Assembly: GCF_013128195.2 (NCBI RefSeq)
Contig: NZ_CP053452.2
Location: forward strand, 7,626,001 to 7,690,000
DNA length: 64,000 nt
Source of the DNA: Frigoriglobus tundricola
GTDB lineage: Bacteria; Planctomycetota; Planctomycetia; Gemmatales; Gemmataceae
Direction: 5' to 3'
How positions within the stretch are numbered: the stretch's first letter is position 1; every line of letters begins with the position of its first letter. Made by a program: the position numbers and the translations under genes. The notes under the pieces are model-generated. The model saw only the letters and a list, made by a program, of their open reading frames with translations. It made no database searches and had not been told where the DNA came from. Positions 1-64,000 of this stretch are shown piece by piece.

Positions 1-1341
1 GCCCCGCCGCGCGTGATGAGCGGTCGGGTGACCGCGGCGGGCACCGGACAACCCGTTGCGGGTGCGCGGATCAGCGTGTTCGCCGGGCCGGAGGAGAGCT
101 ACCGCTTCGGGAGCTGTGACCGGTACACCACCATGACCACCACCGCCGACGCGGCGGCCGCCTCGCCCCCGGTCGAGTTCGACACGGTGAGCGGTACCGA
201 CGGCGCGTTCCGCTTCCGCCTGCCCCCGGGCGGTCCCTATCGGGTGACGGTCTCCGCTCCGGCCGGTAGCGCCTACCTCAGCGTCGAACACTGGCTCACA
301 TGGGAAAACGACAACGCGGCTCTGGACCTGCCGCTCACCCTGCCGGCGGGCCGGATCGTCCGCGGGACCATGCGGGACGATGCGGGGCAACCGGTCGCGG
401 GCGGGTGGGTGATGTACCTGCCGTCGCGGAGCAACCGGGAGCTGCCCGCGGCCCTGGCGGTCGGCCGGGCCGCCCCGGTGCGGACGGCGGAGGACGGGTC
501 GTTCGTGATCGTCGTGCCGCCGGGCCCGGGGACCCTGGAGGGATGGGGCGCGACGCCCGATTACCGACCGGTATCGTTCGGCCCGGTGCCGGCGCGCGGC
601 AAGGACACCTTAAGGACGTTCGAACACGCCCGCGTCCGGCTCGGCGCGGGCGCCGACCCGACGGACGGTGCCGGGCCGCCGGTCCTGACGCTCCACCGCG
701 GGGTGGGCACGCGGGTCCAGGTGACCGGCCCCGATGGGAAACCGGTGGCGGCCGGGGTGGCGGTGTGCCGGCCGGTGGTTCAGCCGCTCCGGAACCTCGT
801 TCCCCGGCCGCTCGCGATTCGCGATGGCACGTTCGAGCTGCCCGGCTGTGCGCCGGACCGGGTGTACCCCGTCGCCTTCCTCGATCCGACGGGACAGGCG
901 GGGGCGGTGGCGGAGGTGCGGGCCGGCGAACCCGCCGCGGTGAACCTGGAGCCGTGCGGGGCGGCCGAGGTGCGGCTCGTGGACCTGGCGGGGCGGCCCC
1001 GGTCCGGGGCGGCGGTCGCGGTGCTGCTGGTGCTCGACTGCGACCGGGCGGCGACCGCGGCCCGCGGGGCTCCGGGGCCGGCACTCGTGGACCAATCGTG
1101 GTTCGACCCGAAGCACTTCTTGCCGCGATCGGTGACCGACGCCGACGGCAAGGTGACGCTGCGGGGGCTGGTGCCGGGCGCGGACTACGTGGTGATGTTC
1201 GCGCTCAACGAGAGGGCGCACACCAGCACGCCGTTCCGCGTCCGGTCGGGGCAGGTCTCCCGCCCGTCGGATGTACTCGTCCTCTTCAACGACTCATCGA
1301 AGAACAAACCGCGCGCGGCCCCGTTCCCGGAAGAGGACTGA
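1..1341 (+). CDS. carboxypeptidase-regulatory-like repeat protein, 5' partial
   Basis: The reading frame is open to the left edge of the window, so the true start probably lies upstream; an internal GTG/ATG pair at 13-18 is the first visible start. The visible 446 or so residues contain repeated beta-sandwich units of the carboxypeptidase regulatory-like type, seen as phrases such as '[18 protein letters not shown]', '[18 protein letters not shown]' and '[15 protein letters not shown]', followed by '[18 protein letters not shown]'. This fold is common in planctomycete exported proteins and usually mediates structural or ligand-binding roles rather than catalysis. No membrane anchor is visible. 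The DUF1559 gene follows 64 bases downstream on the same strand, so the two may be co-transcribed. Exact function is unknown. Confidence 0.75.
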
Positions 1342-1405
1342 CCGCGCGCGGTTCATGCGGGGCCGTCGGATTCGATCCGGTTTCTGTTCCCTACAAGGAG
1401 AGATC

Positions 1406-2428
1406 ATGAGACGTGTTCAGGGCAGCGACAGGGGGGCGTTCACGCTCATCGAGTTGCTGGTGGTGATTGCGATCATCGCGGTCCTCATCGGGTTGTTACT
1501 TCCGGCCGTGCAGAAGGTCCGCGAGGCCGCGGCGCGGATGAGTTGCCAGAACAACATGAAGCAGATCGGGTTGGCGATGCACAACTTTCACGACGCCAAC
1601 CAGTACTTTCCGGGCTATACGTCGTGGGCGAGTAACTACAGCCCCACGTCATCGTGGTCCGACCCGGACGGGGGCGGCTGGTACAACAAGCTGAAGTATT
1701 ACTTCGAGCAGGGGAACGGCACCTGGACCTCCGTCGTCAAGATCCTGCAGTGCCCGTCGCACCCGATGGCCGGCCTATCGGCCCCGGACCAGAGCTGGTA
1801 CGGAGTTGGCGGATCGACGTTTTATGCCTCGCTCTACGAAACGCCCGCGGCACTCTTTGGGACGCAAACGACGTCCACGGCCAGTAACGGGACGGTCACC
1901 TCCACGACCACGTACCCCCAGTTCACGAGTGTGATCGCGTGGACGGTGAGCACGTACTCCTACTCCGCCGACGGTTCTACCGGGTTCTCCACCGACGGGC
2001 CGGGGGTGCCGATCACGGCCATTATGGACGGGACGAGCAACACCCTGGCCGTCTGCGAACGGCCGCCACCCCCGGACTACGACTGGGGCCACTGGCTGCA
2101 CTGGGGCTGTTCCGTCTCGGTTCCGGCCCGCGCCACGGACTTGACCAACAGCAACGGAATCAGCCAGGGGTATCCGTTCCAAGAAGGGTGGACTGGTGTC
2201 ACCCCCTGTCCGGTTCCGGGGGTGTTCGGACCGAGTTCGATGACCAACTACTGTGCGTGGAACGCGCCCAACAGCATGCACACCGGCGGGGGCAACTTCG
2301 TGTTCGCCGACGGGCACGTCGCGTTCCTCACCTTCAGCGTCGGATCGACCCTCATGCCCGATGGCTCAAAGACGATTCTGGAGGCCCTGGTCTCGCGCGC
2401 CTCGGGCGAACTGATCCCGAATTATTGA
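1406..2428 (+). CDS. DUF1559 pseudopilin-like secreted protein
   Basis: This 340-residue protein starts at the ATG at 1406, preceded by an AAGGAG ribosome site at 1395-1400. It opens with a short basic leader and the type IV prepilin signature '[18 protein letters not shown]', then '[15 protein letters not shown]', which is the N-terminal hallmark of DUF1559 proteins. The C-terminus has the family phrase '[16 protein letters not shown]' and ends in the usual 'SGELIPNY' type tail. DUF1559 proteins are greatly expanded in planctomycetes, are probably processed by prepilin peptidase and exported through a type II/IV pilus-like route, and have no settled function. A second DUF1559 gene follows, separated by a hairpin at 2465-2496. 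Confidence 0.93.
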
Positions 2429-2464
2429 GCCGTCGTGGACAGATTCGTTATGTGTGGCTCATTG

Positions 2465-2496
2465 ATGGGTGCGCGGCGAAACACCTGCGCACCCAT
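2465..2496. terminator. intergenic hairpin after first DUF1559 gene
   Basis: A perfect 10-base inverted repeat (ATGGGTGCGC at 2465-2474 and its complement at 2487-2496) with a 12-base loop lies 37 bases after the stop codon. There is no T-run, so it may be a weak terminator or an mRNA-stabilising hairpin. Confidence 0.4.
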
Positions 2497-2652
2497 GTGG
2501 TTCACGTGTCACGCGGGCGGATGGGCGGTTGATATCACTTGTTCACAAATGCTCTCTACAGTTTGCCATCGGTGTTGATCCTTCTTCCCGAATAAGACGA
2601 TCCGTAACGGCCGACCTAACAGTGCCCGGCGCGATCGTCGAGGAGCTTTCCA

Positions 2653-3465
2653 ATGTCACGCGCCTGTGCCGGCCTCAAGAACCGGCGGGGATTTACATTA
2701 ATTGAACTCCTGGTGGTGATCGCGATCATCGCCATATTGATCGGACTGCTCCTGCCGGCGGTGCAGAAGGTGCGCGAGGCCGCCGCGCGGATGCAGTCGT
2801 CGAACAACATCAAGCAGTTGAGCCTGGCGATGCACACGATGGCCAGCGCCAACGACGACAAGTTCTGTCCGGGCTACGGCACGTTCCCCGGTAGCACCGG
2901 AACGCCGGCCCCCTGGACGTGGTGGATCCTGCCGTACATCGAGCAGCAGAACGTGTACACGAACAGCGCCACCGGCCAGTACATCAAAACGTTCTACGCG
3001 CCCGGCGACGCCAGCTTCCTCGCCGGCAGCCCGTGGACGAGCTACGCCGGGAACAGCCTGGTGCTCCAAGCGGCCAACGTCTGCGCCAACCTGAGATCGA
3101 CCTTTGTCGATGGCACCTCTAACACGGTCGTGTACATGGAGCGCTACGCCGCCGCGTACACGAGCCCGGGGGCGACCGGTGCCACGGCGACCACCCACCC
3201 CTGGTGGCCCCCGGTCTCGACGTCGACTCCCCCCACGTACGATCCCACGCGCGTACTGATCGTCCCCACCGCGAGCTCCGGCTTCCAGATCAAGCCCACA
3301 CTGACCGCCGCCGATGACACCCTGCCCCAGGGGTTGTCGGTCGGCGCCATGCAGGTCGGGCTGGCGGACGCGAGCGTGCGCGGCGTCGCGGCGGGCGTGT
3401 CCCCGAACTCGTGGTTCATTGCGTGCGGCCCCGCCGACGGGATGCCGATGCCCACGGACTGGTAG
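2653..3465 (+). CDS. DUF1559 pseudopilin-like secreted protein
   Basis: A 270-residue DUF1559 protein. The ATG at 2653 is preceded by GAGGAG at 2640-2645. The prepilin-type N-terminus is '[19 protein letters not shown]' followed by '[19 protein letters not shown]'. The middle carries the '[18 protein letters not shown]' phrase typical of the family. The C-terminal '[20 protein letters not shown]' and 'DGMPMPTDW' give the canonical ending, so the gene looks intact. The N-terminal G-F junction is the expected prepilin peptidase cleavage site. It is shorter than the first DUF1559 protein and lacks its histidine-rich 'HPGG' motif. It is probably co-oriented and co-regulated with its neighbours. 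Biological role unknown. Confidence 0.93.
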
Positions 3466-3503
3466 GTCCGCTCGTGTCCGGTGCGGACGACCGCGCACCA
3501 CCA

Positions 3504-3537
3504 CCCCGGGCGGGACGCACTTTCGTCCCGCCCGGGG
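3504..3537. terminator. strong GC hairpin, probable terminator
   Basis: A perfect 14-base inverted repeat (CCCCGGGCGGGACG at 3504-3517, complement at 3524-3537) with a 6-base loop lies 38 bases after the second DUF1559 gene. No T-run follows, but the stem is very stable. Confidence 0.55.
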
Positions 3538-3582
3538 CGGACGGTTCCATCACCTCAAGAATCGGAGTTCAGAACCGTGACC

Positions 3583-4065
3583 ATGTCCTTACCGCGCCGG
3601 GGCGGTTCCCCCGCGCTGTTGGTGCTCGTGTTCGGGGTTGCCGGGTGCAGCAGTGAACCGCCGGTCGGCGTGTCCGGGACCGTAACGGTCAAGGGTGCGG
3701 CGCCAAAGCTACCGGGGCTGATGATCAGTTTCGTATCAGCGACCGGGGCAGTCACCACCGTCCCGGTCGCGGAGAACGGGACGTACATGGCGTCGGGGTT
3801 GGCGAGCGGCGAAACGCGGGTCGGGTTCGCCTTCGGGGCGGCGAAAGACAAAAAAACCGGCGACCCGTCGCCAGAAGATGCAAAAGAACAGGCCGAGCGG
3901 CGCCGGGCGGAGTACGACAAAAAAATGGAACCCAGAAAAAAAGCGAAACCGAACGAACCGCCTGCCAAAGTGCCGCTCCCTCAACGGTATCTGGACCCGC
4001 TGAAGTCCGGCATTACGACGACACTCAAACCGGGCGACAACGTACTGGACGTGGATCTCAAGTGA
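3583..4065 (+). CDS. small lipoprotein, transthyretin-like/carboxypeptidase-regulatory-like
   Basis: A 160-residue protein beginning at ATG 3583. The N-terminus is basic (SLPRRG), then hydrophobic, and ends in the lipobox 'VAGC', so it is predicted to be lipid-anchored after export. The next residues 'VSGTVTVKGAAPKLPGLMI' match the start of the small beta-sandwich proteins that often accompany DUF1559 genes in planctomycetes. The second half is strongly charged (lysine/glutamate-rich, about residues 85-130) and probably disordered. The final 'TTLKPGDNVLDVDLK' closes a beta-sandwich as in that family. The last gene of the cluster with the two DUF1559 genes. No enzymatic motif is seen. Confidence 0.8.
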   Translation: MSLPRRGGSPALLVLVFGVAGCSSEPPVGVSGTVTVKGAAPKLPGLMISFVSATGAVTTVPVAENGTYMASGLASGETRVGFAFGAAKDKKTGDPSPEDAKEQAERRRAEYDKKMEPRKKAKPNEPPAKVPLPQRYLDPLKSGITTTLKPGDNVLDVDLK

Positions 4066-4618
4066 CCCGAAGCCGGCGCCGGGACCGGGTTCCGGTCCCC
4101 GGAGGCGCGGGTCGTGGTGCGATTGGCGTAATCGAGCAGATCATCCGCGGCCCGGCTGAGGCGCCGGGCCGGCGACAGGCCACGACGATCAACTGCGGGA
4201 TGGGCTCAACTCCGTGGCCCGTGGTACAGCGATCGGCGTCGGGTGCGACTCCCGGCCGTGGCGTCACGCCCTCATCTCACGGCGGTCATTCGCCACCCCC
4301 GCGGAACGGATCGCAGAGAAACCGAGTCACAGAGGCTCGGCCGTGAGGCCCGACGGTGCTGAGCGAGGTGTTTGCCTCACCGACTCGCGCGGGCGGTTGG
4401 CCGTCGGACCTTGCACCCCAAGCCACGCTCGACCCCGATCTCCAACAATGGCGCAGTCGGTCCGGCTGCTCGTTTGCGATTCGGCCGTTCCGTCCGTTTT
4501 CTCCACGCGCGAGATGAGTGGAGGGCGAATCAATTCGCTCGGGGAAGCGCCGGCACCCTCACTCTGTCCCACATGTGTTTTGGGGCACGCCGCTCGAATC
4601 GGCCGCGCCGGGGCGTTC

Positions 4619-4745
4619 GCGTGACACACGCATCTCGCGCTCGGCCGGAGTGAGCAACCCCTCGAACAGGATGTCCAGCACGTCGCGGGCCTGGTCGTCC
4701 GCTGCCCGCCGCGATGGTGATCGATTCCATCGTTCGGAAGTCCAC
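4619..4745 (-). pseudogene. remnant of a TetR-family C-terminus
   Basis: On the minus strand this stretch can be read, with frame changes, as 'GGQRT', then 'DQARDVLDILFEGLLTPAER'. It is nearly the same as the C-terminus of the intact TetR regulator at 8638-9315 ('GGQRTPNEQARDVLDILF' and 'EGLLTPAERETRASRER'). The DNA is also clearly similar over about 120 bases, including a long run around 'GATGTCCAGCACGTC'. A gap of about 9 bases and frame changes break it, and no N-terminal HTH portion is left upstream. It is a decayed copy of the regulator, either from a lost second efflux locus or a partial duplication. Confidence 0.75.
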
Positions 4746-4936
4746 GCCCATCCACGGCCCGTCGTTACCGAACGCTCGTTGGGAAACGCTTGTCCCCCAT
4801 TCTGTCGCCCGCTCCCCCGAGCCGGTCACATCCTTCAGCCGTGTTCGCCGTTCGCTTCCATCTTCCATGCGGGATATCGCGAGGTCCATTCCGAACCACG
4901 ACGCGAGCTTCCTGACAAAATCGTGTAGTTTCGGAC

Positions 4937-4965
4937 TTGACAGGCGAGAGCAGTAAACTTAACAT
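4937..4965 (+). promoter_or_regulatory. sigma70-type promoter for the 5.0-kb gene
   Basis: TTGACA at 4937-4942 is followed by a 17-base spacer and TAACAT at 4960-4965, in an AT-rich patch of an otherwise GC-rich region. The predicted start of transcription near 4972 lies 40 bases before the GTG start at 5012. Confidence 0.6.
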
Positions 4966-5011
4966 CATTTCGGAAAATGTAATAATATTCTATTTTAGTG
5001 CGAGGCCATCC

Positions 5012-5842
5012 GTGAGACGCGCAATCGCAGTGCTCATTTCCTGCCTGCTCCTCACCACTGCCGCGTTGAAGGTCTATGGTTTGAGTATTACCAGTCCGGT
5101 CCAGTCCACGCTTTGGACCGACGGCCGTGTCCGTTTTGCTGTCATTTTGTGGGAGGCATTTCTCGGCCTGTGGCTGTTGACGGGCATCCGGTCCGCGTGG
5201 TCCTGGGTCGCCACGGTCGTGACGTTCATCGGTTTTACTGCCGTCAGTGGCACCCTCGGAGTTCAAGGTGTGTCGTCGTGCGGCTGCCTCGGGGCCGTCA
5301 AAGCGAGCCCGTTGGTGATGTTCGCAGTCGATCTGCTCGTTCTCGGTTTGCTCCTGTTCCGTCGTCCGGCATTTGCGGATTTGGCGGACGTGAAACACAT
5401 CCGGTTGACATGGAGTGTGGTGTTGCCGTCGGCGTGTGCGGCGTTGCTGCTGGCGGTCGCCTGGGGCGTTCAACTGGCGTGTCACGGTTCGGTAGAAGCG
5501 GCTGTGGCGCACGCGCGGGACGAACTCGTTTTCGCCCGGCAATCGGGACTCGACTTCGGGCCTGCGGCGCCGAACTCCACACACGAAGGGGTCATCGAGA
5601 TCGTGAACCTTTCGGCCGCGCCGGTGCGGGTGTTCGGCGGTAGCACCGGGTGCGGCTACTACGCTCTGGGCGACTGTCCGGGCGAAATCCCGGCCGGAGG
5701 CGTCGGGCGGTTCCGTATCAAGATGTCGGTCCCCGAACGGGCCGGGCCGTATCGCTACGATGTCACCTTCTGGGTCAGCGGGTACAGGGACTCGACGTAT
5801 CCCGTCCCTGTCGTCCTGACCGGGTCATCACGAATCGACTGA
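5012..5842 (+). CDS. MauE/DoxX-like redox membrane protein with DUF1573-like C-terminal domain
   Basis: A GTG at 5012, just after a GAGG at 5002-5005, gives 276 residues beginning 'VRRAIAVLISCLLL'; longer in-frame starts would add an unlikely polar tail. The N-terminal half has about four hydrophobic segments in the MauE/DoxX arrangement, with the cysteine motif 'VSSCGCLG' near residue 90 that marks MauE-type redox membrane proteins. A further membrane segment near residues 145-165 leads to an exported C-terminal domain ('LDFGPAAPNSTHEGVIEIVN', 'STGCGY', 'AGGVGRFRIKMSV') resembling DUF1573, an immunoglobulin-like fold with a shifted Cys-Gly-Cys motif. MauE is known to support disulfide chemistry in methylamine dehydrogenase maturation. 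The next gene encodes a cysteine-packed secreted protein, which suggests a thiol-disulfide partnership (inference). Confidence 0.75.
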   Translation: MRRAIAVLISCLLLTTAALKVYGLSITSPVQSTLWTDGRVRFAVILWEAFLGLWLLTGIRSAWSWVATVVTFIGFTAVSGTLGVQGVSSCGCLGAVKASPLVMFAVDLLVLGLLLFRRPAFADLADVKHIRLTWSVVLPSACAALLLAVAWGVQLACHGSVEAAVAHARDELVFARQSGLDFGPAAPNSTHEGVIEIVNLSAAPVRVFGGSTGCGYYALGDCPGEIPAGGVGRFRIKMSVPERAGPYRYDVTFWVSGYRDSTYPVPVVLTGSSRID

Positions 5843-5883
5843 CGTGCATTCGCCGCTCTCGAGGGTGTGGGAGAGTGTGTCGA

Positions 5884-6285
5884 ATGTTCACCACACCCAA
5901 CGTTCGGAGAACGATTGTGAGGACTCTACTGTACTTGGCCAATGGGTGCATCTCACTTGGCGTCATGCTCCTGGCCGGTGTCACCCTGCTTGCGGGTGAC
6001 AAGGTCGCCGGAGCAGCAGGAACACCGGCACAATGCACCCAGTGCCTCAATGCCTGCTACGCGGCTCCAGGCGGGGCGACGCTCGCGTGCATCTGTGCCT
6101 GCGTTCCGAACCCGTGCACGAAAGTTACGCTTCCGTGTTCCGGCGGCCAAGTCAACTGCGATAGCGGGTGTGCGAGTGGCGTCGCTCCGTGTAACCGGGG
6201 ATGTATCAATTACGGCACGTGCCCCGCGAGTTCCTGCAACTGTAGCTGCAAAGTATCAACAGGCACGTCGTGTGTGTGCAATTGA
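5884..6285 (+). CDS. secreted cysteine-rich small protein (18 Cys)
   Basis: A 133-residue protein from ATG 5884, with GGGAG near 5870. GTG 5917 is an alternative start. The first 47 or so residues form a basic region plus a hydrophobic segment ending near 'DKVAGAAG', a likely signal peptide or uncleaved anchor. The remaining 86 or so residues contain 18 cysteines in CxxC, CxC and CxxxC patterns, such as 'CTQCLNAC', 'CICAC', 'CDSGC', 'CNRGC' and 'CNCSC', and end at 'CVCN'. No close family is recognised. Such density implies a disulfide-stabilised extracellular peptide or a metal-binding protein. It lies between the MauE-like redox protein and an exported membrane-anchored protein, 41 and 85 bases away, so a shared operon is likely. 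Confidence 0.75.
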   Translation: MFTTPNVRRTIVRTLLYLANGCISLGVMLLAGVTLLAGDKVAGAAGTPAQCTQCLNACYAAPGGATLACICACVPNPCTKVTLPCSGGQVNCDSGCASGVAPCNRGCINYGTCPASSCNCSCKVSTGTSCVCN

Positions 6286-6370
6286 CTTTCTGACAGAATC
6301 TGCCGGGCCTGTCCGGCTTGCTACGGGTTGACGTACCCGCTTTCCCCAACACGGCAACCGAGATTCGTTT

Positions 6371-7423
6371 ATGCGACCACTCCTCATCCTGGTCGCCGCA
6401 CTCGCGCCAAGTGCGGTTCTCGCACAGCAAGTTCCTGCCGAGGCCAATCGGGCGTGGGAGAGCTACGCGCGGGAGATGCGGAAAGTAAGCGTGCGAATCC
6501 GGACCGAGAGCACGCACCGGGACCGGGGAAAGGTGATCTCCTCGGGTGTCAGGGACCAAATCGTCAGGGCGACACCGCGCGGCCTGATTATCGAACAGTC
6601 TGACTCATCGGGCGAGCCGCGCAACCCCGAAAAGCAGTATTGGAAACTCGAAGTGGTGAATCAGAAGTACGAGTTCACCGGCAGTCGAGCTGCAGGCTCG
6701 ACTGCCTGGTCGCTCACCGGTGTGACCCGCCCCGATGTGCTTAAAGCGATGCCGGGGGGGGGCATCACGACCCGCGATGCAATTGAGGCCGATTCGAACC
6801 TGGTCGGGCTTGCCGTGGATCGCGTCCTCATTGATCGGCTGCTCACTCACCGGAGTTGCCGGGTGGACTCATCACAACGCATAGTTCGCAATGGTCAGAA
6901 CCGCTACGAAGTGAATTTTGCCATCGACGTGGAGAAGAAGATTGCCAAGTCGAGGGATCTGGTGGGAGGGACTGTCGTTCTCGACCCGTCGAACCACTGG
7001 TTGCTGGACGCCTCTGAGTTGCGGCTAAAAAATGGCAACGAGGGCATATCAACCGTTCGCACCACGTACAAATACACGCCGGGCGAGACCGGCCTTCCGG
7101 TCCCTGCCGAGGTCGAGTTCAAGTTGACGACCGACGACGGCAGCTACGTTGCCGAGGGCAAGTCCACTTTCGAGTGGCTCGGGCCGACGAAACTGAACGA
7201 CGCAGACTTTACTCTCAGGGCGTTCGGGTTCCCGGAACACCTAACGGATATTGGTACCGCTCTGGCGGGTGCGGCAGGTGACACCCTGCAGACCCAAACC
7301 GACCCGTCGGAGGGGGGCAACGGGCCGTGGTATGTGCCGGTCTTTTTCTCCGCCATCGGGTTGGTGGTTGTGGGGCTTATCCTGCGGTATGCGATCATCC
7401 GCCGTGGGGCAAACCGAACCTGA
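6371..7423 (+). CDS. exported protein with C-terminal membrane anchor, unknown function
   Basis: A 350-residue protein from ATG 6371. A clear Sec signal peptide (MRPLLILVAALAPSAVLAQQ, cleavage after 'VLA') is followed by a long soluble region rich in beta-strand patterns ('YEVNFAIDVEKKIAKSRD', 'GTVVLDPSNHWLLDASELRL', 'STFEWLGPTKLNDADFTL'). Near residues 318-340 there is one hydrophobic segment ('YVPVFFSAIGLVVVGLIL') and a short basic tail, so it is a type I membrane protein with its body outside the cytoplasm. The fold somewhat recalls planctomycete outer-membrane lipoprotein-sorting-like beta-sheet proteins, but no family can be assigned. It sits between the cysteine-rich gene and a DUF1559 gene only 16 bases downstream. 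Confidence 0.75.
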   Translation: MRPLLILVAALAPSAVLAQQVPAEANRAWESYAREMRKVSVRIRTESTHRDRGKVISSGVRDQIVRATPRGLIIEQSDSSGEPRNPEKQYWKLEVVNQKYEFTGSRAAGSTAWSLTGVTRPDVLKAMPGGGITTRDAIEADSNLVGLAVDRVLIDRLLTHRSCRVDSSQRIVRNGQNRYEVNFAIDVEKKIAKSRDLVGGTVVLDPSNHWLLDASELRLKNGNEGISTVRTTYKYTPGETGLPVPAEVEFKLTTDDGSYVAEGKSTFEWLGPTKLNDADFTLRAFGFPEHLTDIGTALAGAAGDTLQTQTDPSEGGNGPWYVPVFFSAIGLVVVGLILRYAIIRRGANRT

Positions 7424-7439
7424 ATCGGGGGGCACCGGA

Positions 7440-8330
7440 ATGCGCCGCACTCTGTCTCCGCGCGGGGCCACGCTCCCTGAACTGCTGGTGGTGATCGCGA
7501 TCATTGGCACCCTCCTCGCGCTGTTGCTCCCGGGAGTCCAGCGGGTGCGAGAGGCCGCCGCCCGAATGTCCTGCCTGAACAACCTGAAGCAGATCGGGCT
7601 GGCCTGCCAGAACTACCACTCGGCACACGAGACCCTGCCGCCCGGCGGGGTGGGTAGTGGTCAGCAATCGACGGCGTTGCCGTCTTCGTCATGGTTTCTC
7701 CACATCGCCCCATTCTTCGAACAACAAGCCGTGTGGGATCAGGCTGTGGCCGACTACAACAACCCAGCGGTGACTCTGTTGTCTCAACACCGAGGATCAC
7801 GGGCCTTGCTTGCTGTCCTGGAATGTCCGTCGGACGGTCGCCTGCGGACGCTACAGGGGGGCCGGTTCTTTTCGAGCTTCGACCAAGCCGCGTATACTGA
7901 CTACGTTGGAGTCACGGGAACGAACATATGGAACCGAGACGGCGTTCTCTTTACAGGTTCCGCGATCAAATTGGAACATATTGGTGATGGTACGAGTAAT
8001 ACCCTGCTATGCAGTGAACGCCCGCCGCAACTGATTGGCGACATAGGGGTTTGGTATGTTTCTAGCAACATCACTCCGGATGTGCTCCTGGGAAGCAGCG
8101 ATCTCGTACTGTTCCAATGGGGGACGAACTGCGTGTCCGGTCCCTACCACTTTGGCCCCGGTCAGCTGACCAACCCCTGCGACGACTACCACTTCTGGAG
8201 CCTTCACCCCGGCGGGGCGAACTTCGCCTTTTGTGACGGGTCTGTCAAGTTCCTGAAATATTCGGCCGTTGCCATCCTGCCCGCGCTCGCCACTCGTTCC
8301 GGTGGGGAAGTCATCACGGGCGACTACTGA
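7440..8330 (+). CDS. DUF1559 pseudopilin-like protein with variant prepilin motif
   Basis: A 296-residue protein from ATG 7440. The N-terminal motif is '[20 protein letters not shown]', with A and P where the family normally has F and I, though the glycine at the cleavage site and the glutamate at position +5 are kept. It continues '[20 protein letters not shown]'. The C-terminal half holds the canonical 'GDGTSNTLLCSERPP', 'SLHPGGANFAFCDGSVKFL' and 'LATRSGGEVITGDY' phrases. It is therefore an intact member of the histidine-containing DUF1559 class. It follows the exported protein by 16 bases and probably ends the operon starting at 5012, linking DUF1559 to the MauE-like and cysteine-rich proteins. 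Confidence 0.93.
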   Translation: MRRTLSPRGATLPELLVVIAIIGTLLALLLPGVQRVREAAARMSCLNNLKQIGLACQNYHSAHETLPPGGVGSGQQSTALPSSSWFLHIAPFFEQQAVWDQAVADYNNPAVTLLSQHRGSRALLAVLECPSDGRLRTLQGGRFFSSFDQAAYTDYVGVTGTNIWNRDGVLFTGSAIKLEHIGDGTSNTLLCSERPPQLIGDIGVWYVSSNITPDVLLGSSDLVLFQWGTNCVSGPYHFGPGQLTNPCDDYHFWSLHPGGANFAFCDGSVKFLKYSAVAILPALATRSGGEVITGDY

Positions 8331-8637
8331 CCCGCCGAACCCTCCGTCGTGATAATAGTTACCTTGTTGCTGAAGACTTGCGGCAGAACTCGTTGCTGGT
8401 CACCCGGACGGCACGACTGGTTACCGTAACGACCGAACTTCCCGCGGTGGTGCTGGACGTTTGAGAGGTGTGAGGCGTTTTGACCGGTGAAACACGCGGC
8501 GTGGTTCGCGGTCGGCGCATCGCACTGCGGTTCTCCTCCCATTTCTCGCCCGCGGGCCAAAAGTGGCTACGAATCTGGCGGGCCGTGTACGGTTGATCCG
8601 CCCCCCGCCGCTGAGCGGAACAACCGGGATCTGTGAC
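8331..8637. other. 307-base gap between convergent genes
   Basis: This lies between the stop of the DUF1559 gene and the stop of the convergent tetR gene. Only short arginine-rich shadow frames are present. No clear hairpin terminator or repeat element was found. Confidence 0.5.
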
Positions 8638-9315
8638 TTACGTCTGCTCGGCGGGGACAGTTGCGCGTTCTCGTGACGCGCGCGTCTCGCGCTCGGCCGG
8701 CGTGAGTAGCCCTTCAAATAGAATGTCCAGCACGTCACGGGCTTGCTCGTTCGGGGTCCGCTGCCCGCCACTGAAGTGGTTCGTGAACATCGTTCCGTAC
8801 AAGAGGTCCGACACCACTCGGCTGATCCGCTCGACGGGGACGGCCCGGAACCGACCGTCCCGGATCAGGCCGGCGTACACCTCCTGCCAGTCCTTTGTGT
8901 TCTCCCGCTTGTGTTCCAGATACGTGGGCGTCTTCCGGTCCCGGTACTCGGCCCGCTCAATGATGAGCAACTCGGCGATTTCGGGGTTGCTCTGAAAGAA
9001 CGCAAAGTACGACCGCACAGCAGCGGCGAGCCGGTCGAGCGGGTCGTCGATCCCGGCACACGTCTCCCGGACGTGGTGACAGAGCCGAATCATTGCCCGA
9101 TCGACGGTTGCGAGAAAGAGTTCCTCTTTGCTCGGGAAGTACAGGTAGACGGTGCCTTTTGCCAGGCCGCACGCGGCCGCGATCTCCTGGACCTCGGTCC
9201 CGGGGTAACCGCTGCGGGCGAACACCTTAGCCGCCGCCGAGAGCAACTCCTCTCGGCGGCGGGCACAAGCGTCGTCTTTTCGAGAATTGTTTCCGCGAGC
9301 CGGAGTGCCACCCAT
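8638..9315 (-). CDS. TetR-family repressor of the adjacent RND efflux operon
   Basis: A 225-residue TetR-family regulator. The ATG at 9315 has GGAG six bases upstream and is preferred to a TTG four codons earlier. The DNA-binding domain covers about residues 20-66: 'RREELLSAAAKVFARSGY', then the helix-turn-helix 'VQEIAAACGLAKGTVYLYF' and 'PSKEELF'. The ligand-binding C-terminal domain is helical and of usual length. It is transcribed away from the RND adaptor and pump genes, and a perfect TGACTGAC palindrome lies 20 bases upstream of its start in the shared promoter region. It most likely represses both transcription units and is released by a pump substrate. A decayed copy of its 3' end is at 4619-4745. 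Confidence 0.93.
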   Translation of the reverse strand: MGGTPARGNNSRKDDACARRREELLSAAAKVFARSGYPGTEVQEIAAACGLAKGTVYLYFPSKEELFLATVDRAMIRLCHHVRETCAGIDDPLDRLAAAVRSYFAFFQSNPEIAELLIIERAEYRDRKTPTYLEHKRENTKDWQEVYAGLIRDGRFRAVPVERISRVVSDLLYGTMFTNHFSGGQRTPNEQARDVLDILFEGLLTPAERETRASRERATVPAEQT

Positions 9316-9333
9316 CGTGTGCTCCAACTGACA

Positions 9334-9362
9334 TTGACTGACCAGTCAGTCACCTGTATTTA
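9334..9362 (+). promoter_or_regulatory. RND operon promoter overlapped by TetR operator
   Basis: TTGACT at 9334-9339, a 17-base spacer and TATTTA at 9357-9362 form a sigma70-like promoter for the efflux operon. The palindrome TGACTGACCAGTCAGTCA at 9335-9352 (8-base perfect arms, 2-base centre) covers the -35 element and most of the spacer, the classical position for TetR-type repression. It also lies just upstream of the divergent tetR start. Confidence 0.75.
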
Positions 9363-9437
9363 AACGCTAGTTTGGATCGCGTCAACCCGAAGACGGCGCG
9401 AGTATCAGGCGTGCGGCGTTCGTTCCGTGAGGTAACC

Positions 9438-10820
9438 GTGCTCTCGTCAAAACCTCTAGCTCTCGCTCGACTTATCGCCGCGATTGGTCTGGTGACGTCG
9501 TGCGCCATTGTAGGGTGCCGGGGGGCCAAGCCGGCACCGGAGCCGCCGCCCCCGCCGATGGTCACGGTCGCCCGTCCGGCCACCGCAGAGGTCCAGAGTT
9601 ATTACGAATACAACGGCTACCTGGAAGCGGTGGAAACGGTCGAAATTCGTGCCCGTGTTAAGGGCTTCCTGACCGAGGTGGCCCTTACCAAACCAGACAG
9701 CAAAATTAGGGAAGGCGACGAGGTCAAGACCGGGACCCAACTGTACACAATCGACCCGCGCGAGTACCAAGCGGCTGTGGCCAAGTCCGAGGCCGATATT
9801 CTGAAGGCCAAGGCCGACATCATCAACGCCAAGGCCCAGGTCGCACTTGGGGTGGCCGAGGAAACGCGGCAACGAGACGCCTTCGGCAAAGGGATCGGGT
9901 CTCGGACCGACCTCGACAAAGCGATCGCCACTTTAGCCTCCAACCAGGCCGCCGTGGACGTTGCCGTCGCCAATGAGGCGGCCGCTAAGGCGGCCAAACA
10001 GACCGCCGTTCTGCAACTCGAGTATACCGACATCCGCAGCCCGATCGATGGCCGGATCAGTCGCACGTTGGTGACCCAAGGGAACCTCGTGGGACAGAAC
10101 GAATCAACCCTGCTGACAACGATCGTGCGTGTCGATCCGCTCTACGTCTATTTCGATGCCCCCGAGCGTGATTTCGTCGAGGCCCAGCGAGCCGCAAAGT
10201 CCCCCCAAGGTCAGGCGACCGCAGCACTTCCGGTCCAAGTCGGGGTTGCGACTGAGGTCGGGTTCCCCCACTCCGGCGTGATCGACTTCCAGGAGAACCG
10301 GGTGGACACCGGAACCGGGACGGTTCGCGTCCGCGGCCGGATATCGAATCCGCTCGTCCCGCCCGGTCACGCCCGCCTCTTGTACCCCGGCCTGTACGCC
10401 CGGGTGCGGGTTCCCAACGGCGAACGGAAGAAGCAACTCGTGCTCCCCGAAGAGGCGCTGATGACGGGTCAGGAGGGGCGCTTCGTGTACGTCATCGGCC
10501 CGGACAACAAAGTGGTCAAGCGGACGGTGACGGTTGGGGCAAACGTGTGGCGCGACTCCGAGAGCGGCCCGGACGCGAAGAGTAAGTGGGTGCTGCACAA
10601 CTCGAACCCGAAGCCCCCGGCCGGTGGCGCGCCAGGTGGGGGCGGGGCGCCCGCCCAGTCGGCGCCGCCCGCGGACGCGCCGGTCCGCTCGATTGTGGCC
10701 ATTGAGAAGGGCTTGGAACCAACCGATCAGGTGATCGTGGTCGGGCTTCAGAAGGCCCGGCCGGGGGCGCCCGTGTCGCCCGACGTGTGGGAGCTGAAGG
10801 GACCGCCGCAGGCGAAATAG
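9438..10820 (+). CDS. RND efflux periplasmic adaptor (membrane fusion protein), lipoprotein
   Basis: GTG 9438 follows TGAGG at 9428-9432 and gives 460 residues. The N-terminus has a signal sequence with lipobox 'AIVGC' near residue 27, so the protein is likely lipid-anchored like AcrA. A proline-rich linker is followed by the first barrel and lipoyl half ('EYNGYLEAVETVEIRARVKG'), a coiled-coil hairpin rich in A/K/E (about residues 110-185), the second lipoyl half ('YTDIRSPIDGRISRTLVTQG') and beta-barrel and membrane-proximal domains. A Gly/Pro-rich insert around residues 390-420 sits inside the membrane-proximal domain and is unusual. It is followed by the RND pump after 218 bases. No TolC-like outer-membrane factor is encoded here. 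Confidence 0.93.
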   Translation: MLSSKPLALARLIAAIGLVTSCAIVGCRGAKPAPEPPPPPMVTVARPATAEVQSYYEYNGYLEAVETVEIRARVKGFLTEVALTKPDSKIREGDEVKTGTQLYTIDPREYQAAVAKSEADILKAKADIINAKAQVALGVAEETRQRDAFGKGIGSRTDLDKAIATLASNQAAVDVAVANEAAAKAAKQTAVLQLEYTDIRSPIDGRISRTLVTQGNLVGQNESTLLTTIVRVDPLYVYFDAPERDFVEAQRAAKSPQGQATAALPVQVGVATEVGFPHSGVIDFQENRVDTGTGTVRVRGRISNPLVPPGHARLLYPGLYARVRVPNGERKKQLVLPEEALMTGQEGRFVYVIGPDNKVVKRTVTVGANVWRDSESGPDAKSKWVLHNSNPKPPAGGAPGGGGAPAQSAPPADAPVRSIVAIEKGLEPTDQVIVVGLQKARPGAPVSPDVWELKGPPQAK

Positions 10821-10894
10821 GTCCGCGGGCGGGTTGCTTGTTCCTCCGGCCCCGTCAGCCGAGCGGGTGGGGGCTGGTGTGGGGCTTGGACAAA

Positions 10895-10950
10895 CGCAGG
10901 TTTTCTCACCCTCCGTAAAGAGGGACGGGGCTGGGGGTAGGTTCTCCCAG
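10895..10950. repeat. fragment of dispersed palindromic repeat, family A
   Basis: The sequence around 10900-10950 ('CACCCTCCGTAAAGAGGGA' then 'CGGGGCTGGGGGTAGGTTC') matches, in inverse orientation, the repeat at 19636-19670 and the arm at 17510-17540. It sits between the adaptor and pump genes and is degenerate. Confidence 0.5.
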
Positions 10951-11038
10951 CAGTTATAACGCTCATCCGGCTGCGCGGCCGCGCCGACCCGACGCGACAC
11001 CGCGGGGCGCCGCGGCCCATCGCCCGACAGGATGCGAC

Positions 11039-14000
11039 ATGATTTCACGGTTCTTCATCGACCGCCCGATCTTCGCCAACGTGATCGCCTTGATGACGAT
11101 CCTGTTCGGCGTCGTGGCGCTCGACCGGCTCCCGGTCGAGCGCTACCCGTCAATCACCCCGCCGACGGTCGTGGTCTCGACCACCTACCCCGGCGCCAAC
11201 GCCCAGGTCGTGGCGGACACGGTGGCCGCGCCGATCGAACAGCAGGTCAACGGCGTCGAGAACATGATGTACATGTCCTCGACAAGCTCCTCCGACGGCT
11301 CCTACGCCCTCACCATCACGTTCGAGATCGGCACGAACCTAGATGACGCCCAGGTGCTCGTCCAGAACCGGATGAGCGTGGCCGAGCCGGTCCTGCCCGA
11401 AGAGGTGCGGCGGCAGGGGATCACGGTCAAGAAGCAGTCGTCGAACATCCTCCTGGTGATCTCGCTCACGTCCGAGTCGAAGCGGTACGACCCGGTGTTC
11501 CTGTCGAACTACGCGACCCTCCGGTTGCGGGACGAACTGAGCCGGGTGAAGGGCGTCGGCGAGGTGCAGATCAAGGGGGCCGGGGCGTACTCGATGCGGG
11601 TGTGGACCGACCCCGACAAGATGGCCTCGCGCCAGATCACCACCCTGGACGTGACCGCCGCATTGGCCCGTCAAAACGTTCAGGTGGCGGCCGGTCAGGT
11701 CGGGCAGCCGCCGAACCCGGCCGGTCAGGCGTTTCAACTCACGGTGACGACCCGGGGCCGGTTGACCACTCCGGCCGAGTTCGAGGAGATCGTCGTCAAG
11801 TCCGGGGGGAACAACCAGATCGTGTACCTGCGGGACGTGGCCCGGGTCGAACTCGGGGCGCAGAACTACGACACGTTCGAGACCCGGTCCGGGATGGACG
11901 CGGCCAACCTGCTGATCTTCCAGCTCCCCGGCTCGAACGCGATGGACGTGGCCAACCGGGTGCGGGAGGCGATGAAGAAGATCGAGCCGACCCTGCCCGA
12001 CGGGCTCGAGTACACGATCCCGTTCGACACCACCAAGTTCGTCAGCGCCGCCATCCACAACGTGTACCAGACGCTGATCGAGGCCGGCGTGCTGGTGCTG
12101 ATCGTGATCCTCGTGTTCCTCCAGAACTGGCGCGCGCTCCTGGTGCCCGCGACGACGGTGCCCGTGACCATCATCGGGGCGTTCTCGTTCCTGTACGTGT
12201 TCGGGTTCTCGATCAACCTGCTCACGCTGTTCGCGCTGATCCTGGCGATCGGGATCGTGGTGGACGACGCGATCGTGATCGTGGAGAACGCGTCGCACCA
12301 CATCGAGCAGGGGGAGGCGCCCCGGCTGGCCACCATTAAAGCGATGAACGAGGTGACCGGGCCGGTCATCGCGATCACGTTCGTGCTGATGGCCGTGTTC
12401 GTGCCGACCGCGTTCCTGAGCGGGATCACCGGCCAGATGTACCGGCAGTTCGCGCTCACGATCGCGGCCACGGCGCTCATCAGCGCGGTGAACGCCCTCT
12501 CGCTGAAGCCGGCCCAGTGCGCCCTCTGGCTCAAGCCGGCGGCGAAGAAGAGCCTGTTCTCCCGCGCATTCGACACGGTGTACGGTCCCATCGAGCGGGT
12601 CTACGCGTGGAGCATCCGGATCATGCTCCGGGTGTGGCCGCTCGCGCTAATCGTGTTCCTCGCGACGGCCGCCGGGACCGGGTGGTGGTACCAGCAACTG
12701 CCGACCGGGTTCCTCCCCACGGAGGACGAGGGCTACGCGATCATCGCCGTGCAACTGCCGGACGGGGCCTCCCTCGACCGGACCCGGGACGTGGCCGAGC
12801 GCATCAACAAGGTGTGTGCCCGGTTCCGGGACAAGGGCGCGCTGGAGAACTGGTTCGTCCTCGGGGGCACGTCGCTCCTGGACGGGACCGCGGCCCCGAA
12901 CGGGGCGACGGCGTTCGTGACCTGGACCGATTGGTCCCTGCGGACCACGCCGGAGATGCAGCAGCAGGCGCTGGTGCAGGCGCTCCAAATGGAGTTCTTC
13001 GGGATCCAGGACGCGTTCATCTTCGTCATCGTCCCCCCGTCCATTCAGGGGCTGGGCTTCTCCGGCGGGTTCGAGATGAAGATCGAGGACCGCGAGGGCG
13101 TGGGGCTGGCGGTGCTCCAGGAGCGGACCCAGGCGGTCATCGACGCCGCGGTCCAGCGCCCCGAGATCGCGCCCCCGCCGGCCATCCGGACCACGTTCCG
13201 GGCCGGGGTGCCCCAGGTGTACCTGAACATCGACCGGGTGAAGGCCGAGAAGATGGGCGTGTTCATCAGCGACGTGTTCGCCGCCCTCCAGGCGAACCTC
13301 GGCTCGGTGTACGTGAACGACTTCAACCTGTACGGCCGCACGTGGCAGGTGCGGGTCCAGGCGGACGCCCGGTTCCGCGCCGATCCGAGCCTGTTGCGCC
13401 GGTTGGAGGTCAAGAACCGGACCGGCGGGAAGGTGCCGCTCGGTACGCTGCTGTCCGTCGAGAGTCAGGTCGGGCCGCTGGCGATTACCCGGTACAACCT
13501 GTACCCGACGGCTACGATCAGTGGGGTGACCAAGCCGGGGTTCAGCTCGGGCGAGGGGCTGGCCGCGATGGAGGCCGCGGCGGAGCAGGTGCTCCCGCCC
13601 TCGATGGGCTACGAGTGGACGTCGATCGCGTTCCAGGAGAAGCGGGTGAGCGGCGAGGAGGTGCTGGTGTTCGCGCTCGCCGTGCTGCTGGTGTACTGGG
13701 TGCTGGCGGCCCAGTACGAGAGCTGGCTGCTCCCGCTGGCGGTGATCCTGGTGGTGCCGCTCGGCCTGCTCGGGGTGGTCGCGGGCGTGGTGTTTCGCGG
13801 GCTGGATAACAACATCTATACGCAGATCGGCGTGGTGCTCATCATCGCGCTGGCGTCGAAAAACGCCATTCTGATCGTCGAGTTCGCGCGGGAACTGCGG
13901 TTGGCCGGGCGGTCGATCCGCCAGGCGGCGGCGGAAGCGGCCCGGTTGCGGTTCCGGCCGATTCTCATGACCTCGATCGCCTTCATCCTCGGGGTGGTCC

Positions 14001-14329
14001 CGCTCGTAACGGCCACCGGGGCCGGTGCGGCCAGCCGCCAGGCGCTGGGGACGGCGGTGTTCGGCGGGATGATCACCTCGACGGTGCTGGCCGTGTTCTT
14101 CGTCCCGGTGTTCTACGTCGTGGTGCAGGGGCTCATCGAACTCCGGAACGGGCCGCCGGTCCGTCCCGAATCCGTTACGGAACACTTCACCGGCGCGAGC
14201 GAGAACGGGACACCGGTCAACGGCCACACACCGATCTCTGAAGCTCATTCGGTGGTGCAAGAGCCACCTGTCAGCACCGCGGCGGGGGGCTGGTTCTCCA
14301 CAGTGTGGAAACGGCTCACGAAGCGGTAA
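11039..14329 (+). CDS. RND-family multidrug efflux pump (HAE1/AcrB type)
   Basis: A 1096-residue inner-membrane RND transporter, slightly longer than AcrB (1049). It begins 'MISRFFIDRPIFANVIALM', the canonical HAE1 start with the first membrane helix. The two pore/docking halves are present: 'NGVENMMYMSSTSSSDGSYA' in the first, and 'SSGEGLAAMEAA' in the second. The proton-relay motif 'GIVVDDAIVIVEN' carries the two aspartates at about residues 409 and 410. The last helices show 'LIIALASKNAILIVEFA' and 'RFRPILMTSIAFILGVVPL'. A charged, probably cytosolic tail of about 60 residues follows. It exports amphiphilic compounds with the adaptor encoded just upstream; the specific substrate cannot be read from sequence. 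Confidence 0.96.
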   Translation: MISRFFIDRPIFANVIALMTILFGVVALDRLPVERYPSITPPTVVVSTTYPGANAQVVADTVAAPIEQQVNGVENMMYMSSTSSSDGSYALTITFEIGTNLDDAQVLVQNRMSVAEPVLPEEVRRQGITVKKQSSNILLVISLTSESKRYDPVFLSNYATLRLRDELSRVKGVGEVQIKGAGAYSMRVWTDPDKMASRQITTLDVTAALARQNVQVAAGQVGQPPNPAGQAFQLTVTTRGRLTTPAEFEEIVVKSGGNNQIVYLRDVARVELGAQNYDTFETRSGMDAANLLIFQLPGSNAMDVANRVREAMKKIEPTLPDGLEYTIPFDTTKFVSAAIHNVYQTLIEAGVLVLIVILVFLQNWRALLVPATTVPVTIIGAFSFLYVFGFSINLLTLFALILAIGIVVDDAIVIVENASHHIEQGEAPRLATIKAMNEVTGPVIAITFVLMAVFVPTAFLSGITGQMYRQFALTIAATALISAVNALSLKPAQCALWLKPAAKKSLFSRAFDTVYGPIERVYAWSIRIMLRVWPLALIVFLATAAGTGWWYQQLPTGFLPTEDEGYAIIAVQLPDGASLDRTRDVAERINKVCARFRDKGALENWFVLGGTSLLDGTAAPNGATAFVTWTDWSLRTTPEMQQQALVQALQMEFFGIQDAFIFVIVPPSIQGLGFSGGFEMKIEDREGVGLAVLQERTQAVIDAAVQRPEIAPPPAIRTTFRAGVPQVYLNIDRVKAEKMGVFISDVFAALQANLGSVYVNDFNLYGRTWQVRVQADARFRADPSLLRRLEVKNRTGGKVPLGTLLSVESQVGPLAITRYNLYPTATISGVTKPGFSSGEGLAAMEAAAEQVLPPSMGYEWTSIAFQEKRVSGEEVLVFALAVLLVYWVLAAQYESWLLPLAVILVVPLGLLGVVAGVVFRGLDNNIYTQIGVVLIIALASKNAILIVEFARELRLAGRSIRQAAAEAARLRFRPILMTSIAFILGVVPLVTATGAGAASRQALGTAVFGGMITSTVLAVFFVPVFYVVVQGLIELRNGPPVRPESVTEHFTGASENGTPVNGHTPISEAHSVVQEPPVSTAAGGWFSTVWKRLTKR

Positions 14330-14350
14330 ACGAGCCGCCGAGGCTGAAGC

Positions 14351-14449
14351 AAAAGAGCCGCAGATGAGCGGAGAAGGCCGCAGGTCAGAAGAAGGCAAAT
14401 TCAAGCTTCTTCTGACCTGCGGCCTTCTCCGCTCATCTGCGGCTCTTTT
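14351..14449. repeat. perfect 44-base inverted repeat, family E
   Basis: Left arm 14351-14394 and right arm 14406-14449 are exact reverse complements of each other, with an 11-base loop. The arms start AAAAGAGCCGCAGATGAGCG and the right arm ends in TTTT. Placed 21 bases after the pump gene, it can act as a very strong terminator. Its 'GCCGCAGAT' motif is shared with other palindromes in the window. Confidence 0.85.
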
Positions 14450-14551
14450 CTGCTCCGCAGGAACCTTGCCCACACAGGTCGGCAGCGGCTACTGTGGAGC
14501 GGCCGCGCTCGGAACCGGTGTTTCATTTGTCGTGTTTCGCCAGGAGTATCG

Positions 14552-15619
14552 ATGGCCGTTTACTTCGTGTACCGCACCCACGACGGCGCGCCGAGTGAGA
14601 AGCACGTCCGCCGTTTCGAGAATGACACCATCCTCGATTGGGCGCAGGCGGTGTGGAAGCAGACGCCCGATCACGAAAAAGCGATCGAGTACGCGAAGCA
14701 ATTATTCGGTGAATTGGCCCTTCATGGCTTCGCAAGTTTGTTTCACTATTACGAGGAACGTCCGATAAGAAGCAAACCCACACAGCTAGCAGAGCTTGAC
14801 GCGTGGTTTACCGATTTCTTGTTGGCGGAGACGGCCCACGGCCCGCACCACCTCCAGTTTTACTTTGATGGAGACGCTGACGGTGATACGGCGCTGTACG
14901 TATTCGACCATCACTATCGTAAAACGAATCGGACCGTCACAGACTTCCTGCTGCTCGATGGCTGGGAACTGCCAGCGGGCGATTCCGACGAGCCGACACC
15001 AACATTGCCTGCAACACAGCCGTCTGTGCGGCGCGGGGATGCGGACGGAGCCCTCTATGTCGTGAGCCAATTCGCGGAATCAAAGTACCACCTGGATGAT
15101 TTGGGGCCGCCATTGCGCGTCGATGGTCTACGCTTACCCGATCTCGCCCGATACCTTCTCACAACTCGCACGGATGAAGAGGAGGACGTGGCTTTACGTG
15201 AGCTACGCAATCATATGAAAGCCGTAGTGAGAGATTCAGCGGGCGCGGACGCTGGCTTTCTCCTCGCGATACACGACCAGCCCGAGGAACTAACGAACTG
15301 GCGCGCGTACTCGGACTGGCTTCACGAGCGAGAGCTACCACCCTCCGGCCTCTACCTACTCGATCAAGCACTTCGGGCGAAAGAATCTGTTTGGGGTTAC
15401 GAGTCACGCGAGCCGGAATTGGATCGAGTCAAGGTCACACCGCACATGGCCCAGGCTTGCAAACACCGCAGTCGCGCACCAAAGTCGGACTCGGTTGAAG
15501 TCACGATGGACGACTACTACGGGCAGTGCATCTTCTTCGACGACCGGTGGGCAGCGGCTCATCCGACACTCGCGGCGGGCATCCTCACGTTCGCTTCAAG
15601 GTGGGACGTTCTGACCTGA
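14552..15619 (+). CDS. TIGR02996-like (Gemmata repeat-companion) domain protein
   Basis: A 355-residue protein from ATG 14552, with AGGAG at 14541-14545. The first 150 residues are unassigned, with acidic and aromatic patches. Near residues 230-265 is 'GFLLAIHDQPEELTNWRAYS', then 'DWLHERELPP', which fits the short Gemmata repeat-companion motif (F-L-x-A-I ... D-W-L-x-E-R). That motif is known almost only from Gemmata-type planctomycetes and usually lies near leucine-rich or other repeats, which are not seen here. No signal peptide or membrane segment is present. Base composition is lower in GC than its neighbours. The gene stands alone between the efflux operon hairpin and the paralogue pair at 15.7 kb. 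Function unknown. Confidence 0.75.
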   Translation: MAVYFVYRTHDGAPSEKHVRRFENDTILDWAQAVWKQTPDHEKAIEYAKQLFGELALHGFASLFHYYEERPIRSKPTQLAELDAWFTDFLLAETAHGPHHLQFYFDGDADGDTALYVFDHHYRKTNRTVTDFLLLDGWELPAGDSDEPTPTLPATQPSVRRGDADGALYVVSQFAESKYHLDDLGPPLRVDGLRLPDLARYLLTTRTDEEEDVALRELRNHMKAVVRDSAGADAGFLLAIHDQPEELTNWRAYSDWLHERELPPSGLYLLDQALRAKESVWGYESREPELDRVKVTPHMAQACKHRSRAPKSDSVEVTMDDYYGQCIFFDDRWAAAHPTLAAGILTFASRWDVLT

Positions 15620-15717
15620 GACCCGTCCTCCGGTTTCTGATAGTGTCTGATCGTGATCAGAAGGCACGAATTGTGCAACTGCAATGGGAGAATCGCCCCA
15701 TCTCAGGAGTGTACACC

Positions 15718-16140
15718 GTGACACGTTCGTTCGCACTGGCCGCACTCGCGGGCATCCTTTACGCCACTGTGGCCGCTCATACCGTTGTGGCCGAGGAGCC
15801 GAAGCAGACCAAGACCGTGGACATGAACAGCTCCGTTCCGGACTTGGAGAAGCGCCAAGCGTTCGAGGGCACCGGCGTGATTCTCAGCCAGAAGGAGTGG
15901 GAACGGCTCGCTGCCGACTGGGGCATCAAGGACGTGCCGAAGGTGGACTTCGATAAGGAGCTGCTCCTCGTCGGAACGTGGCGGGGAACGGGGTTCAAGT
16001 TCCTCTCCGAAGTGAAGAACGGCAATCTTTCCGTGGAACTCGTGGGTGACAAGAACGTCGAACCGGGGTTCCGTTACCGGATCGTGTCGCTCCAGCGGGC
16101 CGGCATTACCAAGTTCCAGGGCAAGGAGCTGCCCAAGTAA
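15718..16140 (+). CDS. small exported protein, paralogue of next gene
   Basis: GTG 15718 with AGGAG at 15705-15709 gives 140 residues. Longer in-frame starts run back into the previous gene and lack a ribosome site. A signal peptide ('SFALAALAGILYATVAAHTV') is followed by a mature domain with 'QKEWERLAADWGIKDVPKVD', 'FDKELLLVGTWRGTGFKF' and 'VEPGFRYRIVSLQRAGITKF', ending 'QGKELPK'. The same order of motifs recurs in the next gene, so these are tandem duplicates that have diverged. The 'W/V-G-I-K-D ... D-F-x-K-E' pattern recalls small beta-sandwich exported proteins found in planctomycetes. No catalytic motif is seen. Confidence 0.85.
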   Translation: MTRSFALAALAGILYATVAAHTVVAEEPKQTKTVDMNSSVPDLEKRQAFEGTGVILSQKEWERLAADWGIKDVPKVDFDKELLLVGTWRGTGFKFLSEVKNGNLSVELVGDKNVEPGFRYRIVSLQRAGITKFQGKELPK

Positions 16141-16168
16141 GAATGCGAAAAATCGGCCGCGGACGAAA

Positions 16169-16190
16169 ACGGGAACCGGAAGGTTCCCGT
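16169..16190. terminator. short hairpin between paralogues
   Basis: ACGGGAACC at 16169-16177 pairs perfectly with GGTTCCCGT at 16182-16190 around a 4-base loop, followed by the T-rich 'CTGTCTTGTG'. It fits an intrinsic terminator for the upstream gene. Confidence 0.6.
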
Positions 16191-16231
16191 CTGTCTTGTG
16201 TCGCCCCCGTCCGACCCCCGCTGAGGTACCG

Positions 16232-16648
16232 ATGAGCCGTTTGTTCGTGGCCGCCGCGCTGGCGCTGAGCGTGTGTGCCGTTTCGACCGCCGATGAGCCC
16301 AAGAAGGAGAAAGCGACCGTGGACCTGTTCGCCTCCGTTGAGGACGAGACCCTCAAGAAAGAGGCGCCGGAGAGCGACGTGATCGTCTCCGCGAAGGCGT
16401 GGGAGAAACTCGCCAAGGCGTGGGGCATCAAAGACCCGGCCAAAGTGGATTTCGCCAAGGAGATCCTCGTCGTCCAAACGACCGTCGGGAGCCGGCTGAC
16501 CGTGACCACCAAACTGGACGACACGGGCGACCTGAAGGTTCTCGGCATCGCGACGCGCGACCTGCGCCCCGGCTTCCGCTACGCGATCAAGTCGGTGAGC
16601 AAGGAGGGGGTGAAAACCGTCAACGGCAAGGAACTGCCGAAGGAGTAA
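16232..16648 (+). CDS. small exported protein, paralogue of previous gene
   Basis: ATG 16232, with GAGG just upstream, gives 138 residues. The signal peptide is 'MSRLFVAAALALSVCAVSTA' with likely cleavage before 'DEPKKE'. The mature part repeats the layout of its neighbour: 'SAKAWEKLAKAWGIKDPAKV', 'FAKEILVVQTTVGSRLTV' and 'LRPGFRYAIKSVSKEGVKTV', ending 'NGKELPKE'. Length and ending agree, so the pair arose by tandem duplication. A bidirectional hairpin ends the gene. Confidence 0.85.
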   Translation: MSRLFVAAALALSVCAVSTADEPKKEKATVDLFASVEDETLKKEAPESDVIVSAKAWEKLAKAWGIKDPAKVDFAKEILVVQTTVGSRLTVTTKLDDTGDLKVLGIATRDLRPGFRYAIKSVSKEGVKTVNGKELPKE

Positions 16649-16656
16649 GGCGAAGA

Positions 16657-16700
16657 AAGGGCCGCCGATCGGCGCCAAAGGGCGTCGATCGGCGGCCCTT
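16657..16700. terminator. bidirectional terminator between convergent genes
   Basis: AAGGGCCGCCGATCG at 16657-16671 is exactly complementary to 16686-16700. The hairpin begins 8 bases after the plus-strand stop and overlaps the last codon of the minus-strand gene, so it can end transcription from both sides. Confidence 0.75.
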
Positions 16701-18060
16701 ATTTGTTCGCCATGAGTTCCAGCAGTTTGTACGCGCAGGCTTCGGCAAATGCCGGGTCGTTGATGTGCCGGTCGAGTTCGACCAGTTCGACATACGGCGC
16801 GATCCAGTTGCGCACGCTCTGGAACAGGGCCGCGTCCGCTTCCGGCCACCAGAACGACTTCCCCTCGGCGTCGATGGCGGACACGCCCCGCAGCGGCATC
16901 AGAACACAGGTCGGGCTGCTGGCGGCGCTCGTTTTCTCCGCGATCTCCTTCCCCAGCCGGTCCATCTCCACCGGCGTCGTGCGCATCAGCGTGACGTTGG
17001 GATTGTGCTGGTGGAACCGCCGCGGTTTGTACCGCTCCGGAACGGTTTCTGGCGGGCCGAAGTTGACAACATCCAGCGCGCCGAGTGAGATCACCTGCGG
17101 CACCCGCGCGATGGCCGCCGCGGTGAGCCGGTCCGGCCCCGCAGAGAGGATTCCGCCGGCCAACTCGTCCGCGAGTTCGGTGGTCGTGATGTCAAGAACG
17201 CCGGCAATCAGACCGTCGCGAATCAGCCCCTCCATCGTGCGCCCGCCCGTCCCGGTCGCGTGGAACACGAGTACCTCGTAGCCCGCGGCTTCCAGTACGG
17301 CACGCGCAGCTTCGACGCAGGGCGTGGTCACGCCGAACATGGTCGCGGCGACGACGGGCTTGTCGGCGGAAGAACCGCCCGCCCCGGCCCGCCTCCCTTC
17401 AGGGGAAGCGCGGAGCGCGGAGTGTGGAGCGCGGAGTGGATGACCGAAGACGTCCTCGGTCGCCGGGCCTTCATTCCGAGTTCCGCGCTCCGCGCTCCGC
17501 GCTTCCCCTGAAGGGAGAGGGGCCGCGGGGGTGGGGCTCTTCGCCAATACCATCCCCGCCATCGCCGCAGCGGCGTTGTCGAATACCACGCGGCTGATGC
17601 GGTTCAGCCCGGCAATATCGACGACGGAGTGCAGCATCATCACGTCGCGGGTGCCGACGTAGGGCTGAACCTGCCCGCTCGCGAGCGTGCTGACCATCAG
17701 CTTTGGGACGCCCACGGGGAGCGCCCGCATCGCGGCCGTGGCGATGGTCGTACCGGCCGACCCGCCCAATCCGATCACTCCGGATAATTTACCCTCTTTG
17801 TGCAGATTCACGGCAATCTTCGCCGCTCCGGCCGCCGCGAGTTCGACCGCTCGGCCGCGGTCCCCCGCTTTTACCTGCTCCGCGTTCGCGCCGGCGGCCG
17901 CGAAAACGGCGGCGCGGGCAATATCCGGTACTACTGTGGGTGGCCCTAAACTCCCCGCGTCCGCGAGAATGACGGTCACGCCTGCGGTAACGAGCCGGTC
18001 GCGGACGTAGGCGAATTCGGCGCCCTTGGTATCCAGCGTGCCGATCAGCAAAACGGACAT
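16699..18060 (-). CDS. Tm-1-like ATP-binding (UPF0261) protein with in-frame palindromic insert
   Basis: Start ATG 18060 has GGAG nine bases upstream and gives 453 residues, longer than the roughly 400 usual for UPF0261. It begins 'MSVLLIGTLDTKGAEFAYVR', shows the glycine-rich 'GVIGLGGSAGTTIATAAM', and later 'VVAATMFGVTTPCVEAAR' and 'EVLVFHATGTGGRTMEGLI', all hallmarks of the Tm-1-like N-terminal domain family. About residues 182-223 are encoded by a palindromic element (17393-17517) and read as arginine/alanine/serine-rich filler absent from the family. In plants and fungi this domain is fused to a PEP-hydrolase-like TIM barrel; here that barrel is the separate gene at 18665. Its enzyme activity is not established. 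Confidence 0.9.
   Translation of the reverse strand: MSVLLIGTLDTKGAEFAYVRDRLVTAGVTVILADAGSLGPPTVVPDIARAAVFAAAGANAEQVKAGDRGRAVELAAAGAAKIAVNLHKEGKLSGVIGLGGSAGTTIATAAMRALPVGVPKLMVSTLASGQVQPYVGTRDVMMLHSVVDIAGLNRISRVVFDNAAAAMAGMVLAKSPTPAAPLPSGEARSAERGTRNEGPATEDVFGHPLRAPHSALRASPEGRRAGAGGSSADKPVVAATMFGVTTPCVEAARAVLEAAGYEVLVFHATGTGGRTMEGLIRDGLIAGVLDITTTELADELAGGILSAGPDRLTAAAIARVPQVISLGALDVVNFGPPETVPERYKPRRFHQHNPNVTLMRTTPVEMDRLGKEIAEKTSAASSPTCVLMPLRGVSAIDAEGKSFWWPEADAALFQSVRNWIAPYVELVELDRHINDPAFAEACAYKLLELMANK
17393..17517. repeat. family A palindromic element inside a coding sequence
   Basis: A 30-base perfect inverted repeat (17393-17422 and 17488-17517, arms starting CTCCCTTCAGGGGAAGCGCG) flanks 65 bases. 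It lies within the UPF0261 gene and keeps the reading frame open. The outer flank 17510-17540 matches family A repeats at 10.9 and 19.6 kb. Confidence 0.85.
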
Positions 18061-18158
18061 GGAACGAACTCCGGGGCTCACGTCCGTGAGGAGAACGGAC
18101 GATCGCGTGATATGTTACTGGGTAACCGGTCTTTGACGGCGACTTCCGAGGGCGGCTC

Positions 18159-18638
18159 ATGCACCCGGTATTGAAGCGGGTTCTGCTGCACGGCGGCGCG
18201 ACGGCGGTCGTTCTGGCCTGTGTCGGGCTCCTTTTTTCTCAACTGGCCGCGATGTGGGCGAGCGGATCGGGCCAAACGGCCCGGACCGACCTCGACCCGC
18301 AGGTCGGCGCCGCCATCCGTTACCGCGTTCCGCTCATGATGGCGTTCTGGGGCTTCGCCTTCGTCGCGGCGGCGGAACTGCTGTTGCATCGGTTCCGGCG
18401 CCCGGTGGCCGAGAAGTCGCCCGAACCACCGGCCGACGACGCCGAGAAACTGCTCAACGAACTGCTCGCGCAGGCCGAGGCCAAGATGGCCCAGGAGGCC
18501 GAAAGTCGAAAGGCGCAAGCACAGGGGCCGGGCGCAGAAACACCGGAGCGGAAGTCCGAAGGGAGTGGACAGAAGCCGGAACCGGGGCATAGGTCAGACG
18601 GCGGAGACGGGGCGCGGGCCGGTCCGTCCGTGCTCTGA
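18159..18638 (+). CDS. small two-helix membrane protein with charged tail
   Basis: A 159-residue protein from ATG 18159. Two hydrophobic segments are visible: about residues 8-32 ('[20 protein letters not shown]') and 58-75 ('[20 protein letters not shown]'). They are followed by a cytosolic-looking, Glu/Ala/Lys-rich coiled-coil patch ('[20 protein letters not shown]') and a low-complexity tail. No family is recognised. It lies between the divergent UPF0261 gene and the PEP-hydrolase-like gene, 26 bases upstream of the latter, so it is probably co-transcribed with it. Confidence 0.65.
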
Positions 18639-18664
18639 TTTCTGTCCTCTCACCTTCGGTGCCC

Positions 18665-19492
18665 ATGCAATCGCGATCCGAGATTCTCGCCCGGCTCCGC
18701 GCGCACGTCGCGGCCGGCGTTCCCATCGTTGGCGGCGGGGCCGGTACCGGTCTGTCCGCCAAGTGCGCCGAAATGGGCGGCATCGATCTCATCATCATCT
18801 ACAACTCCGGCCGGTTCCGTATGGCCGGGCGCGGGTCGCTGGCCGGGCTGCTCCCCTATGGGGACGCGAACCAGATCGTAATGGACATGGCCCGCGAGGT
18901 CCTGCCGGTCGTTCAGAGGACGCCCGTTCTGGCGGGCGTGTGCGGCACCGATCCGTTCCGTGTTATGAAGCGGTTCCTGCTCGACGTGCGGGACGCGGGG
19001 TTCAGCGGTGTGCAGAACTTCCCCACCGTGGGCCTGTTCGACGGCACCCTTCGCGTCGGCCTCGAAGAGACCGGAATGGGCTACCGGCTCGAAGTGGACA
19101 TGATCGCCGCGGCCCGCGATCTCGATTTGCTCACCTGTCCCTACGCCTTCACGCCCGAGGAGGCGACCGCGATGGCGAAAGCCGGCGCGGACGTCCTCAT
19201 TCCGCACATGGGGCTGACCACAAAGGGGGCGATTGGCGCGAAGACGGCCCTCTCGCTCGAAGAATCGGCGAAGCGCGTGCAGGAACTCGCCGACGCCGCG
19301 AAGGCGGTGAACCCCGACATCCTCGTGCTGTGCCACGGCGGCCCGATTTCCGAACCGGAGGACGTGCGGTTCATCCTCGACCACACGACGGGCATCGTTG
19401 GCTTCTTCGGCGCGTCGAGCATCGAGCGCTTGCCGACGGAGGTCGCGATCACCGGTTGTGTGAAGCAGTTCAAGGGGCTGGCGCTGAAGTGA
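18665..19492 (+). CDS. phosphoenolpyruvate hydrolase-like TIM-barrel protein
   Basis: A 275-residue protein from ATG 18665; a GTG two codons earlier is possible. It belongs to the PEP_hydrolase-like TIM-barrel family (PF09370): '[20 protein letters not shown]', '[20 protein letters not shown]', '[16 protein letters not shown]', '[18 protein letters not shown]', '[16 protein letters not shown]', and the end '[18 protein letters not shown]'. Length is normal. This domain is the C-terminal half of Tm-1-type proteins in plants and fungi, whose N-terminal half is encoded by the neighbouring UPF0261 gene, so the two products very likely work together. The biochemical reaction is not firmly known. 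Confidence 0.92.
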
Positions 19493-19966
19493 GACAGAAG
19501 CATCTCCGAAGGGCAGACGATCCACAGATCAACGCGGGGCGCAGATCAGAAGAGATCCGAGTCTTTTTGACACGGTAGCGGGCGCGAGCGAGGTCGGTGT
19601 CGGGAAGACCGGGTCGGGCTTCGTTTTCCGGCGCGAAGAACCCACCCCCAGCCCCTCCCTGAAGGGAGGGAGCAAGACCTCCGGCGTTCCAACGCTTCGA
19701 GAAAGTAGGAGGAGGCTTCGCGCGCGTTCACCCCCCTCCCTTCAGGGGGCGCGCCGGAAGACGAAGCCCGGCCTTGTGTTCCTATCCCGAACCCGCTCAC
19801 GTCTGCTCAAGTGTCACTTTTCCCACCGTTACACAATCGGTTTACGATCCTCCCTCGTCGGAAGTTTTGAACTTCACGACTCGACGCGGGCGCGCCGTCG
19901 GCACTTGCCCCACCAATGTGCGCGTCGCCTGTCGTTACTTCTCCGACGCCGGCGAGGGATCGAACC
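19493..19966. other. 474-base gap filled by repeat fragments
   Basis: No gene found. It holds a short family E-like fragment (19505-19560, 'CCACAGATCAACGCGGGGCG') and a family A composite palindrome at 19611-19770. The last 150 bases before the macroglobulin start show no clear promoter. Confidence 0.6.
19611..19770. repeat. composite family A palindrome
   Basis: The outer arms 19611-19635 and 19749-19770 are near reverse complements (GGGCTTCGTTTTCCGGCGCG against CGCGCCGGAAGACGAAGCCC). Nested inside are CCCCTCCCTGAAGGGAGGG at 19652-19670 and CCCCCTCCCTTCAGGGGG near 19732-19749. Confidence 0.8.
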
Positions 19967-22900
19967 ATGCGCGACAAACAGCCCCCTTTCCCGTTCGCCG
20001 AACCGGACGACCAGCCGTCCGGCTTCTGGCTCCGGTGGCGGGTGATCTCGTTCGTCCTCGCCCTCCTCCTCGGGGTGCCGGCCGGATACCAGCTCATCAA
20101 CTGGTACGAGCGGTCGCACGACGCGAAGGCCAAGCGCGCCGCCCGCGACGCGGCGCAGGCCGAATTCGCGCAGCTCCGGGCCGAACAAAAGGCCGCCCAG
20201 GACGCGGCGCGGGCCGAACTCGATCGGGCCACCGCCGCCGAACAGGCGCTCACTCAGACCTTCGAGGACGAGCTTCAGAAGGCCCGGAAAATGCTGGAGG
20301 AAAAGGACTTCTCGGTGCGGCTGACGGCGCCCACGCACGCCCAGCCCGGCGCACCCTACAGCGGGAAGATCGAAACGCTGAACCGCACCGGCGCGGTCGT
20401 TAAGCCGAAGAAGCTCGAGGTCGTGATCAAGGACGCGAAGAACGCCGAACTCTTCAAGCAGACCCACGAGCAGCCGACCGCCGCCACGACGCTCGACCTG
20501 CCGGTCGCGTTCTGGGCGAAAGTGAAGCCCGGTACCGAACTGTTCCTCGAAGTCTCCGCGCTCACCGACGACGACCGCAAGGGCATCCTCTCCGAGCGCA
20601 TTCCGCTCGCCCGGCCGGTGTACGTCACGCACCTCGCGACCGACAAGCCGCTGTACAAGCCGGGCGAGGTGGTCCGCTTCCGGTCGCTCACTCTCGACCG
20701 CGCCAGCCTCCAACCGCCCGCGCGCGACCTGCACCTGAGGTTCCGGCTCCGCGACCCCGGCGACGCGGTCACGCCGCTCGACGAGGGCAACGGTCGGGTG
20801 CTCCTGAACCTCCAGCCGGTGCTGGTGCCGGATGCGACTGCCCCCGCCAAGGTGGTCCCGCTCCGCGGCATCGGCGTGGGTGAACACACGATCGCCCCGG
20901 ACGCGCCGGGCGGCGAGTACAAGCTCGAACTGCTGGAAGTGGAAAGCGGCACCGGCCGCGAAGTGCTGTTGGAAACGCGCAAGTTCATTGTAAACCGCTA
21001 CGTGCCGGACACGTTCGAGAAGAAACTCGAATTCGACGGCAAGAGCTACGGGGCCGGCGACACGGTCCAAGCCCGCATCGAAGTCACGCGCACGGCGGGC
21101 GGCCCGATGAAGGACGCCAAGGCGACCGTCGTCGCCACGGTGGACGGCCGCGAGTTTCATAGCCAGGGCGGGGCCGCGTTCGCGCTCGTCCCGGCCGAAC
21201 GCGGCGCGTCCAAGGCGATCCTCGATGTGCGGTTCAAGCTCCCCGCCGACATCTTCGTGAAGGCCGCGAAGGACAGCGCGCCGAACGCCACGCTGAGCGT
21301 CAACATTCAGGACGGGAGCGACACGGAAGCGATCGTGCGGCCGATCCCGCTCGTGACGAAGACCCTGTCCGTCGAGTTTTTCCCCGAAGGCGGGGAGATG
21401 GTCGAGGGCGTGCCAGGCCGCGTGTATTTCCAGGCGCGCACGTTCCACAATAAACCGGCCGATGTGAAGGGCTACATCACCGATGGCACGGACAGGATCG
21501 TCGAAGCCGTCACGCTCACGGACGCCGAAAACCCTGGCGCGAACCGCGGGCACGGTGTCTTCACGCTCACGCCCAAGGCCGGTGCCAGGTACTTCCTTAA
21601 GCTCGTCACCCCGAGCGGCATCATTGAACCGACAAAGGACGGCTTCCCGCTTCCGTTGGCGAGGCCCGATGGCGTCGCACTGACCGCGGATGACGCCGTC
21701 ACCGGAAAAGGCGCCGCAATCCGCGTAACCCTTCAGACGGCAGATGGCACGAAGACGCTGCACGTGGGCGCGTACGCCCGCGGGCGGCTCGTCGCGCACC
21801 AGAGGCTCACCGTAACTGCGGGCAAGCCGGTCACGGTGGAACTGAACGGTGACGACCCGACCGGCGGCGTCACCCGGGTCACGGTGTTCGAGGAACAGAA
21901 GGCCGACGGCGAGGGGCGGGCGCCGCTCATCCCACGGGCCGAGCGCCTCGTGTTCCGCAAGCCGGTCGAGCAACTCGCTCTGAAGGTGCAACCCGACAAG
22001 ACGCGCTACACGCCCGCGGGCAAGGTCCGGCTCGAACTCTCCGCGGCCGATGAGAAGGAGAAGCCCGTTCCCGCGGTGCTGCTGGTCGGCGTGGTGAACC
22101 GCAGCGTGATCACAATGGCCGACAACAAGACCGACCGCCTCATGCCGACGCACTTCCTCCTTTCGGGCGAGGTTAAGCACCCGGCCGAACTGGAACACGC
22201 CGACTTCCTGCTCACCGCTCACCCGAAGGCCGCCGCCGCGCTCGATCTCCTGCTCGGTACGCAGGGCTGGCGCCGGTTCGCCGAGCAAAACGCCGACCCC
22301 GCGAACCCGTCCGACCGCTCGGACGTGGACAAAATGCTCGTCGCGCACGGGCAGCGCACCTCCGCTCCGTTCGCGCTGTACAAGCTCGAGGAGCAGCGGG
22401 TACAGGCGGAGTTCCGCCCGCAGCTCGAAAACGCCGCGCTCACACGAGTTGCGGCCGAGGCGCGCTGGAACAAACATACCGGGGAAGCTGAGGTCGCTAA
22501 TCGGTTGGCCGTCACGCAGGCCGCTGCCACCGCCGCCGAACAGCAGTACACAAGCGCCGCGGCCGATCTGTACGCGTTCGAGACGCGCCCGACGCGGCCG
22601 CCGTCGTGGGGCTGCCGGCGCTGCGGCGGCGCTCCTCGCTCTGGGTATCGGAGGCGCGCGCTGGCTGCGTCGCGGCCGGCCGGCGGCCGCCGGCCGTACT
22701 ACTGCGGCACGTTCGGTGTGTTCGCCCTCGTCGGCCTGTCAGCGGCCGGCGTGGTGTGGACGTGGTCCACACCGGATGCCGAAACCGCATGGAAGAATAC
22801 CGGTCGTGATGGGCTGAATCGGGCGCCGAAGGCCGCGGGTGTAGTCGAAGAACGGGGTGTCGCAAAACTCGCTCTTCAAGCGAGGGCGCGCGAAGCCGAT

Positions 22901-25564
22901 CGAGCGCCCCAAGCCCCGATGGCAGCGATGGACGTGGCGGGCCAGATGGGCGGCGGTGCGGTGCCCGGAAACGCACCTGTGCGGAACGCGGGGCCGCCGG
23001 TCCTGAGGAAACCGAACGCAGAAGCCGCATTCCGGGACGATGCCGACAACAAGAAGAACGACGCCCGGCCCGACCCGGCCAAGCGCTTCGATGATGCGTT
23101 CGCTCTGAACAAAGGGGCCGGAGAAGGGAAGCCCGGCGACCGGGCACGCGAACAGGCGCGGCTCGCTCTGGCGCTCGGCGCGGCGAAGCCCGCAGCGAAG
23201 CCTGCTGGGGGGATGGGGGCCCTTCCCGGCCGGCCCGGAGGAGCTGGAGGCTTTGCGGGCGCTCGGGCGGCCGGCGGTGGACGGCCGTTCGGTGGTCCCG
23301 CCGGTCCGGGCGGCTTCCTCGCCCCGATGCCCCCGCCCCCGCCGGTCGTGATGCCGTTCCTGGTCCGCGAGTACGCCCACCAGCGCGACCCGGCACTCGG
23401 GGAGGTGCGTTCGGACTTTGCCGAAACCGTGTACTGGCACCCGGTCCTCGTGTTGCCGGGGACCGGTAAGACCACAGTCGAGTTCCAGCTTTCCGACGAC
23501 ATCGCCCGCTATCAGGTGCTCGTCGCCGGTCACACGCAGGACGGGCGCATCGGCGCGGTGACGGAGGCGATCGAGGCCCGGCAACCGTTCAGCGTTGATC
23601 CGAAGCTGCCGCTGGAGGTTTCGCACACGGACACGATCGACGTGCCCCTGCGCGTCACCAACGACAGCGACGACGCCCGGAAGGTCGTGTTCGGCGTGAC
23701 GACAACCGGTTTGAAAGCGGCCGGCGCCGTGCCCGACGCACTGGAACTCGGCCCGAACGGTAAGGGCCGCCAGATGCTCCGCCTCAAGGCCGACACGTTG
23801 AACGGCCCGGCATCGGTAAGCATCACCGGCACGAGCGGCGCGGACAAGGACACCATCCTCCGCGCGGTCACCGTCGTGCCGGACGGCTTCCCGGGCGTCG
23901 GCTCGGTGAGCGACATGATCGAGAAGGGGCGGGCGGGCGGGACTATCATGGTGCCGAAAGATACGGTGCCCGGCACGCTCAAAGTGCGGCTCGAAGTGTA
24001 CCCAACTTCATTGGCCGATCTCGTGAAAGGGTTGGACGGGTTGCTCCGTGAGCCGTCCGGGTGCTTCGAACAGACCTCGACCACCAACTACCCGAACACC
24101 CTGATCCTCGACTACATGAACCAGACCAATCAGGTGAACCCCGAAGCCGCGAAGCGGGCGAAGGAACTGCTCGACCGCGGGTACGGCCGGTTGGTGTCCT
24201 ACGAGTGCCCGGACACCCCGCTCAAGGCCCGCCAGGGGTTCGAGTGGTTCGGCGCGGCCGATAGTCAGCACGAAGCGCTCACCGCCTACGGCCTGCTCCA
24301 GTTCAAGGACATGAGTCGCGTTCACCCGGTCGACCCGCAACTCATCAAGCGAACGCAGGCGTTCTTGCTGTCCCGCAAGGACGGTACCGGCGGGTTTAAG
24401 CGAAACGCGCGGGCGCTCGATACCTTCGGCGGCGCACCGAAACACACGACCGACGCCTACATCGTCTGGGCGCTCGTCGAGAGTGACCCGGACAACAGCG
24501 AGAACCTCGATCTTGCGAAGGAGATCGCCGCGCTCAAGACCGAGGCGCTGGACGAGAACTCGACCGGCGGTAAGGACGCGTACTTCGTGGCTCTGACGGC
24601 GAACGTGTTGCTGAATCGCGGCGACCGCGAGGCCGCGCACCGGTTGCTCGGCCGCCTTAAGGACAAGCACGCCAAGGGCGGGGCCGTGACGGGCGCGGTT
24701 ACCAGCATCACCCGCTCCGGCGGGCGCGATCTGGAGATCGAGACGACCGCTATCACCCTGCTCGGGTGGCTCCGCGCGAACGACCCCAACTACGCCGTTG
24801 CCATCAAGGACGCGACGAGGTGGGTCAGCCAACAACGCGGCGGGTACGGCGGGTTCGGGTCCACGCAATCGACCATTATGGCGCTCAAGGCGCTCATTCT
24901 GTACGCAAAGAAGTCTGCCCGACCGGCCGAGAGCGGCGAGATCAAGCTCATGCTGGCGGGCCGGGAAGTCGCGGCGCGGAAGTTCAGCGAAAAGGACGTG
25001 GAAGTGATCGGTGTGGACGTCGCGAACGCGGAAGGGATCTTCAAAGCCGGCCAGTTGACCGAGGTGGAGATCGTGACGGACGCGAAGCAGGCGTACCCGT
25101 TCGCGCTTTCTTACACCTACACGACGCTCACGCCGGTGAGCGCCGAGAAGTGCGCCGTGAAGATCGGTACGAAGCTCGGGAAGACCGAAGCTGCCGAGGG
25201 CGACACGGTGCCGCTGCACCTGAGCTTCGAGAACAAGCAGAACAAGGGGCAGGGGATGGCGGTGGCGGTCATCGGCATCCCGGCCGGGATGCGGGTGCCG
25301 ACCGACATGAAGCAGCTCACCGACCTGCGCGAGAAGGGCCAGGTGGCGTACTTCGAGACCCGGGGCCGGGAACTGGTGCTCTACTGGCGCGAGCTGGCCC
25401 CGGAGCAGAAGATCGCGCTGACGGTGGACCTGGTGTGCGACGTGCCGGGCACCTACCATGGGCCGGCCAGCCGCGGGTACCTGTACTACGACGCGGACCA
25501 CAAGCACTGGGTCGAACCGCTCGCCGTAAAGATCGCGCCCCTTTCGGCCGAAGCGCGGAAGTGA
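19967..25564 (+). CDS. alpha-2-macroglobulin family protein with intact thioester site
   Basis: ATG 19967, after GAGGG, gives 1865 residues. An N-terminal cytosolic stub and one membrane helix (about residues 20-42, 'WRVISFVLALLLGVPAGYQL') anchor the protein; a short coiled coil follows. MG2-like motifs are seen ('TDKPLYKPGEVVRFRSLTLD'), then A2M_N_2 and A2M regions ('VREYAHQRDPA', 'VEFQLSDDIARYQVLV'). The thioester motif 'PSGCFEQTS' places the reactive Cys at about 1366 and Gln at 1369, within an alpha/alpha toroid ('GYGGFGSTQSTIMALKALIL'). Bacterial A2M proteins trap attacking proteases in the periplasm. Near residues 874-920 three compensating frame changes seem to scramble a second membrane hairpin. 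It is followed by a strong hairpin at 25608. Confidence 0.93.
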   Translation: MRDKQPPFPFAEPDDQPSGFWLRWRVISFVLALLLGVPAGYQLINWYERSHDAKAKRAARDAAQAEFAQLRAEQKAAQDAARAELDRATAAEQALTQTFEDELQKARKMLEEKDFSVRLTAPTHAQPGAPYSGKIETLNRTGAVVKPKKLEVVIKDAKNAELFKQTHEQPTAATTLDLPVAFWAKVKPGTELFLEVSALTDDDRKGILSERIPLARPVYVTHLATDKPLYKPGEVVRFRSLTLDRASLQPPARDLHLRFRLRDPGDAVTPLDEGNGRVLLNLQPVLVPDATAPAKVVPLRGIGVGEHTIAPDAPGGEYKLELLEVESGTGREVLLETRKFIVNRYVPDTFEKKLEFDGKSYGAGDTVQARIEVTRTAGGPMKDAKATVVATVDGREFHSQGGAAFALVPAERGASKAILDVRFKLPADIFVKAAKDSAPNATLSVNIQDGSDTEAIVRPIPLVTKTLSVEFFPEGGEMVEGVPGRVYFQARTFHNKPADVKGYITDGTDRIVEAVTLTDAENPGANRGHGVFTLTPKAGARYFLKLVTPSGIIEPTKDGFPLPLARPDGVALTADDAVTGKGAAIRVTLQTADGTKTLHVGAYARGRLVAHQRLTVTAGKPVTVELNGDDPTGGVTRVTVFEEQKADGEGRAPLIPRAERLVFRKPVEQLALKVQPDKTRYTPAGKVRLELSAADEKEKPVPAVLLVGVVNRSVITMADNKTDRLMPTHFLLSGEVKHPAELEHADFLLTAHPKAAAALDLLLGTQGWRRFAEQNADPANPSDRSDVDKMLVAHGQRTSAPFALYKLEEQRVQAEFRPQLENAALTRVAAEARWNKHTGEAEVANRLAVTQAAATAAEQQYTSAAADLYAFETRPTRPPSWGCRRCGGAPRSGYRRRALAASRPAGGRRPYYCGTFGVFALVGLSAAGVVWTWSTPDAETAWKNTGRDGLNRAPKAAGVVEERGVAKLALQARAREADRAPQAPMAAMDVAGQMGGGAVPGNAPVRNAGPPVLRKPNAEAAFRDDADNKKNDARPDPAKRFDDAFALNKGAGEGKPGDRAREQARLALALGAAKPAAKPAGGMGALPGRPGGAGGFAGARAAGGGRPFGGPAGPGGFLAPMPPPPPVVMPFLVREYAHQRDPALGEVRSDFAETVYWHPVLVLPGTGKTTVEFQLSDDIARYQVLVAGHTQDGRIGAVTEAIEARQPFSVDPKLPLEVSHTDTIDVPLRVTNDSDDARKVVFGVTTTGLKAAGAVPDALELGPNGKGRQMLRLKADTLNGPASVSITGTSGADKDTILRAVTVVPDGFPGVGSVSDMIEKGRAGGTIMVPKDTVPGTLKVRLEVYPTSLADLVKGLDGLLREPSGCFEQTSTTNYPNTLILDYMNQTNQVNPEAAKRAKELLDRGYGRLVSYECPDTPLKARQGFEWFGAADSQHEALTAYGLLQFKDMSRVHPVDPQLIKRTQAFLLSRKDGTGGFKRNARALDTFGGAPKHTTDAYIVWALVESDPDNSENLDLAKEIAALKTEALDENSTGGKDAYFVALTANVLLNRGDREAAHRLLGRLKDKHAKGGAVTGAVTSITRSGGRDLEIETTAITLLGWLRANDPNYAVAIKDATRWVSQQRGGYGGFGSTQSTIMALKALILYAKKSARPAESGEIKLMLAGREVAARKFSEKDVEVIGVDVANAEGIFKAGQLTEVEIVTDAKQAYPFALSYTYTTLTPVSAEKCAVKIGTKLGKTEAAEGDTVPLHLSFENKQNKGQGMAVAVIGIPAGMRVPTDMKQLTDLREKGQVAYFETRGRELVLYWRELAPEQKIALTVDLVCDVPGTYHGPASRGYLYYDADHKHWVEPLAVKIAPLSAEARK
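22585..22698 (+). other. region of three compensating frameshifts inside the macroglobulin gene
   Basis: The main frame here reads as a basic, cysteine-containing stretch. Shifting -1 near 22588 gives 'PDAAAVVGLPAL', shifting -1 again near 22626 gives 'AALLALGIGGARWLRRGRPA', and a third -1 near 22680-22695 returns to the main frame at 'RPYYCGTFGVFALVGLSAAG'. The reconstructed peptide is a good transmembrane helix with a positive end, so three single-base losses are likely. Confidence 0.7.
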
Positions 25565-25607
25565 AGTCGCCGCTCGCCGTCCACACCCCGCCAATGGCAT
25601 ATCTGGC

Positions 25608-25648
25608 ACCGGACGAATTGCCCGATTCTATCGGGCAATTCGTCCGGT
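25608..25648. terminator. perfect 19-base hairpin after the macroglobulin gene
   Basis: 25608-25626 (ACCGGACGAATTGCCCGAT) and 25630-25648 are exact reverse complements with a 3-base loop, 43 bases after the stop codon. It is a probable terminator; a T-run is missing. Confidence 0.65.
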
Positions 25649-25850
25649 ATCTGTTTCCTGCTCGCCTTCGCGGAGAGTGACGCGCGATTGTAGCGGGTGC
25701 GCAACGAGTGCGGCGCGGGTCGTTGCTCCGTTCCCAGATCGTCACTTGTGTCACCACACCCAGGGTTTACAATCAAATGAACGGCACCACCGACACCGTT
25801 GCGGTGCGTGTGCCATTTCGTCCGACCCCCGTCGCCACGAGTTTTTTCCC

Positions 25851-27482
25851 ATGGCGCAGCAGATGATCACCCTCGAGGAAGCCGCGGAAAAGCTCGGCAT
25901 CTCCCCCGAGGAGATGAAGAAGCGCCTCAAGACCGACCCCGATTTCCGCCGGCTCAGCCAGATTCGGGACGGTTCCAACGTCCGCTTCAAACTGTCCGCG
26001 ATTGAAGAACTCGCGCGGCAACTGGGCATGGCGAGCGACCAGGGGCTGTCCCTCGCGGCCATCCCCGAGGAGACGCCCGGCTCCGACGATTTCAAGGTGC
26101 CCGGCATCGAAGAGAAGAAGAAACCCAAGAAGGTCGAAGACGAGCCCCTCGACTTCGGCACGTCCGACGACGACGTGTTTTCGTTGTCCGAGGAGCCGAA
26201 ACAGACCGGTCCGAAGTCGGGTGGCAAGTTGACGCCCCCGAAATCGGCCACCAAAGGCTTGTCGGACAGTTCCGCCGGAAAACCGGATAGCGACGTGCGG
26301 CTCGCGGGCGGCAAGGCGAAAAAGTCCAAGGAATCCGACGAGTCCGCTGTACCGACCGAAGAAATCTCGCTCGACTTCAGCGGGCCGGGAAGCGCCGTCA
26401 TCAAGGGCGGCAGTTCCGCCAAGTTGTCCGCTCCGAAGGCCGGTGGGGCTTCCGGGAAACTGGTCCCGCCCGGCAAGGGGGACAAGATCGAGAAGCCGCC
26501 CGCGGACAGCAGCGAGTTCGAGTTGAGCCTCGACGCGGACAGCGACGACTTCGAACTCCAGATGAATTCCGACGCCGACGAGGTCGATCTCGGCACCATG
26601 CCGAAGGACAAGGCGGCCGGGCCGAGCAGCAAGCACAGCGGCAAGAGCGGCATCAACCTGCGTGACCCGGCCGACAGCGGCATCTCGCTCGAAAAGGGCA
26701 AGGACAAAAAAGGCGGCGCCAAAAAGCCCGACGACTCGGAGGCCGATTCGGACGTGGACTTCGAACTCTCGCTCGACTCGTCGGCCGCCGTTTCCAGCAG
26801 CAAGCTCGGCGCACCCAAGTCCGGTAAGCTCGTCCTCGACTCGGATTCGGACAGCGAGTTCGAACTGACCCTGGACGACTCCGGTGCCTCGAGCCTCGAA
26901 CAGGCGGCCCTCGATTCCAACGCGCTCGATGAGGCCGCCGACAAGGGCGACATCTTCGAGACCGATTTCGAGATCCCGCCGATGCCGGACGAGTCCGCGT
27001 CCGAGGCGGTCCCGCTCGAATCGGACACCGATTTGGAGAAGTCCGACTTCGAACTGGCCGCGGACGACAGCGACGTGGTCGCCGAAGAACCGTCGCAGAG
27101 CGAAGTGGTTCTCCTCGAGGATGAGGACGAAACCAACGCGGCCAAGTCGATCAAGAAGGTAAGGACCCGCACGAAGCCCAGTGACGCCGATGTCGATCTG
27201 GACGGCGCCGACGTGGAGGCCGATGAAGGGTCGCTCTCGAGGGCACTGAAAACCGCCGAGGAGCCCGAACCGGTCGAAGTGTTCGTGGAGCGGCCGACCA
27301 AGCCGTGGGGCATCGTTCCGGTGCTGTTCCTCGCTCCGTCGCTCCTTGTTGTCCTGCTCGGGACGATCATCGGGTTCGAAATGCTTCAAACGATGTGGGG
27401 CTACCAGCAGCCGCGGAAACCGGCCGCCCCGCTCATCCGTGCCCTCGCCAGCAACCTGGACATGGAACTGCGGGATCAGTGA
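25851..27482 (+). CDS. HTH-domain protein with long acidic FELSL-repeat linker and C-terminal membrane helix
   Basis: ATG 25851 gives 543 residues; upstream in-frame sequence is not protein-like. Residues 5-60 form a MerR/excisionase-like helix-turn-helix ('ITLEEAAEKLGISPEEMKKR' to 'RFKLSAIEELARQLG'). About residues 75-475 are disordered, rich in Asp, Glu, Ser, Lys and Gly, with recurring 'FEL' units ('SSEFELSLDADSDDFELQM', 'VDFELSLDSS', 'SEFELTLDDSG', 'SDFELAADDSD'). Near residues 483-507 is a single transmembrane helix ('WGIVPVLFLAPSLLVVLLG'), with a short tail outside. This tethers an HTH domain to the membrane through a long acidic spacer, which is unusual. A homologous architecture occurs in other planctomycetes, but its role is unknown. 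Confidence 0.8.
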   Translation: MAQQMITLEEAAEKLGISPEEMKKRLKTDPDFRRLSQIRDGSNVRFKLSAIEELARQLGMASDQGLSLAAIPEETPGSDDFKVPGIEEKKKPKKVEDEPLDFGTSDDDVFSLSEEPKQTGPKSGGKLTPPKSATKGLSDSSAGKPDSDVRLAGGKAKKSKESDESAVPTEEISLDFSGPGSAVIKGGSSAKLSAPKAGGASGKLVPPGKGDKIEKPPADSSEFELSLDADSDDFELQMNSDADEVDLGTMPKDKAAGPSSKHSGKSGINLRDPADSGISLEKGKDKKGGAKKPDDSEADSDVDFELSLDSSAAVSSSKLGAPKSGKLVLDSDSDSEFELTLDDSGASSLEQAALDSNALDEAADKGDIFETDFEIPPMPDESASEAVPLESDTDLEKSDFELAADDSDVVAEEPSQSEVVLLEDEDETNAAKSIKKVRTRTKPSDADVDLDGADVEADEGSLSRALKTAEEPEPVEVFVERPTKPWGIVPVLFLAPSLLVVLLGTIIGFEMLQTMWGYQQPRKPAAPLIRALASNLDMELRDQ

Positions 27483-27500
27483 CCGACGGATCGTGACTTT

Positions 27501-27533
27501 CGACGGGCCGCGGCATGGGACCGCGGCCCGTCG
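27501..27533 (+). terminator. intrinsic terminator of the HTH/acidic gene
   Basis: CGACGGGCCGCGG at 27501-27513 pairs perfectly with 27521-27533 around a 7-base loop and is followed by CGTTTTCC. It lies 18 bases after the stop. Confidence 0.8.
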
Positions 27534-27571
27534 CGTTTTCCGTTTGTATAACGAAGAAGTGGCGCGGAGTC

Positions 27572-27668
27572 GGGCGGTCTACTTTCTGTAGCCGGCCTCA
27601 CAGAGGCGCCGGTGCGACACGATTCCCGAAGCACCGGCCTCACAGAGACCGGCTACAGAAAGCCGCCC
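27572..27668. repeat. imperfect inverted repeat, family F
   Basis: Two arms around a centre near 27622 share CTTTCTGTAGCCGG at the outside and GCCGGTGC (left, 27607-27614) facing GCACCGGC (right, 27631-27638) inside. The two inner copies of 'GCCTCACAGAG' read in the same direction, so the element looks like a palindrome with a flipped core. Confidence 0.7.
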
Positions 27669-27737
27669 AACCGCACCGCCCGGTCGGCACGATAGCCGAT
27701 CAACAACGATCGCACATGACCAGCGGGAGGACGCCGC

Positions 27738-28499
27738 GTGACGAAGGCCATCGCGCCCGCGCTTCGAGCCCTCTTAGAGGGGCTCATTGACTACGCGGGC
27801 ACGTTCCCCCCGGCCGCGCTGCCGTGTGGCGCGGCGGCGAGCAACTACACGACCTACCGCGCGGGCGACCACGCGTGGGCGCTGCGCTGGCTCGTCGTGA
27901 GTGCGGCCGATGTGGACCGCCTCCCGTCAGAATTCGATGGCTCCCTTTCTGTCCTTGCGGACACGGATTGTCCGCGTGCGGCGGCACTCGAAACGAAGCG
28001 CGTCGTGACCGCGCCGCGGCCGGTGTATTGCGAGGTGCCGGTGACCGCGCTCCCCGAGGTGAAGGCCGCGGGCTGTTTCGCGAAGGTGCGCACAGGGGGC
28101 GTGAAGCCGGACGCGGTTCCGTCCGTGAACGAGGTCGCGGCGTTCATCCGCGCGTGTGCCGATCGGCAACTCCCGTTCAAAGCAACTGCCGGTCTCCACC
28201 ACCCGGTCCGCGCGGAACACCCGCTCACATACGAGGCCGACGCGCCACGGGCGGTGATGCACGGGTTCCTCAACGTGTTTCTCGCCGCCGCCTTCGCCTG
28301 GAACGGGGACCGCGACATCGTGCCCATTCTGGCCGAGCGCGACCCGACCGCGTTCCGCTTCAACGACAAGGCCCACTGGCGCGACCGGTCGCTCGAAACG
28401 GCCGAGGTACGCGACGCGCGCACGAACTTCGCCCACGCGTTCGGGTCGTGTTCGTTCGAGGAACCACTCCGCGATCTGGAGGCGCTGGGGCTGTTATGA
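27738..28499 (+). CDS. conserved protein of unknown function, partner of fumarylacetoacetase
   Basis: GTG 27738 with GGAGG upstream gives 253 residues. It begins 'IAPALRALLEGLIDYAGTFP', followed by 'ALPCGAAASNYTTYRAGDHA', a start I associate with a conserved bacterial hypothetical family. Later motifs include 'AFIRACADRQLPFKATAGLH' and 'RAVMHGFLNVFLAAAFAW', suggesting an alpha/beta barrel-like soluble enzyme, though this is inference. No signal peptide. Its stop overlaps the next start (ATGA at 28496-28499), so it is translationally coupled to fumarylacetoacetase and probably acts in aromatic amino acid breakdown. Confidence 0.75.
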   Translation: MTKAIAPALRALLEGLIDYAGTFPPAALPCGAAASNYTTYRAGDHAWALRWLVVSAADVDRLPSEFDGSLSVLADTDCPRAAALETKRVVTAPRPVYCEVPVTALPEVKAAGCFAKVRTGGVKPDAVPSVNEVAAFIRACADRQLPFKATAGLHHPVRAEHPLTYEADAPRAVMHGFLNVFLAAAFAWNGDRDIVPILAERDPTAFRFNDKAHWRDRSLETAEVRDARTNFAHAFGSCSFEEPLRDLEALGLL

Positions 28500-29704
28500 C
28501 CGACGACACGCACGACCCCGCGCGGCGCAGTTGGGTGGACTCCGCGAACCGACTCGGCTGTGACTTCCCGATCCAGAACCTGCCGCTGGGCGTGTTCGTG
28601 CCTCCCGGCGACAATCGGGCACGGGTCGGCGTCGCGATCGGTGATGCCGTCCTGGACGCGAGCGCGTGGCTGCCCGGGGAGACGCTGAACGCGTTCTGCG
28701 CGCTCCCCGCGGGCCAGCGAGCGGACCTCCGCAAAGAATGGGTGAGGGCACTCGAAGCCGGCGCCGCGCCGCGCCCCCTGTTCGCTCAGACCGACTGTCG
28801 GATGCTCCTCCCGACGGCCGTCGGTGACTACACCGACTTCTACGCGTCCATCCACCACGCCACGAACGTCGGCAAACTCTTCCGGCCCGACAACCCATTG
28901 TTGCCGAACTACAAACACGTACCGATCGCGTACCACGGCCGGGCGTCGTCACTGGTGGTGAGCGGAACCCCGGTGCGCCGTCCGAACGGGCAGCTCGCGG
29001 AGGGGAAATTCGGGCCGACCCGCGAACTGGATTACGAGGTCGAGGTCGGTCTCCTGCTGGGGCCGGGAAACGACCTGGGGAGTCCGATCGCTGTCGCCGA
29101 CGCCCGACAGCACATTGCGGGCGTGTGCCTCGTGAACGATTGGTCGGCACGCGACGTTCAGCGCTGGGAGTACCAGCCGCTCGGCCCGTTCCTCGCGAAG
29201 AATTTCGGTACGTCCGTTTCACCCTGGGTCGTGACGGCCGAAGCCCTCGCGCCGTTCTGGGCTTCGGCCCCACCGCACGACGTGCCGGTCTTGCCGTACT
29301 TGCAGGAATCTCCTTCCGGTGCGCTCGATATTAGCGTGGAGGTGTGGCTCCGCACGCCCGCGATGGCCGACGCTGTTCGGATGTCTCACGGACAGTTCAA
29401 AGAGATGTACTGGACGCCGGGACAGATGATTGCGCACCATACCTCCAACGGGTGCCGCCTTCGACCGGGCGACCTGATCGCGAGCGGGACGGTATCCGGT
29501 CCCGGGAAAGAAAACCGGGGCTGCCTGCTCGAACTCACATCAAGAGGCACGGACCCCGTTCCACTCCCAGACGGCGAAACCCGGACCTACCTGCAGGACG
29601 GCGACGAGGTAACGCTCACGGCTCACTGCGAGCGTCCCGGTTTTGCGCGCATTGGTTTCGGCTCGTGTTCAGGGGTCGTGCTTCCTGCGATCGGGTTGGG
29701 ATAA
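28496..29704 (+). CDS. fahA: fumarylacetoacetase
   Basis: A 402-residue cytosolic hydrolase that splits fumarylacetoacetate into fumarate and acetoacetate, the last step of tyrosine and homogentisate breakdown. It matches the eukaryotic-type enzyme in length and order: an N-terminal SH3-like domain, then 'YTDFYASIHHATNVGKLFRP' with the catalytic histidine in 'HHATN', 'PIAYHGRASSLVVSGTPVRR', metal-ligand glutamates in 'ELDYEVEVGLL', 'VNDWSARDVQRWEYQPLGPF' with the metal-binding aspartate, and 'AKNFGTSVSPWVVT'. The ending 'GDEVTLTAHCERPGFARIGF' is also typical. The start ATG overlaps the preceding stop. No other tyrosine-degradation genes are visible nearby. Confidence 0.96.
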   Translation: MTDDTHDPARRSWVDSANRLGCDFPIQNLPLGVFVPPGDNRARVGVAIGDAVLDASAWLPGETLNAFCALPAGQRADLRKEWVRALEAGAAPRPLFAQTDCRMLLPTAVGDYTDFYASIHHATNVGKLFRPDNPLLPNYKHVPIAYHGRASSLVVSGTPVRRPNGQLAEGKFGPTRELDYEVEVGLLLGPGNDLGSPIAVADARQHIAGVCLVNDWSARDVQRWEYQPLGPFLAKNFGTSVSPWVVTAEALAPFWASAPPHDVPVLPYLQESPSGALDISVEVWLRTPAMADAVRMSHGQFKEMYWTPGQMIAHHTSNGCRLRPGDLIASGTVSGPGKENRGCLLELTSRGTDPVPLPDGETRTYLQDGDEVTLTAHCERPGFARIGFGSCSGVVLPAIGLG

Positions 29705-29750
29705 CAGCCCTCCTCGTAAGGACGTTTTCCCTCGGACCGCGGCTACGGGG

Positions 29751-30080
29751 TCAGAGGTTACCCCCGTGAAACCGTCCGAAATGTTGCGCCCCCATGAGTG
29801 CCATGAGCAGCACGCCGGTCCCCAAAACGACGACGTGCGTTGTCTTTCGCAAATCGAACCGTCCGACGCGTGCAATCAGGAGGTACGCCAACACCAGATT
29901 TACGACCCCCCAGAGCACGTTGACCGTCGCTGACGACAGGCCCTCGCCGGACGGTGTCGCGAACGGACTCTGGAACGGGCTTCCCATAATGCCGCTGACC
30001 AGGTGGGGAATCGTGTTCGCAAGAAATGCGCCACCGAAGAAGTACGCGACGAAGTGATACCAGCGCGTCACAGTCTGCAT
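29751..30080 (-). CDS. small integral membrane protein, unknown function
   Basis: ATG 30080, with AAAGGG eight bases upstream, gives 109 residues. Three to four hydrophobic segments are visible: 'WYHFVAYFFGGAFLANTIPH', 'VNVLWGVVNLVLAYLLIARV' and 'TTHVVVLGTGVLLMALMGAQ'. The C-terminus is 'HFGRFHGGNL'. No cofactor motif is clear, though histidines flank the helices. The gene is divergent from a TetR-type regulator 75 bases away, which suggests that it is that regulator's target. Confidence 0.75.
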   Translation of the reverse strand: MQTVTRWYHFVAYFFGGAFLANTIPHLVSGIMGSPFQSPFATPSGEGLSSATVNVLWGVVNLVLAYLLIARVGRFDLRKTTHVVVLGTGVLLMALMGAQHFGRFHGGNL

Positions 30081-30155
30081 GAAATCACCCTTTGGTGTTG
30101 TAGTCTGACCCGTTCCAGACACCGAAGATAGTTGAGGGCGGACTCACATAGGGGA

Positions 30156-30794
30156 ATGTTGAGGATGTCCTCAAATAAGTCAAGACCCAACCGGCAGCGC
30201 AGTGCGCTGGAACCGCAGCGGCGGCGCGGAAAGGATCGCGTAGCCGCGCTGATGGAAGCCGCGGCAGGAGTTATTGCCGAACGAGGATTTGAATCGGCGA
30301 CGATGGCGGAAATCGCGGCCCGCGCCGGCGCGCAGATCGGGTCGCTGTACCGTTTTTTCCCCAACAAAGAGGCGTTGGCCGACGCGCTGATCTACCGGTA
30401 CGGCGAAATCGTCCGTGAGGCGTTTGAGAAGATCGAAGCTCGGGCGAGCGCGCTGTCGGTTCACGATCTGGCCGACGCCCTTCTCAACGTCCTGTTTGAG
30501 CTTCACGGTGAGAGTCAGACCATGGTCGCCCTCCTCGAGGCGCGGTCCGAATGGTCGGTCAAGCGGAACGAGTTCCGCAGAGCGGCGGTTCAGTACATCG
30601 CACGGATTCTCACGCTCCGCGCGCCGCACCTACGGCCCGATACGGTCGAGGATGTCGCCGTCGTCCTGCTGCACACCATGAAAACGTTGAAGGCGCTGAC
30701 GATCCAACAAGGCGTTGCCATCAACACGGGCGCGCCGGCCGAGTTGCGCGAGATGACTCGCCTCTACCTGGCGAGCAAGTTCGGCGAGAAATAG
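30156..30794 (+). CDS. TetR-family transcriptional regulator
   Basis: A 212-residue regulator using ATG 30156; ATG 30165 and TTG 30132 are alternatives and none has an ideally spaced ribosome site. The DNA-binding part (about residues 28-75) is 'RVAALMEAAAGVIAERGFES', 'ATMAEIAARAGAQIGSLYRF' and 'FPNKEALADALIYRYGEIV'. The rest is the all-helical ligand-binding domain. The start region contains a palindrome (30159-30174) that probably is its own operator. It is divergent from the small membrane protein gene, the likely regulated partner. Confidence 0.9.
   Translation: MLRMSSNKSRPNRQRSALEPQRRRGKDRVAALMEAAAGVIAERGFESATMAEIAARAGAQIGSLYRFFPNKEALADALIYRYGEIVREAFEKIEARASALSVHDLADALLNVLFELHGESQTMVALLEARSEWSVKRNEFRRAAVQYIARILTLRAPHLRPDTVEDVAVVLLHTMKTLKALTIQQGVAINTGAPAELREMTRLYLASKFGEK
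30159..30174. promoter_or_regulatory. putative TetR-type operator overlapping the start
   Basis: TTGAGGATGTCCTCAA is a perfect 7-2-7 palindrome overlapping the candidate start codons of the regulator. A partly related TTGAGGGCGGACTCA lies at 30132-30146. Binding here would block the regulator's own expression. Confidence 0.45.
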
Positions 30795-30811
30795 CCGCAG
30801 AAGTCGAGGGA

Positions 30812-30911
30812 AGAAGAGGCAACAGGTGCAGCAGAGAATGCTGATCAGAATAAGACAATAATTCTTTCTCTGATCAGCGTTCTGTGCTTCATCTGTAGCC
30901 TCTTGCTCTTC
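30812..30911. repeat. imperfect long inverted repeat after the tetR gene
   Basis: The arms run from about 30812 to 30853 and 30864 to 30911. The inner core GCTGATCAGA (30840-30849) and its exact complement (30869-30878) is flanked by partly matching arms (GAAGAGGCAACAGGTGCAGC against GAAGAGCAAGAGGCTACAGA as complement). It begins 17 bases past the stop. Confidence 0.75.
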
Positions 30912-31091
30912 TACTTTGGCCCGCCCGCTGGTATGACACGTCTGAACGGCGGGGCCGATTTTGCGGATTGTAAGAAACTTTCTCAAGTGGTGGTGCGTTC
31001 TAGTCGATGGATGACTGGCCCTCCGGCCTGTGGTGCATGCGCGCCTCCCTCACCCGCGTCCGACGCCGGAGTCAGTCAAGGACACTCAACT

Positions 31092-32903
31092 ATGCGCCTG
31101 GGCGTTGTGACTCCGTTGGCGAACGAGGAGCATTCGGTCACGGAGCTGCTCGACCGGACTCTGGCCCAGTTGAGCGCGGACGATCGCGTCTTCTGCGTGC
31201 TGGATCGTGTCTCGAAGGACCGGACGCGCGACCTCGTCTCCGAGAGAGCCGGGTGCGACCCGCGGGTCGTGCTGGTGTGGGCGCCAGAAAACCGCTGCGT
31301 GGTCGATGCGTACTTCCGCGGCTACCGCACGGCACTGGCGGCCGGGTGCCGGTGGGTCCTGGAGATGGACGGCGGACTCAGCCACCAGCCGGAAGAGATT
31401 CCGCAGTTCATCCGCGCGATGGAGCAGGGGTACGACTACGTCGGCGGGTGCCGCTTCATGCCGGCCGGCGGCTACTCCGGGCCGTGGTCCCGGTACCTCA
31501 TCAGCCGCGGGGGCGGCGTCCTCTCCAATTTGCTACTCGGCACCCACATGCGGGACATGACGGGCGGCTTCGAGTGCTTCAGCCGCCGCGCGCTGGAGGC
31601 GGTCCTCGCCCGCGGCGTCCGCAGCCGCGCTCACTTCTTCCAGACCGAGATCAAGGTGCTGATGCACCAGTTCACGTGGACCGAAGTGCCGATCCACTAC
31701 CGGAACCCGAGTAAGAGCGTCGGCACGGCGAGCCTGAAGGAAGCGTTCCGCAACCTGTGGGAACTGGTGCGCGAGAACCGGGGCACGGTCACATCGGGTT
31801 CCGCCGCACCACCACGTGTACCGGCGCGACCGCGGGCCGCGACCGTTCCGCCCCCCGTACCAGGGGCATCGGCCCCGGGCCTGGTGGCCGTCCTGACTAC
31901 GATTCAACCGCCGACGGCGTGCGTGGAGAAGCTCGGCGCCTCATTGGCCGCGGCCGGGGCGGGGCTGATCGTCATCGGTGACAAAAAAGGGCCGACGCAA
32001 TTCGAGCAGGCCGGCGCGGAGTTCGTGCCCCTCGCGCGCCAGCACGAATTGCCGTTCCAGCTCGCCCGCCTGCTGCCGACCGGCCATTATGCCCGAAAGA
32101 ATCTGGGGTACTTGCTCGCCCTGCGCCGGGGCGCGGCGTGCATTTACGAAACGGACGACGACAACGCGCCCAACGAACACTGGCAGCCGCGGGGCGTGGT
32201 CGCTCGGGCACAGGCGGTTGCCCCGCGCGTCTGGATGAACGCGTACCGCGCGTTCACCACCGAAAACATCTGGCCGCGGGGGCTCCCGCTCGATCGGGTC
32301 GCCGATCCGGCGAGTGGCGCGCACGACCCGGCAACCCCGCTGGCCGATTACCACTGCCCGATTCAGCAGGGACTGGCCGATGGCGCGCCGGACGTGGACG
32401 CCGTGTGGCGCCTGGTACTCGATCGGCCGTTTGAATTCCGCCGCGGGCCGAGCGTCTGGTTGCCGCCGGGGACGTGGTGCCCGTTCAACAGTCAGACGAC
32501 GTGGTGGTGGCCCGAGGCGTACCCGCTCCTGTACCTGCCGAGTTACTGCTCCTTCCGCATGACCGACATCTGGCGCAGCTTCGTCGCCCAGCGGTGCCTC
32601 TGGGAACTCGGGCACGGGCTCGTGTTCCATGCGGCAGAGGCGACCCAGGACCGGAACCCGCACAACCTGATGCGGGACTTCAAGGACGAGATCCCCGGTT
32701 ACACCCAGAACGACGCGATCGTCGCGCGCCTATCGAACCTGTCGCTGACCGCCGGCCGCGGGGCCGTCGCGGACAACCTCGTCCGGTGCTACGAGGCGCT
32801 GACGGCGACCGGGATCTTCCCGCGGGACGAGTTGCCGCTGGTCCGCGGCTGGGTGGAGGACGTTCAGGCGGCTTCTGCCGTGCCGATGACACGGGCCGCT
32901 TGA
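31092..32903 (+). CDS. bifunctional glycosyltransferase: GT2 domain fused to STELLO-like (DUF288) domain
   Basis: ATG 31092 gives 603 residues. Residues 1 to about 225 are a GT2/dolichyl-phosphate-mannose-synthase-like catalytic domain: 'MRLGVVTPLANEEHSVTELL', 'RVFCVLDRVSKDRTRDLV', the acidic motif 'VLEMDGGLSHQPEEIPQF', and 'DMTGGFECFSRRALEAVL'. A Pro/Ala-rich linker (about 235-262) leads to a domain like plant STELLO/DUF288 proteins: 'VAVLTTIQPPTACVEKLG', 'GLIVIGDKKGP', 'YARKNLGYLLALRRGAACIY' and 'ETDDDNAPNEHW'. The fusion suggests that one protein both transfers sugar and organises or extends the product. There is no membrane segment, so it acts at the cytosolic face. It begins a three-gene set with two polytopic proteins. 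Confidence 0.85.
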   Translation: MRLGVVTPLANEEHSVTELLDRTLAQLSADDRVFCVLDRVSKDRTRDLVSERAGCDPRVVLVWAPENRCVVDAYFRGYRTALAAGCRWVLEMDGGLSHQPEEIPQFIRAMEQGYDYVGGCRFMPAGGYSGPWSRYLISRGGGVLSNLLLGTHMRDMTGGFECFSRRALEAVLARGVRSRAHFFQTEIKVLMHQFTWTEVPIHYRNPSKSVGTASLKEAFRNLWELVRENRGTVTSGSAAPPRVPARPRAATVPPPVPGASAPGLVAVLTTIQPPTACVEKLGASLAAAGAGLIVIGDKKGPTQFEQAGAEFVPLARQHELPFQLARLLPTGHYARKNLGYLLALRRGAACIYETDDDNAPNEHWQPRGVVARAQAVAPRVWMNAYRAFTTENIWPRGLPLDRVADPASGAHDPATPLADYHCPIQQGLADGAPDVDAVWRLVLDRPFEFRRGPSVWLPPGTWCPFNSQTTWWWPEAYPLLYLPSYCSFRMTDIWRSFVAQRCLWELGHGLVFHAAEATQDRNPHNLMRDFKDEIPGYTQNDAIVARLSNLSLTAGRGAVADNLVRCYEALTATGIFPRDELPLVRGWVEDVQAASAVPMTRAA

Positions 32904-32930
32904 CGGGTCTGCCCTCCCTGGAGACCGGAA

Positions 32931-34688
32931 ATGACCGAGGGAGCCTTCCCGTCGCGGTGGGGCCGGTTGGCGGACGCGGTCTTGCTCCTGTTCGTCCTGG
33001 GGTTGGGTGTGAAGGCCGTGGCCGGTGCCGGCTCCGTTCGCGATTTCGACGACGGGGACGAGTGCTCGTACACGATCGCGGCCTCTGCCATTTCGGAGCG
33101 TGGGCTCCCACCGGTGGAAGGGTCGCCACTCTACATCGTGTGGGACTGGCTGCTGTTGAAGGCCGGGGTGGCGCCGGAGGACGTGCCGGCGCGAAGCTGG
33201 GCGGCGCTGGCCGTGCTGCTCCCCGCAGCGATTTCCCTTCTGGTCCGGTCGCTCGGGGGCGGGCGCGTGGCCGCGCTGGTCGCGGGCGGCATGATGCCCG
33301 CGACCACACTCATCGATATCTGGCCCTACCCCATGCACCTGGCGACGCTCGTCCTCGTTTCGGGGACGGCGATTGCGGCCCGGCTCCGTCCGGCCGCGTG
33401 CGGGGCGACTCTCGGACTCACTCTCCTGACCGCGACCTATGCTCGCCCGGAGTTCCTGTACTCGGTTCTCTTGTATCTTCCGGTGGCCGCGTGCGGCGCA
33501 GTATGGCTCGCCCGGCGGCGGCCGGCCGAGCGGCGCGGGCTGTGCGTCGCGCTGGCCGCCCTTGTGTGTGGCGCGGGGCTGCTCGTGTGGGCGTTCGGCA
33601 GTCCGAAGGGGGAAACCGGTCGGTCGGGCGCGGCCTTCGGACAGCACTACGCGCTCAACCGCCACGACGCGGGTGCCCGCCCTGAGCACCCGTGGCTCCA
33701 CTGGGAACTGTACGTCCGCGCCGACTTCGGCGCGGCGACTTCACTGGGCGAGGCGTGGCGGAACAACCCGAACGCGTTCCTGTGGCACGTCGCAACGAAC
33801 GCCCGCCATCTGCCCGGCGCCGTGTGCGAAGTCGCTGTGCCGCGCGTCGACCTGCTCGGGCTTCGGTCCAGTCACATCCGGAAGAGCACCGGGCCGTCGC
33901 GGCACCCGACCACCGAGGCTCTCGCGCGGTGGGTGCTGCTCGCTTCGGTCGCCGTCGGCCTCTTCGGTACCCTGATCGGTTTACGAAACCGGGTATCCGG
34001 ATCCGCCACGGGGGATCGCCTGCCGGTCGCGGTCGCGATGCTCGCGTTCGTCGGCGCTCCGGCGCTCGCGGCGTCGCTGCTCATTTATCCGCGGTTTCAT
34101 TACCTGATCCCGACGGTCGTCTATGTCGCAAGCCTGTCTGCGGCGGGCGCCCGGCACCTGCCGCTGGCGGCCCGCTGGGGGAGTGCGACTCCGACCGCGG
34201 TCGCCGCCATCGGAGCGGCGGTCGCGCTGGCGCTGGTCGTACCCAATCGGGCGGCGGGTTGGTGCGTCCAGTCTCGGCTCGGCCGGTCCCAGGAGCGGCA
34301 GTCGATTGCTGAGGTTCCGACCCCGCTCCGGGCGTCCGTGCGCGCGATTCGTGATCTGGGGCTACGTCCCCCGGTCGTGTTTCTCGACTTCTTCCCGATG
34401 GCGTCCTTCTATGCGGGCTTCGGCAGCGGGTTCGTATCGCCGATTGCCGTTCTGCCGGGCGAGCGCTTCGCGGATTTCATCCGCCGGGCCAACATCGGGG
34501 TTGTTGTCCTCCACCCCTTCCTGGCAGAGTACCCGCAGATCCGCGACGATCCCGATTTCCGGGCACTGGTCGAGGGTCGAGACAGCGGAGCCTTTGCAGT
34601 CTTTCCGGTGGAAGGGTATGCGCTGCTCCGCATCGCGGTACGGCGCGACCTGCTGCCGGCGCCGCCGCCGGATACGGCGGCCCGCTAA
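32931..34688 (+). CDS. polytopic membrane protein, probable GT-C glycosyltransferase
   Basis: ATG 32931 with GGAG at 32920 gives 585 residues. After a first membrane helix (residues 13-30) comes an acidic loop 'VRDFDDGDECSYTIAASAIS', where GT-C enzymes keep their catalytic aspartates. About eight to ten further hydrophobic segments follow up to residue 440 ('RVAALVAGGMMPATTLIDIW', 'ALAALVCGAGLLVWAFGS', 'AVAMLAFVGAPALAASLLIY'). The last 130 residues form a soluble alpha/beta domain ('PVVFLDFFPMASFYAGFGSG'). Lipid-linked sugar donors would be expected. It lies 27 bases after the GT2-STELLO-like gene, so both are likely co-expressed. Confidence 0.75.
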   Translation: MTEGAFPSRWGRLADAVLLLFVLGLGVKAVAGAGSVRDFDDGDECSYTIAASAISERGLPPVEGSPLYIVWDWLLLKAGVAPEDVPARSWAALAVLLPAAISLLVRSLGGGRVAALVAGGMMPATTLIDIWPYPMHLATLVLVSGTAIAARLRPAACGATLGLTLLTATYARPEFLYSVLLYLPVAACGAVWLARRRPAERRGLCVALAALVCGAGLLVWAFGSPKGETGRSGAAFGQHYALNRHDAGARPEHPWLHWELYVRADFGAATSLGEAWRNNPNAFLWHVATNARHLPGAVCEVAVPRVDLLGLRSSHIRKSTGPSRHPTTEALARWVLLASVAVGLFGTLIGLRNRVSGSATGDRLPVAVAMLAFVGAPALAASLLIYPRFHYLIPTVVYVASLSAAGARHLPLAARWGSATPTAVAAIGAAVALALVVPNRAAGWCVQSRLGRSQERQSIAEVPTPLRASVRAIRDLGLRPPVVFLDFFPMASFYAGFGSGFVSPIAVLPGERFADFIRRANIGVVVLHPFLAEYPQIRDDPDFRALVEGRDSGAFAVFPVEGYALLRIAVRRDLLPAPPPDTAAR

Positions 34689-34726
34689 TGGAACCGGGTG
34701 AGCGCCCGATCTGATAGGAATCAACC

Positions 34727-36739
34727 GTGTCCGAGCCCCAAGCCGGTTCCCCCACCCCGCAGGCCGCCGCTTCGTGCGCGCGCGGGTCGGCGTGGCGATC
34801 CGTGGCCGTTCTGCTTACGGCGACGGCTCTCTTCGCGGCACTTCAGATCGGCCACAACTGGCACCTGTTCTCGCAGCCGATCCACGAGGACGGCGACCCG
34901 GCGACCGTTTCTCTATTGGTGCTGAAAGCGAAGCGTTTCGAGCTGTTTCACGGTCACTGTTCGCGGCTCGGCTTCTATCACCCCGGGCCGGGGCTCGTTT
35001 ACACACTGGCCGGGGCCGAAGCACTGTTTTACGACTGGTGGGGCATCGTACCCGCGCCCCACAACGCGCACATGCTCGGCCAACTGCTCCTTTCGGCCGC
35101 ACTGATTGGCGTTGCGCTCACGGTCGTGATTCAGAACACACGGGGCCCGCTGGTCGGCGCCGCAGCGGGGCTGGTCTTTTTGATCTACTTCGCGCGGGAG
35201 GGGCACCTCGCGAGTCACTGGTTCGCTTATGTGTTCTTCATGGTTTACCTGGCGTTCCAGGTGTCGGCGGCGTCGGTGGCAAACGGCCGAGCGGGGCACC
35301 TGGGGTGGCTGGCGCTCACCGGCGGGCTGGCGGTTCACAGTCACGTGAGCTTCGTCGCGTTCGTCGTACCGATCAGCGCCTACGCGGTCGTGCGGTTGTG
35401 GGCGAAGGGCGGATATCGGGTGCGCGACCTGTCGGCTGAAGAGCGCAGCGCATGGGCGCTGTTCGCGGTCGTCGTGGGCGTGTTCGTTCTGCCCATCGCG
35501 CTCCACACCGCGCTCCACTACCCGGGTGAAATCGGTCGCTACCTCCACTACTCGCGGCGTCCGGCGACGGGCGGGGTACCGGCGGGCGCGGTCGGTACGT
35601 TTCTGGTCCGAACGCTGACGAACGACGCGGTTCTCGGATGGCGGCTCGCGCTGGGCGTCTTCGCGGGCGCGCTGGCGGCGGTGGTGTCGTTCCGGGGCTC
35701 TCAACGATCGTTCGCGCGGCAACTCGGCGCCGTCGCGCTGCTCAGTTCGGCGGCGATGGCCTACTACGCGGCCCGCGGCGTGGACGATCTCGAACAGACC
35801 TACATCGGCATCTTTTTTGGCTCCGTCTTGCTGCTGGGATTGGCTCTCATCGGGATGCGGGTCGCGGCCGTGTTCGATCGCGGGGCTGTGTGGCGCGGAA
35901 CCGCGCTGGTTATCGGAGCGGGCCTCGCTGCGTGGGCAACGCTCACCGGGACGTTCAAAAATCACTACGCCGGCGCGCCCGCTCTGCCCGCCATCGCCGA
36001 GGCGATTGGAGCGGATCCGCGCTGGGAGGGCGGTCCGCCCGCGGTGACAACGGACACCCGCTGTTGGGGACAGGTTGCGGGCCTCTTGCTGGAACTGGAA
36101 CGTCGGGGAAAGCACGCGTGGGTGGTGGACCGCGTGTGGGACGTCGTTCTGACCGATCAGTTTCGGCTCGCCGGGCGCCCGGTCTCGGTTCTGTGGCAGA
36201 TCGACGCGACGCCGCAAGCTGAGACGCCCACCGGTGTGCGCCGGGACCTGGAGGTGAGTCGCGATGTGGCGTTCCGTGAGTTGAATACACGGGCCGCGCT
36301 CGGCGCGCCGCTCGCGCTCGGATCGTGGGGGCGACCGCCCGGCGCGAAACCCGAAGCCGGGTGGGCCGCGATCGGCGGACTCACCTACCTCCTTGCGGCG
36401 AGCAAGAACGCGTCGGTACTATTGGATTTGGAACCGGGCCATCCGAGTGAAGTTCGCCTGACGATCCGCGCCCGCGGTGTGGCGCCGACGAAGACGGGCG
36501 ACGGTCAGCGCGTCGGAGTGGTGGTGAACGGTCGGCCGGTGGGCGAGGTCGTCTTTCCGTTTGGCCGCATGGATGAGCGGGAACTGGTCTTCTCGGGCGA
36601 TGTGCTGGGGAGCGGAGAACCGGTGCGGCTCGAGTTCCTGTTCCCGGACGCGGGCGGCTACCGGTCGCGCCGCGGTCCCGGTCCGGCCGAGTTGTACTCG
36701 ATCGAACTCCACGGCTTGACGCTCGCTCCCAAACCGTGA
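34727..36739 (+). CDS. large polytopic membrane protein, probable GT-C glycosyltransferase with C-terminal beta domain
   Basis: GTG 34727, with AGGAA upstream, gives 670 residues. Helix 1 is at about 24-42. The loop after it has acidic residues 'SQPIHEDGDPATVSLLVLKA', then 'GFYHPGPGLVYTLAGAEAL', resembling the loop 1 and 'HPP/HPG' motifs of GT-C enzymes. Ten or so helices extend to about residue 410. The remainder is soluble: an alpha/beta part ('TDTRCWGQVAGLLLELERRG') and a beta-sandwich tail from about 555 ('SEVRLTIRARGVAPT', 'RVGVVVNGRPVGEVVFPFG'), probably carbohydrate-binding. Third gene of the glycosylation set, convergent with the sulfotransferase 34 bases on. Confidence 0.7.
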   Translation: MSEPQAGSPTPQAAASCARGSAWRSVAVLLTATALFAALQIGHNWHLFSQPIHEDGDPATVSLLVLKAKRFELFHGHCSRLGFYHPGPGLVYTLAGAEALFYDWWGIVPAPHNAHMLGQLLLSAALIGVALTVVIQNTRGPLVGAAAGLVFLIYFAREGHLASHWFAYVFFMVYLAFQVSAASVANGRAGHLGWLALTGGLAVHSHVSFVAFVVPISAYAVVRLWAKGGYRVRDLSAEERSAWALFAVVVGVFVLPIALHTALHYPGEIGRYLHYSRRPATGGVPAGAVGTFLVRTLTNDAVLGWRLALGVFAGALAAVVSFRGSQRSFARQLGAVALLSSAAMAYYAARGVDDLEQTYIGIFFGSVLLLGLALIGMRVAAVFDRGAVWRGTALVIGAGLAAWATLTGTFKNHYAGAPALPAIAEAIGADPRWEGGPPAVTTDTRCWGQVAGLLLELERRGKHAWVVDRVWDVVLTDQFRLAGRPVSVLWQIDATPQAETPTGVRRDLEVSRDVAFRELNTRAALGAPLALGSWGRPPGAKPEAGWAAIGGLTYLLAASKNASVLLDLEPGHPSEVRLTIRARGVAPTKTGDGQRVGVVVNGRPVGEVVFPFGRMDERELVFSGDVLGSGEPVRLEFLFPDAGGYRSRRGPGPAELYSIELHGLTLAPKP

Positions 36740-36773
36740 CGGGCGTCACTTCTTCAGCCGCCGCCGCCGTCCC

Positions 36774-37961
36774 TCACTCGTATCCGTAGCGGCGCATGAC
36801 GTCGCCCCAGCGCTGGGTGATCGTGTCGCGCTGGGCGGCGGTCAGTTCGTACTTGTTCGTCTCGTAGCCGGCGGTCTGGCGCAGATAATCTTCCAGTCGG
36901 GGGCGGGCGGCCTCGAACCCATCGAGTTCGAGGCCGGCGTAGACCTTCTTCATTTCGCCGACGGGGTCTTGGACCAATTCTTCGTACCGCAACTCGTGGA
37001 ACCGTCCCGGCTTCAGGAGCGGACGCGCCTCCTCCAGCCGGTCGTAGATCACACGGAACTCGCGGTACACCTTCTCTTCGAGCCCCGGCCACTCGGGGCG
37101 CTGCAGCCCGTGGGTGCGGGCCATCGACTTCCACAGGTTCAACGTGGACGGGAACACCACCCTGGGGTCACGAACGACGTGGACGAACCGGGCGTCCGGG
37201 AACAGCTCCAGGAGCGTCGGCACGCGGGCCGTGTGCGGCGGCGATTTGAGCACCAACTGCTTGCCGGTCCGGACGGTGACCTCTTTCAAGAACCGAACGA
37301 AGAGCCGTTTCCACTTCCGGAGTTCCGCCGGAGTCAGCCCCGACAGGTCCAGCGCGCCGGGGTGCATCGGCGGGCGGTTGGGAAACGCGAAGTCGGTGTA
37401 GGGCGACGGCAGCCCCAAGAGGGCGAGCGCGAACTCGTCCTCCTGCGGGCGCTCCCACCCGAACCGCATGTTGTCCATCGGCCGCTTTTCGGGCAGCAAC
37501 CAGCGCCCGTACCGCTTGTAGAACCCATTGGTCAGTAGGGCGTGGTGCGGGTTGCAACAGTCCTGCATGTCCGGGAACCCGAACTGCGGGTCGCGGATGA
37601 GCAGTTCGTGGAGCAGCGTCGTGCCCGTGCGCCAGTGGCCGATCACGAACACCGGGTGCCGGTCGATCCCGGTCTCGCGCACGCGCTCGCCGTACAGTCC
37701 GTCCAGGGTCCAGCGGAGCACCGTGTTGAGTACCGAATTGACCGACACGATGCCGGCGATGTACCAGTACGCCGGGTGGACGGCGAAGTGGTTCGCCCGG
37801 AGCATGCGGAGCCAGCTGAAGCAGTCCGTGCTCTCCCAGATCCGCGGTGCCCACTGGCGCTTACGGGTTCCGGTCGGTGTGACAGGGGGGGCGCGGAGTT
37901 CCAGCGCCGGCCCGCGCGCGGGCGGAGCGGAAGGACCGATAGTGGCCGCGGTCGAGGACAT
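36774..37961 (-). CDS. PAPS-dependent sulfotransferase
   Basis: ATG 37961 has AAGGAG about eight bases upstream and gives 395 residues. The 5'-phosphosulfate-binding loop is 'FVIGHWRTGTTLLHELLIRD' (about 105-124), and the 3'-phosphate-binding strand and serine are in 'FVHVVRDPRVVFPSTLNLW'. The middle 'TGKQLVLKSPPHTARVPTLL' and 'FHELRYEELVQDPVGEMKKV' are typical of the Sulfotransfer_3 family. The protein has no signal peptide, so it acts in the cytosol on a small molecule or lipid-linked glycan, using 3'-phosphoadenosine-5'-phosphosulfate. Facing a glycosyltransferase cluster, it may sulfate the sugar product (inference). Confidence 0.92.
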   Translation of the reverse strand: MSSTAATIGPSAPPARGPALELRAPPVTPTGTRKRQWAPRIWESTDCFSWLRMLRANHFAVHPAYWYIAGIVSVNSVLNTVLRWTLDGLYGERVRETGIDRHPVFVIGHWRTGTTLLHELLIRDPQFGFPDMQDCCNPHHALLTNGFYKRYGRWLLPEKRPMDNMRFGWERPQEDEFALALLGLPSPYTDFAFPNRPPMHPGALDLSGLTPAELRKWKRLFVRFLKEVTVRTGKQLVLKSPPHTARVPTLLELFPDARFVHVVRDPRVVFPSTLNLWKSMARTHGLQRPEWPGLEEKVYREFRVIYDRLEEARPLLKPGRFHELRYEELVQDPVGEMKKVYAGLELDGFEAARPRLEDYLRQTAGYETNKYELTAAQRDTITQRWGDVMRRYGYE

Positions 37962-38344
37962 CCGGGAGGCTCCTTCGAGTTCGCGTGTAGACAAGTGAAC
38001 GGGAAATCGTGTCCGGCGGCAACCCGCCGGGCCGCGTTTTGCCCGTGACGTTCTGCACTTCGTACTCGGGTTCGAACTCAGCTCCCACGCGAGCCGATCA
38101 CCGCGATTGTTCGTCGCGGACGTTCGGGGTAGAGTGACAAATGAATTGGCTGTAACCGGTCGGGCTCCGCGAAACGCCGGGTCAAAGGATTCACCACACC
38201 GACACAAAGATCCGCACATCCGGGCTGCTTTCTTTGGACCCCTGGTGTCACCCTTGTGCCTTTGTGGTGAGTTCTTCGGCCTTCGCAACATAACCCAAGC
38301 GGCACCCGACCGAATGCGACCGAGCGGCCCGGCAGGAAGTCACG
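37962..38344. other. 383-base divergent intergenic region
   Basis: It lies between the starts of the sulfotransferase and dnaX. It holds a family D repeat (38186-38281) and no separate gene. No obvious -35/-10 pair was recognised. Confidence 0.5.
38186..38281. repeat. family D imperfect palindrome
   Basis: Left part TTCACCACACCGACACAAAG and right part GTGCCTTTGTGGTGAGTTC are near reverse complements. The same 'TTCACCACAAAG...CACAAAGATC' theme forms the larger palindrome at 43128-43294. Confidence 0.65.
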
Positions 38345-40144
38345 ATGGCGAAGTCGAAACCCGTACCCTCCGATACCGCTGCCGAGTTGCCGGCCTACAC
38401 CGTCGTCGCGCGGCGGTACCGGCCGCAGCAGTTCGCCGAACTGATCGGTCAGGAACACGTCGCCGGCGCGCTCGTGAACGCGCTGCAAACCGGTCGCGTC
38501 GCTCACGCCTATTTGTTTACCGGCGCCCGCGGCGTCGGTAAGACGAGCGCCGCCCGTATTCTGGCGAAGGCGCTCAACTGCCTGAAGACCGATCGGCCCA
38601 CCCCGACCCCGTGCGACGCGTGCGCCAGTTGCCTCGCCGTCGCCGGCGGCGACGATGTGGACGTGCTGGAGATCGACGGCGCGAGCAACAACAAGGTCGA
38701 GGAGATCCGCGACCTCCGGCAGGGCGTCGGGTTCCGGCCCACGCGGGGCCGGTTCAAGATCTACATCATCGACGAAGTTCACATGCTGTCCACGTCGGCG
38801 TTCAACGCGCTGTTGAAGACGCTGGAAGAGCCGCCCGAACACGTGAAGTTCATCCTCGCGACGACGGAAGTGCAGAAGATCCCGATCACGATCCTGTCGC
38901 GGTGCCAGCGGTTCGACTTCGCGCACGTGGGGCCGGGCAAAATCTTCGACCAGTTGAAGAGCATCGTGCAGCGGGAAGGGCACCAGGCCGACGACGACGC
39001 GCTGCGCCTCGTCGCCCGCCGCGCCGCCGGGTCCATGCGCGACTCGCAATCGCTCCTCGATCAGCTCCTGGCGTCCTCGCCCGGCAAACTGACGGCCGAA
39101 CACGTGGGCGCCGTCCTCGGCACCGCCGGTGACGACCGCGTCATCGACCTCGCGACCGCCATCCTCGCGGGTGACCCGAAATCGGCGCTCGAACTGATCG
39201 GGAGCTGGGTGGAACGCGGGCTTCAAGTTGGCGAACTGGTCGAACAACTGGTCGAGTATTGGCGTGCGCTCATGCTCGTGAGCTGCGGCGGGCCGGACGT
39301 CCGCGAACTTCCGGTCACTCCGAATCAGGCCGAAGCAGTCAAGCAACAGGTGAAATCGATCTCGCTGGACGCGATCCTGAGCAGCCTGGAGGTTCTCACT
39401 GCCACAAAGACCCGGATGCGCGGCAGCACTCACACTCAAGTGCTATTGGAAATGGCAGTGGTCCGGTTATGTCGACTTGGGGAGATGCTTTCGGTTGGTC
39501 AATTAATGCAGGTTCTGAATCAGCCCGGTGCGATGGTTCCAGTGGTTGCTTCGACTGCGGGCACTACTGCACCGTCGCGAACACCCATATCTGTTGGGGA
39601 GGTGGCAAAAAAAAACGACCCGCTGGCGACTAAGTCCGTTGTGCCAGTTTCTGCAAATGGAGACCTGTCAACTCTTCCGCTGACAGAATCTGCACTTCCT
39701 AACCTGTGGACACGGTTCCTTCAGAATGCTGAGGAAAAGTACCCGCTTTTCGCAAAACAGCTCAGCTTGGCCAGTTCATATGCAATTTCCGGGCCAAATT
39801 CACTAGCAATTCGCTTCCCTTCAGGCTATGCTCACGCATATGATGCTTGCGCGACCGAAGCCAATGTGCAGCGAATCCAGGACCTTTTACGGCGTTTGAC
39901 CGGTCAAACGGTTACCGTCCGTATCGAACTGGACCGCACGGCGAGCGCACCCGAGCGAACTGCAGCGGCCCAGCAGCTACCGGCCCCACTGGACAAAAAG
40001 AAGTCGCTGGCGACTCTGCCATTGTTCAAGAAGGCGAGTGAGGCGCTCGGGGCGCAAATCTGGCACGTGGACGACGACTTCAACCCGGCCGCTCCGCCGC
40101 GGGCGGCCAAAGGCGACGACGAGACGAACACCGACGAGGGGTGA
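38345..40144 (+). CDS. dnaX: DNA polymerase III gamma/tau subunit
   Basis: ATG 38345 with AGGAAG upstream gives the 599-residue tau form, the clamp-loader ATPase and organiser of the replisome. The AAA+ domain has Walker A 'GARGVGKTSA' (60-69), the zinc module (Cys 79, 90, 93, 96), Walker B 'YIIDEVHML' (140-148), 'LLKTLEEPPEHVKFILATTE' and the sensor/arginine-finger 'ILSRCQRFDF'. Domain III follows to about 380. A run of nine A residues at 39607-39615 could cause slippage into the -1 frame and a TAA at 39631, giving a 429-residue gamma form. The DNA from about 39480 to 39900 is lower in GC than its flanks. ybaB follows after 6 bases. Confidence 0.96.
   Translation: MAKSKPVPSDTAAELPAYTVVARRYRPQQFAELIGQEHVAGALVNALQTGRVAHAYLFTGARGVGKTSAARILAKALNCLKTDRPTPTPCDACASCLAVAGGDDVDVLEIDGASNNKVEEIRDLRQGVGFRPTRGRFKIYIIDEVHMLSTSAFNALLKTLEEPPEHVKFILATTEVQKIPITILSRCQRFDFAHVGPGKIFDQLKSIVQREGHQADDDALRLVARRAAGSMRDSQSLLDQLLASSPGKLTAEHVGAVLGTAGDDRVIDLATAILAGDPKSALELIGSWVERGLQVGELVEQLVEYWRALMLVSCGGPDVRELPVTPNQAEAVKQQVKSISLDAILSSLEVLTATKTRMRGSTHTQVLLEMAVVRLCRLGEMLSVGQLMQVLNQPGAMVPVVASTAGTTAPSRTPISVGEVAKKNDPLATKSVVPVSANGDLSTLPLTESALPNLWTRFLQNAEEKYPLFAKQLSLASSYAISGPNSLAIRFPSGYAHAYDACATEANVQRIQDLLRRLTGQTVTVRIELDRTASAPERTAAAQQLPAPLDKKKSLATLPLFKKASEALGAQIWHVDDDFNPAAPPRAAKGDDETNTDEG
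39607..39633 (+). promoter_or_regulatory. A9 slippery run and -1 frame stop in dnaX
   Basis: Nine consecutive A residues (39607-39615) encode Lys-Lys in the main frame. One extra A in the mRNA, or a -1 ribosome slip, would continue as Lys-Arg-Pro-Ala-Gly-Asp and stop at TAA 39631-39633. This is the arrangement known for gamma production in Thermus thermophilus dnaX. Confidence 0.7.
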
Positions 40145-40150
40145 CCGGCC

Positions 40151-40504
40151 ATGTTTAAAGAACTCGGTTCGATGATGAAACTCCTGAAGAACCAGGGCAA
40201 GATTCAGGAGGAGGTTCAGAAGTTCCAGGCGTCGGTCGGGCAGATCACCGCCGAGGCCAGCAGCGGCGCCGGTTACGTCACCGCCAAGGTGAACGGCCGC
40301 ATGGAACTCCTCAGCGTCCGCATCTCTGACGACGCGCTCAAACTCAACGACCGCGAGATGCTGGAAGACCTCGTGACCGCCGCGGTCAATCAGGCGCTCA
40401 CGAAAGTGCGGGCGCAACTCGCGGAAGAGAGCAGCAAGATGGCCGCAAACATCGGGCTGCCGCCCGGAATGCTCGGCAGCGGCGGTTTCCCCGGCATGGG
40501 CTGA
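40151..40504 (+). CDS. ybaB: YbaB/EbfC family nucleoid-associated protein
   Basis: A 117-residue protein with the family start 'MFKELGSMMKLLKNQGKIQE' and the core 'GAGYVTAKVNGRMELLSVRI' followed by 'DREMLEDLVTAAVNQALTKV'. The tail 'MAANIGLPPGMLGSGGFPGM' is the usual glycine/methionine end. It forms dimers that bind DNA without strong sequence preference. It sits between dnaX and recR as in many bacteria, 6 bases after dnaX, so it is surely in the same operon. Confidence 0.96.
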   Translation: MFKELGSMMKLLKNQGKIQEEVQKFQASVGQITAEASSGAGYVTAKVNGRMELLSVRISDDALKLNDREMLEDLVTAAVNQALTKVRAQLAEESSKMAANIGLPPGMLGSGGFPGMG

Positions 40505-40534
40505 GATCGGCACTTATTACCCGGAGGTTCACGC

Positions 40535-40804
40535 GTGTTCGCCTTCATCGTTACCATGCGCTCCGGTCACCGGTTCACGATTCGGGCCGAGGAACTCCGG
40601 CCGAACCCGGACGGTTATTACGAACTGCTCGCCACGCTGCCGAGCGGCGACGACCCGCACGCCACGAAGCAGGTGGTCGCGGTGTTCGACCGGGGCGCCG
40701 TCCTCTCGGTCGTGGCGCGCGAGTGCCTCGTCGCGGTGGAAGAACCGGGCGAGAACGGGACGCGGGCGCATCTGATCGCGAAGACCGATCCGATCCCGTT
40801 CTGA
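40535..40804 (+). CDS. small conserved protein between ybaB and recR
   Basis: GTG 40535 with GGAGG at 40522-40526 gives 89 residues. The sequence 'FAFIVTMRSGHRFTIRAEEL' and 'TKQVVAVFDRGAVLSVVARE' suggests a small beta-barrel that may be SH3-like or Sm-like; this is inference from strand pattern only. No cysteine or membrane segment. Its place inside the dnaX-ybaB-recR operon, 30 bases after ybaB and 28 before recR, suggests either a link to DNA metabolism or a lineage-specific passenger. Confidence 0.75.
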   Translation: MFAFIVTMRSGHRFTIRAEELRPNPDGYYELLATLPSGDDPHATKQVVAVFDRGAVLSVVARECLVAVEEPGENGTRAHLIAKTDPIPF

Positions 40805-40832
40805 TTCGGGCGGCGTGCAGGAGGTGGGTGAC

Positions 40833-41432
40833 GTGTCTGAACCGGCGGGGGTGATCGCGGGGCTGCTGGAGGAGCTGACCAAGCTCCCCGGCATCGGCCC
40901 GAAGAGCGCGGAGCGGATCGCCCATTTTTTGCTCGCGGGCGACCGGCGGAACGCGGTTCTTTTGGCCGATGCCCTGCGGGCCGTGGCCGACAAGGTGCGC
41001 CCGTGCCGCGAGTGTTTTAACTTGACCGACGCCGAACTCTGTCCGGTGTGCCGCGACCCGCGGCGCGACGCCGGCCTGCTCTGCGTGGTCGAGACACCAC
41101 GGGACGTGAACTCCTTCGAGCGAGCGGGCAACTTTCGCGGGCTGTACCACGTGCTCGGCGGTCGGCTCGCCCCGCTCGACGGAATGGGACCGGAGCGCCT
41201 CACGTTCACTCCGCTCGTGGAGCGGGTCCGGCGCGGCGGGGTGCGTGAAGTGATCCTCGCGACCAGCCCGACCCTTGAGGGCGACGGGACCGCGCTGTTC
41301 GCGGCCAACGTTCTTGCCCCGACGGGGGTCGCCGTGACGAGATTGGCACGCGGGTTGCCGAGTGGTAGTTCCCTCGAGCTTGCCAACTCGCAAATGTTGG
41401 CCGACGCACTCGACGGGCGCCGGACGTTTTAA
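40833..41432 (+). CDS. recR: recombination mediator protein RecR
   Basis: GTG 40833 lies six bases after AGGAGGTG, so it is preferred to the GTG at 40815. The 199-residue protein has the HhH motif 'LTKLPGIGPKSAERIAHFLL', the zinc finger 'CRECFNLTDAELCPVCRD', the Toprim core ('LLCVVETPRDVNSFERAG', 'YHVLGGRLAPLDGMGPERL') and the C-terminal 'REVILATSPTLEGDGTALF'. It works with RecO and RecF to load RecA on gapped DNA. Length matches the family. It ends the dnaX operon. Confidence 0.97.
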   Translation: MSEPAGVIAGLLEELTKLPGIGPKSAERIAHFLLAGDRRNAVLLADALRAVADKVRPCRECFNLTDAELCPVCRDPRRDAGLLCVVETPRDVNSFERAGNFRGLYHVLGGRLAPLDGMGPERLTFTPLVERVRRGGVREVILATSPTLEGDGTALFAANVLAPTGVAVTRLARGLPSGSSLELANSQMLADALDGRRTF

Positions 41433-41591
41433 GCGGAAGTTAAGCACCCGAGTGCGCGGCGTTGAGTATCCGGGCGGGGTGGGCGACCGACGCAAGCCCG
41501 CCCCCCTCGCGGGGTATGTGAAGTAGAGCCAGTTGAGCAGAGGTTCACAGGGTGCGGCCCGAGTGCGACGCCCTTTTGGGAGATGGAGCCG

Positions 41592-43118
41592 ATGAGCGGT
41601 ATGCGAATGGGCATGGATTTCGTCACGCGCATGGACCTGAAAACGGTCCTCGCGCCGCGCATGATCCAGTCCATGGAAATTCTCCAACTGTCGATCATCG
41701 ACCTGCAAGCCAAGATCGAGGAGGCTCTCCAGGAGAACCCGTTCCTCGAACTCAAAGAGAAGCACGGGGAGCAGGACGAGGCGGCGCCGGAGGAGTTCAA
41801 TCCCGACGCGCCGCTGAAGCACGACGAGACGGGCGACCTCGAGTTCAAGCGGCTCGACGAGCTGAACCGCGACTGGGACGACCACTTCAACGAGGAGCAC
41901 CGCGGCAGCCGCGCGTCGCTGGAGGAGGAGGGCGACCGCAAGCTCGAGGCGATGGCCAACATGCCCGACCGCCCGCCGTCCCTTCAGGACTACCTCGCGG
42001 ACCAACTCGGCGAGATGGAACTGGACGAGGACGAGCGCCGGCTGGCCCGGCACATTTGCAGCTTCGTGGACCGTACCGGCTACCTCGGTGCGCGGGAGAA
42101 AGCGAGCGAGGACGACGACAAGGACACGTTCCGCACCGTCACGCTCGAAGAGATCGCCGCACTGTACGACGAGCCCGTCACCGCGGAGCAGGTGGACGAC
42201 ACGCTGGTTCACGTGGTGCAGAAGCTCGAACCGGCCGGCGTCGGCGCCCGCGGCCTCAAAGAGTGCCTGATGCTCCAGGTGCCACCCGACGCCCCGCTGG
42301 GCGACGCCCTGCGCGTCCTCATCCGCGACCACCTGGAGGACGTGGCGTTCAACCGCATCCCGGTGATCCAGAAGGCGACGCGGTTCGACATCCAGACGAT
42401 CCAGGACGCGATCGACGCGATCCACCACCTGGACCCCAAACCCGGGCTGAAGTTCACGGATTCCGGTACGCAGTACGTCATGCCCGATGTGGTCGTGGAG
42501 CGGTCGGACGACGACGAGTACACCGTCCGCCTCACCGACGAGTGGGTGCCCCGGATCCGCGTCAGCAAGCGCACCGTGGAGCTGTGCAAGCGACAGGATC
42601 TTGAGGACAAAGTGAAAGAGGAGCTGCGCAAGAAGCTCCAGTCGGCGGACTGGCTCGTGAAGGCCGTCGAGCAGCGCCGGAACACGCTGCTGAAGGTCAC
42701 CAAGGCGATCATCGATCACCAGCGGGCGTTTCTCGACTACGGCCCCGAACACATTCACCCGCTCAAGATGCAGCAGATCGCCGATCAGGTGAAGGTCCAC
42801 GTCACGACCGTCAGCCGGGCGGTGGACGACAAGTGGGTGCAGACGCCGCGTGGGGTGTTCCCACTGAAGCGGTTCTTCGGGGGCGGGAAGAAGAACGACC
42901 AGACCAACGAAGACGTCGCGTACGAGGTGATGAAGCAGAAGCTCCTCGAACTCGTGTCCAACGAGGACAAGGCCAGCCCGCTGTCCGACGAGGAACTGGT
43001 CACGCGGCTGAACGAGGCCGGCTACCCGGTCGCCCGCCGTACCGTGACCAAGTACCGGAAGATGCTGAAGATCCCGTCCAGCCGCCAGCGCAAGGACTGG
43101 TCGCTCTCTGCGACGTAG
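41592..43118 (+). CDS. rpoN: RNA polymerase sigma-54 factor
   Basis: ATG 41592 gives 508 residues; ATG 41583 is an alternative but abuts its ribosome site. Region I is 'VLAPRMIQSMEILQLSIIDL' with 'QENPFLEL', which binds the AAA+ activators. An acidic region II follows (about 45-130). The core-binding region ('LDPKPGLKF') and the HTH ('MQQIADQVKVHVTTVSRAVD') come next. The RpoN box that reads the -24 element is 'ARRTVTKYR' near the C-terminus; the canonical form has Ala where this has the second Thr. Presence of rpoN implies enhancer-dependent promoters elsewhere. It is followed by a large palindrome. Confidence 0.97.
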   Translation: MSGMRMGMDFVTRMDLKTVLAPRMIQSMEILQLSIIDLQAKIEEALQENPFLELKEKHGEQDEAAPEEFNPDAPLKHDETGDLEFKRLDELNRDWDDHFNEEHRGSRASLEEEGDRKLEAMANMPDRPPSLQDYLADQLGEMELDEDERRLARHICSFVDRTGYLGAREKASEDDDKDTFRTVTLEEIAALYDEPVTAEQVDDTLVHVVQKLEPAGVGARGLKECLMLQVPPDAPLGDALRVLIRDHLEDVAFNRIPVIQKATRFDIQTIQDAIDAIHHLDPKPGLKFTDSGTQYVMPDVVVERSDDDEYTVRLTDEWVPRIRVSKRTVELCKRQDLEDKVKEELRKKLQSADWLVKAVEQRRNTLLKVTKAIIDHQRAFLDYGPEHIHPLKMQQIADQVKVHVTTVSRAVDDKWVQTPRGVFPLKRFFGGGKKNDQTNEDVAYEVMKQKLLELVSNEDKASPLSDEELVTRLNEAGYPVARRTVTKYRKMLKIPSSRQRKDWSLSAT

Positions 43119-43127
43119 CGAAAAAAG

Positions 43128-43294
43128 AGTTCACCACAAAGTCACAGAGATCGCACAAAGTCACACAAAGAGAGAGCGCAGAAGTTCGGGGGCAGAGATC
43201 AGAAGTCCGGAGTGCTTCTGGTCTCTGCCGTCCGCCTTCTGGCCTCTTCTTCGTGCCCCTTTGTGCGATCTTTGTGTCTTTGTGGTGAAGTCCG
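43128..43294. repeat. large family D inverted repeat
   Basis: The left part (from 43128, TTCACCACAAAGTCACAGAG, then ATCGCACAAAG) and the right part (CTTTGTGCGATCTTTGTGTC and TTTGTGGTGAAGTC) are long imperfect reverse complements around a centre near 43210. It fills the gap between rpoN and the carboxyltransferase gene. Confidence 0.85.
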
Positions 43295-43314
43295 GACGGT
43301 TCCCGAGGAACGCT

Positions 43315-44877
43315 ATGCCCATCGACCTGACTGCAGAGGAAGCCGCCATCCGATTGGGGGGTGGCACGAAAGCCATCGAGCGCCAGCACGAGAAGGGGCG
43401 CCTGACGGCCCGCGAACGCATTGCGAAGCTGGTTGATCGCGCGAGCGACTGGTTCGAACTCGGCCTTTGGGCCGGTTGGAAGATGTACGCAGAATGGGGC
43501 GGTGCGCCGTCTGCGGGGGTCGTGACGGGTACGGGGGTAGTCGGCGGGCGGCGCGTGATGGTGATCGCGAACGACGCAACGGTGAAGGCCGGCGCGTTCT
43601 TTCCGATGACGTGTAAAAAAGTCCTCCGCGCCCAGCGCATTGCGACCGAAAACCGATTGCCGCTCGTGTACCTCGTCGATTCCGCCGGAGTGTTTCTTCC
43701 GCTCCAGGACGAGGTGTTTCCCGACGAGGATGACTTCGGCCGCATCTTCCGCAACAACGCCGTGATCTCCGCCGCGGGCATCCCCCAGTTCGCTGCAATC
43801 ATGGGGAACTGCGTCGCGGGCGGCGGGTACCTGCCCGTACTCTGCGACACGCTCTTGATGACCGAAGGGAGCGGGCTGTACCTCGCCGGTCCGGCGCTCG
43901 TGAAGGCGGCCATCGGCCAAGTGGTGGACAGCGAAACCCTCGGCGGGGCGAAGATGCACGCCGCGGTCAGCGGCACCATCGACTACCGCGAGCCGACCGA
44001 CGACGCGTGCATCGAGCGCCTGCGCCGGCTGATCGAGATGTTACCGGCGGACACACGCGACGTTCACTCGGGGGGCGTGAGCCCCCCGCTCGCCGAGGTG
44101 TTCGAGCGGTTCACGCAGCCCGAGTACGACGTTCGCGACCTGCTCAAACTCGTCCTCGATGACGCTCCGTTCGACGAGTACAAGGCCGACTACGGGCAGA
44201 CGCTCGTGTGCGGCTTCGGCCGGATCGGCGGCAAGTCGGTCGGCGTGGTGGCGAACCAGAAGCAGCGCGTGAAGGCGGCCGAAGGGCCGATGCAGTTTGG
44301 CGGGGTGATCTACGTCGATTCCGCCGAGAAGGCCGCCCGGTTCATCATGGACTGCAACCAGTTACGGGTGCCGATCCTGTTCGTCCAGAACGTGAACGGT
44401 TTCATGGTCGGCAAGGAGTCCGAGCAGGCCGGGATCATCAAGGCCGGCGCGAAGCTGGTGAACGCGATTTCCAACAGCGTGGTCCCGAAGGTCACGCTGA
44501 TCACCGGCGGGTCGTATGGGGCGGGTAACTACGCGCTCTGCGGCAAGGCGTTCGATCCGCGGTTCATCCTCGCGTGGCCGAACGCACAGTACGCGGTGAT
44601 GGGCGGGAACCAGGCCGCCGGTACGCTATTGGACGTTCAAGTGCAGGCACTGAAGCGGGCCGGTAAGGAACCGGACGCCGAAGAACTGGCGGCTCTGCGC
44701 GACAAGGTGAAGGCGAGCTACGACGAGCAGACCGACATCCGCTACGCGGCGGCGCGGCTCTGGGTGGACGCGATCGTGAGGCCCGAAGACACGCGCGCCG
44801 CGCTGCTGACGGCGCTCGCCGTCGCGACCCGATACGACGACGGTAAGCCGTTCAAGACCGGCGTGTTCCAGGTGTGA
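43315..44877 (+). CDS. acyl-CoA carboxylase, carboxyltransferase (beta) subunit
   Basis: ATG 43315 with GAGGAA five bases upstream gives 520 residues, the usual size for the biotin-dependent methylcrotonyl/propionyl-CoA carboxylase beta family. N-terminal half: 'HEKGRLTARERIAKLVD', 'VVTGTGVVGGRRVMVIANDA', 'LVYLVDSAGVFLPLQDEVFP'. The oxyanion and CoA-binding glycines are in 'NCVAGGGYLPVLCD' and in the C-terminal 'ITGGSYGAGNYALCGKAFDP'. 'FVQNVNGFMVGKESEQAGII' and 'AVMGGNQAAGTLL' favour the methylcrotonyl-CoA carboxylase branch over acetyl-CoA carboxylase. No biotin carboxylase subunit is encoded nearby. Substrate assignment is inference. Confidence 0.92.
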   Translation: MPIDLTAEEAAIRLGGGTKAIERQHEKGRLTARERIAKLVDRASDWFELGLWAGWKMYAEWGGAPSAGVVTGTGVVGGRRVMVIANDATVKAGAFFPMTCKKVLRAQRIATENRLPLVYLVDSAGVFLPLQDEVFPDEDDFGRIFRNNAVISAAGIPQFAAIMGNCVAGGGYLPVLCDTLLMTEGSGLYLAGPALVKAAIGQVVDSETLGGAKMHAAVSGTIDYREPTDDACIERLRRLIEMLPADTRDVHSGGVSPPLAEVFERFTQPEYDVRDLLKLVLDDAPFDEYKADYGQTLVCGFGRIGGKSVGVVANQKQRVKAAEGPMQFGGVIYVDSAEKAARFIMDCNQLRVPILFVQNVNGFMVGKESEQAGIIKAGAKLVNAISNSVVPKVTLITGGSYGAGNYALCGKAFDPRFILAWPNAQYAVMGGNQAAGTLLDVQVQALKRAGKEPDAEELAALRDKVKASYDEQTDIRYAAARLWVDAIVRPEDTRAALLTALAVATRYDDGKPFKTGVFQV

Positions 44878-44883
44878 AGCGGG

Positions 44884-45019
44884 GAAGAGTTTATCCGCAG
44901 ATTACGCAGATGGACACAGATTTGAAGACAAAAGCCAGAGGGAAATGAATTCAAATTCGGGTCTTCTCTGCTGTCTTCAAATCTGTGTTCATCTGCGTAA
45001 TCTGCGGATAACACTCTTC
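44884..45019. repeat. family E inverted repeat between convergent genes
   Basis: Left arm about 44884-44930 (GAAGAGTTTATCCGCAGATT, then ACGCAGATGGACACAG) and right arm about 44972-45019 are near-perfect reverse complements (one clear mismatch and one short bulge) around a 40-base loop. It fills the whole gap and may terminate both genes. Confidence 0.88.
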
Positions 45020-45027
45020 TGCCTAGA

Positions 45028-46086
45028 TCACTCGTCGTACTTCAGCAGGAACTTCGGGTTGATCGCCTTGAAGCTGAGGCGGCCGAGGTAGTCGTCCTCC
45101 ACCTCGTTGAGCGGGCGCAGCACGATCCCTTCCCGCTGGGCCTTCGCGTTCAGCACGCTCACCCCTTCCGACAGCGCGACGAGCTCGTCCACGGAGTGGT
45201 TCAGCACGATCGTCCCGAGCTGCGGCACCGGCTCCAGGCCCAGTTCGGCAACGGCCGCGAGCATGTCCGCGTGGTCGAGGAAGCGGTAACTCGTGACGTC
45301 GAACACATTGAACACACGTAGCGCGACTTCCTTCAGCCCGTACTTGTTCTGCTGCACGCCGGGTCCGATCACTTCGCCCTGAACGGCCACGTCGTGTCCG
45401 CGGGCCGCGGCCAGTGCGCGGAGCCGCTCCTCCAGGCCAAGTTGCTTGGCGACGCGCCCGAGGACGCTCGCCTCGTCGGTCGTGTCGAGCAGCATGTTGC
45501 GGCTGCACACCCCGAACTCGCCCGCGCGGACGAACGCGGTGAACGAGGTGCCGTCGAGCTTCTCGGTCACGAAGAACGTCAGACCGCGGTGCCGCGCGAT
45601 GACCTTCTCCAGCACCTGCACCCGCGTCTCGTCGGTCTTCGGTAGGAAGCCGGGGAAGGAGCCCTTCACGCGCCCGCCCGTACCCACGGTCTGCGGTGGT
45701 TCCCACTTCCGCACGCCCAGCGCGTCGGTCACGTCCGCGTCCTCGTCCTGCGCGGTGCCCGGGGGCAGCGCCGAGAGCGGGAAGCAGATGCCCTGGGACA
45801 CCTGTCCGCGGAGTTTAATGGTTTTGATGCGAAAACCGGCCGGCATCACAACGCTTCCGGTCGCACCGACCTGCGCCGGCTTGTAGCAGTTGGGGCGCAG
45901 GAACTCGAACGCCTCGACTTCCGGCAGGAGCGAGTCGATTTCGCAGTACACGACGCGATCGCCGGTGCGGAACTCGCCCTTTTTCACGACGACCCACCAG
46001 CCGAGGACGCGGATTTTCTCGATCGCGTCGGCGTTGGGGATCGGTTCGGCGGTGTTGACGGTCTGAATGCTGGCAAGTTTGCGCAT
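45028..46086 (-). CDS. RNA ligase, DraRnl (Rnl5)-like
   Basis: ATG 46086 is preceded by GGGAGGAA and gives 352 residues beginning 'MRKLASIQTVNTAEPIPNAD'. Residues 1 to about 130 form the N-terminal OB-like domain that marks the Deinococcus radiodurans RNA ligase family ('VVVKKGEFRTGDRVVYCEID'). The nucleotidyltransferase motif I is 'FFVTEKLDGTSFTAF', with the likely AMP-accepting lysine at 176. Later motifs are 'VAVQGEVIGPGVQQNKYGL' and 'REGIVLRPL', with the motif V-like 'LSFKAINPKFLLKY'. Such enzymes seal 3'-OH/5'-phosphate nicks in RNA and act in RNA repair. The gene diverges from the vWA-kinase island across 208 bases. Confidence 0.92.
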   Translation of the reverse strand: MRKLASIQTVNTAEPIPNADAIEKIRVLGWWVVVKKGEFRTGDRVVYCEIDSLLPEVEAFEFLRPNCYKPAQVGATGSVVMPAGFRIKTIKLRGQVSQGICFPLSALPPGTAQDEDADVTDALGVRKWEPPQTVGTGGRVKGSFPGFLPKTDETRVQVLEKVIARHRGLTFFVTEKLDGTSFTAFVRAGEFGVCSRNMLLDTTDEASVLGRVAKQLGLEERLRALAAARGHDVAVQGEVIGPGVQQNKYGLKEVALRVFNVFDVTSYRFLDHADMLAAVAELGLEPVPQLGTIVLNHSVDELVALSEGVSVLNAKAQREGIVLRPLNEVEDDYLGRLSFKAINPKFLLKYDE

Positions 46087-46294
46087 CGGTTCCTCCCGTC
46101 CGGCCGCGGGTCGTCCCGACACGGACAGTCGGCCGTTTCACGGGGTTCACTCCTCTGAACCGGTCGGGATTTCGCCCCCGGTCATGGCCCCGATGCGTAT
46201 CATCGGGTATCGACGCCACCGCCTTCCTTGCTTAGCCTGCCGCGATTTGAAATAATGCGGCTGATGCCGGTTCTGAACCCGAATGAGGTCGGAC

Positions 46295-47020
46295 GTGAGT
46301 CAGCTCCCGAAGATTAAAGGCGTTGCCGACATCGTGTTCCTGCTGGACGCGACCGGCAGCATGGGGCCGTGCATCAACGCGGTCAAGCAGAACATCAAGA
46401 CGTTCGTGCAGACCTTCACCACGCCGACGCCCAACGGTGCGGCGGTCGTCAAGGACTGGCGGGCGAAGATCGTCGGCTACCGCGATCTGGACTACATCGA
46501 CTTCCCGGCGATGGTGGACAACCCGTTCGTCTCGAGCGTGTCCGAACTCGAGGCCCAGCTCGACGCGCTCGCGGCCGACGGCGGGGGGGACGAGCCCGAG
46601 ACGCTCCTCGAAGCGCTGTACATGCTCGCCAACATGCCCGCGACCGGCCCGGACGAACCGCTCCGGCCCGATGCCTGGCGGCACGTCAATTCGGGGCGCC
46701 GGTTCGTGATCGTGTTCACCGACGCCCCGTTCAAGGAGCCCCTACGGCTCCCGCGCGACGCCAAGATCGATGACGTGATTCTGAACCTGATGACGGCCAA
46801 AATCGTGCTCCACATGTTCGCCCCGGCGTCGCTCGCGCGCTTCGGCGTGCTCGAAGAGGTGGACAAGGCGCTGTGGCACAAGGTGCCCGTGAGCGGCGGC
46901 GAGACCGCACAAAAGGCGCTCGAAGACTACACCGCCGATCAGAGCAAGTTCGAGAAGATCATCCAGCTGTTGGCGAAGACCATGACCCAGCAGTCCGCCG
47001 ACGTGCCGGCGGCGGACTGA
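46295..47020 (+). CDS. vWA-domain protein (first of two)
   Basis: GTG 46295 follows GAGG at a five-base distance and gives 241 residues; ATG 46283 is possible but lacks a ribosome site. The von Willebrand A fold is clear: 'IVFLLDATGSMGPCINAVKQ' with the MIDAS start D18-x-T-x-S22, a middle 'WRAKIVGYRDLDYID', the third metal-loop region 'AADGGGDEPETLLEALYML' and 'RRFVIVFTDAPFKE'. No signal peptide or membrane helix, so it is cytosolic and probably binds a partner through a metal ion. It opens the signalling island. In TerY-P type systems a vWA protein acts with a kinase and phosphatase; the same logic is proposed here. Confidence 0.88.
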   Translation: MSQLPKIKGVADIVFLLDATGSMGPCINAVKQNIKTFVQTFTTPTPNGAAVVKDWRAKIVGYRDLDYIDFPAMVDNPFVSSVSELEAQLDALAADGGGDEPETLLEALYMLANMPATGPDEPLRPDAWRHVNSGRRFVIVFTDAPFKEPLRLPRDAKIDDVILNLMTAKIVLHMFAPASLARFGVLEEVDKALWHKVPVSGGETAQKALEDYTADQSKFEKIIQLLAKTMTQQSADVPAAD

Positions 47021-47028
47021 GTCGACTT

Positions 47029-47106
47029 GCATTCCCTGGGACCGCGGGGCGTCCCGCCCGCTTCTTGGCGAAGAGCGGGCGGGACGCCCGCGGTCCCAGG
47101 GAATGC
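47029..47106. repeat. palindromic repeat, family C
   Basis: GCATTCCCTGGGACCGCGGG and the rest of the 34-base left arm (47029-47062) pair with 47074-47106 with one bulged base; the loop is about 11 bases. The motif 'GGGACCGCGGGCGTCCCGCC' type is a dispersed palindrome in planctomycetes (recollection). It lies between the two vWA genes. Confidence 0.85.
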
Positions 47107-47172
47107 CTATCAAGCGATGGGGTGCGTGCTTGGTGAGCGCCGGAGGTGAAATTCGCCGAGTGTGGAGCAGAC

Positions 47173-47934
47173 ATGGCGACGAGTAGCACGAAGGGCGTGG
47201 TGGACGTGGTCTTCTGCCTGGACGCGTCGGGGTCGATGGCCCCGTGCATCGACGGGGTGCGGAGGAACCTCGACGGGTTCCTGGACGCGCTCGCGGGCGA
47301 CGCCAACCGCAAGATCGACTGCCGGCTCGACTTCCTCGCCCACTCCTGCGGCGAGGACGGCGACCTCGTGCGCTCCGTCTCGCTCCGCAAGAGCGGGGCC
47401 GACCTGATCCAGGCGCTGTACGGCCAGGTGCCGCAGCCGGCCGCGTTCTTCACCACCGATCGCGACGCGATCCGCCGCGGGCTCAAAGAGCTGACCGTTT
47501 ACGGCGACGAGGCCATGCTCGTCGCGCTGGACATGGCCCTCGACTTTCCCTGGCGCCCGCAGGCCGGCTGCCACCGCGTGGTGGTCGTCCTCACCGACGA
47601 GCCGCTCGAAGCCAACGCGATCTGGTCCCTTCAACAAACAAAACTGGACGCGATCATCGATAAGGTGCAGAAGCTCGGCGTGAAACTGTATCTCGTCGGT
47701 CCGAACTCGGCCGGGCTGGACACGCTGGCCGAAGCGGACAAGTGCCTGTACCAGAAATCGGCCCAGACCTACGACGGCTTGGGGTCCATCGACTTCGCCA
47801 AGGTGCTGGGGCAGATCGGCAAGTCGGTGTCGTCGTCGCTGCTCCAGGCCCGACCGGAGTCGGCGGTGAAGCGGGCGCTGTTCGGCCAGGACGAGTGGGT
47901 GGCGTCGCAGGACTCGATCCGCGGGGGGCGGTAA
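47173..47934 (+). CDS. vWA-domain protein (second of two)
   Basis: ATG 47173 with GGAG five bases upstream gives 253 residues. The vWA fold starts 'GVVDVVFCLDASGSMAPCID', with a perfect MIDAS D17-x-S19-x-S21. Later strands include 'KIDCRLDFLAHSCGED' and 'HRVVVVLTDEPLEANAIWSL', with 'LGVKLYLVGPNSAGLDTLAE'. It differs from the first vWA protein in its middle region and has a C-terminal tail of about 35 residues. Its stop lies two bases before the GTG of the kinase gene, so the two are translationally linked and the products probably interact. Confidence 0.9.
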   Translation: MATSSTKGVVDVVFCLDASGSMAPCIDGVRRNLDGFLDALAGDANRKIDCRLDFLAHSCGEDGDLVRSVSLRKSGADLIQALYGQVPQPAAFFTTDRDAIRRGLKELTVYGDEAMLVALDMALDFPWRPQAGCHRVVVVLTDEPLEANAIWSLQQTKLDAIIDKVQKLGVKLYLVGPNSAGLDTLAEADKCLYQKSAQTYDGLGSIDFAKVLGQIGKSVSSSLLQARPESAVKRALFGQDEWVASQDSIRGGR

Positions 47935-47936
47935 CG

Positions 47937-49211
47937 GTGTACAACGTCGGTGACAAGGTACAGGGGTACACGATCAAGGATCTCATCACCATCGGGAACA
48001 ACTCCGTGGCCTACGCGGCTACGGACCCGGCCGGCCGCAAGGTGTTCTTCAAGGCGTACCAGTCGCCGTCGATCCGGGTGCCGTGGTACAAGGGGTTCGT
48101 CGATCACCAGCGGGAGATGAAGACGCGGATCGAGGGCAGCCCGTGCCGGCAGTTCTGCTACCAGTTCCTCGGCGGGTTCGAACACGGCCGAAAGTTCCAT
48201 CAGGTGTTCGAGTTCCTGGACAAGAGCCATTCGCTCGAAAAGATTCTGGAGCGGGTGAAGACGCACCCGGTCGAGGTGCCGTGGACCGCGCGCGAGCTGA
48301 TGGCGAAGGTGCTCGTTGCCGGGATCGCACAACTGCACGCGGCCGGCATCGTCCACGCCGACCTGAAGCCCGACAACATCATGCTCATTGAGGACGCCTC
48401 TCTTGGGATGAAGTACCGGCTCAAGATCATCGACATGGACTTCTCGTTCTTCACGGACCGCAAGGCGCCGTGGCACGGGCACGAGGGCTATTTCGGTACG
48501 CCCGGCTACATGAGCCCGGAACACGCCAAGGTGCCGCTGCCGGTATCGGACGTGTTCACCCTCGGCATCATCCTCTACCAACTGCTCGGGCCGGGGCACC
48601 CGTACCCGTTCGACGACAACGACAAGATCCTCGCGGCGTACCAGGAGTACGGTGTCGAGGTGCCGAAACTGACGGGCACCCCCGGGCCGCCGGCCGCGGC
48701 CGAAGCGGTCGCCGATGCCCTCCACCGGTGCCTGAACCCGAACCCGGCGAAACGGCCGAGCGCCGCCGAACTGCACAAGACGCTGTTGGGCGAAAAATAC
48801 GTACCGGCGCCGTCCGCTCCGTTGCCTCCGCTCCCGTACACGCTGAGCGAACCCGTCGCGCCGCCGAGTCGAGAAGCGGCGCCCGCTCCGCCCGCCGCGC
48901 CGCTGGCGGGCGGGCTGGTGCTGGTCGGACCCGGCGGGGCGGAACTGGCCCTCAGCGCGCGGTTGGCTCTTGGCCGGACCGTACTCACGACCCGGTTCGG
49001 TGAGGGCGGGCGGTACGCGTCCGACCGGCAGGTCGTTCTCGACCGGCAAGCCGACGGGTGGTACGCCGAGCCCGTGGCCGGGACGACGAACGCGACGCTG
49101 TTGAACGGACACGTCCTCGTTTCCCGCACCAAACTCGCCGCGGGCGACACCATCGGCATCGGCAACGCCGCCTCGAAGCGGTCCAAGCTGGACATGCAGG
49201 TTCGTGTTTAG
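47937..49211 (+). CDS. Ser/Thr protein kinase with C-terminal FHA-like domain
   Basis: GTG 47937 is two bases after the preceding stop and gives 424 residues. The kinase domain (about 10-285) has the ATP lysine in 'RKVFFKAYQS' (K39), catalytic loop 'HADLKPDNIML' (Asp142; the usual HRD Arg is Ala), 'KIIDMDFSFF' where DFG is replaced by D-M-D, and 'GTPGYMSPEH'. No typical glycine-rich loop is seen: 'TIGNNSVAYAAT' stands in its place. The tail (about 320-424) is FHA-like, 'LALGRTVLTTRFGEGG' and 'TTNATLLNGHVLVSRTKLA', expected to bind phosphothreonine. No membrane helix, so it is a soluble kinase, unlike most planctomycete kinases. Confidence 0.9.
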   Translation: MYNVGDKVQGYTIKDLITIGNNSVAYAATDPAGRKVFFKAYQSPSIRVPWYKGFVDHQREMKTRIEGSPCRQFCYQFLGGFEHGRKFHQVFEFLDKSHSLEKILERVKTHPVEVPWTARELMAKVLVAGIAQLHAAGIVHADLKPDNIMLIEDASLGMKYRLKIIDMDFSFFTDRKAPWHGHEGYFGTPGYMSPEHAKVPLPVSDVFTLGIILYQLLGPGHPYPFDDNDKILAAYQEYGVEVPKLTGTPGPPAAAEAVADALHRCLNPNPAKRPSAAELHKTLLGEKYVPAPSAPLPPLPYTLSEPVAPPSREAAPAPPAAPLAGGLVLVGPGGAELALSARLALGRTVLTTRFGEGGRYASDRQVVLDRQADGWYAEPVAGTTNATLLNGHVLVSRTKLAAGDTIGIGNAASKRSKLDMQVRV

Positions 49212-49389
49212 TGTCGGGTGTACGCAGGTCGCATTGAAAGCTGAGGCAGGCGCCGCAGCGGGTGAGGGGGCTTCGCGGCGCCAACCAGGGCGTCGAAGAG
49301 GTCAATGATGTTCGGTGTTTCATTGACGTGTTCAGAATGAAAATGTGGCACCGAAGACAAACACAAGACGCCAAACCTGGAGGGCATCG

Positions 49390-49794
49390 ATGTCCGCGAC
49401 AACGACGTGGAAGTGCCCGCAGGACGGGATGGAGTGGTCGATAAAAGAGCGTAAGTGCCCGACGTGCGGGTACGTGAACATCCCGAAGTCCGTCACCCTC
49501 CGGTCGCACGCGACCGGCAAGGGGGCGGCGCTCAGTGCGACCACCCGGTTGGGCAAGTCGGTCTTTAACCAGCGCTTCGCGGACCCGGACGCGAAGTTCG
49601 CCGCCGACGAGCAGTTCGAGATCGTCCGCGACGACGTCCACCTGTTCGCCTGGGTCATCCGGCCGGTCGCCGGCGCCCGCAACGCGACGTTCTACAACGG
49701 AACCGAAGTGCCCGACGCGGGGTGTGAACTGGTCGAGGGCGGTGTCATCACCGTCGGCCGGACCCGGCTGAAGCTGACCGTGACGTTCAAGTGA
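49390..49794 (+). CDS. zinc-ribbon plus FHA-like protein
   Basis: ATG 49390 with GGAGGG five bases upstream gives 134 residues. An N-terminal zinc site is seen as 'WKCPQDGMEW' and 'RKCPTCGYVN', though the first pair lacks one cysteine (C-P-Q-D). The rest (about 35-134) resembles the FHA-like tail of the kinase, with 'TTRLGKSVFNQRF' and 'ARNATFYNGTEV', then 'ELVEGGVITVGRTRLKLTV'. It is likely a phosphopeptide-binding adaptor for the kinase. The gap after the kinase is 178 bases; the phosphatase gene starts 17 bases downstream. Confidence 0.78.
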   Translation: MSATTTWKCPQDGMEWSIKERKCPTCGYVNIPKSVTLRSHATGKGAALSATTRLGKSVFNQRFADPDAKFAADEQFEIVRDDVHLFAWVIRPVAGARNATFYNGTEVPDAGCELVEGGVITVGRTRLKLTVTFK

Positions 49795-49811
49795 GGCGAG
49801 GGGTCGTAGGC

Positions 49812-52004
49812 ATGTCCGACATCGCTCTGCCCAACGACCGCGCGCTCACGGAGGGGGAGCGCCAGGCGTTCAAGCGGCTCGGCCTCACGCCCGGGCACCT
49901 GGCCGCGCTCGTGGCCGCTCCGTTTTTTTCGCGCTCCGGTGCCCGCGTCCCGAATTTGCGCGACCCGCACGACGCGAAGGCGCTGGAGGAACTGCGCCGG
50001 CTCGTGCGCGGCGCCAGCCACGGGTACGCGGACGAGGCGCTGGCCTACTGGAAGCGGTTGAGTGCCGGCGAACGCGGCCTCGCACCGCTCGGCACGCGCC
50101 TTCTGGCCTGGCACCTCGCGACCGACCTCGAATTCGACGCGCGTGAGCACTTCCTCACCGCCTGTCGGGGCGTGGCCGCTCGGTTCGCGCTTCCGGGCGT
50201 TCGCCCCGACACGCCCTCGGCCGTGTTCCGCGACCTGCGCCGCCTCATCGACGCCTACTTTGCCTATCCGACCTTCACCGCCGATGTGGACCCGGTGTGG
50301 ACGTCGGTCGCCCCGCCCGGTGCCGAAGTGCTGACGCGCCTCGCGGGTGGGATCGCGCCCATCGCCGGTCCCTGGCCCGCGGTCCCGCCGGCGCAAGTAG
50401 CGGCACGGATGCGTGCCCTGGTGGACGTGTTCGGCCTCCCGGTGAGCGACTGGTGGGAGCGTCCGGACGCGGGCCGCCGCGCCATCGAACGCGGGCTGGC
50501 GGCGCGAGGCGCCAACGAGCGCGAGACCATCTACGAGCGCATTCAGGCGGAGTGGCTGGTGGAAGTCGAGTCGTCGTTCCGCTGGCCGAACAGCCCGCAA
50601 TTCGCCGCGTTTTTTGTGGACCGCCTGCGCGAATGGACCGATGCCGTTCGCAAGGCGGCCCGCGCCGTCCACGCGTCCGGGCCGCCCGCGGCGGTGCCTG
50701 ATGAGACGGCCCCCATTGTTGTGTCGCACCCGGAACCGGCGCCCGGTTCCGCGGACCGGCCGGCCGAACCACAACGGAACGATTCCGTGCGCGCCCCCGT
50801 CCCCCCGCCGGACGCGGCCCCGAAGCTGCCTGCGAAGCCCGTACCTGAGCGCGTGACAGCGACCGTGGCGGCGCCGTTCAACATGGTCGGTCTCGATGCG
50901 GCGCTGGCCCGCGCCCGGACGACGACCGTCGCCGACGTCTGCGCCTGGGTGGACACGGGGCCGCGCCTGCTGTTCGATGACGGCCGCGACCCGGCCGCAC
51001 GCGAGGTCGCCGTGGTCCGGGACGGGGCGACGGTCCCCTCTCCGCTGTGGGTGATCGGCGACCTCCACGCCGACATCCTCACCCTGGCCAATGCCGTCGC
51101 ACACGCCGAATCGCACTCGGCCCCCGCGCACTTCGTGTTCCTCGGTGATTTTGTCGACCGCGGGATTCACGATCACGAACTGCTGCTCTTCCTCTTCGGG
51201 CTGGTGATGAGCCACCCCGAGCGGGTGTGCGTGATCCCCGGCAACCACGACACCGATCTCCGGTTCGACGAGCCGGGCGGGCGGTTCCGGGTGACGATCG
51301 ACCCGGCCGAGTACTGCGAGGAACTGAACGCGGCACGGGAACGGGACGGTCCCGAGGATCGTGAGCGGGTGACACTGGCGCGGGCGTTCATCCGCTTCTG
51401 CGCGGACCGGCCGAAAGCGGTCTTCCTTCCGGACGGCACCCTGTTCGCACACGGCGGCTTCCCCCACACCGACGCGCAGAAGGACATCGCAACGGTGGCC
51501 GACCTGTGCCGGCCGCGGTGCCTGGACGACTTCTTGTGGGCGCGGATCGCCGAGAGCGCGCGGGTGAAGCGGCCGAACCGCGGGAGCCGCGGGCACGAGT
51601 TCGGCTGGGACACGTTCGCCCAGTTCTGCAAGCTCGCCGGCGAGCGCCTGGGCGTTCCGGTGAAGCGCCTCGTTCGCGGCCACGATCACGTTCCCGACCG
51701 GTGGCAGGAGTACCCGGAGTACGCGGACAACTTCGTTCCCGTCCTCACGCTGAATGCGATGGGCCGCGCCCTCGACGGCGATTCACCGCGGCGCGACGGC
51801 CGCCGGCACCCGCTGCCGGTGATCGGCCGGTACGTGCCGGACCGTTTGCCGGAGGTGGTGGCGCTCCCGCTCGACCCGGCCGAAGTGGACCGCGCGTTCG
51901 GCCGCCCCGGACCCGGGGGGGCCACTGCGGCGCTCGGGGAGGTGGTGGACCAACTGCTCGCGCGTGTCACGCGGGACGAACCGGGCGCGGAGGGCGGACC
52001 GTGA
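49812..52004 (+). CDS. PPP-family Ser/Thr phosphatase with large novel N-terminal region
   Basis: ATG 49812 gives 730 residues. The first 300 or so residues are a helical domain of unknown family ('ALTEGERQAFKRLGLTPGHL', 'YERIQAEWLVEVESSFRWP'). A Pro/Ala linker follows (about 300-350). The C-terminal metallophosphatase domain has all PPP motifs: 'GDLHAD' (about 416), 'GDFVDRG' (about 444), 'GNHDTD' (about 477), 'HGGFPH' (about 547) and 'RGHDHV' (about 622). It is thus expected to be a two-metal protein phosphatase, the probable opposite of the kinase upstream. Its last four bases overlap the next start (GTGA), so it is co-translated with the zinc-ribbon protein. Confidence 0.9.
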   Translation: MSDIALPNDRALTEGERQAFKRLGLTPGHLAALVAAPFFSRSGARVPNLRDPHDAKALEELRRLVRGASHGYADEALAYWKRLSAGERGLAPLGTRLLAWHLATDLEFDAREHFLTACRGVAARFALPGVRPDTPSAVFRDLRRLIDAYFAYPTFTADVDPVWTSVAPPGAEVLTRLAGGIAPIAGPWPAVPPAQVAARMRALVDVFGLPVSDWWERPDAGRRAIERGLAARGANERETIYERIQAEWLVEVESSFRWPNSPQFAAFFVDRLREWTDAVRKAARAVHASGPPAAVPDETAPIVVSHPEPAPGSADRPAEPQRNDSVRAPVPPPDAAPKLPAKPVPERVTATVAAPFNMVGLDAALARARTTTVADVCAWVDTGPRLLFDDGRDPAAREVAVVRDGATVPSPLWVIGDLHADILTLANAVAHAESHSAPAHFVFLGDFVDRGIHDHELLLFLFGLVMSHPERVCVIPGNHDTDLRFDEPGGRFRVTIDPAEYCEELNAARERDGPEDRERVTLARAFIRFCADRPKAVFLPDGTLFAHGGFPHTDAQKDIATVADLCRPRCLDDFLWARIAESARVKRPNRGSRGHEFGWDTFAQFCKLAGERLGVPVKRLVRGHDHVPDRWQEYPEYADNFVPVLTLNAMGRALDGDSPRRDGRRHPLPVIGRYVPDRLPEVVALPLDPAEVDRAFGRPGPGGATAALGEVVDQLLARVTRDEPGAEGGP

Positions 52005-52390
52005 AGTTGGTGTTGCAGTGCGCCATGTGCGGCACCCTTCACCCGGTCGGGTCCCCGTCGTGTTCCACGTGCCGGGCGTCCGGAGTGCCGCAGATGCGGT
52101 TGATGTTCGAGTGCTCCGCTTGCGGCGCCCTCGGCCTCAACCCGTCGTGCAGCGCGTGCCCGGTCGGCGTGCCACTGGACCTGGACGACGATCTGATCGT
52201 CGCGGAGGAGGTTCCCGACGAACCGCTCCGGATCGACCCCGTGGGCCTCGGAGCCTTTGAGGAAATCGACCTGGATTTGGACCTGGGGCTAGGGGACGAA
52301 CTCGCGCTGGAACTGGACGACGAGGACGAAGCCGTAATCATTGACCGGACGGACGGGGACGATGCGGTCGATTTTGAGGCGACGGGCTGA
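52001..52390 (+). CDS. double zinc-ribbon protein with acidic tail
   Basis: GTG 52001 overlaps the phosphatase stop and follows GGAGGG. The 129 residues begin with two zinc ribbons: 'CAMCGTLHPVGSPSCSTC' and 'CSACGALGLNPSCSAC'. The second half is strongly acidic ('LDLDDDLIVAEEVPDE', 'EEIDLDLDLGLGDELALELD') and ends 'DAVDFEATG', likely disordered. Zinc ribbons followed by acidic tails often act as adaptors for nucleic acid or protein partners. Alternating hydrophobic/acidic residues make a phospho-independent docking strip possible (inference). Confidence 0.82.
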   Translation: MKLVLQCAMCGTLHPVGSPSCSTCRASGVPQMRLMFECSACGALGLNPSCSACPVGVPLDLDDDLIVAEEVPDEPLRIDPVGLGAFEEIDLDLDLGLGDELALELDDEDEAVIIDRTDGDDAVDFEATG

Positions 52391-52427
52391 TACGAAACGG
52401 TGTGGAGGGCGCCGACCGATTTTCGTC

Positions 52428-52582
52428 CGGCCCGCTCCCTTGCGGGAGTGGGTGGCGAGGCTGTTTGGCCGGGCGAGGGGCCGCTCAGCAACGGAAACAG
52501 CGGGGTGCGATCTTCAGGGGCGTTGGTTCCCCTCACCCGGCCGCCAAGGCGCCAGCCACCTTCTCCCGCAAGGGGAGTGGGC
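52428..52582. repeat. family B palindromic element between island genes
   Basis: Left arm from about 52428 (GGCCCGCTCCCTTGCGGGAG, then TGGGTGGCGAGGCTGTTTGG) and right arm to about 52582 are imperfect reverse complements, with 'CCCCTCACCCGGCCGCCAAG' and 'CTCCCGCAAGGGGAG' on the right. It lies upstream of the ATG at 52629 while that frame stays open through it. Confidence 0.82.
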
Positions 52583-52628
52583 CGAGCACGAGCGTATGAT
52601 CGGGTGCGACGGTGGGGGGAAGTCGCGG

Positions 52629-55022
52629 ATGGACAACCTGATCGCGCGGTGCCCCAACTGTGGCATGGAGCAGGCGGACGCGTTCGCCCACTGCTTCGTG
52701 TGCATGACGCCGTCGCGGTGGTGGTGCCGGGCGTGTTGCGCGTGGCGCCCGACGCGCGGCTGCCCGGCCTGCGGCGGCGGGCTGACCGTGCCGTCCGAGG
52801 TGTTCCTGGGCGGGTGGCCCGTCGGCACCACGGTCCCGTTCAAGATCACCGCCCGCAACCCGAACAACAGACTGGTCGGCTGCGCGGTCAGCACGGCCGA
52901 TGAAGGGGTGACGATCCTCGCTCCGCGTATCCTCGTCGCGCCTTTTGGATATGTGGACGTGTCCGGTCGGATCACCCTCCCGCCCGGGCCGCTCGGGCGC
53001 CGCACCTTTCGGCTCGCGTTCCCGACCGGGGTGACGGTCGAAACGGTGCTGGTCGTCGAAGCGCAGGTGCCCACCCCGCGCCTCGAATTCGTCCCCGCGC
53101 ATGTCGCGCTGCGTGCCCCGCGCCCGGGGGGAACGGTGTCCTCGGCGATCGCACTGAAGAACACCGGCAACGTGGCGCTTACCGCGGCGCTGTCCGCCGA
53201 AGACCTCTGGTTGTCCGCCGACCCCAGGCGGCTGACACTCGCACCCGGTGAATCGGTGGACGTGCGGTTGCGGGCCCGGAGCCGGAAAACGGACTCCGGC
53301 ACCCGCGAAACGCTGCTCACCGCGGTGGCCGAGGGCGGGACCTGGGCGGCGACGGTCCGGTACGCGCTCCCTCCGCCCGAACTGACTGCGAACCCGGTTT
53401 CTTTTGGGGAGCTGAGCTCCGGGGGCCGGTCGGTCGCGGAGGTCGTCGTGCGGAACACGGGGCACGTGCGGGTGGTCTGCGCGGTCACGGTCGCGGCCCC
53501 GTGGTTGAGTGCGCTCCCGGCGCGGATCAACCTGGCACCGGGCGGCGAGAGGACGGTCCGCCTTCGCGCGCTCGTCACCGCGGAACACGACGGCCCCCTG
53601 GCGTCCGAGCTGATTTTGACTTCGGACGGGGAGGTGGTGCTGCGCGTGCCCGTGACGGCGACCGCGACCCGGCCGCGCCCGCAGCTCCGGCCGGTCCGCC
53701 GCCAGCGCGTCCTCGACGCGGCCGGTACGGCGATCGAGCGGAGGTTCCAACTCGCCAACGACGGCGACGGGCGGCTCGACCTCACGGCCGGGGCCGACCA
53801 GCCGTGGGTCAAGCTCCTTACGCCCGAACTCTCGGTGGCGCCGGGCAAGAAGCGGAACCTGCGGTACCGGCTGGACCTCACGGTCCTGCCACGCGGAGAG
53901 CACAAGGCGACCATCACGCTCGCGACCAACGCCGGGCCGGTTGAAGTGCCAATTGCCGTTACCGTACTCGATCCGAACCCGCTGCTGGAGATTTTACCCG
54001 CACCGGCGATGGGCGCGGTGTCGCCCGGCCTGCCGCTGTCCGCGTTCGTGCAGGTGCGCAACGCCGGGATCGGTCTTCTCACCGTGCGGGCCGAGAGCGA
54101 AAGCCCCTGGGTGGTCGTTTCGCCGCCACTCGTGGACGTTCCCGCCGGGCCGCCGGTGCGGCTCAACCTGTCGATCCGCGTGGCCGGCCTCGGGGGCGGC
54201 GAACACGAGGCGGCGGTGCGGCTGACGAGCAACGGCGGCAGCGGGCGGGCGGCCGTGCGCTTCCGGCTCCCGGTGGAACAGATCGACGTGCCCAAACGGA
54301 TCGACTTGGGCGACCTGCCGGCGGGGCAATCTGCGGGCCACGCTCTCAGGGTCCGGAACTTCGGGCCGGACCGCGTGGGGCTGACGGTTCGGGGCGAACA
54401 CCCGTGGTTGGAACCCGGGCGCGATTATCTCACCGTGAACCCCGGCGAGACGGTCGCGCTCCCGTTCCGCGTGAACCTGCCGTCCGGCGTGCTGGGGCCC
54501 GTGGGGAGCACGCTCGTTCTGGAGGGGCGTGCGGTGCGCTACGCGGTCGCGGTGCGGGCGTGGGCGCGGAAGGTCGAACTGGTGCTACTGCCGGGTGTCG
54601 TGTCGCTCGGTCCCGTGAATCCCTGTGAGGTGCGGACGTTCACGGTTGACGTTCTTAACGCGGGCGAGATCGCGGCCGACATTCGCGAGTCGCACACGTC
54701 GGGTCCGCTCGAGGTCTGGGTGCGACGGGCGACCGTGTTGCCGGGCGAACGGGTCACCCTGCTCGGGCGCGTGCGCGTGAACGAGCGGCGGACGGGTGCC
54801 TCAGTGCGTGCGACGGTTCAACTGGCCGACGGTGCGGCCCTGGGGGTCGTCGCGCGGGTGGTGGCGCCGACGCTGGCGGGGGCACTGGCGGTTGCGACCG
54901 TGGCGGGCGCGCTGCTCGCCGGCGCGGTGCTGGCCGTTTCCGTCGGCTGGTGGGCGGGCGTTCCGGCGCTGGTCCTTGGCATCTGCGCGAGTGCCTGGAT
55001 CTACGACCGCCAGACGACGTGA
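52629..55022 (+). CDS. zinc-ribbon, repeated beta-sandwich, C-terminal membrane protein
   Basis: ATG 52629 gives 797 residues; ATG 52596 is possible and the frame stays open still farther up. Three cysteine pairs form N-terminal zinc modules: 'CPNCGMEQADAFAHCFVC', 'WWCRACCAW' and 'RGCPACGGGL'. The bulk is a run of about six or seven immunoglobulin-like beta-sandwich repeats of roughly 95-100 residues with phrases such as 'VVRNTGHVRVVCAVTVAAPW' and 'QVRNAGIGLLTVRAESESPW', recalling ASH/BACON-like domains. The C-terminus has one or two hydrophobic helices ('ATVAGALLAGAVLAVSVGWW'). If the zinc part is cytosolic, so are the repeats, which suggests an internal membrane scaffold. Confidence 0.82.
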   Translation: MDNLIARCPNCGMEQADAFAHCFVCMTPSRWWCRACCAWRPTRGCPACGGGLTVPSEVFLGGWPVGTTVPFKITARNPNNRLVGCAVSTADEGVTILAPRILVAPFGYVDVSGRITLPPGPLGRRTFRLAFPTGVTVETVLVVEAQVPTPRLEFVPAHVALRAPRPGGTVSSAIALKNTGNVALTAALSAEDLWLSADPRRLTLAPGESVDVRLRARSRKTDSGTRETLLTAVAEGGTWAATVRYALPPPELTANPVSFGELSSGGRSVAEVVVRNTGHVRVVCAVTVAAPWLSALPARINLAPGGERTVRLRALVTAEHDGPLASELILTSDGEVVLRVPVTATATRPRPQLRPVRRQRVLDAAGTAIERRFQLANDGDGRLDLTAGADQPWVKLLTPELSVAPGKKRNLRYRLDLTVLPRGEHKATITLATNAGPVEVPIAVTVLDPNPLLEILPAPAMGAVSPGLPLSAFVQVRNAGIGLLTVRAESESPWVVVSPPLVDVPAGPPVRLNLSIRVAGLGGGEHEAAVRLTSNGGSGRAAVRFRLPVEQIDVPKRIDLGDLPAGQSAGHALRVRNFGPDRVGLTVRGEHPWLEPGRDYLTVNPGETVALPFRVNLPSGVLGPVGSTLVLEGRAVRYAVAVRAWARKVELVLLPGVVSLGPVNPCEVRTFTVDVLNAGEIAADIRESHTSGPLEVWVRRATVLPGERVTLLGRVRVNERRTGASVRATVQLADGAALGVVARVVAPTLAGALAVATVAGALLAGAVLAVSVGWWAGVPALVLGICASAWIYDRQTT

Positions 55023-55188
55023 TGCGGGCACCGCGCGGGCGATGAGAGCGATCACCAGATGAGCTTGCGTGGGTAAAGAGTTGGTCTGCCCTCTTCTTGT
55101 TTCCTACATATACTCTCTGCCCGGAACCGGTGAGCGATGCTAGACTAGAACTCGATTCGCACCTGCCGGAACGGGGCCAGTTTGTGCT

Positions 55189-56670
55189 ATGACGGACGAG
55201 TTGGCCGAAGCGTTGGTCGCACTCTTCGAGCGGCTCGGACCGTATGTTCAGACCGATGCGCAGTTGCGCGCCGCCGTCACCGGGCTCGGCCGCGCGATCA
55301 CCGCGTGGACCGAACAGCTCGGCCCTCCGCCTCAGGTACAGCCCCCCGTTTCCGAACCGGCGCTCCCGCCGGCCCCACCGGTCGTCATCCCGTCGGACTT
55401 TTCGCTCGCCAAACCGCCCGCCCCGATCGTTCGCGCCTCGACCCTTCCCGACGAGGACGACCGCGGCATCACGCCGGTCGAGCTGTCGGTCATCGCCCGC
55501 CGGTGCCAGTTAAAAGCGGAGGCGGCCCGGGTGATGGCGGCCCGCAAACGGGGCCACACCTCGCCCCCGCTCCCCGATGATCTCGTGAGGCGGGCCGGCG
55601 GGCTGCCCGACTGTGACCTGTGGATGCTCCACCCCGGTGACTACGTGGACGCGCCGAAGGCGTGGGAGGACCTGGCCGGGGCGTTCGCCGTGGGCGCGGA
55701 GGCGGCCGACCTGCTGGCGGTGCTGAAGGAGCTGCCCGAGGGGCTGGCCGAGCGGCACCGCGAGCGCGTTCTGTACGCCGTCGCCGAGTCGCAGGCGATG
55801 ATGTGGGCGGGGCTCCTGGACGTCCACCGGCGCGTGGACAACGACCAAGTGCACCTGTTCGTTCACGTGCGCGAGGCGGCGCGGGCGTCGCAGATCTACA
55901 TCAACCGCTATTTGAAGCGCGAGGACCGGGTGGCCGCGGACACGTGGCCGGCGCTCCTGAGCCGGATCGCGGTGCTGAAGGAGCAACTGTCCGACGCACG
56001 CGGCAAGGCCCGGACGCGCGACAAGGGGCTCACGAACCTGAAGTACAAGTTGCGGAAAATGGCCGAGGTGCCGGCGAACGCGGCCGCCGAGTGGCCGCGG
56101 GTGCTGGAACTCCTCGACGAGGTGGTGGCCGCGGGCGTGCCCGCGAGCAACGCGGACGTTCGGGAGCTGCTCCTGCCGGTTCTGGACACGCTCCCCGAGG
56201 ACCAGGAGCCGGGGCCGCACGCCGAGCGGGTGTTCCAGGCGGTGAACGAGTTCCTGGCGTCGCGCCCCGCGCCGCTCCCCGCGGCGGGTGAGGAGGAGCC
56301 GTCCGCGGAGGTGCGGGCGGTCGCCGACCTGCTCCGCGGTCGCGAGGTGGTGCTGATCGGCGGCGTGGAGCGGGCCGCCAGCGCCCGTGCCATCGAACGG
56401 GCGTTCGGCCTGTCGGACCTCAACTGGATCTCGACGCGGCCGCACGAGTCGGTAACGATCTTCGAGCCGGCGGTCGCGCGCGGGGCCGTGGCGGTGGTGC
56501 TCCTGGCGATCCGGTGGGCGAGCCACAGTTACGGTGACGTGAAGGACTATTGTGAGAAGTACGGCAAGCCGATGGTGTACCTCACGGCCGGGTACAACCC
56601 GAACCAGATCGCCCACCAGATCCTCGCGCAAGTGGGCGACCGGCTCCGGGCGCTCAACCGCGCGGGTTGA
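55189..56670 (+). CDS. large protein with C-terminal DUF2325 domain
   Basis: ATG 55189 gives 493 residues. An N-terminal helical part (1-40) and a Pro-rich linker (45-75) lead to a mostly helical middle with a long charged coiled-coil ('LSDARGKARTRDKGLTNLKY'). The last 100 or so residues match DUF2325: 'REVVLIGGVERAASARAIER', 'ARGAVAVVLLAIRWASHSYG', 'DVKDYCEKYGKPMVYLTAG'. DUF2325 is a Rossmann-like domain of unknown function seen in regulatory or conflict-related proteins. It ends the island, 166 bases after the scaffold gene. Confidence 0.85.
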   Translation: MTDELAEALVALFERLGPYVQTDAQLRAAVTGLGRAITAWTEQLGPPPQVQPPVSEPALPPAPPVVIPSDFSLAKPPAPIVRASTLPDEDDRGITPVELSVIARRCQLKAEAARVMAARKRGHTSPPLPDDLVRRAGGLPDCDLWMLHPGDYVDAPKAWEDLAGAFAVGAEAADLLAVLKELPEGLAERHRERVLYAVAESQAMMWAGLLDVHRRVDNDQVHLFVHVREAARASQIYINRYLKREDRVAADTWPALLSRIAVLKEQLSDARGKARTRDKGLTNLKYKLRKMAEVPANAAAEWPRVLELLDEVVAAGVPASNADVRELLLPVLDTLPEDQEPGPHAERVFQAVNEFLASRPAPLPAAGEEEPSAEVRAVADLLRGREVVLIGGVERAASARAIERAFGLSDLNWISTRPHESVTIFEPAVARGAVAVVLLAIRWASHSYGDVKDYCEKYGKPMVYLTAGYNPNQIAHQILAQVGDRLRALNRAG

Positions 56671-56827
56671 CAGAAGACGATCTCACGCAAAGCCGCAGAG
56701 AAGACAAGGGAAGAACACAGACGTGTGAGTAAACAACGAGATGAAAAGGGCGTTCACCGCTCGTGAAACAGGAGGCCAATGTTCGCGATAGTGTTTTTGG
56801 AGTCGGCTGATTGGGCTGGCTTTTACC

Positions 56828-56852
56828 ACCCGCCGCTAGTATTCCGGCGGGT
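56828..56852 (+). promoter_or_regulatory. leader hairpin upstream of DUF1559 gene
   Basis: ACCCGCCG at 56828-56835 pairs with 56845-56852 around a 9-base loop, 25 bases before the GTG start. It may be a terminator of the upstream unit or a leader structure. Confidence 0.35.
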
Positions 56853-56877
56853 CTAAGCTTTCACGGATGGAGGGGCT

Positions 56878-57798
56878 GTGCGCCGCTCTCGCATCGGATT
56901 CACGTTACTCGAGCTGCTTGTTGTCATCGGGATTCTAGCAGTTCTAATCGGCCTGCTCCTCCCGGCCGTCCAGAAGGTCCGCGAACTATCACTCCGGATG
57001 CGGAGCGAGAACAACGTCAAGCAGTTCAGTCTGGCTGTACTCACTTATGCCGACACGCGCGACGGCCAGTTGCCGTCTACCGACTACCGCTCACCCGCGT
57101 TTCCGTTAAACGTCCATCAGTGCGCCGAAATGATCCTCCGGTCGGACTCTTTTGCGAGCGGGGCTAAGTGGATTTTTCATTGGGAGCAGACGTTCCTCAG
57201 CCCCGCCGATCCCTCAGTCGATTGGTTCGTCAGCCAAGACGCGGCGAATCGGGCGGCGCTCGAACCCGGGTCCGTCGGTGCCAACTCCTATCAGGGCTTG
57301 GCACCAACGAGCTACACGGCGAACGCGCAGGTGTTCCGTGGATCGCCACGCTACCCGTTTGGCATTCTCGATGGCGTGTCCAACACCATTTTCTACGCCG
57401 AGAGGTATGCGGACTGCCGACTCAACGCGGACGATTACGCGGACCAGTTCGTCATGTTCGCTTGGGGCGGGCCGAACTTCGCGCCGGGGGCCAGTGAGGA
57501 TCAAGTGTACCCCGTCCAGGTGCCTGGAGGGGTGAGCCAGCCGAGTCGGTCCGGAGCGACGTTCCAACCTCGTCCGGTTTGGCACCCCCGCCCGGGCACT
57601 CCTGATGGAGTTCTTGAACTGTACACCAACCCGCCTCCGGGTTACTGCGATCCAACCATCCCGCAAACGCCTCACACGGCGGGTATGATTGTTGGTTTGG
57701 GTGACGGCTCGGTTCGCACTATTACTTCGGCAAGGAAGTTGCTCAAAACTAGACGAGTCCACATTGAGGCCCTGATGGGTCTTGCCATCGTCCGATAG
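56878..57798 (+). pseudogene. DUF1559 gene, 5' part, disrupted by IS630
   Basis: The frame starts at GTG 56878 after GGAGGGG. The prepilin-type start is '[20 protein letters not shown]' and then '[10 protein letters not shown]', as in the other DUF1559 genes. The family phrase '[18 protein letters not shown]' is present, and '[12 protein letters not shown]' opens the C-terminal motif. At residue 281 the IS630 copy enters at a TA; the last 25 or so residues ('[20 protein letters not shown]') come from the IS end. The true C-terminus is preserved beyond the IS at 58883. The chimeric product has lost the family ending and is probably non-functional. Confidence 0.9.
57720..57721. repeat. TA target-site duplication, left
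   Basis: The TA dinucleotide at 57720-57721 is repeated at 58881-58882, as expected for IS630/Tc1 type insertion. Confidence 0.85.
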
Positions 57799-58880
57799 GT
57801 TGCTGTGTCATGGCGATCACCTTGCCGGATTCTCGTGGGCTGTCCGACGACGTCATGCAGGCGTTGCGCGTGCGCGCGTTGCACGCGATCGAGTCCGGGT
57901 TCTCGCAAGCCGATGTGGCCCGCGTGCTGGGTGTGGCGGGTGAAACGGTGTCGCGTTGGTGGACGGCGTACACGACCGGCGGGTTGGACGCCCTGCCCCA
58001 GGATCGCACCGGGCGCCCGGTCGGAACCGGGCGCACCCTTTCCGACACACAGTGTGCTCATCTGCAACAGCTCCTGGACACAAAGAGCCCGGCGGATCTG
58101 GGGATCGCCGCGCCGGTGTGGAACCGTCGCGCGGTTCGCGATCTGATCCTCAAGGAGTACGGGCTCCGGATGCCGATCCGCACCGTGGGGGAATACCTGC
58201 GGCGCTGGGGCTACACGGCCAAGAAGCCGTCCCGCCACGCCCGCAAACAAGACCCCGACGAAGTGCGGGAGTGGCTCGAGCAGACGTACCCGGCCATTGA
58301 GAAGCTGGCCCGGGTGGAACGGGCCACCATCTTCTGGTGCGATGAAACGGGGGTCGCCGCCGACGCGTATCCCGGTTACGGGTACGCCCGCGCGGGCGAA
58401 CGGGCGACGATCCAGGTTCCCGATCCGCACATCCGGATCAACATGGTGTCCGGGATCAGCAACACGGGCGAGGTGCGGTTCATGACGTACGCGGGGACGA
58501 TGACCGCCGAACGGTTCATCGCGTTCCTGAAGCAGCTGCTGGCGACCGTGCCGGGCGCGATCTTTGTGATCGTGGATAGCTTGTCGGCCCACACCACGGA
58601 GACGGTCGCCACGTGGGTACAAGAGCATGAGGAACGCGTGGCCGTGTTTTATCTGCCCCGGTACAGCCCCGAATTGAACCCCGACGAATATCTCAACAAC
58701 GACCTGAAGGGGAACGTGCATGACGCCGGCTTGCCCGACACCAGCAAGACCTTGCGATCGCGCGTCCAACGCTTCATGCACAAGCTCCTCATGCTCCCCA
58801 AACACGTGATGAGCTACTTCCTCCACCCCAAGATCAGCTATTGCTCATCAGATTAATGACAATCTTGTTTGCCGAGGTAA
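57722..58880 (+). mobile_element. IS630-family insertion sequence, complete
   Basis: A 1159-base element bounded by imperfect terminal inverted repeats: left TTACTTCGGCAAGGAAGTTG and right, as complement, TTACCTCGGCAAACAAGATT (about 18 of the first 24 match). It contains a single full-length transposase gene and is flanked by TA on both sides. Removing the element and one TA restores the DUF1559 reading frame, so the limits are certain to the base. Confidence 0.93.
57810..58856 (+). CDS. IS630-family transposase
   Basis: ATG 57810 gives 348 residues. N-terminal HTH region: 'ALHAIESGFSQADVARVLGV' and 'SRWWTAYTTGGLDALPQDRT'. A winged-helix part follows ('LILKEYGLRMPIRTVGEYLR'). The DDE catalytic triad is intact: Asp in 'TIFWCDETGVAADAYPGYGY', Asp in 'IFVIVDSLSAHTTETVA' and Glu in 'YSPELNPDEYLNNDLKGNV'. 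Length fits the family. Because all active-site residues are present and no frameshift is seen, the element may still be able to move. Confidence 0.95.
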   Translation: MAITLPDSRGLSDDVMQALRVRALHAIESGFSQADVARVLGVAGETVSRWWTAYTTGGLDALPQDRTGRPVGTGRTLSDTQCAHLQQLLDTKSPADLGIAAPVWNRRAVRDLILKEYGLRMPIRTVGEYLRRWGYTAKKPSRHARKQDPDEVREWLEQTYPAIEKLARVERATIFWCDETGVAADAYPGYGYARAGERATIQVPDPHIRINMVSGISNTGEVRFMTYAGTMTAERFIAFLKQLLATVPGAIFVIVDSLSAHTTETVATWVQEHEERVAVFYLPRYSPELNPDEYLNNDLKGNVHDAGLPDTSKTLRSRVQRFMHKLLMLPKHVMSYFLHPKISYCSSD

Positions 58881-58882
58881 TA

Positions 58883-58979
58883 TCAGCCGTGGTGTTTCTC
58901 CAGGAACGTTCTGGTCCCTTATTACTCCGGATGGGAGCGAAGCGGTCTCACCAGATTGACGCGGGGCACGCCCTGGCCG
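58883..58979 (+). pseudogene. DUF1559 gene, 3' remnant after IS630
   Basis: Joined to the 5' part at 57721, this reads 'ISRGVSPGTFWSLITPDG', then Ser-Glu-Ala-Val-Ser-Pro-Asp and a TGA at 58977-58979, the canonical DUF1559 ending. The restored protein would have 306 residues. Alone it has no start codon. Confidence 0.9.
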
Positions 58980-59349
58980 ATGGGTTGGGAGCCCCAGCCC
59001 TTTCGACATGCCCTTGTTGTTCATATCATACGTGGCCACAATGAATTACAATCGCTTGCCTGCCAGGAGCAAGGATGATCTTGCCACCAAGTAGTAAATC
59101 GCAGGCTTGGCGCAAGTGGTGATTCTTCACGCTCCGGGTGACCGTAGAATTAGAACGTACGACCGAGGCCAGGACCGCGAAATCAGGACGACGAATACGC
59201 CTTATGTTTCTGCCCGGATTCATCGTCTTGTCTCTACTTGTTTTTATCGGCGCCTTTGCGGCTTTGCATGAGATCTTCTTCTATAGCTGATTATCGCGGT
59301 CGGTTCCGTCGGGTCTTGTTCACCCAACCGTTAATCCGCAAGTCGTCGA
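58980..59349. other. 370-base gap, possible small membrane-peptide ORF
   Basis: Apart from a possible small ORF at 59138-59290 nothing was recognised. GC content is lower than in the surrounding genes. Confidence 0.5.
59138..59290 (+). CDS. possible 50-residue single-helix membrane peptide
   Basis: GTG 59138 to TGA 59290 encodes 50 residues; ATG 59204 would give 28. The first half is polar and basic ('LERTTEARTAKSGRRIRL'), the second a hydrophobic helix ('MFLPGFIVLSLLVFIGAFAA') with a short tail. This fits the positive-inside rule, but no ribosome site is clear and no homologue is recognised, so it may be a chance frame or the end of a decayed gene. Confidence 0.3.
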   Translation: MTVELERTTEARTAKSGRRIRLMFLPGFIVLSLLVFIGAFAALHEIFFYS

Positions 59350-60156
59350 TCACTCTTTGTTGAGCAGTGCATCCACCACCCAACAGCCCCGGACGTGCGG
59401 CCCCGGCCCGCGGCAGTGGTTCAGGATGTCGTCGTTCCCGCAACCCGCGTCCTCGAGTGCGTCGGCGAGGACGGGTATCGCGGTGAAGTCCCATGACTCG
59501 TACATCTGCCGGACCAGGGCGGTGACACTGGGCGCGAGCCAAGACGGGTCCGCGGCGAATGGGCGGAAAGGGTTGCCGAAGATGTCGCGGAGCGTGTTCG
59601 CGAGAGTCATTCGGACTCGCTCTTTGGCTCGGTCGATCTGGAACAGGCTCTGGCCGGGCGAGTCGCGAAGTTGCATCACCCCGGTACGGTCGAGGAGGCG
59701 AGTGCAGTAAGACACGGCATCGCCCTCACCCCCGACGAAAATTTCGAGCGGGTCTTCTCGCAAGGTCATGGACAAGGCGTGAGCCATCGCTGCTCATGAG
59801 CTGTGGTGTCGGGAGCCGCCCCACGTCCCTTCAACACGACACTCATCCAGCCCCTGATGGGCTTCCGCAATCGCCTGGGCCAGCCACTCCCAGTGGCCCG
59901 ATTTCGGAACGTGCCGGTCGGACGAGAAGTGCCATTGCTCCTGGTGCGCCCCCAACGCTCGTTCGGCGTCGGCGTCGTCGACACAACCTTCAGCAGCTTC
60001 GATGATGCGTGGGATGCGGGGGTCAGAGAATTGGCCCTCCCACTGGCGGCAACATCCGGCCATGCACAGCCGAGCCTGCCGCCTCGTGGTCCGGTTGTGA
60101 ACGAAACGGAGTATCGCGGGGTAATCGTCGCTGTTCAGCCACTCGGTTTCGTTCAT
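59350..60156 (-). pseudogene. planctomycete 'MTEAEWL-type' protein split by an in-frame TGA
   Basis: Reading the minus strand from ATG 60156, 120 residues ('MNETEWLNSDDYPAILRFVH', 'RRQARLCMAGCCRQWEGQFS') match the start of a Gemmata-type family that begins 'MTEAEWL...' with a Cys-Cys-Arg motif. A TGA at 59794-59796 then stops the frame. Two codons later, in the same frame, ATG 59787 opens 145 residues holding the family C-terminus ('LRDIFGNPFRPFAADPSWLA', 'IPVLADALEDAGCGNDDILN', 'HCRGPGPHVRGCWVVDALL'). A single CGA to TGA change explains this. Otherwise both halves look intact. The family's function is unknown. Confidence 0.8.
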
Positions 60157-60306
60157 CGGTCAACCCCTTACCCGGGCCACATCGCCGGCCGTGGCGGGAA
60201 CCGGGTCCGGCCGGGCCACGGCTCGTGTTGGGAGGGCGGCGCACTCGGGAGATCGTTTTCCCGCTCATGCCTAACGTCAACGCGCCCAACTGTGTGCCCA
60301 CTTCGG

Positions 60307-63300
60307 TCACTTCCTCAGCGGAGTGCCGTCGAACACTCGAACGCCGGTGGGCGTCATCACGTGGAGTCGTTCACCCTCCAGCCACACGTCGCGACTCACG
60401 GACCCGCCGGCGCTGGCCCCGGTCCGCTCGTCCGGGATGCGCAGCGTGATGAGTTCCCGACCGCCGGGCAGTTCCCACACCCGGAGCGTTTGCTGGCCGC
60501 CCCCGGAACCCGGGTCGGTCGTGTCGAGGGTGAACGCCCGGCGGCCGTCCGCGGAGAACGCGACCGACGTCCCCAGGTCGTGTCCGGTCAGTCTCACCGG
60601 AGCGGCGCCCGGGCCGGTCCACGTCACCAGATCGCCACCGGCCCACACCGCCAATCGCCCGCCCGGCCCGAACGCCCCTCGGCTCACCCCCCATATCGGA
60701 CGAGGCGGCGCGCCGACCGGGCGGTCACGCGCGGACGGCGGGGCCGAGAACTCCGCCTCCGGCATTCCGGTAGCGGCATCGAGAACCCACGCCCGCACCG
60801 AACCGTCCTCCGCGACCAGGGACAGTCCCATCTTGCGCCCGTCGGCGGAGAAAAACGGGAGCGGCAGGTCCGCGGCGTAGTTCGGAGACGGAGCGGCGTC
60901 GGTGTTGCGATCTCTTACCGGGTAGGGGGCTGGCGGGGACCACGCCCCGCGGACCGCGCCGGTTTCGATGTCGTGGAACCGGAGTGTGAGTGGGACCGGC
61001 TCGGGCTTCTTGTCCGGCGGCGGGTGGATCTCCGGGTGGGTACTGATAACCAGTGCCCCGGCCGGGGTGACCCAGGTGCGCGCGAGGGCCGCGTCGTGCG
61101 CGTCGAGCCGCACCTCGCGCGCGAGGTGGCCGTCGGCGGCCCGGTACACCCGGACCGTCTGGCTCGGCGGGTCCCGGACGGAATCGGGTCCGCGGAGGCG
61201 GCTCTCGATCACCCACCGGCCGTCGTCGGAAAACGCCGCGGAACTCTCCGACCCTCCCACGAGTTCGCGCAACGGCTCGTCCACGGCGCGCACCGACCAG
61301 CGCACGCTGGACCCTTCGTGCGGGGGCGCCGGCGCCGGGGGCAACCGGTCCCGGAGCCAGAGCAGCACCCGCTTGCCGTCGGGGGAAATCGTGCCGGACG
61401 CGTGTTCGGTGGCGGCCACCTCGAACGTGCGCACCGTCTCGCGCCGGAGCGCGTCGTAAACCCCGAACGGGGCCGACCGGGCTAGCGGGTCGTTGCGCCC
61501 GAACGGGGAGAAGTACAACACCCACCGGCCGCGCGCGGTCGGGTACGCCGCGCCGATCTCGTCGCGCAGGCGGAGCCGTTCCGGCCAACTCGTCGCCCAG
61601 TCCGTCGACTGCCCGAGATCCCACGTGCGGTACGTACCGTCTCCCGCACCCGCGGTCAGCCGGCGACCGTCCGGGGTAAGGACGAATGCGGGAAATAATT
61701 GGTAACTGTTGCTGTCCGAAGGCTTGCGGAGGACGGCCGAGCGCCAGACCCCGACGTCGTCCGGGTGGGTACTCATTCTGGCCGGTGGGAAGCCCCCTGG
61801 GAGCACGTCCCCGATCCGGTCGGCAACGACCAGACCGTTCGGATCGGCAGTCGCGATCCGCCGTCCGTCGTCGCTCACCCGGTGCCCCCACCACCCCAAC
61901 GAGGTCGGGTTCCGCGGCTCCCAACGACCCACGCGCAACCCGGTGCGGGTGTCGTAGATGCCGTGTGTTCGCGGTCCGTCTCTCATCACGACCATCTGCC
62001 CACCGGGACTAAAACAGCATGCGGGGAACTGGTCCGAGGTCCAGGCGTGGGACGGCCCGCGCCGCACGGGCTTGCCGGCGATGTCCCACAGTTCCAATCG
62101 ATTCCCGGCAGGACCGTCCGACTTACCTTTCGCGAGTGTTTCGGTGTAAACAACCACCGCGATCGTCGTGTCCGGACTGATCCACCCGACTATCGCCGTT
62201 GTGTCGCCGGGACTCGGACCGAGGATCGCTCTCGCCGGCTCGGATCGGCCGCGCTCCCACACTTCGATCCGGGGCCCCTTCGCCGGGCCGGCAGGCGAGA
62301 TGACGACGCGATTGCCGCCGGGTGCGACCCACACTTGGGGCTGCACGTCGAGATCGGGAAACGGGGTTTCGACCGCGCCCGTGTCCAGGTTCACCATACG
62401 GACCCGGTACCGGGCCTTGCCGGCGCCACCCGGCGGTACCCCGGGCTCTTGCTGGTGCGCCTCGGCTCGGGCCACGTACCGCAGGTCCGTGCCGAAGTTC
62501 GTGTATTGAAAAGCATCGCTGGAGGTCTTTAACTCGGGCACCTCCCTGATGCGCCGCCCGGTGGCGGTGTCGAACAGCCCGGCGCGGGTGATGGGGCGAC
62601 CGAGGCGGCCGGGAACCCCTCCGTAACTGAGTACGAGGGCACGCGTGCCGTCGGCGGAGAACATCCACTCCAGGGATTCCCGTTTGGGGTCGAACGTCGC
62701 GAACCCCGGCGCTGTCAGATCGAGTTTGCCCTCGGAGTCCCAACTGTGGGTGAGCCGGCGGAGGTAGTGCCATTCCCACCCGCGGCGGTCCGGGCGACCG
62801 GGCTGCGGCCGGGTGTCGTCCAGTAGTTGGTTCAGCCGAGTCGTGCGGTCCTCGAGCGCGGCCGCGTGGGCCTGATAGATTTGCGCGGCGTACAGGAGGG
62901 CGTCCGTTTTCTCCCGTTGGGCCCGCAGGTTGTCGCGCTCGTCGTCGGCGCGCTGCCGCTCGCGGTTGGCGTCCGCTTCTCGCGCGGCGGCCGTCTTCGC
63001 GCTGTCCGTCGCGTCCCTCGCGCGGTCCTCGGCGCGCACCGCGAAGAACGAGGCGACCCCCGTTCCGATCGCGAGCACGAGCAGCACGGCGCCGGTCAGT
63101 GAGGCGACCGCCGGGTTGCGCTTCGTCCACCGCCAGCCGCGCTCGACGCTCCCCACCGGCCGCGCCACGATCGGCCGGCCCTCCAGGAAACGCCCCAGGT
63201 CGGCGGCCAGCGCGTCGGCGGTGGGGTACCGCTTCGCGGGATCTTTCTGGAGGCACTTGAGACAGATGGTTTCAATGTCGCGGGGCAATTTGGGTTGCAG

Positions 63301-64000
63301 TACGTGTGGCGCGACCGGGTCCTGTGTGCGGACGAGGTCGATGGTTGCGAGGAAATCGGCCCCTTTGAACGGAGGGCGACCAGTGAGCAGTTCGTACAGG
63401 ATCGCGCCCAGTGCGTACACGTCGGCCGGCGCGCCGACCGCCTTGGCCCCGCCCGCTTGCTCGGGCGGCATGTAACTGGGGGTGCCGAGGATGGCACCGG
63501 TGTACGTGTGTGATTCCGAGCCGAGCTGTTTGGCGATGCCGAAATCGGCGACCTTGGGGGTTCCGTCGGCAGCGAGGAGAATGTTGGCCGGTTTGAGGTC
63601 GCGGTGAACGATTTTGGCGGCGTGGGCGTGGGCGACCGCTTGCGCGAGCGGGACGAGTAACCGGGCGGCGCGCTTGGCCTCCCACGGGGTGCCGTCGAGT
63701 CGCGCCGCAAGGCTCCCGCCGGGGACGAATTCGCACGACAGGAACGCGCGGCCGTCCGCCGCGCCCGCCTCGTAGAGCGCCACGATGTGCGGGTGCGAGA
63801 GCTTCGCCGTGGTTTCGATCTCGGACCGGAACCGGTCGCGGGCGGCGGCTCCCGCGAACTCCCCGGCCAGGATCAACTTGACCGCGACGATGCGGTTGGT
63901 CGTCAACTGCCGCGCCCGGAACACGCAGCCCATGCCGCCGGAACCGACCGGTTCGAGGATCTCGTACCCTGGAACGGTCGGGCGTGAGTTGGGGGTGGGC
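60307..64000 (-). CDS. Ser/Thr protein kinase with WD40/propeller-like C-terminal region, 5' partial
   Basis: The frame is open to the right edge and upstream codons already encode the glycine-rich loop ('GYEILEPVGSGGMGCVFRAR'), so the start lies outside the window. About 1230 residues are visible. From the ATG at 63933: the ATP lysine is in 'RIVAVKLILAGEF', the catalytic loop is 'HRDLKPANILL', the metal motif 'VADFGIAKQL', and the activation segment 'GTPSYMPPEQA'. One membrane helix follows near residue 285 ('AVASLTGAVLLVLAIGTGVA'), then a coiled coil and about 800 residues of repeated strands with 'FSADGRR'/'SPDGKRV' phrases, a beta-propeller-like sensor typical of planctomycete kinases. 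It is separate from the island kinase. Confidence 0.92.
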   Translation of the reverse strand, partial: PTPNSRPTVPGYEILEPVGSGGMGCVFRARQLTTNRIVAVKLILAGEFAGAAARDRFRSEIETTAKLSHPHIVALYEAGAADGRAFLSCEFVPGGSLAARLDGTPWEAKRAARLLVPLAQAVAHAHAAKIVHRDLKPANILLAADGTPKVADFGIAKQLGSESHTYTGAILGTPSYMPPEQAGGAKAVGAPADVYALGAILYELLTGRPPFKGADFLATIDLVRTQDPVAPHVLQPKLPRDIETICLKCLQKDPAKRYPTADALAADLGRFLEGRPIVARPVGSVERGWRWTKRNPAVASLTGAVLLVLAIGTGVASFFAVRAEDRARDATDSAKTAAAREADANRERQRADDERDNLRAQREKTDALLYAAQIYQAHAAALEDRTTRLNQLLDDTRPQPGRPDRRGWEWHYLRRLTHSWDSEGKLDLTAPGFATFDPKRESLEWMFSADGTRALVLSYGGVPGRLGRPITRAGLFDTATGRRIREVPELKTSSDAFQYTNFGTDLRYVARAEAHQQEPGVPPGGAGKARYRVRMVNLDTGAVETPFPDLDVQPQVWVAPGGNRVVISPAGPAKGPRIEVWERGRSEPARAILGPSPGDTTAIVGWISPDTTIAVVVYTETLAKGKSDGPAGNRLELWDIAGKPVRRGPSHAWTSDQFPACCFSPGGQMVVMRDGPRTHGIYDTRTGLRVGRWEPRNPTSLGWWGHRVSDDGRRIATADPNGLVVADRIGDVLPGGFPPARMSTHPDDVGVWRSAVLRKPSDSNSYQLFPAFVLTPDGRRLTAGAGDGTYRTWDLGQSTDWATSWPERLRLRDEIGAAYPTARGRWVLYFSPFGRNDPLARSAPFGVYDALRRETVRTFEVAATEHASGTISPDGKRVLLWLRDRLPPAPAPPHEGSSVRWSVRAVDEPLRELVGGSESSAAFSDDGRWVIESRLRGPDSVRDPPSQTVRVYRAADGHLAREVRLDAHDAALARTWVTPAGALVISTHPEIHPPPDKKPEPVPLTLRFHDIETGAVRGAWSPPAPYPVRDRNTDAAPSPNYAADLPLPFFSADGRKMGLSLVAEDGSVRAWVLDAATGMPEAEFSAPPSARDRPVGAPPRPIWGVSRGAFGPGGRLAVWAGGDLVTWTGPGAAPVRLTGHDLGTSVAFSADGRRAFTLDTTDPGSGGGQQTLRVWELPGGRELITLRIPDERTGASAGGSVSRDVWLEGERLHVMTPTGVRVFDGTPLRK

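Follow-up and report, generated by a model that had tools for sequence, protein, structure and literature searches.

A vWA-kinase-phosphatase gene cassette with a PPP-type enzyme in Frigoriglobus tundricola and across at least three phyla

The 64,000-nt window analysed here (Frigoriglobus tundricola, GCF_013128195.2, NZ_CP053452.2, positions 7,626,001-7,690,000, forward strand) carries at window positions 46295-56670 a run of eight same-strand genes (Table 1), which raises the question of which of them belong together and what they might do. The original prediction saw a single signalling island with the logic of TerY-P triads, a PPP enzyme and additional scaffold parts. All eight open frames are present, as judged from the open reading frames and their translations, and most of the predicted domains hold up. 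Reading of the junctions confirmed the 2-base gap between vWA2 and the kinase and the GTGA overlap at the phosphatase end, where the next gene shares the last 4 bases of the phosphatase gene, stop codon included. As a set, the eight are not one unit: gene neighbourhoods in three phyla show conservation only of a smaller core of vWA1, kinase and phosphatase, and the DUF2325 gene falls outside it.

Table 1. Genes of the island, in window positions
Feature	Position	Strand	Remarks
vWA1 (core)	46295..47020	+	MIDAS-type vWA, 241 aa, GTG start by homology
vWA2 (frequent extra)	47173..47934	+	second vWA protein, 253 aa
Kinase with C-terminal FHA-like domain (core)	47937..49211	+	424 aa
Zinc-ribbon + FHA-like small protein (frequent extra)	49390..49794	+	134 aa
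PPP-type phosphatase (core)	49812..52004	+	730 aa
Double zinc-ribbon acidic protein (genus-level accessory)	52001..52390	+	129 aa
Zinc-ribbon, Ig/ASH-like beta-sandwich repeats, hydrophobic C-terminus (genus-level accessory)	52629..55022	+	798 aa
DUF2325-like protein, outside cassette	55189..56670	+	separate loci in family genomes

The three core genes form a single run at 22 loci: six in Planctomycetota (the window, G016, G017, G019, G023 and Singulisphaera), seven in Verrucomicrobiota and nine on Rhizobium/Microvirga megaplasmids. The plasmid loci were placed by match positions, and five intact copies and a frame-broken one were read. Two further genomes of the window's genus, outside the 22-locus count, are cut by contig ends; G014 has vWA1-vWA2-kinase at one end and the phosphatase at another, and the G020 contig begins inside vWA2, with no vWA1 found. 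A neighbourhood search had been named beforehand as a possible refutation of the island; the core genes do co-occur in other genomes. Scanning of 95 genomes of the family and 387 of Verrucomicrobiota found six and seven vWA1-positive genomes; in the family all six belong to the 7 genomes whose phosphatase match is strong, and in Verrucomicrobiota all seven belong to the 13 phosphatase-positive ones (hypergeometric 8e-9 and 7e-12, values that, like the distance correlations below, ignore genome relatedness). The phosphatase matched 21 genomes of the family, 14 of them weakly; these were dropped beforehand, as were two weak vWA matches (G015, 6e-9; G032, 1e-8). The pairwise distances of the three core proteins correlate at r 0.94-0.98 over 18 loci (0/2000 permutations) and at 0.88-0.94 over 12 representatives (0/5000 permutations). 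The distance and phosphatase analyses exclude the frame-broken Rhizobium copy (L050) and a vWA1-kinase pair (G682:C66, L075), the one of eight such Verrucomicrobiota loci with no phosphatase alongside and with a run of N in its vWA gene.

When 9.9-kb flanks on each side of six plasmid copies were compared, the common sequence was limited to a few hundred bases adjoining the triad and to scattered short matches, the longest of 407 bases. The flanks thus share almost nothing, and the core is therefore a self-contained cassette, present in at least three phyla and probably spread horizontally. Its occurrence is patchy. Only the window's own genome was positive at E<=1e-25 in an even sample of 392 Planctomycetota genomes, and 1 of 45 in the order of Singulisphaera, in scans that score up to seven candidates per genome (even Planctomycetota, one Verrucomicrobiota scan) or up to three (another), so that misses are possible. 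Two sets of weaker matches were rejected as members: a Nonomuraea kinase (L080, 28% identity), beside which neither a vWA nor a PPP nor any further cassette match was found, and phosphatase matches of low score from elsewhere in the family (other genera, L034-L037), with neither the cassette vWA nor the kinase alongside.

Planctomycetes have many kinases and vWA proteins, and a chance cluster of such abundant signalling genes would be in keeping with the variation of the accessory genes among loci. What refutes this reading for the core is that the same genes recur together in three phyla, and on plasmids whose flanks differ; as an account of the locus it is extremely improbable. Chance clustering holds only for DUF2325. 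Its domain match is weak (E 0.0069), the protein occurs in 27 of the 95 family genomes, and in cassette genomes the gene lies on another contig (G014, G017, G023) or was undetected (G016, G019, G020). Five DUF2325 regions were read, two of which come from genomes that carry the cassette, and none has cassette genes around DUF2325. Its predicted membership was accordingly dropped. A bpMoxR gene (PF20030, 3.2e-61) found 3' of the cassette in G016, G019 and G023 was also rejected as a member; MoxR is a genus-wide gene (18 of 19 genomes), in G000 separated from the cassette by 1.1 Mb, and its adjacency is therefore likely incidental.

Outside the window's genus, the two zinc-ribbon proteins encoded 3' of the phosphatase were not found. 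The double zinc-ribbon protein (Pfam DZR only at E 0.12) has orthologues in the corresponding position in G014, G017 and G020, the last cut by the contig end. The predicted beta-sandwich scaffold was borne out by a match to HYDIN_VesB_CFA65-like_Ig (6.2e-18) behind a cysteine-rich N-terminus. Its gene is present in 6 of 19 genus genomes, among them G018 (82% complete), which has no phosphatase or vWA1 match, and it was not found in the G016 and G023 genomes. Neither gene occurs at the 14 loci read outside the genus. An essential part for these proteins is not supported.

Both vWA proteins score above the Pfam VWA cut-off, as predicted: vWA1 with VWA_4 (3.3e-9) and VWA (2.5e-5), vWA2 with VWA_2 (6.7e-7). 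Identity to vWA1 is 71-89% in the four further genus genomes with a cassette and 32-53% in the other 13 loci compared, and the DxT/SxS and T/S-D motifs are found in all 18 vWA1 sequences. vWA2 is present in 9 of 15 chromosomal cassettes, counting both contig-cut ones (the window, G014, G017, G019, G020, G538, G788, G641 and G810); on the plasmids, vWA2 queries matched vWA1 genes only. Viral contigs contained two remote vWA matches (29% and 33%); a relative of the kinase was not found in them.

The kinase (Pkinase, 1.5e-25) has the FHA-like tail predicted for it, just under the cut-off (E 7.6e-4; 20.3 bits against 20.7); across 20 kinases, 10 have a Pfam FHA match at E<=0.01, and the families matched by the set include no zinc ribbon. 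The catalytic residues K39, D142, N147 and D166 are invariant in all 20, a set that includes the kinase of the phosphatase-less pair; the HRD arginine is missing and DxD replaces DFG. A predicted model (pLDDT 60) is poor overall and good in its FHA part, and all 50 matches listed in its fold search were kinases. The phosphothreonine-reading site of FHA domains consists of a canonical Arg, Ser, His and Asn. Asn is present in 17 of 17 tails compared and Arg in 7, Ser is not conserved, and Gln replaces His in 16. The small zinc-ribbon/FHA protein, found also in G016, G017, G019, G020, G023, Singulisphaera, KLAP44, G641 and G810, has Gln at the same position in 8 of 8. The FHA-like domains lack most of the canonical binding residues, and their role as ordinary phosphothreonine readers is therefore doubtful. 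The kinship claimed for the small protein as an FHA-like adaptor stands in part: its profile finds the tails of 17 of 19 full-length kinase relatives (E 7e-5 to 5e-12), and the protein itself scores below the Pfam FHA cut-off.

The phosphatase is calcineurin-like (Metallophos, 4e-16). Among solved structures, PPP Ser/Thr phosphatases match it best, in sequence profile as well as in predicted fold, and the profile matches include plant RLPH2 (6.2e-8). For a model of moderate quality (pLDDT 67), the 50 Foldseek matches listed of 739 were either PPP Ser/Thr phosphatases or complexes or fusions of these, with TM by target of 0.25-0.64. The metal motifs GDxH, GDxxD, GNH(D/E), H(G/A)G and GH are recognisable in all 19 sequences aligned, with variants to the letter in G682 (GDHD) and G641 (AH for GH). 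Of the phosphate-clamp arginines, the second (R before GH) is present in 17 and the first (GDxxDRG) in 12; the first is missing from the five plasmid phosphatases aligned, KLAP44 and G016, so protein substrates are not certain. The novel N-terminus of about 300 residues was predicted correctly as to its existence (about residues 1-340, followed by the catalytic part at about 383-696); it is present in only 4 of the 19 (window, G017, G019, G020) and is therefore a lineage add-on. Lone relatives of the phosphatase occur in six other Verrucomicrobiota genomes, with one more in G682. In a tree built without one plasmid sequence, cassette phosphatases separate from the family's short PPP-like proteins and intermingle with these lone Verrucomicrobiota forms, with at least three changes forced by well-supported branches; the phosphatase therefore joined or left the cassette more than once.

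The reading we favour, at a probability of about 0.68, is that the core, often joined by vWA2 and a zinc-ribbon/FHA protein, constitutes a phosphorylation switch that is self-contained and has spread horizontally. In the most likely arrangement, one or both vWA proteins with their MIDAS, together with the FHA-like and zinc-ribbon domains, would keep kinase and phosphatase in a single assembly. The kinase would phosphorylate itself or a partner encoded nearby, the phosphatase would reset this phosphorylation, probably acting on protein substrates, and the balance of the two would set the on or off state. The likely downstream partners in the window's genus are the zinc-ribbon and membrane-ending beta-sandwich proteins, a place that different neighbours may take in other lineages. 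More tentatively, such cassettes might be a hitherto undescribed, PPP-based class of vWA phospho-switches that arose in parallel with PP2C-based TerY-P and gives exchangeable control of membrane effectors, Zorya-like motors in some lineages and, in the window's genus, the membrane-ending beta-sandwich scaffold.

TerY-P and KKP are reported, in the parts of the sources consulted, to be antiphage (PMC11090510, PMC7699616, PMC11341870). The cassette could likewise be a stand-alone anti-phage or conflict module, in which infection would shift the kinase/phosphatase balance and the kinase would then arrest the cell or switch on an effector encoded alongside, for instance a Zorya-like motor. The patchy distribution across phyla and plasmids is consistent with this, and the kinase domain matches the PADLOC kinases mad6 (1.5e-29) and PD-T4-6 (1.8e-23), as many kinases would. 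A ZorA-like gene (PADLOC ZorA1, 2.4e-18) is divergent from the KLAP44 cassette, which also has a ZorB-like start (4.1e-5) up to the contig end, and a weakly ZorA-like gene (1.9e-4) lies 1 base after the Singulisphaera phosphatase. Two relatives beside Zorya-like motor genes, one weakly so, are a hint of defence. However, BLAST with the two Zor-like proteins recovered no relative from 28 kb of the window or from the 20 other stretches (one being a neighbouring vWA1-kinase pair), a search of low sensitivity in which the queries miss each other. vWA1, vWA2, the zinc-ribbon/FHA protein and the phosphatase have no PADLOC match at E<=0.1, and in the window, G016 and G023 the cassette comes after housekeeping-like genes. 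A defence role is on balance rather unlikely.

If the phosphorylation switch is real, a kinase would be coupled through vWA proteins to a PPP-type (calcineurin/PP1-like) enzyme in a mobile cassette, and the same switch would have been built from two unrelated phosphatase folds; in the literature searched, every module that combines vWA, kinase and phosphatase, or two kinases and a phosphatase, uses PP2C. The three-gene form carried by rhizobial plasmids is directly testable.

Comparison with known systems places the cassette near several of them. It shares GDxH, GDxxD, GNHD, HGG and GHxH motifs with the bacterial PPP phosphatases ApaH, PrpE and Rhilph/RLPH. Unlike these, for which an (I/L/V)D(S/T)G motif is said to mark all bacterial members (PMC535813, consulted in part), 17 of 19 scanned phosphatase regions lack that motif, and the two matches (L051, L054) both lie upstream of GDxH. 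The MoxR-vWA ternary systems (Kaur 2020) recall the three loci with an adjoining bpMoxR, but the cassette has no dedicated MoxR partner. In the GAP1-N2-associated set of kinase-zinc ribbon, PP2C and vWA (Kaur 2020, PMC7159879), kinase, phosphatase and stand-alone vWA are also adjacent; that system, in the part of the source seen, is PP2C and GTPase-centred. The KKP module of Pf prophages is likewise a kinase/phosphatase balance module on mobile DNA, and its study weighs the FHA status of its kinases; it differs in having two kinases, a PP2C and, in the portion of the source consulted, no named vWA protein (PMC11341870).

The closest analogue is the TerY-P triad, described in the sections consulted as TerY vWA, PP2C and kinase-zinc ribbon (PMC11090510). 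Both are compact cassettes that combine one vWA (sometimes two) with one phosphatase and one kinase that bears an accessory domain at its C-terminus, here adjacent at 22 loci with two more contig-cut. The same three roles, and the vWA duplication also described for TerY-P in type III-A CoCoNuTs (PMC11090510, in part), would fit a true TerY-P triad in which PP2C was swapped for a PPP enzyme. This is unlikely, however, since the vWA1 and vWA2 profiles miss YegL (L060) and the vWA genes of a ter plasmid (L081) at E<=1e-3, the kinase profile misses YegI, and TerY_C is unmatched in the eight proteins at E<=0.1; this comparison covers few sequences, from a single K-12 locus and a single ter plasmid, without a classical TerY-P kinase from the literature. 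PP2C was not found in the 22 cassette-locus stretches with a single query of limited sensitivity, PphC, which finds itself in L060. The analogous three-part set with a PPP-type enzyme is what survives of the original interpretation; DUF2325 as a member, an essential role of the zinc-ribbon and beta-sandwich proteins, and ordinary phosphothreonine reading by the FHA-like domains are not supported. In place of PP2C the cassette has a calcineurin-like enzyme, and in place of a zinc ribbon or OB-fold its kinase has an FHA-like tail, the zinc ribbon sitting on a separate FHA-like protein; its vWA proteins are not detectably TerY-like. With these three features of TerY-P (PP2C, the kinase zinc ribbon and a TerY-like vWA) not detected in it, the cassette appears to work like TerY-P without being TerY-P.

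In Frigoriglobus tundricola (9.86 Mb genome, 95% completeness), eight frames lie on one strand within 46295-56670 of the window. The frames and the domains named for them in the original prediction are all present in the sequence, and the 2-base gap before the kinase and the GTGA overlap after the phosphatase were both read there. The set includes a cassette, or triad, of vWA1, a kinase with an FHA-like tail and a PPP-type phosphatase; vWA2 and a zinc-ribbon/FHA gene are frequent extras. The DUF2325-like gene had also been counted in the signalling set, but it is unrelated and was rejected: DUF2325 occurs in 27/95 family genomes, and the cassette genes are absent from all five DUF2325 regions read. 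The ARAGORN tRNA-Glu call inside the beta-sandwich frame is probably a false positive. The GFTLxELLVVI N-terminus seen on two prepilin-like frames of the window is common in planctomycetes.

Features of the window and of three related DNA stretches
Stretch	Positions	Strand	Feature
Window	2653-3465	+	presumed prepilin-like protein, GFTLxELLVVI N-terminus
Window	46295-47020	+	vWA1
Window	47173-47934	+	vWA2
Window	47937-49211	+	kinase with FHA-like tail
Window	49390-49794	+	zinc-ribbon/FHA protein
Window	49812-52004	+	PPP-type phosphatase
Window	52001-52390	+	small double zinc-ribbon protein
Window	52629-55022	+	zinc-ribbon/beta-sandwich protein with hydrophobic end
Window	53834-53933	-	tRNA-Glu call (ARAGORN)
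Window	55189-56670	+	DUF2325-like protein
Window	56878-57798	+	presumed prepilin-like protein, GFTLxELLVVI N-terminus
Window	57810-58856	+	presumed IS630-like transposase frame, a short distance past the DUF2325 gene
L050 (CP050552, Rhizobium leguminosarum RCAM0610 plasmid)	15028-18908		decaying cassette; kinase and phosphatase fragmented, vWA frame open
L077 (G810, Verrucomicrobiota)	14144-17080		AAA domains and FtsH-type M41 peptidase in one gene, upstream of cassette
L078 (G610, Verrucomicrobiota)	8457-9140		Radical SAM-type gene near three-gene cassette

The cassette genes travel together and keep their catalytic residues. Among 95 family genomes, strong phosphatase matches are confined to seven, all of the window's own genus, and strong vWA1 matches to six of these; vWA1 was not found in the seventh, G020, whose contig starts inside vWA2. 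G016, G017, G019 and G023 repeat the window's gene order (vWA1, kinase, zinc-ribbon/FHA, phosphatase), G016 and G023 without vWA2; G014 carries vWA1-vWA2-kinase on one contig and phosphatase-zinc ribbon-beta-sandwich on another. Three upstream genes, which we take to be rpoN, a carboxylase and an RNA-ligase-like gene, also precede the cassette in G016 and G023. Correlations between the protein distance matrices, taken over the 18 loci that have the complete triad, are 0.955 (vWA1-kinase), 0.941 (vWA1-phosphatase) and 0.975 (kinase-phosphatase), and over 12 representatives they are 0.901, 0.878 and 0.935; shared genome ancestry contributes to these values, which no permutation reached.

The kinase lysine, catalytic aspartate, asparagine and metal-binding aspartate are invariant (20/20). 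In all 18 kinases listed, DxD replaces DFG and the HRD arginine position holds A, G, S, C or T; by its sequence the enzyme is classed as a non-RD kinase. Its tail, lacking in the G610 kinase, matches Pfam FHA in 10/20 (E<=0.01), and its model is confident and beta-rich. Canonical FHA domains contact phosphothreonine through residues that include an asparagine and a histidine. Only the asparagine is constant in the tails, and the histidine is glutamine in 16/17; docking is a likelier role for the FHA-like domains than phosphothreonine reading. The vWA1 motifs DxT/SxS and T/S-D are present in 18/18, the loop-2 threonine position falling in a GGGDE motif in 16. The phosphatase metal motifs are recognisable, with small variants, in 19/19, the first clamp arginine in 12 and an N-terminal add-on, predicted helical at moderate confidence, in four. 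Among the matches listed, the best by profile and fold are PP2A, PP1, PP5 and calcineurin.

Outside the genus, the cassette is rare, patchy and spread across phyla, as the sparse counts over genomes, plasmids and phyla indicate. A kinase-alignment scan covering 84,980 species, each represented by one genome, gave nine loci, an undercount since it relied on two short peptide patterns. Six are in the window's genus; a Singulisphaera MAG (45%) and the Verrucomicrobiota MAG KLAP44 (38%) both carry vWA1-kinase-zinc-ribbon/FHA-phosphatase in order, and the ninth, L046, has a kinase without cassette neighbours. Among 392 evenly sampled Planctomycetota genomes the cassette was found in the window's own genome only, and in the order of Singulisphaera 1/45 genomes was positive. 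vWA1 occurs in 7/387 Verrucomicrobiota genomes (8 loci), adjoined by the kinase in 8/8 and the phosphatase in 7/8; L075 (G682:C66) holds a vWA1-kinase pair with no phosphatase alongside.

In 72,556 plasmids, phosphatase, vWA1 and kinase match the same nine records (7 Rhizobium, 2 Microvirga) at adjoining positions, the kinase additionally matching one Nonomuraea record. The zinc-ribbon/FHA gene is absent from the triad in all six copies examined closely; in one, CP050552, the kinase and phosphatase frames are broken. Within 9.9 kb per side of these six, common DNA directly beside the triad is at most ~350 bases, with only scattered matches (<=407 bases) elsewhere. In several Rhizobium plasmids a ~90-100-base stretch adjoins the triad end and, in L055, recurs 3.4 kb downstream; it is possibly a cassette boundary repeat.

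The phosphatase profile matches 13/387 Verrucomicrobiota genomes, six of them without a vWA1 match; lone genes occur in those six, and G682 carries one more at a separate place. No vWA or kinase gene adjoins these solitary relatives (L100-L106); those in L100 and L101 share a divergent neighbour, coding for a similar small cysteine-rich protein. A tree of 18 cassette and 7 lone phosphatases, with 6 outgroup rows, needs five changes between cassette and lone states, at least three forced by well-supported branches, which counts against a single association of phosphatase with cassette.

The neighbours vary. The double zinc-ribbon gene lies 3' of the phosphatase in the window, G014, G017 and G020, and the beta-sandwich gene in the window, G014, G017 and G019; in G020 the beta-sandwich gene is on a separate contig. 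The beta-sandwich gene is thus present in 6/19 genus genomes, the sixth being G018, where phosphatase and vWA1 searches of family genomes found no cassette. Neither gene was found in 14 loci read outside the genus; in G788 (Verrucomicrobiota) the gene after the phosphatase encodes a different protein, with matches to zinc-ribbon and Fn3-associated domains. In KLAP44 a ZorA-like gene (2.4e-18) diverges from the cassette, and after that gene comes a ZorB-like start (4.1e-5), at the contig end; in Singulisphaera a weakly ZorA-like gene begins 1 base past the phosphatase. BLAST with these Zor-like proteins detected nothing related in the remaining stretches.

The vWA proteins may organise the kinase/phosphatase pair, whose balance would set a state that a neighbouring partner could read. 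A search of open-licence PMC papers, in the portions available, returned no description of a vWA-kinase-PPP cassette. The phosphatase is PP2C in both KKP (two kinases plus PP2C) and the GAP1-N2 set, according to the available parts of PMC11341870 and PMC7159879 respectively, whereas the cassette enzyme is PPP-type. In design the cassette equals the TerY-P triad (vWA, PP2C and kinase-zinc ribbon) as defined in the available part of PMC11090510, but it falls outside TerY-P in its phosphatase, its kinase tail and, against few comparators, its vWA family.
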